Virus record (IMG/VR): IMGVR_UViG_3300013099_000053
Coordinates: 1 to 33,810 of that record
Length of the DNA stretch: 33,810 nucleotides
Direction: 5' to 3' (one strand)
DNA from: a virus
Below the pieces are notes generated by a model. That model saw only the letters and a list, made by a program, of their open reading frames with translations, was not told the DNA's origin and ran no database searches. Position 1 is the first letter of the stretch. Every line of letters starts with the position of its first letter. A program made the position numbers and the translations under genes. Positions 1 to 33,810 of the stretch are shown here, in pieces.

Positions 1-1770
1 ACTGTATCCGGAGTACCTTACGAGTATATTTTAGATGAAAACGGAGAAATGAATTTCTATCTGGATGAAAGTGCTATAGTAGAAGATGTTTATACTTCTA
101 TATCAGGAACTTTTCTAACTATGCAGGTTATGTCTCATAGAAGGGAATTATACAACGATACAGATAATCCTTTATATACTCCTGGATTTACACCTCTTCT
201 AGGTGTTAGTGGTACTATACAAAACATTAACGACGACGTAGATTCCATAAACACAGCATTGAGTAAAAATGGTTGGTACACACAGTACATTAAGAATTGG
301 ACGTATCCTAATCCACAAGATCTATTGGTTTATTATGGATGGTTAAATTCATTTAATTCTGCTACAAACGGTTGGAGTAACGAAAAAGTAGCACAAGACA
401 TAGCTAAGTATAATTACGTAGTTTTAGGAGACGGAATACAATCATCTTCACATGGAGACTACGCTAACACATCAGTAATAGTTCCTAGAATACAGGCGCT
501 TAACCAGCATATACAGGTATTTGGGTATGTTACAATTAACCAAAGTTTAGCTAATTTTCAAACTAAAGTAGATGAATGGGATACTTTAGGGGTAGATGGT
601 ATATTTTTAGATGAGGCTGGTTATGATTATGGTACAAATAGGGCAGATTTTAATACGAGGGTTGATTACGTACATAATAAAACAACAGCGGGTGTTTGTT
701 TTGCTAACGCGTGGAATATAGATCATGTTATAGGAACAGATAACGATACGTCTTATCCAAATACTACCTGGAATTCAGGTTTAGTAGAATCAAACTTAAC
801 GAGCGATGATTGGTTTTTATTAGAAAGTTATCCTATTAATACATTATCTTATACTTCTACTGGAGGATACGAATCTAGATGGGATTGGGCAATTAGGGGA
901 AGTAAAGCATCAGATAAAAGATACGAATATGGTATTAATTTAGCAGCCGTAGGTATAATAAATAATGCTAATGGTAATGGCCAAGACTTATTTAACTTCG
1001 GTTTTGTGTCTTCTATGATATGGAATTTAGAAGCTTTTGGAACATCAGACGATTATTATGGTGCTGGTTCGGCTGTAGTAAAAAGATGGAATAGGCCGAA
1101 TACTGCTGGATTAGGAAGAGAGTGGGCTATATCCCCATCAGTTCAAAACGATGTTTCAGATAATGACAAGTATCACAGATACTTAGACTTCGGAAGACTT
1201 ACTTTGGATTTTTCGTCTAGCGCTCAAGTTGCAGATATAGACAGGTTTACTCCTCCAGATATAGAAAAAATAAAATTTTACGCTGGAGATTTAATAGAGG
1301 GAACAGATGCTAGTCCGGCAAAAACCACAGCTTCTGGACATCCTTTATCTGGTCTGGCTTTTGATGATACAACAGAAGAAGCGATGTATGGTATGTTTGA
1401 AGTACCATCTACATGGAAGCACGGTACTAATGTAAATGTAAGGGTTTATTTCTTTAATGATTATTCTCAAACAGGTGATAAAGACTGTAGATGGTGTGTT
1501 GATTATCAGATATATGATGAGCTGGATATAGTCTCAAACAAAACTACAACTACTGTTAGTGTAAACCACGATGTTCCTACAGACGCTAGTGCTGATACAT
1601 TTATGAAGTCTATAATGAGTATGGATTATAATGACTCAAATAATCCTATAAATAGAGATGGTGTATTATCCTTTAGAATATATAGGGATTCTACAAACGG
1701 TTCTGATACAATGATTAATGATGCAAACTTTGTATTAATTATATTTGAATTTGAAAAGGAGGTAATATAA
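1..1770 (+). CDS. Tail fibre/appendage protein with glycoside-hydrolase-like barrel (5' truncated)
   Basis: The frame is open from base 1, so the gene starts upstream; the first in-frame ATG at 49 is probably internal. Residues counted from that ATG: 91-330 look like a TIM-barrel glycoside hydrolase of the GH114/spherulin-4 kind. They open with DLLVYYGWLN, then a VFGYVTINQS strand, then GVDGIFLDEAGYDYG at 181-195, where D188/E189 sit at the end of a strand as catalytic acids do in such barrels. The flanking segments are SGT-rich beta structure typical of phage fibres. The family assignment is by motif resemblance only; a non-catalytic sugar-binding barrel is also possible. It heads a run of appendage genes, so degrading or binding host surface polysaccharide is the likely job. 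Confidence 0.6.
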   Translation, partial: TVSGVPYEYILDENGEMNFYLDESAIVEDVYTSISGTFLTMQVMSHRRELYNDTDNPLYTPGFTPLLGVSGTIQNINDDVDSINTALSKNGWYTQYIKNWTYPNPQDLLVYYGWLNSFNSATNGWSNEKVAQDIAKYNYVVLGDGIQSSSHGDYANTSVIVPRIQALNQHIQVFGYVTINQSLANFQTKVDEWDTLGVDGIFLDEAGYDYGTNRADFNTRVDYVHNKTTAGVCFANAWNIDHVIGTDNDTSYPNTTWNSGLVESNLTSDDWFLLESYPINTLSYTSTGGYESRWDWAIRGSKASDKRYEYGINLAAVGIINNANGNGQDLFNFGFVSSMIWNLEAFGTSDDYYGAGSAVVKRWNRPNTAGLGREWAISPSVQNDVSDNDKYHRYLDFGRLTLDFSSSAQVADIDRFTPPDIEKIKFYAGDLIEGTDASPAKTTASGHPLSGLAFDDTTEEAMYGMFEVPSTWKHGTNVNVRVYFFNDYSQTGDKDCRWCVDYQIYDELDIVSNKTTTTVSVNHDVPTDASADTFMKSIMSMDYNDSNNPINRDGVLSFRIYRDSTNGSDTMINDANFVLIIFEFEKEVI

Positions 1771-2265
1771 ATGCCTAGGGGGTTATTTATAGAACATAAA
1801 AATACTATGCTATCTTTAGAAGATAAACCAAAAGAACATGATACTGTATGGATTGACCAAACAAACGGTATTATATATAATTATGATACTACTAGGGTAA
1901 AATGGTTGTCTGCAAGAAAAGATAGATTTGAATTTGCTAGGAAAGGTAATAGTAGGAGTATGTATTTACCTTTACTAGGTGATTTAGATTCTGTAGATGA
2001 TGTTTACAGTACCGAAAGAAATGCTACTATAACCAGTGTTTGGTGTAGAAGTAGGTCAGGTAATAAATATAAATCATTTGAAATACATAAGAATGGGGAA
2101 AGTGTATTTGATTTTAGTTATAATGACAGTAAAATATATGTAGCCAATAATTTAAATATAGATATACTAGATACTGATACTATACAGCTATATGTAGATA
2201 AAGAAGGAAAATCTGTGCGGAATACAGTGTGTAGATTAGGTTATTCTTGGAGGTATGATGTATGA
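1771..2265 (+). CDS. Beta-sandwich virion appendage protein
   Basis: This 164-aa protein has a strong ribosome-binding site (AAAAGGAGG), and its ATG directly follows the upstream stop. A short N-terminal segment (about 1-50, with VWIDQTNGIIY) precedes a domain with alternating strands: FEFARKGNSRSMYLP, then NATITSVWCRSRSG, KSFEIHKNGE, NNLNIDILDTDTIQLYV and a final RLGYSWRYDV. That strand order resembles the small beta-sandwich domains that recur in phage tail-fibre and baseplate accessory proteins. No catalytic motif is visible. It is translationally coupled (ATGA) to the next gene, so both probably belong to one appendage. The fold is inferred from pattern, not from a database match. Confidence 0.5.
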   Translation: MPRGLFIEHKNTMLSLEDKPKEHDTVWIDQTNGIIYNYDTTRVKWLSARKDRFEFARKGNSRSMYLPLLGDLDSVDDVYSTERNATITSVWCRSRSGNKYKSFEIHKNGESVFDFSYNDSKIYVANNLNIDILDTDTIQLYVDKEGKSVRNTVCRLGYSWRYDV

Positions 2266-3137
2266 ACACAATAATAGTTAGAAATACTACTGACGGTGAT
2301 ATAATTATAGATGATTTACATAGTTTTAATATTGCTGTTTCTGGGACTGTGGATTTGATGAATTATTTTAAATCTGATGAGATAGCAAGATCAGACGAAT
2401 TACTAGTATATTTAGCTAACGAAGATCTTATACTAAATCATAATAATCTTGATCTAAATCCTGGAGCTGCTATTAGGTTGGTATCTTTACATAAACACGT
2501 AAATCCACAATCACCTGATGGAAGAGAAATAATAAGGGCTGATAGTAGACCTACAGACACAGAAACTTATTTTTCCGGAAGAGGCGATACTGCATCAGGT
2601 ATTGGTGACGGCGCTACTATGATATGGGATTTTTCAGATAGTAACACAGTATTCTATACTTATGATCCTACATCCAATGGTCCAAAGTATGACGGTTATG
2701 ATGTTGCACAAATGGATATAGCATATGTTGATAATATATACATTAAAGAGGGAGGTATTTATTTTTTTGACGCTCCTTGGAAATCGTTTATTGATATGAT
2801 TATTACGGTTCCAGCAGGTAGCTATTACCCTAATCCGTACGGTCAGATACCAGCCGCCGCTTTAGGTTTGACTGGAATCAGTATGTATGCTTATGCGTAT
2901 AGTGATGTATATTATACTCATTATACTAACACACACCATATGTATCAATCATGCCCTATGGGAGACGAGCTTAACTCTGAGGGATGCTCAATGAACCCTA
3001 TGCCTCCAGGCTGGATTATAAGGGTCCTTGTAGGAACACCTACAGGAGAAGGAGCAGGAGATCCGCCATTTAGAGGTTATGCTTATTTAGAGATGTATAG
3101 AAAAAGAACTGTTATATTACCTGGAGGTAGTGTTTAG
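2262..3137 (+). CDS. Putative appendage/receptor-binding structural protein
   Basis: This 291-aa protein starts inside the previous gene (ATGA overlap). Residues 1-75 form a compact module (IIVRNTTDGDIIIDDL, VSGTVDL, DELLVYLANEDLIL) of a type I associate with fibre N-terminal or adaptor modules in phages. The remainder is rich in Tyr, Gly and Pro, with a histidine/tyrosine-rich stretch (about 205-230, YTHYTNTHHMY) and two cysteines nearby (SCPMGDELNSEGCSM). These could bind metal or form a disulfide at a fibre tip. There is no enzyme motif. The function is inferred from position between fibre-like genes; it could equally be a capsid decoration protein. Confidence 0.45.
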   Translation: MNTIIVRNTTDGDIIIDDLHSFNIAVSGTVDLMNYFKSDEIARSDELLVYLANEDLILNHNNLDLNPGAAIRLVSLHKHVNPQSPDGREIIRADSRPTDTETYFSGRGDTASGIGDGATMIWDFSDSNTVFYTYDPTSNGPKYDGYDVAQMDIAYVDNIYIKEGGIYFFDAPWKSFIDMIITVPAGSYYPNPYGQIPAAALGLTGISMYAYAYSDVYYTHYTNTHHMYQSCPMGDELNSEGCSMNPMPPGWIIRVLVGTPTGEGAGDPPFRGYAYLEMYRKRTVILPGGSV

Positions 3138-3166
3138 CTACTAACATATTAAGGAGAATAATACAT

Positions 3167-3862
3167 ATGAAGATATTATTTATTTCTGATTTACACTTAG
3201 GCAGTCCTTTATTTAAGTCTGACGACACCATTATAAAATTGTTAGGTGACACTAGTTACGATAAAGTAGTTATCATCGGAGATCTTATAGATACGTGGGA
3301 AGGCACTACAGAAAGAGTAGTTAGACGTAATAAAAATATAATAGAAAAAATCAATGAATTAAGTAATGTTATTATAGTTAAAGGCAACCATGATCCATCT
3401 TTTGAGGCACTTAGTGAGATATTTCCAAATGCTGATTGTGTAAAACATTTCGAACCGTATATGGAAGATGACATTTTAATAACTCATGGAGATGATTTCG
3501 ACAAATTAGTAACAGATTATTCTTTTTTCGCTAAAATGGTTTTTCCTTTACAGTGGTTATTTTCTAGGCTAGGTATGAATCCAAAAGCTAAAATAAGAAA
3601 TACCCTGCACTCAATAGCATGCCACAGAGAAAAGAAATACTATAATGATTTAGTAACTGATGTAGAGGAACATTTAGTAGATAAGTATAAAGATGCTTGT
3701 AAGTATTTAGTAGCAGGTCATACCCATTTACCTAAACTAGTTAATAGTGGTGATATTATGTATGTGAATTGCGGTGATTGGGTACATAATAGAACTTATG
3801 CTGAATACATTGATGGTGTTTTTACTATAAAAAAAGAGGACGGTAATAATTATTTTGAATAA
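3167..3862 (+). CDS. Calcineurin-like metallophosphoesterase (LpxH-like)
   Basis: This 231-aa protein, preceded by AAGGAG, carries the full set of metallophosphoesterase motifs: D8-x-H10 in FISDLHLG, GDLID (38-42), GNHD (73-76), H107 in THGDD and GHTH (184-187). These residues bind the two catalytic metal ions. Length and motif spacing suit the UDP-2,3-diacylglucosamine diphosphatase (LpxH/YbbF-like) branch, but those proteins are hard to tell from other small phosphoesterases. A middle segment (about 118-140) is hydrophobic and aromatic (FFAKMVFPLQWLFSRLG), as in enzymes that dock on membrane lipids. It sits among virion genes and overlaps the next hydrolase gene, suggesting a paired role at the host envelope or on a nucleotide or lipid phosphate. 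The substrate is unknown. Confidence 0.85.
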   Translation: MKILFISDLHLGSPLFKSDDTIIKLLGDTSYDKVVIIGDLIDTWEGTTERVVRRNKNIIEKINELSNVIIVKGNHDPSFEALSEIFPNADCVKHFEPYMEDDILITHGDDFDKLVTDYSFFAKMVFPLQWLFSRLGMNPKAKIRNTLHSIACHREKKYYNDLVTDVEEHLVDKYKDACKYLVAGHTHLPKLVNSGDIMYVNCGDWVHNRTYAEYIDGVFTIKKEDGNNYFE

Positions 3863-4403
3863 AATATACGCAGCCAAATCTTCCGTAATAAGTTTTATAG
3901 CCGATATAAGATTCTATAAGGGCGGAATAATATTATTCGGTGATTCACATTACGGTATAAAAGGACCTCATGTTAGAGATATCATAGATATATTAGAACC
4001 TGGAGATGTGTTGTTACGTAGGTATGCTCATTATCTTGGTAGTGTACTAACTAAAGGTTATTGGTCACACGCAGCTATATATGTAGGAGATAACAACGTA
4101 GTGCATATGCTAGGAGACGGTATATCAACAGAGGATATTTTAACGTTTACTAGATGCGACGATGTGGCTATCTTAAGATCTAAAGATGCCAGTTTGATAC
4201 AGTCCGCTATAGAAAAAGCAAATAATTATATGGCTGAAGGTATAGCTTATGATTATAATTTTGATAAGTTACCCGACAAGTTTTATTGTACTGAGTTTAT
4301 ATGGCAGTGTTACGATTGCCCTATTATAAAAGACGTAGGTAAATTTATATTACCAGACGATCTTTTAAATTCTATATTTGAAGTTATACCCCGGAGAAAA
4401 TAA
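3855..4403 (+). CDS. Permuted NlpC/P60 (YiiX/YebB-like) cysteine hydrolase
   Basis: This is a 182-aa protein. The only usable start is TTG at 3855, eight bases inside the upstream gene: the frame is closed by TAA at 3828, and the next candidate lies inside the conserved domain. AGAGGA lies 14 bases upstream, so initiation is probably weak and coupled. Residues 48-56 (LEPGDVLLR), SHAAIYVG with H72, and FYCTEFIWQCY with C145 and E147 follow the order His then Cys, as in circularly permuted papain-fold enzymes of the YiiX/DUF830 group. Known members act on peptidoglycan amides or acyl lipids; which applies here cannot be said. The hydrophobic N-terminus (about 9-29) may associate with membrane. 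A murein-hydrolase role during entry is the simplest inference. Confidence 0.75.
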   Translation: MNKIYAAKSSVISFIADIRFYKGGIILFGDSHYGIKGPHVRDIIDILEPGDVLLRRYAHYLGSVLTKGYWSHAAIYVGDNNVVHMLGDGISTEDILTFTRCDDVAILRSKDASLIQSAIEKANNYMAEGIAYDYNFDKLPDKFYCTEFIWQCYDCPIIKDVGKFILPDDLLNSIFEVIPRRK

Positions 4404-7400
4404 ATGGTTAGAAGTGTAATTACAGAAGAACAAGTAAAAGATGATGATTTTTTGTCACCCGCAGAGCATGATGCTGAGCCACACGAATTTTTTGACTTAG
4501 TAGATACTCCAAATACTTATTCAGGTACTACTGGAGCTACGTTAATTTCTACAGGTTCAGGACTTGACTTTACACATGACGGTGTATGGTTATCAGGAGA
4601 AGGCTCTCCTACAAACAATCTTGGCTCAGATGGTAATATGTATTTAGATATACTTAATGACGCTGTTCATTACCGTATCCCTTCTACTGTATTAGATGAA
4701 TATAATACAAACATAGCTTTAACTGGAACTGCTTCTGCTGATAGTGTTTACAATGGAGGAGATTCTAGATTTGTAGCTTCTAAAGCTAATGATGGTGATA
4801 ACTCTGGTACAAGGTGGTTGTCTGATACTGGAGCACCTCATTGGTGGATAGTTGAATGGACCGAGGTTAAATACGTAAGCCGTATAGGTTTTTTAGCTGG
4901 GGTCGCGGCTGCAGCAGAGCATTTTAGTGAATACTATATAGAATATTGGGCAAACAGTATATGGAACGAAGCTGTTCATGTAACTGGTTATACAGATGAA
5001 AGACCTACAGTAACTTATCATGATATAGGTGAAAATACAGATAAACTTAGAATAAGAACTATAAGTGGTAATGATAACCACGGTATATATGAATTTCTTG
5101 CGTATGGTGGTGTCGAGACAGTAGGTGGTTGGGAAGAGATAGGTACGTTTATAGCTAATAGTTCATTGTTAGGTTTAACAGACACCCCTTCTGCATACGA
5201 TGACACTAAATATCTAAAATCCACTGCTTCAGGAACAGAATGGGCTACCGTTTCAGGTATTCAAACTTTTTTAGAGTTAACTGATACTCCTTCTGTTTAT
5301 GATAACGATAAGTATTTAAAATCCACAGCTTCTGGTACAGAATGGGCTACCGTCAGTGGTGGGGTAGACACTTTTTTAGATTTAACAGACACCCCTACAA
5401 CTTATTCGGGCGCTGAAGGACAATACCTCAGAGCAACTGCTTCAGGAACAGAATGGGCTACTGTTAGCGGTGTAACTATTTTCACAGATTTAACCGATAC
5501 CCCACCTACTTACGATGAGGACAAATATCTAAAATCCACTGCTTCTGGAACAGAGTGGGATAGTGGTGTTCAAACTTTTATACAGTTAACAGACACACCT
5601 TCTACATACGTAGGAACTTTGAATCAATATGCCATGTCAAATGGTTCTAACCTTATATGGGCAACTATATCAGGTATAGGACTTCTTTTAGCTGATAACG
5701 GTATTCCTGCCGATGATTTAGCTTCTCCAGGTGATTTTTATATAGACAAAGATACTGAAATTATATATGAAAAGGTTCAAACAATCTCAGGGTCTGTAAT
5801 ATACTCGAATAATCTTTCTGTGAGTGGAACTAATGCTTTCGCATTCTCTGAATATTCTGGTAGGCTAGCTGCTAAGGCTTTTGATGGGGTGGTTGGTAGT
5901 TATGCTCTTTACTCGTGGAATAGTACTACTGGAGATCAGGATTATATAGGATACTATTTTCCTGTAGCTAAAGCCATAAATAAATTTCGTATGGCTTCGC
6001 CTGCATCTACTCAGCAAAGAACTCCTGTCGCGTTTCAATTACGTGCTAGTAATTCACAGCCTACTACTATGGAACAAGCTGAGGGTGGTACTTTAATTTA
6101 TGAAGTAAAGATGGAAGGAACTTTTGACTATCCAACACATAAAACTCAAACTACTACCCATTGGTCAGCAAGCGAATGGAAAGAATGGGAATTTATAGAT
6201 AACAACACAGAATATAACTATTATTGGTTTTTGATATGGGATAAAGACGAAACTCCCTTTAATAGAGGCGCTGAGTTTATAGTATCTGAGATTGAGATGA
6301 TGGATATATCTTCTCCTATAATATATATCGAATATTGGGAACAGGTACTTGCAACAACAAAGAACTTTTTAGAGTTGGATGATACCCCTACAACATACTC
6401 CGGAGCTGAAGGTAAATACTTAAGAGCAATTGCTTCAGGAACAGAGTGGGCAACAGTTTCAGGTATCGAAACATTTTTAGAGTTAACTGATACTCCTACA
6501 ACATATACTGGAACTAATGGTGCTATGTTAGTTTCCACCGGCTCAGGAACAGGGTTTACACATGAAGGAAGATGGTATATAGATAACGGAGCTCCATCGG
6601 AATTGGTTGGTAGCTATGATAGTTTTTATACAGATAGAGAGACTAACGACATTTACAGCTTTGTAAATGTATTAGCTGTTTCTGGTACAGAATCGCCCGA
6701 AAATGAAACCGTTTTATTACTTCATATGGAAGGATCTGATGGTGAAAATAATTTTTACGATGATGGAACAGGACCTAATTGTCCACATACCATAAGTGTA
6801 GTTAATACAGTAACTACTGAAATAGAGCAGAGAAAGTTTGGAGCATCTTCTGCTTATTTTGTAACTAAGAATACTCACAAATTATTTACGGCTGATACAA
6901 GTTCCGATTGGAATTTCGGAACAGGGGCTTTTTCTATAGATTTTTTTGTTAAATTTAGCACAGGGTTATACAACCAATACTTATTTTGTATAGGAATGAA
7001 TGTTTTATCGTTAAGACTGATTAATAATATTTTAGTTGTGTACCCTTTAACAGCACTTACATATTCATGGACACCTGACACAGCCTGGCATCATATAGCT
7101 TTGGAAGCAGATGGTGTGGGAAATCAGTATTTATATTTAGACGGTTCAGTAGTGGATTCTGCTACTTATGGATCAGCTATAGGTGGTACTGATTATATGA
7201 ATATAGGTAACTGGGGAGGTACCGGCGCTTATAGTTTAAATAATGGGTATATAGATGAATTTAGAGTAGTTAAAGGGGTACAAGTTGGAAATGGTACTAC
7301 TTTCCCAGTACCAGAAGCTCAATATAATGCTGGTTATATACCAGGTTCTTCTGGTTGGGAGAAAGTAGGATCTTGGGTAGATAGTTCCGAAGTTAATACT

Positions 7401-7814
7401 TTTTTAGATTTAATAGATACCCCTACAACTTATTTAAATAATGAAAATAAACATCTAAGAGTAAATACAACCTCTGGTATAGAATTTGTTACACCTTTAG
7501 TTAGCAGCCAATGGACTACTATTTCTGGTAATTACACTGCGTCTAGTGGTGATAATTTATTCTTAGCTTCTGATAATGCTGATATAGTCATAAGCATGCC
7601 TAGTAGTCCTTATTATGGTAATAATGTGGCTTTTGTAGATGCGGATGGTAATTGTGAAACAAACAATGTGACTATTTCTGGTTCAGGAGAAAAAATAATG
7701 GGATTGAGTGATAATTTTTTAGTAGACTCAGATCACGCTAGATTTTCTTTATCTTATTACAATAGTTCAAAAGGCTGGTTACTCAGCACTGTAGGTAATT
7801 TTGAGTTTAGTTAA
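4404..7814 (+). CDS. Large tail/head fibre with DTP repeats, discoidin-like and LamG-like domains
   Basis: This 1136-aa protein has GGAG upstream, and its ATG directly follows the previous stop. A linker repeat of the form F-L-x-L-T-D-T-P-x-x-Y-x-G...K-Y-L-x-x-T-A-S-G-T-E-W-A-T-V-S-G occurs nine times (near residues 29, 255, 289, 323, 359, 392, 655, 690 and 999). Between repeats sit globular domains: about 100-232 is F5/8 type C (discoidin)-like (KANDGDNSGTRW, HWWIVEW), about 465-636 a second discoidin-like domain, and about 768-972 a LamG/concanavalin-like sandwich (FSIDFFVKFS, WHHIALEADG, QYLYLDGSVV, GYIDEFRV). The C-terminal ~100 residues are a separate beta-rich tip. All three domain types bind carbohydrate in known families, so this is probably a modular glycan-binding fibre. 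Whether it sits on tail or capsid cannot be seen. Confidence 0.75.
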   Translation: MVRSVITEEQVKDDDFLSPAEHDAEPHEFFDLVDTPNTYSGTTGATLISTGSGLDFTHDGVWLSGEGSPTNNLGSDGNMYLDILNDAVHYRIPSTVLDEYNTNIALTGTASADSVYNGGDSRFVASKANDGDNSGTRWLSDTGAPHWWIVEWTEVKYVSRIGFLAGVAAAAEHFSEYYIEYWANSIWNEAVHVTGYTDERPTVTYHDIGENTDKLRIRTISGNDNHGIYEFLAYGGVETVGGWEEIGTFIANSSLLGLTDTPSAYDDTKYLKSTASGTEWATVSGIQTFLELTDTPSVYDNDKYLKSTASGTEWATVSGGVDTFLDLTDTPTTYSGAEGQYLRATASGTEWATVSGVTIFTDLTDTPPTYDEDKYLKSTASGTEWDSGVQTFIQLTDTPSTYVGTLNQYAMSNGSNLIWATISGIGLLLADNGIPADDLASPGDFYIDKDTEIIYEKVQTISGSVIYSNNLSVSGTNAFAFSEYSGRLAAKAFDGVVGSYALYSWNSTTGDQDYIGYYFPVAKAINKFRMASPASTQQRTPVAFQLRASNSQPTTMEQAEGGTLIYEVKMEGTFDYPTHKTQTTTHWSASEWKEWEFIDNNTEYNYYWFLIWDKDETPFNRGAEFIVSEIEMMDISSPIIYIEYWEQVLATTKNFLELDDTPTTYSGAEGKYLRAIASGTEWATVSGIETFLELTDTPTTYTGTNGAMLVSTGSGTGFTHEGRWYIDNGAPSELVGSYDSFYTDRETNDIYSFVNVLAVSGTESPENETVLLLHMEGSDGENNFYDDGTGPNCPHTISVVNTVTTEIEQRKFGASSAYFVTKNTHKLFTADTSSDWNFGTGAFSIDFFVKFSTGLYNQYLFCIGMNVLSLRLINNILVVYPLTALTYSWTPDTAWHHIALEADGVGNQYLYLDGSVVDSATYGSAIGGTDYMNIGNWGGTGAYSLNNGYIDEFRVVKGVQVGNGTTFPVPEAQYNAGYIPGSSGWEKVGSWVDSSEVNTFLDLIDTPTTYLNNENKHLRVNTTSGIEFVTPLVSSQWTTISGNYTASSGDNLFLASDNADIVISMPSSPYYGNNVAFVDADGNCETNNVTISGSGEKIMGLSDNFLVDSDHARFSLSYYNSSKGWLLSTVGNFEFS
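5167..5680 (+). repeat. Cluster of five tandem DTP fibre repeats
   Basis: Five consecutive copies of a 31-36-codon repeat start near 5167, 5268, 5371, 5478 and 5577. Further isolated copies begin near 4489, 6366, 6472 and 7400. Third-position changes between copies (for example gacacccct against gatactcct) show that the protein sequence is selected while the DNA has diverged. Some stretches remain nearly identical (aaatccactgcttc), suggesting recent or repeated recombination. Each copy is a linker between globular domains of the fibre. Confidence 0.8.
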
Positions 7815-7845
7815 TAAAAAAATATTAATAAGAGGATAATAAGTC

Positions 7846-8385
7846 GTGATAAGAACAAATCAAGGAGAACAGTTTCCGATATTAGTTTCACTTTTAGACG
7901 AAGGCTCAGGAAGTCTTTCGTCCGGTAGAACTGTTTATTTTGATATAAGAGATATGCTAGATAACGAAATATATCCTCCAGTATCAGGAACACTGACAGA
8001 ATCTACAATAGAGCCTGGTATATATAAAACCACAGCCACAATAGAGCCAGCAGGAACTTATATTATATATTGTACTTGTAGCGGTTTTATTTCTAATACA
8101 GAAGAGGTTATAGTTAATCAGGAAAACATCTATGAAGTCACCAAACAGAATAGAGTGTATAACACATATGTAGAAGATGTAGTACGCACAACCGCATCTG
8201 GTAATGAAACAGCCTCTCAAATAATAAGAAAAGTAGGTTATGGTAAAACAGATTATATAATCACAAAGATAAAAGAAGATACTGATGCTAATTGGGATAA
8301 CCCGGTATCTTCAGGTATTGCGTACGCACATTATAATAGTACAGTAGACGACTTACCTTATAAGATGTCTGGAGATGGATTATAA
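7846..8385 (+). CDS. Ig-like beta-sandwich structural protein
   Basis: This 179-aa protein starts with GTG at 7846, with AGAGGA nine bases upstream; no better in-frame start precedes the domain. Residues 1-95 read as an immunoglobulin-like sandwich (FPILVSLLDEG, GRTVYFDIRDM, IEPGIYKTTATI, AGTYIIYCTCSGF), a layout common in phage proteins describing extensions of polymers. The second half (VYNTYVEDVVRT, GKTDYIITKIKEDTD) forms another small beta-rich unit. No catalytic signature is visible. It overlaps the next gene by one base (TAATG), so the two are made together. A neck, head-fibre or fibre-attachment role is possible; the exact place in the virion is unknown. Confidence 0.45.
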   Translation: MIRTNQGEQFPILVSLLDEGSGSLSSGRTVYFDIRDMLDNEIYPPVSGTLTESTIEPGIYKTTATIEPAGTYIIYCTCSGFISNTEEVIVNQENIYEVTKQNRVYNTYVEDVVRTTASGNETASQIIRKVGYGKTDYIITKIKEDTDANWDNPVSSGIAYAHYNSTVDDLPYKMSGDGL

Positions 8386-8819
8386 TGGATATAAGATCGC
8401 TTTCAACTAAAGGTTATAATTTATGGTCTTCTGGTGTGTGTGAAGAAGGAGACTGTGTAGGTAATGGTTCTATAGAATTAGAATATGGTTGGCAGCTTGT
8501 GGCTGTACCTATTTCTCACGGTTATTGGGGTGTAGGACTTGGTAGACACATACATGATGATGTTACTGTAGCGAAATTTGAAAATTACATATTAGATCAA
8601 ATTACAGATTTATATGGGACAGGGATTGTTGAAGTTGCTAGTACTTTTTTAGGTGATATTCAAGCTTTTTATAGTTATGTTGTTGGTTCTACTCCAACGG
8701 CTAGCCCACATAATTGGCAATTGATTTATAGTGATGGTGCTAGCGACGAGGTTTCAGGTTTTTGGATAAAGGTTATAGGTCTAGGTGCTCCATACACAAT
8801 AACTTGGGGAGAAGTATAA
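8385..8819 (+). CDS. Small conserved-looking virion protein, function unknown
   Basis: This 144-aa protein is coupled to the gene before it (TAATG) and has GGAG upstream. It has two tryptophan-containing strands that resemble each other: EYGWQLVAVPISHGYWG (about 34-50) and PHNWQLIYSDG...GFWIKV (about 108-130), which may be the halves of a beta-barrel or sandwich. Two cysteines sit close together near the N-terminus (GVCEEGDCVG). I do not recognise the family. Its stop abuts the ATG of a homing endonuclease gene, so its original downstream partner was probably the PKD-like protein that now follows the endonuclease. Confidence 0.4.
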   Translation: MDIRSLSTKGYNLWSSGVCEEGDCVGNGSIELEYGWQLVAVPISHGYWGVGLGRHIHDDVTVAKFENYILDQITDLYGTGIVEVASTFLGDIQAFYSYVVGSTPTASPHNWQLIYSDGASDEVSGFWIKVIGLGAPYTITWGEV

Positions 8820-9494
8820 ATGGTATTTGGAATAATATATAAGGCTACTAATAACGTAAATGGGAAGGTTTATATAGGGCAGACGACTTTAAAGTTTAAT
8901 TTAAGGTTGAATAGACATAGGCATGATGCTAGACATAAACCTAAGACCCTTATAGGTAGAGCAATAAATAAATACGGAGAACATAATTTCAAATGGGTGA
9001 CTATAGACCATTGTGATTCTAAAGAAGAGCTGAACGAAATGGAGTTTCATTATATAAAACAATATAATTCTTTTAAGCCTAATGGTTATAATATGACATT
9101 GGGAGGAGAAGGGTCGTTAGGATTAATACCTTCTATGAAAACAAAGATAAAAATGAGTAAATCTTCTATTGGATTTAAACATTCAGAGGAACATAAAGAA
9201 TCTATGAGAGGTAAAAATAATTATTTTTATAATAATAAACTATGGTTAGGTAAAGACGGTGAACACCATCATTTGTCTAAGAAATATATTATTACATTTC
9301 CTGATGGTAATGTGTATTTAATACACGGTATAAATAAATTTTGTAGAGACTACATAAATTCTGACGGTAAAATATTATACCAAAGATATTTATCTATGTG
9401 TGCTAATGGTAAACGTAAATATTATATGGGATATAGATGTCGTTATTTTAATAAAGATACAGACTTTAATATAAAGAAGTGGGGGTCTAGTTAA
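8820..9494 (+). CDS. GIY-YIG homing endonuclease with NUMOD-type DNA-binding motifs
   Basis: This 224-aa protein has an N-terminal GIY-YIG nuclease domain: GIIYKATN at 4-11, VYIGQTT at 17-23, arginines at 29-34, E75 in MEFHYIK and N91 in GYNMTLGG, matching the catalytic Tyr, Arg, Glu and Asn pattern. A NUMOD3-like segment follows (119-133, GFKHSEEHKESMRGK). The C-terminal part (about 153-215, ITFPDGNVYLIHGINKFCRD and later YYMGYRCRYF) resembles the DNA-binding repeats of intron-encoded nucleases in T4-like phages. It is free-standing, not in a visible intron or intein. Such enzymes cut related genomes lacking them and spread by repair. It is fitted without gaps between two structural genes (TAAATG before, TAATG after), so its own insertion has left the operon intact. 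Confidence 0.9.
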   Translation: MVFGIIYKATNNVNGKVYIGQTTLKFNLRLNRHRHDARHKPKTLIGRAINKYGEHNFKWVTIDHCDSKEELNEMEFHYIKQYNSFKPNGYNMTLGGEGSLGLIPSMKTKIKMSKSSIGFKHSEEHKESMRGKNNYFYNNKLWLGKDGEHHHLSKKYIITFPDGNVYLIHGINKFCRDYINSDGKILYQRYLSMCANGKRKYYMGYRCRYFNKDTDFNIKKWGSS

Positions 9495-11308
9495 TGGCGC
9501 TTACTAAAACATTTGATGGTTTTGTAAGTAAAGATAGCGGTTCCTTAGCTAATGCTGATGTTAAATACCAAGCATTTTTTTATAAAGTTAATGCTGGATC
9601 TTCAGATTCTAAATGGAATGGTGTACGTACAGCGGAAGGTGGTTTATCTAAAGGTTATTACTCGTTTGATCTAGGCAACCCTGATTTTCTAGGGCAAAAC
9701 GGAAGTGTTGCTCCTGGAGATATTGTAGTAGTGGTGTTTTGGTCAGGCACCCCTTTAACTGATGATAGAAATAATTCTTGTTCAGTACTAAATGAATGGG
9801 GTGCTTTCGAAATAACAATGACGTCTGCTGATGTATATACTAATCAAGCTCAGACAAAAATTAATATAGTTCCAATATTGGATTGGGGCTTACCGTTATC
9901 AGGTGTTGTAAACACATCATATATTGCTACAAATAGTAGCCATGATATTCACAGTTGGGTATGGTCTAGTACTAATATGTACCATTGGTATGATCGTTAT
10001 GGTCAGATTATAAATGCAGTTAATTATATAAACAATACTGATTATGATTGGGATGATGGAAATCAAGATAATAATTTACCGGGGGATGCTGATAAGTCTC
10101 ACCAATGGATATCAGCCAGTTCTTATGCGGTAGAAATAGTAATCGAGGATGAGTGTAGTGCTACTGTAACTGGGACTAGAACTATAGATATACGTTGGCG
10201 TCCTCCCGTTCCAAATATAGAAATGACGCCTGCAACTCCAGATCCAAATACTGCTGTTGAATTTCAATGGACAGGCGAAGATATTGATGGTAGAATCACA
10301 AGTATAGATTGGGAAATTGTAGATTCTGGCGGTTATGGAAATACGAATACTACTACAAGTGGAGCATGGGATGATGTAATACTTCATTCAGAAGGTTTAG
10401 GTACTGACTGGTGTGGGCAAGCAGGAAATTCTGCTGCGTTTACAAATCCTGGGGATCATGATGTAAATATAACATATCATTGGTTTGATGGTTTTGATTG
10501 GCAGCATGATACGTACAGTGAAACATTCACACAAGATAGATTTACAGAACCCGTTGTAGGTTTTACACAGGTACCAGCACAGGCAGTAATGGCAAGCGGA
10601 GTTAAATTTATAAACACTTCTACTAATACAAGTAGAGTAGGACTAGGGCTACCGGATTGTTATGAATACGATTGGAGATTTACAGATGATGGGGTGGCAA
10701 CAGATTATTTAGATAAACCTAAAACATATGAATTAGAAGTAGTTCCAGGATCTGTAGATTGTCAAACAAGGTTGTGCGGTTGGTGGTCTGATGGGTGGGA
10801 TACAAAGACAACATGTGTTACTGAAAATATCCCATTTACTACAACAGTAATTGTAACAGATAAAGATTGTTATAACCATTTAGAAGTTTATGGTACATCT
10901 GGTGATGGTACAGTAACAGGCTATAGTTGGACAATATCTTCAGGAACGTCGGTATTAGGTCCTTGGACAGAGGTTTGGACAAGTCCTACTGGTACAGAGC
11001 AGCAAGAGAAAGATATAAACTTTTGTACTGTAAGTTGGTATCATGTTGAAGGTTTTGTATATGGAACAGGAGCTACTACAAGTGATTACAGAGTATTATA
11101 TGTTGATGAGGTCTGTGCTTCTGGAACAGGAGATGTAGTAGCAGTTGCTATATGTGAACCCGATATGTTTTCGGATGAACAGGGACAGATAAGTATGTTT
11201 GGTGATGAGTTGACACCTAGTATGAAGTCTAGTGTAGAACCTGGAAGCCCATCGATTCAAAGCGATGATGCTGGTTTAGTGCCATTTCCTAGACCTAGGT
11301 ACTTTTAA
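9494..11308 (+). CDS. PKD/Ig-like repeat structural protein
   Basis: This 604-aa protein starts with an ATG overlapping the homing endonuclease stop. Residues 1-110 form an N-terminal beta domain (FDGFVSKDSGSLANADVKYQ, GDIVVVVFWSG). The remainder contains PKD-like beta-sandwich repeats: about 115-235, 236-350 (PNIEMTPATPDPNTAVEFQW, then DIDGRITSIDWEI), 350-450 (VGFTQVPAQAVMASGVKFIN) and about 450-550 (VIVTDKDCYNH). Cysteine pairs in the later repeats could form disulfides. The low-complexity C-terminus (about 555-604) is rich in Ser, Pro and Asp. PKD-like domains in virions decorate capsids, tails or fibres and aid surface adhesion. There is no enzyme motif. The domain type is a pattern-based assignment; its location on the particle is open. 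Confidence 0.6.
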   Translation: MALTKTFDGFVSKDSGSLANADVKYQAFFYKVNAGSSDSKWNGVRTAEGGLSKGYYSFDLGNPDFLGQNGSVAPGDIVVVVFWSGTPLTDDRNNSCSVLNEWGAFEITMTSADVYTNQAQTKINIVPILDWGLPLSGVVNTSYIATNSSHDIHSWVWSSTNMYHWYDRYGQIINAVNYINNTDYDWDDGNQDNNLPGDADKSHQWISASSYAVEIVIEDECSATVTGTRTIDIRWRPPVPNIEMTPATPDPNTAVEFQWTGEDIDGRITSIDWEIVDSGGYGNTNTTTSGAWDDVILHSEGLGTDWCGQAGNSAAFTNPGDHDVNITYHWFDGFDWQHDTYSETFTQDRFTEPVVGFTQVPAQAVMASGVKFINTSTNTSRVGLGLPDCYEYDWRFTDDGVATDYLDKPKTYELEVVPGSVDCQTRLCGWWSDGWDTKTTCVTENIPFTTTVIVTDKDCYNHLEVYGTSGDGTVTGYSWTISSGTSVLGPWTEVWTSPTGTEQQEKDINFCTVSWYHVEGFVYGTGATTSDYRVLYVDEVCASGTGDVVAVAICEPDMFSDEQGQISMFGDELTPSMKSSVEPGSPSIQSDDAGLVPFPRPRYF

Positions 11309-11322
11309 ATTAAAGGAGAATT

Positions 11323-11898
11323 ATGGCTAGAAGATCAAGACCTGAAAAACAACCTAAGAAACAAAGACCTAGATGTTTTGGTCATCATGGGTTGATTTAT
11401 AAGGCTATAAATAAAACTAATAATATGGTTTATATAGGTCAGACTATTTATACTTTAAGGACAAGAAAAATGGAGCATGAGAGAACTGCTGGACACAAAA
11501 AAGATTATTTTCATAATGCCATTAAAAAATACGGCAAAGAAAATTTTGAGTGGGAAGTAATAGACTACGCTGAGACACAAGAAGGGTTAGATGAAAAAGA
11601 GACTCATTATATAAAAAAGTTTAGGTCTTTTATAGATTTTGAAGATAGTAACGGCTATAATCTAATGTTTGGTAAGATTGTTAGTAGATCAACTAAAGAG
11701 AAACTTTCGGTGGCCAACAAAAATAAAAAAGTTAGTGATGATACTAGAACTAAATTATCACAGACAAACAAAGGTAGAAAACAATCTTTACAGACTAAAA
11801 TGAAAATAGCACAATCAATGACTGGTAAGAAACGTTCCGAAGAAACCAGATTAAAGATATCTCAGTCTATGAAGGCATTTAAAGGGAGGAAGTTATAA
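11323..11898 (+). CDS. GIY-YIG homing endonuclease with NUMOD3 repeats
   Basis: This 191-aa protein has its own ribosome-binding site (AAAGGAG). After a very basic N-terminus (1-17) the GIY-YIG domain shows GLIYKAIN (23-30), VYIGQTIYTLRTRK (36-49), E93 in EKETHYIKKF and N113 in GYNLMFG. From about 122 to 190 run three or four NUMOD3-like helices (STKEKLS, SDDTRTKLSQTNKGRK, TKMKIAQSMTGKKRSEETR) that contact DNA in known enzymes such as SegA-type nucleases. It is a distinct sequence from the other endonuclease at 8820, with a different C-terminal half, so it is a separate acquisition rather than a recent duplicate. Its stop overlaps the next ATG (TAATG). Confidence 0.9.
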   Translation: MARRSRPEKQPKKQRPRCFGHHGLIYKAINKTNNMVYIGQTIYTLRTRKMEHERTAGHKKDYFHNAIKKYGKENFEWEVIDYAETQEGLDEKETHYIKKFRSFIDFEDSNGYNLMFGKIVSRSTKEKLSVANKNKKVSDDTRTKLSQTNKGRKQSLQTKMKIAQSMTGKKRSEETRLKISQSMKAFKGRKL

Positions 11899-12815
11899 TG
11901 GCTATTAGTTTAGCATTCACGGTGGATAATATAAATACTGTAGTACAAATATATAATATTATAGAGGTACAAAGAGCTAACCAGGAGTTACCTGCTGATG
12001 GTACAAACTACACTACGTTATCTGGTGTTAGTGGTCATCCCATTCCTTTGTTTGCAGGTACTACCAACTATAATTTATGGGACCCTGTTGGTACTGCATC
12101 TAATTGGTATAGGTCTAGATATTATAATACTACTACTACCGCGTACAGTGCGTGGTCAGATCCAGTATTAGGCGAAGCAGGTGACTTATTTTACAACCCA
12201 CTGTTTCCACCTGAAATTGCTTATGGTAGTTCAGATCAGGATATTATAGATAAACTACGAGTATTAATAGGCGATCCGTTAGGTCTTAGAAGAGAATACG
12301 GTGAAGAAGCAGCTTCTTCTATACATTCTGATAACAAGACATATGAGTTAGACACCAAAGGGTGGCCGGTATCTGTAACTATGGCCGGTGTTCCAATGAA
12401 TGACAGTACTGATCCTACAGTAAATGGTTATCTATATTTAAGATTTAGTGAAGATATATCTGTTACTACTATGTCAGGATGCGTTGAGCAAGGAGTTGAT
12501 ATATGGTACTATTCTTTTAGGCACAGCGATAGACAGATAATGGATGCTTACGACTCTGTTTTTATTCCTGTAGGACTAACTGAGGACACAGTTACCACAG
12601 AAGCTTTTATGTTACAGACTTCTATAGATCTTTTAATGCAGGAAGGGTTTGAAAATTCTATAGAAGATGGAGCTAATGTAAATGATGAAGGGTCTCGTTA
12701 TGATCCCAGCCCAGGATTTGAATTATTTGATGAGTTACTTGATAAATTACGAAGAAGATTAGAAGAGCTTGTTAAACAATTAAGGATGTATATTGGAGGA
12801 GTGAGGGTAGACTAA
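11898..12815 (+). CDS. Fn3-like/neck-associated structural protein
   Basis: This 305-aa protein is coupled to the endonuclease before and a zinc-ribbon gene after (TAATG at both ends). Residues 1-95 look like a fibronectin type III sandwich (VVQIYNIIEVQRAN, SNWYRSRYYN, YSAWSDPVLG). Residues 110-265 contain DIIDKLRVLIGD, then SVTMAGVPMND, and a helical stretch (TEAFMLQTSIDLLMQEGF). The C-terminus (about 275-300) is a charged coiled coil (FDELLDKLRRRLEELVKQ). The position just before the probable neck and tail-completion genes suggests a head-tail connector or neck component, but no diagnostic motif proves this. Confidence 0.45.
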   Translation: MAISLAFTVDNINTVVQIYNIIEVQRANQELPADGTNYTTLSGVSGHPIPLFAGTTNYNLWDPVGTASNWYRSRYYNTTTTAYSAWSDPVLGEAGDLFYNPLFPPEIAYGSSDQDIIDKLRVLIGDPLGLRREYGEEAASSIHSDNKTYELDTKGWPVSVTMAGVPMNDSTDPTVNGYLYLRFSEDISVTTMSGCVEQGVDIWYYSFRHSDRQIMDAYDSVFIPVGLTEDTVTTEAFMLQTSIDLLMQEGFENSIEDGANVNDEGSRYDPSPGFELFDELLDKLRRRLEELVKQLRMYIGGVRVD

Positions 12816-13039
12816 TGACTGATTTATTAGATTGGGCAGCAGGAAAAAAAAGAGAAGTTAAAGATCCTCAATCCAGGATGAAATATTGGAGTGAAAAAAC
12901 AAGAAAGTTTTTGATTACGGATAAAGAATGTGGATTATGTTCAGGAAAACTAGAGTGGATAGGAGTACAGACTGTTGGAGTACTTAAATATCAATGTACT
13001 GAGTGTTATACATTATTTAACCTATGTAAAGATAAGTAA
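12815..13039 (+). CDS. Small zinc-ribbon protein
   Basis: This 74-aa protein overlaps the preceding stop by one base. Two CxxC knuckles (C39/C42 in ECGLCSGK and C61/C64 in QCTECYTLF) are 18 residues apart, the normal layout of a zinc ribbon; C71 is an extra cysteine. The N-terminus is basic and helical. In this gene block it may be a minor virion or assembly factor. A zinc ribbon next to a phage-encoded polymerase-like protein could also serve transcription, but that is only a thought, as nothing in the sequence links them. The following gene also has paired CxxC motifs. Confidence 0.55.
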   Translation: MTDLLDWAAGKKREVKDPQSRMKYWSEKTRKFLITDKECGLCSGKLEWIGVQTVGVLKYQCTECYTLFNLCKDK

Positions 13040-13056
13040 AGGAGGCTTCTGGTTAT

Positions 13057-13626
13057 ATGGCTAGAATAGGAAAAAAAACAAAAAGACGCTATAGAGATAC
13101 TATACGGGACGTAATAAAGAAATTTAGCCGTAAAGTTCAAGTTTATAAGCAGCCTATAAAGTCAGAATGCCCTAATTGTTATTACGACAAGATGACGGCT
13201 ACTTCTACTGGTAAGTGTAAATGGACTGCTGCTGAAGCTTTAGCTAAGAACGACCCCATAAACTACAAGTATTTCAAGTTTGGTCGTTGTCCGATTTGTA
13301 ATGGTAGAGGTTACCTGGAAACACAGAGAAAGGTGTGGGTTGATTGTCTTGTTGTCTGGGACCCGAATCAGCGAGGTACTGGAAATACTATGATTTACAC
13401 TCCTGCTGGAACAGAAGGTTCCACTGTTGTACAACTTAAGGCTCATCCAAAGTATCATGATGTGTTTAAGAATTGCAGTAAATTATACATAGATGGTGTT
13501 GAATGTAAGATTTCTAGACCACCTATTTTGAGAGGATTGGGAAATCAGTCTATTTTATTAGTTTCTGCCTTTACTACAGAAAAACCCAAGATTGATACTG
13601 ATGAAATTATTAAGGATTATACGTAA
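13057..13626 (+). CDS. Zinc-finger neck/head-tail protein (putative)
   Basis: This 189-aa protein has a strong AAAGGAGG site. The N-terminus is highly basic (GKKTKRRYRDTIRDVIKK). Two cysteine knuckles follow: C38-P-N-C41 and C78-P-I-C81-N-G-R-G-Y-L, with C54 between them; the CxxCxGxG form resembles a DnaJ-type zinc-binding knuckle. Residues 88-175 are beta-rich (RKVWVDCLVVWDPN, NTMIYTPAGTEG, KLYIDGVECKI). Its place before two probable tail-completion proteins suggests a head-tail joining or neck protein stabilised by zinc. I cannot name a family. Its TAATG stop overlaps the next start. Confidence 0.45.
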   Translation: MARIGKKTKRRYRDTIRDVIKKFSRKVQVYKQPIKSECPNCYYDKMTATSTGKCKWTAAEALAKNDPINYKYFKFGRCPICNGRGYLETQRKVWVDCLVVWDPNQRGTGNTMIYTPAGTEGSTVVQLKAHPKYHDVFKNCSKLYIDGVECKISRPPILRGLGNQSILLVSAFTTEKPKIDTDEIIKDYT

Positions 13627-14264
13627 TGAACACTAAAAAAGTTGCTGCAAAATTAAGACCTTTAGTAGAAAAACATTTAGTGCTTATATTAGAAGGAGAA
13701 AAATCAGCTATTATAGATATAATAATGATGGATTATGATTTGATGTTAAATGGTGTAGACACTAATAGAGATAGTCAATCTAGACCTGAGTTCTATGAGG
13801 ATAAATTTAGAGATTTATTAGAGGGTCTTACAGATGATTTTTGGATTAATATAATTGAAGGTAGTGCTACACAGATTGAATTTAAAGTACCGAGCATTAC
13901 TAATTTAGATTTTAAGGAGTTGCCTGTTTTAAAGCTTATTTTTGAAGGTGTGGCTGGTAGATATGTTACAGCAACAGCAAAACAATTTAAACAAGCAGGA
14001 CTAAAAATAGGATCTAGAATACCGCTGGATGAAAAAGTTAGGAGAGACGATAGGGTTTATTTAATAAAATTTACTGATCCTCTGAAAAGAAGGATGGAAT
14101 CAGAATTAAATTTGAAAAAGGGATTACCTATTTACGCTTTTTCGAATACTAATGGTATAGATATATTTGAAAGTGCTGATATGTACTATGAGGATAACAT
14201 AGATAAATGGATAGAGGAAGCAACAGACATGGCAACTTATGAACTAGAGAGGACATATAGATAA
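13626..14264 (+). CDS. Putative tail-completion/neck protein
   Basis: This 212-aa protein has overlapping starts and stops on both sides (TAATG). The N-terminus is helical (AAKLRPLVEKHLVLILEGE), followed by an acidic segment and a beta-rich middle (TQIEFKVPSITN, PVLKLIFEGVAG). The end is again helical (IDKWIEEATDMATYELERTYR). No motif is recognised. Syntenic position between a zinc-finger protein and the probable tail terminator, upstream of the major tail protein, matches where siphophages keep neck and tail-completion genes, so this role is inferred from gene order alone. Confidence 0.35.
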   Translation: MNTKKVAAKLRPLVEKHLVLILEGEKSAIIDIIMMDYDLMLNGVDTNRDSQSRPEFYEDKFRDLLEGLTDDFWINIIEGSATQIEFKVPSITNLDFKELPVLKLIFEGVAGRYVTATAKQFKQAGLKIGSRIPLDEKVRRDDRVYLIKFTDPLKRRMESELNLKKGLPIYAFSNTNGIDIFESADMYYEDNIDKWIEEATDMATYELERTYR

Positions 14265-15157
14265 TGACTGAAATGAGTAAATTACGAAAAGAAGATCTTA
14301 GTTTATATTATTATCTTAAAGATATAGTATTAGTTAAATATATTGAGCAGGAAGATTATATTCCTCTTAGTTATATGGCCGAAATGTCTTGTGAGGGCGA
14401 GAGTTATGTCTATGAAGCCCTGACTAATATGTTACCTTCTCCTACTGAACGAGGAAGAGGATGGCTTTATTTTGATGATGATGTAGAATATACAGTGTGT
14501 AATACTGCAACATCTTCCGGTAGTCCTGAACAATCACGTAGAGTTACTGTTTATGATACTTTAGGTAGTGGTATAAGTGATCAAGAATACATAATAGACT
14601 ATTTAGATGGTAGAGTTATTACCTCAGGTACTGTAACTCCTACATATGTCAGTTACTATTGGAACTATGTGAGTGTTGTTGATGAGTGGGCAGCCATAGA
14701 AGCAGCCGATCCTCCTGTTATTGTTATAGACATGATGGGTACTGATAAATCAGGATACCAGCTTGGCGGAGGAGAGAAGGTTGGCAGGAAAGTAGATATT
14801 CATATTTTTGCTTCATCCACAGCTGAAAGAAACGATTTAACTGAATTAATATATGACGCTTTATACTTAAAAAGTACACCACTTTATAATTTTCCTGAAG
14901 GAACCGTTTTGGATTATGATGGTACGTGGTACGGTAGACGTGATAATATGAATAAATCCGAGACCTTATTTAGTAGAGATCGGGTAGAAGGTGTTTCTAA
15001 TTTACGTTTCGATAATGTAGTATCTAGACATGTCAGTATACCGGTACTTATGACTAGAAACAGAGATGAAATAATGTTGAGTGATTTAAATGCTTACAGA
15101 GCAAAAGTTAGTTTTGATTTAGTGTCTTTTACAGACGGTTCACAAGCAACATATTGA
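14264..15157 (+). CDS. Putative tail terminator/neck protein
   Basis: This 297-aa protein directly precedes the major tail gene's leader region. It has an N-terminal helix-rich part (LRKEDLSLYYYLKDIVLVKY), a central segment with a beta-hairpin (DQEYIIDYLDGRVIT) and a C-terminal half with VIVIDMMGTDKSGYQLG, KVDIHIFASSTAERNDLTEL and LIYDALYLKSTPLYN. Strand, helix, strand order with an 'xxVxIHIFA...R..L..LIYDAL' core resembles lambda gpU-like tail terminators and minor tail proteins that describe a measured coordinate of the tail end. Gene order supports this; the sequence alone does not prove it. It stops with TGA. Confidence 0.4.
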   Translation: MTEMSKLRKEDLSLYYYLKDIVLVKYIEQEDYIPLSYMAEMSCEGESYVYEALTNMLPSPTERGRGWLYFDDDVEYTVCNTATSSGSPEQSRRVTVYDTLGSGISDQEYIIDYLDGRVITSGTVTPTYVSYYWNYVSVVDEWAAIEAADPPVIVIDMMGTDKSGYQLGGGEKVGRKVDIHIFASSTAERNDLTELIYDALYLKSTPLYNFPEGTVLDYDGTWYGRRDNMNKSETLFSRDRVEGVSNLRFDNVVSRHVSIPVLMTRNRDEIMLSDLNAYRAKVSFDLVSFTDGSQATY

Positions 15158-15184
15158 GATTAATAAACTAACCTCTAATATAAT
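15154..15184 (+). promoter_or_regulatory. Possible sigma70-type promoter for the major tail gene
   Basis: TTGAGA (15154-15159) and a perfect TATAAT (15179-15184) are separated by 19 bases, in the only sizeable gap (201 bases) of the window. A late, abundant transcript for the tail-tube gene would make sense here. The spacer is two bases longer than ideal and the region is AT-rich, so chance is a real alternative. Confidence 0.35.
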
Positions 15185-15226
15185 AGATAGAATAAAGTAA
15201 CCATATTATATATAGAGAGAGAATTA

Positions 15227-15280
15227 ATGAATAGGAAAGGGTTTGATGTAGTTAAGCTAGCCTCAGTTTAATAACATCAA
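15227..15280 (+). promoter_or_regulatory. Leader with 16-bp hairpin and possible 14-codon leader peptide
   Basis: Bases 15243-15258 pair with 15265-15280 around the loop AGCCTC: 13 Watson-Crick pairs, two G-U pairs and one A-A mismatch. A tiny frame, ATG at 15227 to TAA at 15269-15271 (14 codons, MNRKGFDVVKLASV), begins 5' of the stem after a purine-rich AGAGAGAG. Its stop lies in the right arm, so a translating ribosome would open the hairpin. No U-run follows directly. The hairpin may stabilise or regulate the major tail mRNA; whether the peptide is made is unknown. Confidence 0.35.
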
Positions 15281-15358
15281 CAAGGAAAGTGATTTTTTAT
15301 ACCAACCTGTAATAAAGTATAAAGATTTTTAAAAAGGAAATAGGAGGAATAATAAGTT

Positions 15359-16960
15359 ATGGCTCGAAACAGAATAATTTACGCATCGCAGAGTGTGTGG
15401 GTAAATGGCGAAGTGCTTTATCGTGTCCAGTCTCTGGGTACGACTACTACATTTACTTCTGAAGATATTTTCGAATTAGGGCATCTCGATATTATTGACG
15501 TTGTTGATGACGTTCCCGCTGTTGCGGTTACGCTGAATACCAATGATTTCGGTGATGTGCGTACTCTTGCTGTTCTTGCTCAGATTGCACCTGAGAAGAT
15601 CGCTATGGATGCTACAGCTACTAACTCAAATGCTAATTTGGTAGTGGTTAGTGGTACACAGCTTGTCGAGACCAGCACCTATATTCATGGTGTGTCTCTG
15701 GCTGACTTTGCTATCACATGTGGTAATTTACCTGGCGTATCTCTCTGGGCTCCGGTCCAGGACGAGTGTGCTTTGGGTACTCTTGCTAATGATATAGATC
15801 AGTCCTTGTTTTTGGATGAAGTTTATATTAATAGTCTTGAGTTTAGCTATACAACTGGCGCCAATGCCACAGAGAACTATGGCGCTGAGACTGACAACAA
15901 AATGTGGCTGTTGAATGATGGAAAATTTGTTAACTGGGATTCATGGACACTGGATGGTACTGATATCAGTAATACCTATGTAGATATGGATCTTGGAGCT
16001 TCTGATGATGTAGCGATATTGTCTTCTGGACTTGGTTTTTTGAGGAAAGATGATAACGGCGTTCCCGCTATAACAGTTAAGGACGCTACCGAAGAGACTG
16101 CTACTAACATTGCAGTTGTAACTGGTGTTGCCCAAGCTCAAGATACTTTTGTGTATCATGATACTGGATCACAACATAGGCTTTATTTTCCAGCCGCGAT
16201 ATCACCTGCTCTTGCAGCCGGTGATACTTTGGAGGCGATATACTCAGCGGACGCTTATGGAGTTGGCGTTGAAGATAACTACTTTGTAGCTCTTTCTAGT
16301 GCTGATCGTCCGGATTCTATTGGTGCTATTAGACAGGGTCAGGTTGAAGCATATATTGTTTCACCGACTGCTAGTGACTTTGATATCTCTTGGCGTTTAA
16401 CTGGTGTTACTGTTACTGCTGATCTTACACGTGAGCCTCTTAGTGAGCTTGGTCATTTGGCTCCGTACGATCGTCCGCTTACACTGCCGATACCTATTAC
16501 AGTTACGGTAGACTCTACAGCTGGTGACCTTGAGAATTGGTCTAAAGTTGCGGATAGGCTGACTGCGTACGAAGATATGACTATGGATGATATTGATCTT
16601 GCAGACCTTATGACTTCTGAGGATCTTAAGCTTGTTGTTAAGATCTATGCTCAGACTGATGAGGAAGCTGGCGGAACTGCCGATAATAGGACAGTTATGA
16701 CTGGATCTGATCTTATAGGTCAGAATTGGTTGCTGGATGGTACCCTTGGTACTTATGCTTCTGCTGGTGACACTGAGCATGCTCTTAAGACTATTGTAGT
16801 TGAGCATCTTAAGATAACGGATGAAGGTATGACTTTGGATATGGGTGCTAACGCTACTCAGACATTCGGTTTTAGGTCTACTAATGATATGTATGTTGTA
16901 AAGGGTGATATTACTATTGATGTTATCACTACTGACTTTAAAATTAGGCGTAATGCTTAA
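15359..16960 (+). CDS. Major tail (tube) protein with internally duplicated tube domain
   Basis: This 533-aa protein has a near-ideal ATAGGAGG site and its own leader. Two halves share sequence: ELGHL at 39-43 and 363-367, and GANATxxxG at 167-175 and 496-504. In each half the two motifs lie 128 and 133 residues apart, and both are followed by matching hydrophobic strands (DNKMWLLNDG against NDMYVVKGD). This implies two fused tail-tube domains with a beta-rich insertion (about 190-320). A protein of this design would form trimeric rings with pseudo-sixfold symmetry. Position before chaperone-like genes and the tape measure gene is diagnostic for the tube. Codon use is shifted (CGT, CTT, GCT and higher GC, against AGA and TTA in neighbours), as expected for the most abundant virion protein. 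Confidence 0.8.
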   Translation: MARNRIIYASQSVWVNGEVLYRVQSLGTTTTFTSEDIFELGHLDIIDVVDDVPAVAVTLNTNDFGDVRTLAVLAQIAPEKIAMDATATNSNANLVVVSGTQLVETSTYIHGVSLADFAITCGNLPGVSLWAPVQDECALGTLANDIDQSLFLDEVYINSLEFSYTTGANATENYGAETDNKMWLLNDGKFVNWDSWTLDGTDISNTYVDMDLGASDDVAILSSGLGFLRKDDNGVPAITVKDATEETATNIAVVTGVAQAQDTFVYHDTGSQHRLYFPAAISPALAAGDTLEAIYSADAYGVGVEDNYFVALSSADRPDSIGAIRQGQVEAYIVSPTASDFDISWRLTGVTVTADLTREPLSELGHLAPYDRPLTLPIPITVTVDSTAGDLENWSKVADRLTAYEDMTMDDIDLADLMTSEDLKLVVKIYAQTDEEAGGTADNRTVMTGSDLIGQNWLLDGTLGTYASAGDTEHALKTIVVEHLKITDEGMTLDMGANATQTFGFRSTNDMYVVKGDITIDVITTDFKIRRNA

Positions 16961-16975
16961 TAAAATGCTTGAAGG

Positions 16976-17002
16976 TATGGGGCGGGTTAATCCCGCCCCA
17001 TA
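16976..17002 (+). promoter_or_regulatory. Perfect GC-rich RNA hairpin after the major tail gene
   Basis: TATGGGGCGGG (16976-16986) pairs perfectly with CCCGCCCCATA (16992-17002) around the loop TTAAT, in a genome that otherwise has few G/C runs. No U-tract follows, so it is not a classical intrinsic terminator. It sits 16 bases after the stop and just before the next ribosome-binding site. It probably protects the tail-tube mRNA 3' end or partly blocks read-through, lowering expression of the chaperone-like genes. Confidence 0.6.
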
Positions 17003-17031
17003 GACTTACGAATTAAGGAGGGTTATAGGAT

Positions 17032-17295
17032 ATGGCTGATGATATGGTCACTAATAAAAGCAGGGAAAAGCTGAAAAGAACGGTAGAAGCAGAAATAACA
17101 AAATTGTTCGAGAGCGTTTTAGATTACGCTCAGGTTGCTGTGCCGACCTCTGATACTTTTAAAGTTTTAAGGTCTAAGATATTGAGGGTCGGTAATAATT
17201 GTATAAGGACTATTAAGGATAAATTAGAACATTACGATGTGGAATATACGGCTGTTGGTGAAGACATTATAGAAATTCAGCAACAAAGTAAATAA
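17032..17295 (+). CDS. Small helical protein of unknown function
   Basis: This 87-aa protein has an AAGGAGGG site. It is almost entirely helical by residue pattern (REKLKRTVEAEITKLFESVL and TFKVLRSKILRVGNNCIRTI), with charged and hydrophobic residues spaced for a coiled coil or helical hairpin. It has no signal peptide or membrane segment. I do not recognise it. It lies between the major tail gene and two chaperone-like genes, separated from the tail gene by a strong hairpin, so a minor structural or assembly role is likely. Confidence 0.5.
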   Translation: MADDMVTNKSREKLKRTVEAEITKLFESVLDYAQVAVPTSDTFKVLRSKILRVGNNCIRTIKDKLEHYDVEYTAVGEDIIEIQQQSK

Positions 17296-17314
17296 AGGTG
17301 AAGGAGATAATATT

Positions 17315-18079
17315 ATGGTGGAAGATAAAATTAACACGGAAGAAAAAGAAGAGGTATCTGAAGCAGACAGAAGGAGTTTCTTAGGTCCTGATGACACTAC
17401 TAACTACTATATAGTTGCTCCAGATGCAGGTAATATAAGGGATGCGGATTGGAATTATAGTAAATTATATACTAAATGTCTTTTGGAAGGTATAACCACC
17501 GCCGCTGAAATGATGGAGATTTTAAAAAGGCGCGGTATAATAGGTCCTGAGTTTGAGCAAAGAGCGTCGGAGTTAACCAGCGTTCTTAATGAAAAGATCG
17601 TTGCTTTAGATGGTGCTACCAACATAGAGGAAAAAAGAAATTCCGCTATAGATGTTGCAAACGCCAGAGAAGATCTGTTTCAGTGGAATCAGAGACTCAA
17701 TGGTCCTATGGCTAACACATGCGAACAGATTGCTGATGATGCTAGGTTAGAACACCTTACTAGTTGTATGATAACAAGTGAAGACGGTAGTAAGGTTTGG
17801 TCTTCTTATGAAACATTTCTGGAAGAAAAAAGTCAATCGCTTGCTTTGAAAGCTAGATTTGAAGTAATGCTTTATCTGCAGGGACTGACTTCTGATTTTT
17901 TAGAGCAGACTCCAGAAGCTGTAACTATGCGTGAAGTTGAAGCCGAACTTACAAATCGTGCAGAGGAAGCTTTGAAAGCCGCTAAAGCATTAGCAGAAGA
18001 AAGACTTGCTGACGCTGATGAAAAAGAAAAAGCTCCTAGAAAGAAGAGAACTACTGCAAAAAAGAAAACTACCAAATAG
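17315..18079 (+). CDS. Tail assembly chaperone-like protein A (paralogue of next gene)
   Basis: This 254-aa protein has an AAGGAG site. It has an acidic N-terminus (1-20), a helical middle and a C-terminal acidic coiled coil (about 205-240) ending in a lysine-rich tail (KKRTTAKKKTTK). Residues 49-90 and 147-196 align almost without gaps with 47-90 and 146-195 of the next protein: W162, Y165, E166, L169 and G190 match W161, Y164, E165, L168 and G189. Siphophages keep tail assembly chaperones (lambda gpG and gpG-T) exactly here, before the tape measure gene, so a role in binding the tape measure during tail assembly is inferred. An A-AAA-AAG sequence in phase near the end (18058-18064) is a possible -1 slippery site. 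Confidence 0.5.
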   Translation: MVEDKINTEEKEEVSEADRRSFLGPDDTTNYYIVAPDAGNIRDADWNYSKLYTKCLLEGITTAAEMMEILKRRGIIGPEFEQRASELTSVLNEKIVALDGATNIEEKRNSAIDVANAREDLFQWNQRLNGPMANTCEQIADDARLEHLTSCMITSEDGSKVWSSYETFLEEKSQSLALKARFEVMLYLQGLTSDFLEQTPEAVTMREVEAELTNRAEEALKAAKALAEERLADADEKEKAPRKKRTTAKKKTTK

Positions 18080-18085
18080 ATTATA

Positions 18086-18109
18086 GATGTGGGTATTTAT
18101 ACCCACATC
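18086..18109 (+). promoter_or_regulatory. Perfect 10-bp RNA hairpin between chaperone-like paralogues
   Basis: GATGTGGGTA (18086-18095) pairs perfectly with TACCCACATC (18100-18109) around the loop TTTA. It lies six bases after one stop and 15 bases before the next ATG, with AAAGGAA between. No U-tract follows. It may set the ratio of the two paralogues or mark an RNA processing point. It is 21 bases beyond the upstream slippery heptamer, too far for a standard frameshift stimulator. Confidence 0.5.
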
Positions 18110-18124
18110 ACAAAAGGAATATAA

Positions 18125-19135
18125 ATGAGTTTAACTGGTGAGGAAGTAGAGCGCTATCTATATAGAATTTTTGGCGGCAAATATAAAACATATATAGATG
18201 ACAAATTAATTGGGTTTCGACAACCCGATTTAGATATTCAGCTAGATTCTAATATTGTATATGATAAAACTTTAAAAGATGCTTTAGCTAATGGAATGCT
18301 TTCTTTAAAGGATCTAGAAAAGCTTATACTTGAAAAAGGTCTGTTTACTGAGGAAGACGAAGCTCAACTTAATAGATTGAAAGACCAGCTAGAAGCACAA
18401 GAGGTTTTGTTGTCGAAAGTAATAAGAGTAAAAGGTAAGCCTGAAAGAGTAAAAGGTATTATCGCTAAACTTGAGAAAGAGATACTTGAATTAAGACACA
18501 AAAAATCCTCAATGTTGTTATTGTCCGCAGAAAACAAAGCTGCTGATGATAAAGTTCTATACATCTGTTCCAAATGTTCTTATTACGACGATGGAAATTT
18601 AATTTGGAATGCCTATGAGGATGTACTCTCAGAAACTAATTTAATGTTTAAAAACGAAGTGTTACTAACTTTTTTGAGATTTTACAATGGCATAAGTAAT
18701 GAAATAATAAGGTATATATCTAGAAGTAGTTTATGGCGAATTAGGTATGTTTCTGCCTGTAAAACAGGAGATTCTTTATTCAGTGTTCCTACTTCTGACT
18801 ACACTAATGATCAATTGAATTTGGTATACTGGTCTAATTTTTATCAGAATGTTTATGATATGATGCCTGATGACAGACCATCCGATTTGGTAATCGAAGA
18901 CGACGATGCGTTAGATTCTTACATGAAGTCTTACTACGAGGAAAGGCAAAGAGAGGACGCTTCAAGAAGACAAAAACAAACGCATGGTAAACTTTCAGCT
19001 TTCGATAAAGAAGAAGTTATAATTACCAAGTCCAACGATATGTATGAAGATATGAAATATGATAAACCAAGAGAAGCACAAAGAGTCAAAGATAGAGTTG
19101 ATTTAAAGAAAAGGGCTGTGCACAGGAGCAGATAG
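18125..19135 (+). CDS. Tail assembly chaperone-like protein B (paralogue of previous gene)
   Basis: This 336-aa protein has an AAAGGAA site. The first 200 residues match the previous protein in two blocks with constant offset (TLKDALANGMLSLKDLEKLI against LYTKCLLEGITTAAEMMEIL; IWNAYEDVLSE against VWSSYETFLEE). It adds a charged coiled coil (about 75-130) and a C-terminal extension of about 135 residues rich in acidic then basic residues, ending RVDLKKRAVHRSR. C148 and C151 form a CxxC not shared in full with its paralogue. The pair recalls the short and long chaperones gpG and gpG-T, except that the long form here is a separate gene rather than a frameshift product. Function is inferred from position and paralogy. 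Confidence 0.5.
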   Translation: MSLTGEEVERYLYRIFGGKYKTYIDDKLIGFRQPDLDIQLDSNIVYDKTLKDALANGMLSLKDLEKLILEKGLFTEEDEAQLNRLKDQLEAQEVLLSKVIRVKGKPERVKGIIAKLEKEILELRHKKSSMLLLSAENKAADDKVLYICSKCSYYDDGNLIWNAYEDVLSETNLMFKNEVLLTFLRFYNGISNEIIRYISRSSLWRIRYVSACKTGDSLFSVPTSDYTNDQLNLVYWSNFYQNVYDMMPDDRPSDLVIEDDDALDSYMKSYYEERQREDASRRQKQTHGKLSAFDKEEVIITKSNDMYEDMKYDKPREAQRVKDRVDLKKRAVHRSR

Positions 19136-19174
19136 GCTAGAGTTAGGTTAAGGTGATTTATGATTCTTGATTTT

Positions 19175-19207
19175 GTATATTTATAATATACGGAGGTGCC
19201 AATCTTG
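19175..19207 (+). promoter_or_regulatory. Hairpin, ribosome-binding site and TTG start of the tape measure gene
   Basis: A 7-bp hairpin (GTATATT 19175-19181, AATATAC 19185-19191) stands directly before GGAGG (19192-19196). The best start is TTG at 19205-19207, eight bases downstream. A GTG at 19196 overlaps the last G of the ribosome-binding site and cannot use it. A rare TTG start next to a strong binding site suits a protein needed at few copies per particle. Confidence 0.7.
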
Positions 19208-22200
19208 GCAGATAAAAAAATCATAGAGATTCAGGATAAGACTACAGGTGGCTCATCCACTAGGACGTCTCGTGGTGGTACAGCCACTCCTACCGTTATG
19301 CCTGCCAGTTTTAAGCGTTTAGAAAAAACTGCCAAGGTTCTGGAAGATTCCACTAAAGATCAAAAAAAATTAATACAGGAGCAAACTAAAGCTCTAACTA
19401 CTACTGTTGAAAAGGTTTTTGATAAACAGTTTAAGGGACAAAAACGTCCTGAAGGTCTTACTGCTAAACAGTTTAAAGACGCAATGAAGCTTGCGGTAGC
19501 GGAAGCTTTAACACCGTTAATTAAGAAATTAGGAGCTACTCCTAGAGGAGCTATACAGAAAACAGGTGATCCCAAAACAGATAAACTTTTAAAGGGGATT
19601 GAGAAAAGTGTAGAAGAAGGATCTAAAGCAGGAGCAAAAGAACTTTCCAAAATAATCGGTAAAAAAACAGGTGTACAATTAGATGCTCAAGGCATAGATA
19701 AACTTTCTCGTGCTGTATCTAGCGCTGTTATGAAAGCTATACCACAAAGTACTGGTGATGCAGCCAAAGGAGCAAGTGATCTAATTAAGAGTAGTAAAGA
19801 AGGCTGGAAGGCTGTAGGTGAGCTTACTAAGAACATACAGAGTTTACGTAAAGGTGGTGTTGAGACTAAAGAAGTAGCTGCTTTATCTAGTAACATAAGC
19901 ACATTAGCTAAAGAACTAAAAAATATGGCTGCTGCTACTAGCGGGTTATTATCTTCCATTAAGAGTATGGGTGATGAAACTAAAGAGTTAAAGAAAGAAC
20001 TTACTTCTTACAGTAAAGCTATAGATACTAAACTAAAGACGGTACTAGCTGCTTCTAAAAAAGATCCAGTAAGCGCTGTTAAGACTGTCACTAGTAATAT
20101 AGCAAGCAGGCTTCCTGCTGATCCTAAATTTGATAAAATAACTAGAGCCTTAGAAGCTGTAGCTTCAAAAGTAGAAGGCGTAGAGGATTTCAAAAAGGAA
20201 TTTAAATCTGGAGTTAGAGAGATCAAAGATGCCTTTAAAGAGGTAAAAACTGTCGCAGGGCTAGATGCTAAGTCAATGGCTGCATTAGATGCGGCTGACA
20301 AATCTTTTACTGCTTTAAGTAAGGTTTTAGTTAAGACTACTACTGTAACTAAAGTTAAAGTAGATGATAAAGACGCCAAGAAGAAATTAAAGCAGTTAGA
20401 ACAAGGTACTACTATAGAAGCAGAGGTAGTAATTGACGATAAGAAAGTTGATGCTAAATTAAAAAAGTTAGAAGCCAAGGTAGAAAAATTTAAGAGTGCT
20501 TTTGCCACAATTGGCGGACCAAAAAACTTAAAACTAGAAGGTGCAGAAGGCGCCTTAGATTCTATAATGAAAATGAAAGAACTTGTTAATGATCTTGATA
20601 GTAAAGGTCTAAAGAAGTTTTCTCTACAGTTAAATTTTTTAGAGATTGCCCTTGCGGATGTGGCTGCTGCATTTCATGAAAAGCTAAGTCCTCCTAAACA
20701 AGCTTTGGATAGACTTTCATCTTCTTTAAAACGTCTTGATCTTCCTAAGATAGAGTTAGATATAACTGCTGATACTTCTGAGGCAGAAAAAAAAGTAGAG
20801 GAAGTAAAAGATAAATTAAGCAAAGATAGTATATCTATAGATGTTAAGTTTAATTTTGAAAAAGAAGCGAACAAACTACTTAAAGGTATAGAAGGTCGTA
20901 TAGCTGATATAAGTAAAACTCCTGCTGTTATGGGAGAGCCAGGTAAAGGGTTAGATACTTTAAAATCTTTACAGGGACAGAAAGTTATGATAGAGGGTTT
21001 ATCCTCCACGGCTAAAACTCTCACTACTTCTAATAAAGATAATGTAAAAGAACAACTTAAAATTATCCAAGATATATTTAAAGATTTAACCAAAATGCTA
21101 TCTTCTGGAACAATAGAAAGACCATTGCCTGTAAGTGCAGCCCCAGCTCCGGCTGCTGCTGGTGGTGGACGTCCACCCAGAGATCCTAGATCAACTGTAC
21201 AGGAACCTCCACGCCAACCTAGGAAAGCTTCCCCAGATATACGTGCTCCTAGGATGTTTGCTCCCTTCGAAGAAAAACTAATTGAACCTTCACAAGCCGG
21301 AGTCAACTACCCGACTGCAGGTCTTGCTTATGGTAAAGGAGTGCGAGAAAACATATCTAAAAATGTGTCAGAGTTGCAGAAGTCTTTAGATGATTTACAG
21401 AATTACATGGTAAAAGAGATGGAAAAAGCACTTACTGAGAGTGCTAAAGGGTGGGAAATAGTAAGAGAGAAAGGTGCTAAAAAAGCAGATTATTTTGTTC
21501 AGGCAGCCGGAACAAATCTAAAAGAATCGTCACAGTGGAAGTTTCAGATAGCTAACATAGGTAAAATGGTAGCTGCCATTACTAAACAAAGTACTATGGC
21601 TGGTGTAGATGTTATGTCTCCAGCAGAGCTTTCTGCGTCTTCTCCTAAACAGATAGTAGAAACTTATATAAAACGCAGGACTTCGGAGAAAGCAGCTTTT
21701 ACTCCTAAAGGTGTGCATGCAGAGAAAATAGGAGAATGGTTAGCTAAGACTCCTATGGAGGATGTGGGTAGTTTTGCGTTAGATAAAAGTACCGTTGATA
21801 GACTGAAAAAAATTAAAAAGACCCATAAAGGTACAGAAGCAGGAGAAAAATTAATTTCTGCTATAAGTGCTAGATTTGACAACGAAAGTGAGTTGATAGA
21901 GGTATTTAAGAAAACGTTTGCGGAAACTATGGTTAAAAGAGAAATGCTCCAAGACGTTGCAGGTGACCCAGCTTTATTAAGAAATATAGCTTTACCAGCT
22001 GCGAAATTAGGAGCATCTGGTGGAGCTTCACTGAGGACATTATCTGGAAGTAAAAGAGGTTTATCTAAATTTGCTACTTTTAAAACTGGCTATGAGGAAA
22101 TGTATGATAGGCTAAGTGCTCCTGAAGCCGGTATGCCTACTGAGTTTCTTGCTGGCACAGCTAAAAGTATTAGAACTGTTACAAAAACTAGACCTAAAAG

Positions 22201-25200
22201 TAGAGTAGAGTTAGAAAATTTTTCTGAATTGTCAAAAACAATGATGACTGCTTTAGCGGCTGTTGGTGAAGAGCAGGTAGGTTTTATTACAGAGCAGTAT
22301 AAAAAAGCTGGTGTAATGAAGGGCATAGAAAGAAAATCTGCAGGATTAGGTAATATAGAAGAATTTAGTTCTAAAATAAATGATGCTGTGAATAACTTAA
22401 AAGCAGAAGATTTTGCTGCAGGACAGTTCATAGATAAAATGCAAAAAGCCGGGGTTTCTGCTTATGACTTTGCTAAGTCTTTAGATAATGTAAAGTTTGA
22501 AAATATATATGATGTGTATAAAAAAATATTGGAGAAACCAATAAAAGGTGTTGCGGAAGCTCCTGGTTGGACTAAACCTATAAGAACCTATGAAAGAGCT
22601 ATACATCAGCTTGAACAGCTTATGCCTTTAGTTGATCCTTCCAGACCTAGAAGAGGCATGCATCAAGAAGCTGTTGTAAATGTTATTACTAGGACAAGTC
22701 CTGTATATGCTGAAGAAAAGACTTTTGATCCTCAATTTCAAAAAACCGTTATAAAAGATTTAAATGTAAGATTTAATGAACTGATAAATGAAGTTAAAGA
22801 GCTAAAAAAACTTCCTGAAGGCATAGCTGGAGAAAGGGCTAAGCAGATAGGTTTGCCTGCTGGTATGCAGGCTTTGTCTACGTTAGGTATACCAGATGCT
22901 CAAGCAGGGACTTTCATTGATTACAGAAAAGGCACGTTAGGTGCAGGTGTAGATAATGCTGCAGATAATTTTAAAGAGGGCATAGACCATTTACAGGTGT
23001 TGGGCGGTGTATCTGTAAAAATGTACAGTGATAATCTTAGGTCTTTCGCACCATTCGCAGAAGAGTTTCAACATTGGGGTAGGAATATTTCTAGTGTTAC
23101 AAACGCAATGGCTTCTTCGTCTAAAGAGATTGGTAAGCTTTCTGGTACTCCTATGGGTGGTAGAGGTACAGAATTTCCTTCTTTGAGGACCGGAAGAGAG
23201 AAAGAAGTTTTAGCCGGAGGAAGATACGGTACAAAAGGTTACGGTTTTAATGTTTTAGCTGAGTTAAGGCAGACAGCTGGTACTTTCGAGGATCAGGTTT
23301 TAATATCTGGTAAATTAGCAGATGCTCTGACTACGGCAGTTAGGACTTTAGTTCAGCCGAGTGCTGCTGGGCGTGTTACACTAGGCGAATCAGTGGTTCC
23401 AGAGGAAAGAGCAGCTATTGAGGGTATTAGAGAAGGTTTATTGAAAGATTCTAAGTCACTTCAAACGGCTGTAGGAGAGATATCCAATGTATTTCAAAAT
23501 GTTTTAGGTATACCACAAAGATATAAAGGTAGAGCAGATAAGGCTCTTGTAGATGAAGTTAAGAAGGTAATATCTATAGTTAGAAGTGAACCTGTTGAAG
23601 TTCAACAAGCAAAAATAGCTGAAGTATTCCTTAGTCATTTTGGACGTAAATTTACTACTAGATACGGTATGAAGGGTGTAGGAGTAATGGCTCCCGGAGC
23701 GGCTCCTTCAGGTGCTGGTAATATACAAGATATACTAAAATCTTATGGAGAAGCAAAAATTAAGATATTGACTCCAGAAGAAAGAGAAAAAGCTGGTCTT
23801 GGTGTTGCTGTTATGCCTAAAAGTATGGGCGAAATAGCAGGTGAAATGATAGATGACCAGATAAAGAAAATTGTTGACGAGGGCGCCAAAGGAAGCGGTA
23901 AAGAAGTAAAGGGATTAGAGACGCTTAAGAAGAGTTTAGTTACCTCTGGAAATAAATTTATGGTGGATATGTTTAAGCAGTTTAGTGCTGAAGGTATCAT
24001 ACCAGAAAAAGAAGTACAATACGAAGCAAGAGAACAAAAGATTTTATTTGATAAATTTGCTAAAGTATACAAAGAGTTATTTAGTGAGGATCTAATAAGT
24101 GATATAAAAGGTATAAATGCTCTAAAAGATACATATACTAAAAATATGGAAGGGGAGTTATATAAAGAAAAACCTATAGACATTAGAATAAGGGCAGCTG
24201 GTATTGGTGGTAGAGGATTACAGCCAGAGGTACTTGAATCTGTAGTTAGTAATATAGCTGGTACAGGTGCAGGAGGACAGACTACTGTAAAGACTGAATT
24301 AGGAAAGAAGTCTTATGAGAAACTATTAGGTACGTCTGGAAAAAGGGGTGAATTAGCAAACCTTTCCGAGGCTTTGGGATTTAAAAAAGCAGGTAAATGG
24401 GAAGGAACTGGTTTTAAAGATATATCAAAAGAATCTATACAGAAAAGTTTAGAAGAAAAATATGTAAAAGAAGATGCAAGCGAAGAAGATATAAGAAAAG
24501 CAGTAGATCAGGCTACCCGTGGCGCTTCTTTAGAAGCCGATTCACAATTTTATGTAGATATAATAGATGAGTTCGGAGAAAAGAGAAGAAGCCTCGTAGG
24601 AGAAAAATTCCTACAGATTATAGAAGAACCTCATGCATACGCAGAATGGTCTAAACAGCAAATAAGGGAAGGAAAGAAAGGTATAAAGTTAAACTTGCCT
24701 GCCTATTCTGCTTATGCTCACATATTTGGTGAAGAATCTAAATTAATAGATGAAATCAAGATGTCTGTATCAGACAGCTCTCAGGAACATTGGGAATATA
24801 TAAAAGCGTTCATGATAGGTATGGGCGAGAACGAGGAGTTAAGAAGAGCTGCTATTACGGAAGCTTTAAAAGAAGTAAAATTAGAGGACATAAGATCTTT
24901 TGATTTACACACAGGCTCCTTTAAACCCTCAGAAATAGACAAACTTACCGGTAAAGAGATTACTCCTGAGCGTTCTTTCGTAGGCACGGCTTTGGATGTC
25001 AAGAAATTTCCCGCGCCATTTAAAGTAAAAATACCTAAAACTAAACCTACCAAAGAAGAAACCAGGTTAGGTAAAGACTGGGAAGATCTTTACGTTCCAG
25101 GAGCTTTGGCTAGAGGTACTTATCCAGAGCCTTTAATTGCTGGTGAGTATGGTCCTAAAGGTGTAGCTAGAAGAATTCAAATACTAATTAATGCTGCTAA

Positions 25201-28200
25201 GAAAGCTGCTTCATTAAAAGAGCCTGGTAAAATGTCAGAGGCTTTTTCTGACGCCGATATAGGACAGTTACCTGCAAAATTAATGAATAGTTTAAAACAG
25301 GTTATGCAGACTCCTCCAGAACAAGCCACTAAGAAAGGTGTAGCAGAAGCAGAGGCTTTGTCTAACGCGCTATTAAACACAATAAAACAGTTTGAGGATT
25401 TTTACGCGGAAGATACCGGAGAAAAATATGTTTTGGCAGATGTTTATGGTGGTATTAGTCCTCTTGAGTATATAGAAAAAAGACTAATGTCTAAAGTAAA
25501 GAGAGAAGGTGTTCCTGCTGAAACTGATGTTGCTGGTCAGCAAAAACGAGCGGCGTTTGTACTTTCTGATATTTCCGAGATGCTTATTGGACCTAGTCCT
25601 CAGCAACGTGGAGAGGCTTTAACTCCAGAGAAGAAACAGAAGCTTTCTGCTAAAACCATATTCGATCAACTTAGTAAAGTAGAAAAAGCAAAGTTAGCTA
25701 TTACAGTAGATCCTGGATTACAAGAAAAAATGTTAGACCAGGCTTTAAACCAGCTAGAGAATGCTAAGCTTGCTTACTATGATACACTAGCCCAATCTGT
25801 TTTAGGAAAGACTGGTTCTATAGGCGCCACTGTATTTTCAAGAAGAATCGAAGGAGTAATGGGTAAAGCTATTACTGCTGTTGTCGATAAAAGAGAAGAG
25901 TTAGAGAACTTTAGTTCTGCTCTTAAAGGTATAGGTACACAGTTCGCAGATATAGTAGACGTCGGACAACTAAATGACGTCATTGAGAAGATAGGTGAGA
26001 TACATAGGGAACATAGAGATAAAGTTACTGAGCAACTTAAGAGAGGTTTGCCTGTTTTAAAACAGCACGAGGTAGGTATACCTAAAGGATATGCCGAAAA
26101 AATAGCTGTAACGTTCGCTAAGAAATATAAAGTTTTAGAGGATGAAAGTGGCATTCCTGATATTGTAGCAGACCCACAAAAAGCCAAAGAGAGTAGCTTG
26201 TATGATATGCTTGAGTATATTGAGAAACTTGAGTGGGCTATGAGGGAACAAGTAAAATCTGTAAGATCTACTGGCAGGCAGATGGCATCTGGTGGTAGAC
26301 CTGAAGATGCTGCTAGCTTAGTAGCAAACATTGAAGCTTCAATGGGTGAGTATAGGGACTATATAGAAAAAGAGTTAGTGCCTTATGTAGAAGCTGTGAG
26401 ATTTCCTTTTACTGGTACTTCTTCTGTACAGCCATATAAAGCTAAGCTTTTAAGGAAGCCTAAAGAAGCGAAGTATAACTTAGCAGAACATGTCATTGCT
26501 GCTCCAGGTGTTCCAGAAATGGATGTTCCTGGTTTTGAAAAGCAGATAAATGTTTTAAAGAGTGTAAGAGAAGGAGCTTTTGGACAAAGAGAAAAACTAA
26601 TGCTTACTCCAGGAGGAATGACTCCTGACCTCGAAAATAAATTTGAAAAGCTTACAAAGTTAATAAATGAATTAGATAAAGCTATTTCTGATGTCATACC
26701 GAAATATATAGCCCACCAAATGAAATTAGATTTTGATGGTGATACTTTAGATATACACTCCGCTTCATTACTAGAAGCAAGGAGAGAAATTAAAGAACAC
26801 TTCCAGAAACAGATGCATGAGTTAGGCACCAGTGCAAAAACAACTGCGTCAGTTTTAAGGGACCAATTTACCTATGGGGCTGTCCAACCTCCTACCGGAG
26901 AATTTATTTTAGCTGAAATGTCGGCAGCTTTTGAGAAGAAAGGGTTTACTCCTGAAAAAGGTCAAGAGTTTTTAAGGAAACCGTTTCTCACACAGAAGTT
27001 AGAATATTTAAAACCTGCCCAACAATTAGATATTTTATCTGGATTACCTGGAATAGCAGAGAGAGCAGAAGTATCTGATGTAGCTAAATTTGGAGAAGGA
27101 GCATCTAAACCATTTACAGCCCTAGAGAAAGTTTTAGAGACTACAGATGTTTCTTCTGACGCTATGGCCAAAGCTATTGAAGATGTAAAGATGTCTATAG
27201 AAGCAGGTAATACAACATCAGATAGTATGTTAAATGCTATTAAAGACGCCTCTACTAGGAAAGTAGCTGTCGAAGGTGTACGTAAAGGATTGTTTGAATC
27301 TAAATACGAAGATGCCATAGAAGCTCAGCTGTATAAAATACATACAGGTCAAGATGTTGAAGCCATAATGCGATTAATGCGTGTTGCTGAGACCCATACT
27401 GGTTTTGGATCTGGAGGATTAATAGGTCAATCAGGACAAGACTATAAATATGCTACTCCTGAGTTCAAGCAGCGCTGGCCAGAGGGGTTGAAGCTGTTTG
27501 GTCCTGAGGGTCCGGCTTCTGAAATGTCAGTTATATTAAATGAAATGCAACGGTTTGCCCAACAGAAGGGTATTGATGTCAAGCATGCAGGAGCAGCTCC
27601 TATTGCTCAGGATATACTTAAAGCTTTAGGTAGACAAGAGAAGGATTTAGAGCAGTTGTTTAAAAACATAGGTGTAGTGGCAGGTGTAGAAGGCACAGGT
27701 GATTTTGGTGAACTAGAAGATCTATATAAAGCTAATGCTAAAGCTATTAAAACCAGACTTGGCGAAATGACTACTCCAGAAATTAGAGGAGAACTTAAAT
27801 CTCTTTACCAGGCTAGAGGTGAATCAACTTTTGGTTTAGGTAAAATGGGTAGAGGTGAATTACAAGAGCAGGTAGTAGAGACTATAGGGTTCAAAGGGGT
27901 AATGCGCGAATTACAGCGTATAATCCAAGAAGAAGCTAAGAATGGTATTATGGCTAGTTTATCTGGTATGGAACCTAGTAGACGCGCAGGCAAGTTAAGA
28001 GGTTTTGGTTCAGAAGAAGAGTATGCTAGTGCCCAAGTACTTAAAGCCATGAAGACTGCTGAGGGTATAAATATAAGTAATCTCATAGTTAAACCACAGC
28101 AGCCTTTTTATCCTTTAAGGACTTTTGCAGCAACTCCTAAATCTGTTAAAGAGACTAGAGAGAGAAGAGGCGAGGAGTATACAGGGCGGAGTGAAAAATT

Positions 28201-31200
28201 CGATAGGGCTAAAGCTGTAGCCAGGCAGTTAGAAGAGGCTTTTCAAACTGCTAGACCAAGAGAAGGTGGCAGACAGGCTGGTGGTTATGGTGAAATGGTA
28301 CGTAGTACCATGGCTAATGTAGAAAGGCAGCAAGAAGAGTTTGAAGCTCTTTATACTAAAGGTGTAGAAAGTATGTCTAATGTTGTTCCTGGTTTAGATA
28401 AATCAAGCACAACTAAACAGCTTAAGTCTATGAATAAACAGATTCAAGTATGGGAAGACATGGTAGGTTTACCTTCCATGAGTATACAAGAAATGTATCA
28501 AACAGAACAAAAAGCTACAGAACAGGCTTTGTCAGCAGCCGAGCGTGCTTTTGGTGACGTAGAGACAAGTGGAATGACTGCAGAACAATATGATAAAACA
28601 ACAGAAGAGTTTATACAATCATATATTGAGAAAGCAAGAGCTTTAGAGAGAATAGACAAAATATGGGAAGTTTTGCAATATAGGGTGACAGAGGCTGGTG
28701 TTTATCAGGCAATGTTTCCAAAAGATATAATACATAAACCTGCCACTAAGCAAATAGATAGAGGAATTTTTGGTGGGACAGAGGCAGCTAGATCTACTTC
28801 TAAAGGTCCTATATCCCCTAAAGGCGGTGCTCGTATACCTGGTGCAGGTGCTCCAGGAGGTGGTGATTTCTTATGGGAAGGTGGTATTGTTCCTGTACAT
28901 ATAAAAAGTATAGAAGAAGGCTTGGTTCTTGTTTTTGGTGGTGAGTACACAGGCAAAGGATCTGGAGGTGCTGATGATTCCGCAGCGATTTTTAATAGGA
29001 AGATGGCTGCTATAAAAGAAGCTAGAGGTGATGCAGGTATAGGTGATGCAGACCCAGGCGGTATATACAGTAGTGCCAAAGAACCATTGAGTCCTAAATC
29101 TAGAGGCGGTTATGGTCAGTACGTTAAACCCAAACCAATAGCAGAAGGTAGAGGTTTGGAATCTGTTTATGAAAATTTGAAGATGTTTCATGAATCAAGT
29201 AAACAGTACCAACAAACTGCTAACCTATTAGATTACGATCTTGGCGCTAGGACTATGCCTGATGATATAACAAAGATGATATCTGAAGCTAGAGAGAAGG
29301 GTCCTAAATGGCAAGACTTTATAGAGATGGGAAGAAAGCTCAAAACTGAGGGAGATGATACTGGCAATGTAATGTCAGGAGCCCAAGTAATGAAAGCCAT
29401 GAAGTTATATAAAATGGCTGAGGCTGATTTTCTTATGTCGCAAGCTGATGAAGCCAAGAAAGCTTTAGATGAGGCTGAAAAATCAGGTAATATAGTTGAG
29501 AGAAATAAAGCTTATGGTAAATTAGCTATGTCTGTAAAACAGATGCAGACTTTTGTTAGGGATAAAACTTTAGGCAAAGCCACGGATATTTATAGAGATA
29601 AGGGAGGTTATATTGAACCTGACCTTGCTCAAGGGGCAGGTGTTTACGTTTCTAAAGAAGATCTAATGAAAAAATCCCAGGGTGGTTTGGGAGAAGATCC
29701 TCAGTTACAGCAAACTTTTAAAATGCTTACTTCTGATATTTTAGAGGGCGGGAAGCTAACAGCTCCTATTACTAAAATAAAGAAGGTTTTTGATGTTCTC
29801 AGTGATCAGAATGATGAGATGGTAGAAATACTTCTTAATGCTGATAAACTTGAGCGGGTAGGCGTAGAGTTTATTGATGCTTGGGATTTTGGTAATGTAG
29901 TAGACAAAGTATCTACTTTAAGAGAAGAACTAGAAAAGATAAATAAGTTTAGACCTGAGGAAATGACTGCTAAGCAGACTCAGAATTTAACTAACACGAT
30001 AAAGTTTTTAAAAGGTATAGAATCTTCTTATGCTCCGTACGTTACTTCTCCTAAAAGAGGTTTAGGTGAGGATGAAATGGGTTGGGGTAGAATGGGTACT
30101 AAAAGAGTACCTAAGACAGTAGATCCTTCTGTACAGAAAGCAATGCACGCTGCTAATGAAAAAAGAGTACGAGAGTATTTTAAATTAAGTAAAGCAGCAG
30201 AAGGTCCTGCACAAGGAGAGAGATATCAATACACAACAAAGATTTTTGGGGATATGGGAGATGTTATACAGCACCGTATAACTGATTTTCATAAACTAAG
30301 TGATGCTATTAACGCTGCCGGAGAAAAAGTAGGTGTTTTTTCTGAGAAGTCTAGAGATATGTTTCATGAAAAAACCAAAAGATCTTCATTCAAAGAAGCT
30401 ATGATGAGGGCTGTTAGGTGGGGCGCTGCATCTAAGGTTGTTTATGGCGGAGCCGGGTATTTAAAAGACTCATTAGACACCATTGGTGATGTGGAGATGG
30501 GCATAGCAAAATTAAGAATGGTTATGAGTCCTTTAGAAACTGATTTCGATATGCTTGAAAAATCAGCTGTGGGTTTTGCTAAGCAGTATGGTGTATCAAT
30601 AACAGGTGTTTTAGATGGAATGAAGATATTTGCACAGCAGGGTCTTGGACAGGCTGAGGTTATAGATAGGACTAGAGCTGCTACATTAGCTGCTAATGTT
30701 ACTACACTTAATGCTAAAGAAGCTACAGAGGCTTTAACTGCTGCTACTAAGATATATAGAACAGAAGGAGAAAGTGTGGTTGGTTTTCTGGATGCCTGGT
30801 CAGAAGTTGAATCTAGGCACGCTATTACTGCCGGTGATTTGGCTAATGGTCTTAAGAAGTCAGCTGCTGCAGCCAAAAACGCAGGTATTGATTTTGATCA
30901 GTTAAATGGTATGATTACTGCTATAGGTGCAACTACTAGGCAGACAGGTAAAGAGGTTGGAACTTCCCTAAGATTTATATTTAGAAGGTTAACCTCTGAA
31001 AAAGGACCTAAAGCTTTGGCCGAGATAGGTATTCCTACCACTGAAGGAAGAAAAGGTGTTCAGGAGTTAAGAAGTGGTTTCGATATTTTACATGATTTAG
31101 CAGGCGCGTGGGATGGTTTAACAAGCGCACAAAAAATGAATGTATCACAAGCTATCGGTGGTACTAGGCAGTATAATCAGCTTTTGGTATTGATGGATCA

Positions 31201-33715
31201 GTGGGATGAAGCTTTAATGGCTATAAACACAAGTATTAATTCTAAAGGTTCTGCTGAGCGTCGTAATATAGAATTAATGAAGACCTACCAAAAACAGTTA
31301 GCACAAACTCAACAGGCAGCTAACGAATTAAAAATAGAGTTCGGTAAGATTTATTTACCTTTAGCTAAATTTGGTCTGAAAGGAATGCGTGGTTTCTTAG
31401 AGACATTGAGTGCCATTCCCACATCAGTTAAAGTAGCGGCTGTAGCTATTACGACCCTACTTACCGTTCTTGCTAAAGGTGGAGGTATGATAGACTATGT
31501 GGTAGAGAGTTTTAGGACTGGAAAAGAACAAATAAGGGCATTTGCCGGTGATATTAAAAAGGGCTTAAAGGCAGGTTCTTTTGAGGCTTTTGGTGTTGGA
31601 AGACAGGGAGCCGATGATGATTTGTGGGGATTAAAGCAGATAGGTGAAGGTGGAAACGTACTTTCTGACTTTCATACAGGATTAGGAAAATCAGCTTTTT
31701 TGATTACAAATTTAGGAAGAAAATATAATGCTTTTATAGGACCTGCTATAGAGAGTGGGTCTAGTTTAGGAGAAGCCTTAGCCAAGGGCTTAAAAGAAAC
31801 AGGAAAGTTTATTGGTATTGGAGCTGCGGCATATTCTGGTCTTAAAGGAACTGGTAAGGCAGGAAAGTCTGTTTATACAGGAGTAAAAGGTGTAGCTACA
31901 GGAGGCATGTCTTATGCCGATGGCAAGTTGGCTGGAACAGCTGCAGGGCGGTTTAAATATGCTTTTTCTGAAAAAGAACTTGTTAAGAAAGTTCTTGGTA
32001 AAAGTGTACTTAGTAATTTATTTAAAGGAGCATTAAAAGCTACAGGAATTGGATTTATACTATCTGAAGTAATAGGTGGTGGTTTATACGCTGCAGGCGA
32101 AGCTATTGATACAGACAGACCTAAAGGAATGAAAGGTATAAAAGAACAGATAAGAAAAAGAGGTTTAGGTAGCGAAGCATTAAAAGGTTCCATAAAAGAA
32201 AAAGGATTTATTAAGGGTATAGCTGGTAAAGGTAAAGATATAACAGCTGTTATGGGCGTTGCCGCCGGTCAAAGTATGGAGGTTGCAGGAGAAGCGGCAG
32301 AAGAACTTTTTCAAAATACAGGAAAATTCGGTAAGTTATTACAGACACAGTGGGCAGGCGCAGGCGCTGATTTAAAAAGATCTATAGGACCTTTAGTAGT
32401 TACTATGGCTGCTTTACTTCCAGTAGGTAAAGTAGTATATGAACAATGGAAAAAAGTAACAGGCACTGCGCAAGAATTTGAAAAGGCTATGTACGATATT
32501 AGGAGAGAACAAGAATCTGGTCTTTCAAATGTAAAAGCCATATCAGGTCAGTATACTATGTTGAAGAGAAGACTTACTGACATTAGAAAACTACAAGCCT
32601 TGCCTCCCGAAGAGCTTAAACGTAGAAAAGAATCTGAAACTTATGAGGCGCCAATAGTAGGATTAGCTAAGATACAAAAAGACGCTATTGGTGTAGCAAA
32701 TAGTCTTGCCGATATAAATTCTACTTTAGCTGTAGGTTATGATAATCTTGGTAATGCGGTTCTTAGAACAACAGATAGTTTTGAAAAGCACTTGATGACT
32801 TTAGAGCAATCTAAGATAGGAGCAATATTAAAGACCGATATAGAGGTAATAGAAAAATATATTTCTTCTTTAACTGAGCTAGGTGGTGATGAGAAATGGA
32901 AGGTAGCATTAAAAGGGGTAGTTGAGGCTATGCCTGTAGTCGGTAAAAAGTTAGGTGAGCAGATAGAGGTAGGACCAGCCAAAGCTATTTCTGTACTAAG
33001 CGAGAAACTAAATAAACTGTCGTTTGCTCAAAATAAAGCTCCGCTAACCGCGGCTTTCGCACCAGAGATTAAAAAACAACAAGAGCTGTTAAAGAAAGCA
33101 AAGACAGGTTTTGATGAGACATATAAAAACTTTAGAGCAACTTTAGGTAAGTTGGATTTTGGTAAGATGACTAGAGAAGAGATTACTAAACTACTTACTT
33201 CTCCTGACATGCAGGAAGGATTTAAGTTGATCTTTGATGTTGAACCTGAGTTTAAATTACTACCTAAAACAGAAAAACAAGTAAGATTATGGTCTACTGG
33301 TCAGCAGTTTCCAAAAGGTCACGCTAGGGATTTCAGTCAGTTAACTAAAACAGTAAGCTATGATACTGGTGCTAAATGGGAAGATGTGATGGGCGCTGAA
33401 CTTATGAATAGGGTTCAGGGTTTAACTAAGGGGTTTATAAGAGCCCACGCAGAATTAACAAAGGGTGTTTTAGAGACAGCAGGTGTAAAAGCTAGGGATA
33501 AAAATAATAGAGTTATAAAAGCACAGATAGGAGATATTGTAACATTTTTTGATGATGTTGTTTATGAATATGGTATGTCAGCACAGCAAGGCATCCTTAA
33601 ACTAAATGATGTTGATGAGTGGGTTGTTGAATATTTTAATAGTAGGACACTTGAGATAGAAGAAAGAGCTTTTGATAAAGATATACAGAAAATGGTTGAA
33701 CAAATCTTTTCTTGA
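19205..33715 (+). CDS. Giant tape measure protein with embedded two-barrel RNA polymerase-like module
   Basis: The gene is 14.5 kb and encodes 4836 aa from a TTG start. Residues 1-640 are coiled coil with two VxVDxxxAxKKLxxL-type repeats (near 382 and 518), typical of tape measures. A Pro/Ala-rich linker (638-690) follows. Residues of about 700-3170 carry RNA polymerase beta motifs (FED 1361-1363, K1482 and K1490, P1538) then beta-prime motifs (R2399, D2509/D2511/D2513). A Gly/Pro-rich linker spans about 3180-3320. Residues 3753-4095 match the TP901-type phage tail tape measure core (DSLDTIGDVEMGIAKL, TGVLDGMKIFAQQGL, GTSLRFIFRRL). The C-terminus has hydrophobic stretches (VAAVAITTLLTVLA, GIGFILSEVIGGGLYAAG, GPLVVTMAALLPVG) able to insert in membrane on ejection. 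It sets tail length, is ejected ahead of DNA, and probably delivers a polymerase. The tape measure call is firm; the polymerase is a motif-based inference. Confidence 0.9.
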   Translation: MADKKIIEIQDKTTGGSSTRTSRGGTATPTVMPASFKRLEKTAKVLEDSTKDQKKLIQEQTKALTTTVEKVFDKQFKGQKRPEGLTAKQFKDAMKLAVAEALTPLIKKLGATPRGAIQKTGDPKTDKLLKGIEKSVEEGSKAGAKELSKIIGKKTGVQLDAQGIDKLSRAVSSAVMKAIPQSTGDAAKGASDLIKSSKEGWKAVGELTKNIQSLRKGGVETKEVAALSSNISTLAKELKNMAAATSGLLSSIKSMGDETKELKKELTSYSKAIDTKLKTVLAASKKDPVSAVKTVTSNIASRLPADPKFDKITRALEAVASKVEGVEDFKKEFKSGVREIKDAFKEVKTVAGLDAKSMAALDAADKSFTALSKVLVKTTTVTKVKVDDKDAKKKLKQLEQGTTIEAEVVIDDKKVDAKLKKLEAKVEKFKSAFATIGGPKNLKLEGAEGALDSIMKMKELVNDLDSKGLKKFSLQLNFLEIALADVAAAFHEKLSPPKQALDRLSSSLKRLDLPKIELDITADTSEAEKKVEEVKDKLSKDSISIDVKFNFEKEANKLLKGIEGRIADISKTPAVMGEPGKGLDTLKSLQGQKVMIEGLSSTAKTLTTSNKDNVKEQLKIIQDIFKDLTKMLSSGTIERPLPVSAAPAPAAAGGGRPPRDPRSTVQEPPRQPRKASPDIRAPRMFAPFEEKLIEPSQAGVNYPTAGLAYGKGVRENISKNVSELQKSLDDLQNYMVKEMEKALTESAKGWEIVREKGAKKADYFVQAAGTNLKESSQWKFQIANIGKMVAAITKQSTMAGVDVMSPAELSASSPKQIVETYIKRRTSEKAAFTPKGVHAEKIGEWLAKTPMEDVGSFALDKSTVDRLKKIKKTHKGTEAGEKLISAISARFDNESELIEVFKKTFAETMVKREMLQDVAGDPALLRNIALPAAKLGASGGASLRTLSGSKRGLSKFATFKTGYEEMYDRLSAPEAGMPTEFLAGTAKSIRTVTKTRPKSRVELENFSELSKTMMTALAAVGEEQVGFITEQYKKAGVMKGIERKSAGLGNIEEFSSKINDAVNNLKAEDFAAGQFIDKMQKAGVSAYDFAKSLDNVKFENIYDVYKKILEKPIKGVAEAPGWTKPIRTYERAIHQLEQLMPLVDPSRPRRGMHQEAVVNVITRTSPVYAEEKTFDPQFQKTVIKDLNVRFNELINEVKELKKLPEGIAGERAKQIGLPAGMQALSTLGIPDAQAGTFIDYRKGTLGAGVDNAADNFKEGIDHLQVLGGVSVKMYSDNLRSFAPFAEEFQHWGRNISSVTNAMASSSKEIGKLSGTPMGGRGTEFPSLRTGREKEVLAGGRYGTKGYGFNVLAELRQTAGTFEDQVLISGKLADALTTAVRTLVQPSAAGRVTLGESVVPEERAAIEGIREGLLKDSKSLQTAVGEISNVFQNVLGIPQRYKGRADKALVDEVKKVISIVRSEPVEVQQAKIAEVFLSHFGRKFTTRYGMKGVGVMAPGAAPSGAGNIQDILKSYGEAKIKILTPEEREKAGLGVAVMPKSMGEIAGEMIDDQIKKIVDEGAKGSGKEVKGLETLKKSLVTSGNKFMVDMFKQFSAEGIIPEKEVQYEAREQKILFDKFAKVYKELFSEDLISDIKGINALKDTYTKNMEGELYKEKPIDIRIRAAGIGGRGLQPEVLESVVSNIAGTGAGGQTTVKTELGKKSYEKLLGTSGKRGELANLSEALGFKKAGKWEGTGFKDISKESIQKSLEEKYVKEDASEEDIRKAVDQATRGASLEADSQFYVDIIDEFGEKRRSLVGEKFLQIIEEPHAYAEWSKQQIREGKKGIKLNLPAYSAYAHIFGEESKLIDEIKMSVSDSSQEHWEYIKAFMIGMGENEELRRAAITEALKEVKLEDIRSFDLHTGSFKPSEIDKLTGKEITPERSFVGTALDVKKFPAPFKVKIPKTKPTKEETRLGKDWEDLYVPGALARGTYPEPLIAGEYGPKGVARRIQILINAAKKAASLKEPGKMSEAFSDADIGQLPAKLMNSLKQVMQTPPEQATKKGVAEAEALSNALLNTIKQFEDFYAEDTGEKYVLADVYGGISPLEYIEKRLMSKVKREGVPAETDVAGQQKRAAFVLSDISEMLIGPSPQQRGEALTPEKKQKLSAKTIFDQLSKVEKAKLAITVDPGLQEKMLDQALNQLENAKLAYYDTLAQSVLGKTGSIGATVFSRRIEGVMGKAITAVVDKREELENFSSALKGIGTQFADIVDVGQLNDVIEKIGEIHREHRDKVTEQLKRGLPVLKQHEVGIPKGYAEKIAVTFAKKYKVLEDESGIPDIVADPQKAKESSLYDMLEYIEKLEWAMREQVKSVRSTGRQMASGGRPEDAASLVANIEASMGEYRDYIEKELVPYVEAVRFPFTGTSSVQPYKAKLLRKPKEAKYNLAEHVIAAPGVPEMDVPGFEKQINVLKSVREGAFGQREKLMLTPGGMTPDLENKFEKLTKLINELDKAISDVIPKYIAHQMKLDFDGDTLDIHSASLLEARREIKEHFQKQMHELGTSAKTTASVLRDQFTYGAVQPPTGEFILAEMSAAFEKKGFTPEKGQEFLRKPFLTQKLEYLKPAQQLDILSGLPGIAERAEVSDVAKFGEGASKPFTALEKVLETTDVSSDAMAKAIEDVKMSIEAGNTTSDSMLNAIKDASTRKVAVEGVRKGLFESKYEDAIEAQLYKIHTGQDVEAIMRLMRVAETHTGFGSGGLIGQSGQDYKYATPEFKQRWPEGLKLFGPEGPASEMSVILNEMQRFAQQKGIDVKHAGAAPIAQDILKALGRQEKDLEQLFKNIGVVAGVEGTGDFGELEDLYKANAKAIKTRLGEMTTPEIRGELKSLYQARGESTFGLGKMGRGELQEQVVETIGFKGVMRELQRIIQEEAKNGIMASLSGMEPSRRAGKLRGFGSEEEYASAQVLKAMKTAEGINISNLIVKPQQPFYPLRTFAATPKSVKETRERRGEEYTGRSEKFDRAKAVARQLEEAFQTARPREGGRQAGGYGEMVRSTMANVERQQEEFEALYTKGVESMSNVVPGLDKSSTTKQLKSMNKQIQVWEDMVGLPSMSIQEMYQTEQKATEQALSAAERAFGDVETSGMTAEQYDKTTEEFIQSYIEKARALERIDKIWEVLQYRVTEAGVYQAMFPKDIIHKPATKQIDRGIFGGTEAARSTSKGPISPKGGARIPGAGAPGGGDFLWEGGIVPVHIKSIEEGLVLVFGGEYTGKGSGGADDSAAIFNRKMAAIKEARGDAGIGDADPGGIYSSAKEPLSPKSRGGYGQYVKPKPIAEGRGLESVYENLKMFHESSKQYQQTANLLDYDLGARTMPDDITKMISEAREKGPKWQDFIEMGRKLKTEGDDTGNVMSGAQVMKAMKLYKMAEADFLMSQADEAKKALDEAEKSGNIVERNKAYGKLAMSVKQMQTFVRDKTLGKATDIYRDKGGYIEPDLAQGAGVYVSKEDLMKKSQGGLGEDPQLQQTFKMLTSDILEGGKLTAPITKIKKVFDVLSDQNDEMVEILLNADKLERVGVEFIDAWDFGNVVDKVSTLREELEKINKFRPEEMTAKQTQNLTNTIKFLKGIESSYAPYVTSPKRGLGEDEMGWGRMGTKRVPKTVDPSVQKAMHAANEKRVREYFKLSKAAEGPAQGERYQYTTKIFGDMGDVIQHRITDFHKLSDAINAAGEKVGVFSEKSRDMFHEKTKRSSFKEAMMRAVRWGAASKVVYGGAGYLKDSLDTIGDVEMGIAKLRMVMSPLETDFDMLEKSAVGFAKQYGVSITGVLDGMKIFAQQGLGQAEVIDRTRAATLAANVTTLNAKEATEALTAATKIYRTEGESVVGFLDAWSEVESRHAITAGDLANGLKKSAAAAKNAGIDFDQLNGMITAIGATTRQTGKEVGTSLRFIFRRLTSEKGPKALAEIGIPTTEGRKGVQELRSGFDILHDLAGAWDGLTSAQKMNVSQAIGGTRQYNQLLVLMDQWDEALMAINTSINSKGSAERRNIELMKTYQKQLAQTQQAANELKIEFGKIYLPLAKFGLKGMRGFLETLSAIPTSVKVAAVAITTLLTVLAKGGGMIDYVVESFRTGKEQIRAFAGDIKKGLKAGSFEAFGVGRQGADDDLWGLKQIGEGGNVLSDFHTGLGKSAFLITNLGRKYNAFIGPAIESGSSLGEALAKGLKETGKFIGIGAAAYSGLKGTGKAGKSVYTGVKGVATGGMSYADGKLAGTAAGRFKYAFSEKELVKKVLGKSVLSNLFKGALKATGIGFILSEVIGGGLYAAGEAIDTDRPKGMKGIKEQIRKRGLGSEALKGSIKEKGFIKGIAGKGKDITAVMGVAAGQSMEVAGEAAEELFQNTGKFGKLLQTQWAGAGADLKRSIGPLVVTMAALLPVGKVVYEQWKKVTGTAQEFEKAMYDIRREQESGLSNVKAISGQYTMLKRRLTDIRKLQALPPEELKRRKESETYEAPIVGLAKIQKDAIGVANSLADINSTLAVGYDNLGNAVLRTTDSFEKHLMTLEQSKIGAILKTDIEVIEKYISSLTELGGDEKWKVALKGVVEAMPVVGKKLGEQIEVGPAKAISVLSEKLNKLSFAQNKAPLTAAFAPEIKKQQELLKKAKTGFDETYKNFRATLGKLDFGKMTREEITKLLTSPDMQEGFKLIFDVEPEFKLLPKTEKQVRLWSTGQQFPKGHARDFSQLTKTVSYDTGAKWEDVMGAELMNRVQGLTKGFIRAHAELTKGVLETAGVKARDKNNRVIKAQIGDIVTFFDDVVYEYGMSAQQGILKLNDVDEWVVEYFNSRTLEIEERAFDKDIQKMVEQIFS
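21302..28714 (+). other. RNA polymerase beta/beta-prime-like module within the tape measure protein
   Basis: This covers tape measure residues of about 700-3170, bounded by Pro-rich and Gly-rich linkers; its size is close to beta plus beta-prime together. Beta-like order: G1347-x-N1349-V-L then G.FEDQVLIS (1361-1368); KFTTRYGMKG (1482-1491), matching KxxxRHGxKG with the two catalytic lysines eight apart; MPKSMGEIAGE (1537-1547), matching PSRMxxGQ. Beta-prime-like order: RFPFTG (2399-2404), the NTP-contacting RxP; LDFDGDTLDIH (2508-2518), matching NADFDGDQMAVH, with LLEA after it. Weaker candidates are RRIEGVMGKAI (2213-2223) for the RVDYSGRSVI element and GVRKGL (2691-2696) for the trigger-loop GARKGL. 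No alpha, omega or sigma genes are present, so it would act as a single chain. Barrel boundaries are approximate. Confidence 0.75.
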
Positions 33716-33784
33716 TTCAAATATTTTTGGAATTTAATCTGCGAAACCTTTGTAATTTCGGGATGGAGTTAAGGAATATATGAA

Positions 33785-33810
33785 ATGAATGTTCTTGTAA
33801 TCGTGCCAAC
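33785..33810 (+). CDS. Start of a further gene, truncated by the window end
   Basis: An ATG at 33785 has AAGGAA nine bases upstream and opens a frame reading MNVLVIVP to the last base. An earlier ATG at 33780 is closed by TGA after two codons. A hydrophobic first strand like this is common, for example, in Rossmann-fold and glycosyltransferase proteins, but eight residues cannot identify a product. The 69 bases between it and the tape measure stop contain no convincing terminator. Confidence 0.4.

Follow-up and report, generated by a model that had tools for sequence, protein, structure and literature searches.

Single-domain tail tube proteins (TTPs), among them SPP1 gp17.1, 80alpha, lambda gpV and Hcp, carry one tube domain per chain and use six chains per ring. 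A different solution is known from T5 and DT57C, where the hexamerisation domain of pb6 (5NGJ, 9INY, 8HRG) is duplicated and fused and the rings are trimeric (PMC5717097), and from P74-26, whose TTP gp93 (8ED0) likewise holds two tube domains in one chain, accompanies a giant tape measure and forms C3 rings (PMC10034513). In both T5 and P74-26, successive rings touch through a long loop present in each tube domain (PMC5717097, PMC10034513). The Caulobacter jumbo siphophage phiCbK encodes a 610-aa major tail tube protein (JX100813) before its chaperones and tape measure, and its tail tube is cited as C3 in PMC5717097 and PMC10034513. The T5 tube consists of 40 rings of 40.6 Å, about 162 nm in all (PMC5717097, PMC8718954), and the P74-26 tail is nearly 1 µm long (PMC10034513). 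According to sequence records, the tape measures of the two phages have 1219 and 5006 aa, respectively.

We examined a viral DNA stretch of 33,810 nt (the window), in which the original prediction had seen a major tail protein with an internal duplication, and had proposed trimeric tube rings as a solution for a very long tail, possibly reached independently of P74-26. We put the probability at about 0.87 that this 533-aa protein is the doubled major TTP of a long-tailed, non-contractile phage, with three chains per ring.

Internal duplication of the 533-aa protein and its family

The reading frame at 15359-16960 is open and translates into 533 aa; it is followed by three ORFs and the tape-measure gene. 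The features are:

15359..16960, plus strand: TTP gene (533 aa), coding for two tube domains and a middle beta domain
15359..15949, plus strand: tube domain 1, residues 1-197 (AlphaFold2 secondary structure; profile match to domain 2)
15473..15487, plus strand: ELGHL copy 1, residues 39-43, in the long loop that joins strands 18-28 and 55-61
15857..15871, plus strand: GANAT copy 1, residues 167-171, in the turn between strands 146-165 and 170-178
15950..16315, plus strand: middle beta domain, residues 198-319 (model pLDDT 90, no PDB match)
16316..16957, plus strand: tube domain 2, residues 320-533 (AlphaFold2 model, fold and profile matches)
16445..16459, plus strand: ELGHL copy 2, residues 363-367, in the loop between strands 349-355 and 379-387
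16844..16858, plus strand: GANAT copy 2, residues 496-500, in the turn between strands 477-493 and 499-508
17032..18079, plus strand: two small ORFs of 87 and 254 aa that follow the TTP gene
18125..19135, plus strand: 336-aa ORF between TTP and tape measure, without family match
19196..33715, plus strand: tape-measure gene, 4839 codons (PF10145, PHROGs), ending 95 nt short of the contig end

ELGHL and GANAT are the only 5-mers repeated within the protein. As originally reported, they occur in the same order at residues 39/363 and 167/496, with ELGHL-to-GANAT spacings of 128 and 133 residues; a pair of 5-mers repeated in the same order at a near-equal offset appeared in 8 of 5000 composition shuffles (0.16%). 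Local alignment shows that the likeness between the two ends extends beyond these motifs. Specifically, residues 17-185 align with the C-terminal part at a Smith-Waterman score of 82, above all 300 shuffles (mean 39.5, sd 6.5, maximum 68). Profiles of the N-terminal end (~195 residues) and the C-terminal end (~214 residues) match each other at E 1.6e-4 when built from 37 sequences and at E 9.6e-6 when built from 61, the best match lying mostly in residues 19-80; the middle ~122 residues have no profile match to either end. The duplication of the tube domain is thus borne out by both the pairwise score and the profile-profile match (E 1e-5), and the protein is a single chain with two tube domains that are homologous to each other.

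The duplication is conserved in a family of at least 74 loci on more than 70 IMG/VR contigs of up to 545 kb, with best-segment identities of about 35-73%. Taken singly, most of the 61 full-length members, including that of the window, show the N-C similarity, with z up to 13 (L084); no pairwise similarity is seen in the most diverged members (for example L104, L106-L108, L119, L123, L124 and L126). The middle domain is variable in sequence and 115-179 aa long among relatives. The 533-aa protein has no match above threshold in Pfam, PHROGs, INPHARED phages or PDB sequences and profiles. GTDB genome contigs yielded two relatives, one binned under the name of a gammaproteobacterium and one under that of an altiarchaeon; as either may be no more than a viral contig caught up in the bin, the bin names are no guide to host.

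In several relatives, the stretch of the TTP gene that encodes residues 37-53 is interrupted at as many as three sites by group I introns, which score as high as 89.7 bits against RF00028. Rfam identifies them in L029 (4097-5010), L018, L037, L049 and L050, and gene interruption points to them in L032, L038 and L048. L029 has three introns, and the internal exons between them are just 13 and 32 nt long; the exon upstream of each intron ends in T and each intron ends in G, and splicing restores the frame (EDIFELGHLDIIDVVDDVPAV). Two GIY-YIG homing endonuclease genes lie amid the structural genes of the window (8820-9494 and 11323-11898), as befits a family rich in introns. The IRQGQVE-like and QTDEEAGG-NR segment of TTP domain 2 recurs in small standalone proteins of 165 aa (P0002, L128:2896-3390) and ~135 aa (P0003, L129:3675-4079, minus strand), in G005 at a distance of ~68 kb from the TTP. 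A scan of the collection for the standalone C-domain-like protein returned only its own contig.

Fold of the protein and origin of the doubling

We modelled the protein as a single chain with AlphaFold2 from an alignment of 37 sequences (mean pLDDT 78, pTM 0.79). In domain 1, ELGHL lies in a poorly ordered loop that is followed by a helix, and GANAT lies in the turn joining the two strands listed above; in domain 2, ELGHL is again inside a strand pair and GANAT in a turn. Both motif pairs therefore occupy matching secondary-structure positions, with pLDDT below 50 in parts of the ELGHL loops. By analogy, the loop of ELGHL copy 1 may be the counterpart of P74-26 Loop1 (PMC10034513).

A Foldseek search of the PDB with the whole model placed DT57C 8hrg first (E 1.3e-5), along with P74-26 8ed0 (E 3.8e-5), T5 9iny (E 4.0e-5) and the T5 tail-tip protein 7qg9_G (E 5.9e-5), in alignments of 522-562 columns that cover both tube domains. 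The sixth match is Acinetobacter phage SH-Ab15497 8xan, the leading matches cover 470-560 columns, and T5 tail-tip 9ioz is also among the matches. In contrast, single-domain tubes (8q01, 6yeg, T6SS Hcp, PVC/AFP and contractile-system tubes) score E 8e-3 or worse over ~200 columns. The two-domain matches to pb6 and the P74-26 TTP come with modest TM-scores (0.38-0.52, target-normalised) and large whole-chain rmsd, the domain orientation and middle domain are unlike those of the doubled TTPs, and a local alignment across the 122-residue middle region draws its score from both halves. In a viral library, tail or tube proteins are among the matches (best E 4e-11). Folded alone, the middle domain reaches pLDDT 90 and has no PDB fold match below E 0.05; an Ig-like assignment was dropped because of this result. 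The middle beta domain probably sits on the tube's outer face.

Did this family double on its own? In profile comparisons (INDEPENDENCE), the N and C domains match each other at E 1e-5, whereas neither matches any T5, P74-26 or phiCbK domain better than E 0.06, and no profile homology of the 533-aa TTP to the T5 pb6, P74-26 or phiCbK TTP families was found. Matches between T5_1 and T5_2, P74_1 and P74_2, and CBK_1 and CBK_2 were disregarded as overlap of cut pieces. Because the family's own N-C likeness exceeds that to any of these domains, a separate duplication is favoured on the sequence comparison, although not proven; the earlier suggestion of possible independence has gained support to this extent. 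The same picture could arise if the two halves had been homogenised or had evolved slowly. A single ancient fused lineage, its duplication common to T5, P74-26 and phiCbK, would explain the same two-domain plan and the full-length fold matches to doubled TTPs, and concerns origin only, being compatible with a doubled TTP here. We consider it the less likely origin in view of the E-values above and of the extra domain, which is C-terminal (Ig) in T5 and lies between the tube domains here.

Place of the protein in the tail

In the build we propose, an ordinary single tube domain was duplicated and fused to give residues 1-197 and 320-533, with residues 198-319 inserted between them. Each chain would contribute two neighbouring tube domains, as wall segments, and three chains would close a pseudo-sixfold ring; the rings would stack and polymerise round the giant tape measure, with the middle domain at the outer surface. 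Both ELGHL-bearing long loops of a chain would reach into the adjacent ring and, by analogy with the loops of T5 and P74-26, could make the ring-to-ring contacts. The trimeric (C3) ring follows from analogy with the doubled TTPs and from the domain count, and is preferred because six doubled chains would put twelve tube domains in a ring, for which we know of no precedent.

The place of the gene upstream of a giant tape measure bears on its identity. An alternative is that the protein is a two-domain baseplate-tube or hub protein (compare T5 p140, gp27 and VgrG) and that the true TTP is encoded elsewhere. In hub proteins, tube domains have been duplicated independently (PMC5717097), and T5 tail-tip 7qg9_G and 9ioz are among the fold matches; yet whole TTPs top the fold search, the gene lies a short way ahead of the tape measure, as TTP genes usually do (T5, phiCbK and P74-26), and Pfam and PHROG family searches recognised no other TTP candidate between the two genes, making a hub improbable. 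Slightly less probable still is that only one half is a tube domain and the motifs are convergent or a small repeated loop element, as the concentration of the best profile match in residues 19-80 and the diverged members without N-C similarity might suggest, since both motif pairs sit at equivalent fold positions and the structural alignment to doubled TTPs covers both halves. The assignment as major tail tube protein stands on the gene order ahead of the tape measure and on the fold matches to the T5, DT57C and P74-26 TTPs.

Between the doubled TTP and the tape measure, the 87- and 254-aa ORFs have no family match above cut-off and are, by position, candidate tail assembly chaperones. Further upstream, the window encodes a calcineurin-like phosphoesterase followed by a permuted papain-like (C92) amidase (3167-4403). 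Profile searches of 15 related records of 71-545 kb found no sheath (PF04984) or Baseplate_J (PF04865) family, with the proviso that PF04984 could miss a very diverged sheath and that the window is itself fragmentary. Since neither family was found in these 15 records, non-contractile tails are most likely; the gene lies upstream of a tape measure in an apparently sheath-less phage.

Tape measures, tail length and known doubled tubes

The window's tape measure matches PF10145 (E 1e-25, residues 3789-3989) and PHROG tape-measure families (6e-69). Its core resembles Bacillus siphophage tape measures; the nearest by tape measure are Bacillus phages vB_BcoS-136 and FADO, in both of which the TTP is without annotation. 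We rejected 4839 aa as its complete length, since longer relatives match up to its last residue. It is homologous to the first ~4430-4965 residues of relatives with 7.5-7.8 thousand residues; the long tape measures of close relatives (7663, 7722 and 7488 aa in G003, G004 and G011) belong here, and in G007 (7760) and G008 (7820) the alignment reaches nearly as far. G003, G004 and G011 align to its last residue and then run on for ~2,750-3,230 residues. Because the homology covers only the first part of longer relatives, the window's gene is, judged by alignment, incomplete or interrupted. The stop codon is precisely where tape-measure homology ends; the remaining 95 nt (33716-33810) are not homologous and would be either the start of an intron or the end of the assembly; a suspected group I intron at this point received no Rfam call.

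Distant relatives have tape measures of 2544 (G015), 3591, 4562 and 4651 aa, and that of G006 has at least 12,367 codons, being open at the end of the examined stretch. The longest is in G005 (IMGVR_UViG_3300037484_000435, 545 kb), where a single tape-measure ORF at 332533-288398 on the minus strand spans 14,712 codons stop-to-stop (PF10145 E 3e-26), ~3 times the P74-26 length. A check for concatenation as the source of this 44-kb ORF showed no exact 30-mer repeats. In its C-terminal part, at about residues 12583-12640, it carries a DnaJ (J) domain (PF00226, E 2e-13), which could recruit a host chaperone after injection.

T5 and P74-26, the latter with its tail taken as about 0.88 µm, give a scaling of 0.13-0.18 nm per residue. 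Estimated in this way, tape measures of 7.5-7.8 thousand residues would correspond to tails of ~1.0-1.4 µm and 14,712 codons to ~2.0-2.6 µm, so that relatives with giant tape measures would be contenders for the longest tail among viruses. We give even odds to the broader proposal that an independently doubled TTP family with an inter-domain decoration domain builds the longest viral tails known, in jumbo siphophages without detectable contractile apparatus. A very long tail, as first predicted, was if anything understated, the window's tape-measure gene being incomplete and relatives reaching 7,488-14,712 aa. The accompanying idea that doubling is the solution for such a tail is not supported. 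Doubling is compatible with very long tails and not specific to them, because T5 is doubled yet has a 162-nm tube, and because tape measures within the family span almost sixfold (2,544-14,712 aa). With one doubled subunit serving tape measures of 2.5-14.7 thousand residues, a single lineage offers a setting in which to ask whether fusion stabilises very long tails.

Among known systems, P74-26 gp93 shares the two tube domains, the giant tape measure and a full-length fold match; it differs in having 348 aa and no inserted middle domain, its own two domains are 16% identical, and it has no sequence similarity to the 533-aa TTP. The pb6 proteins of T5 and DT57C give the best fold matches and also bear an accessory beta domain, placed at the C-terminus in T5 and between the tube domains here; T5 is short-tailed, with its 1219-aa tape measure, and pb6 has no sequence similarity to the 533-aa TTP. 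The phiCbK protein likewise shows no detectable sequence similarity, and its tape measure has 1964 aa. The single-domain TTPs correspond in fold to one half of the protein (~200 columns). A large, previously unclassified family thus joins the few phages known to have fused tube domains (T5, phiCbK, P74-26).
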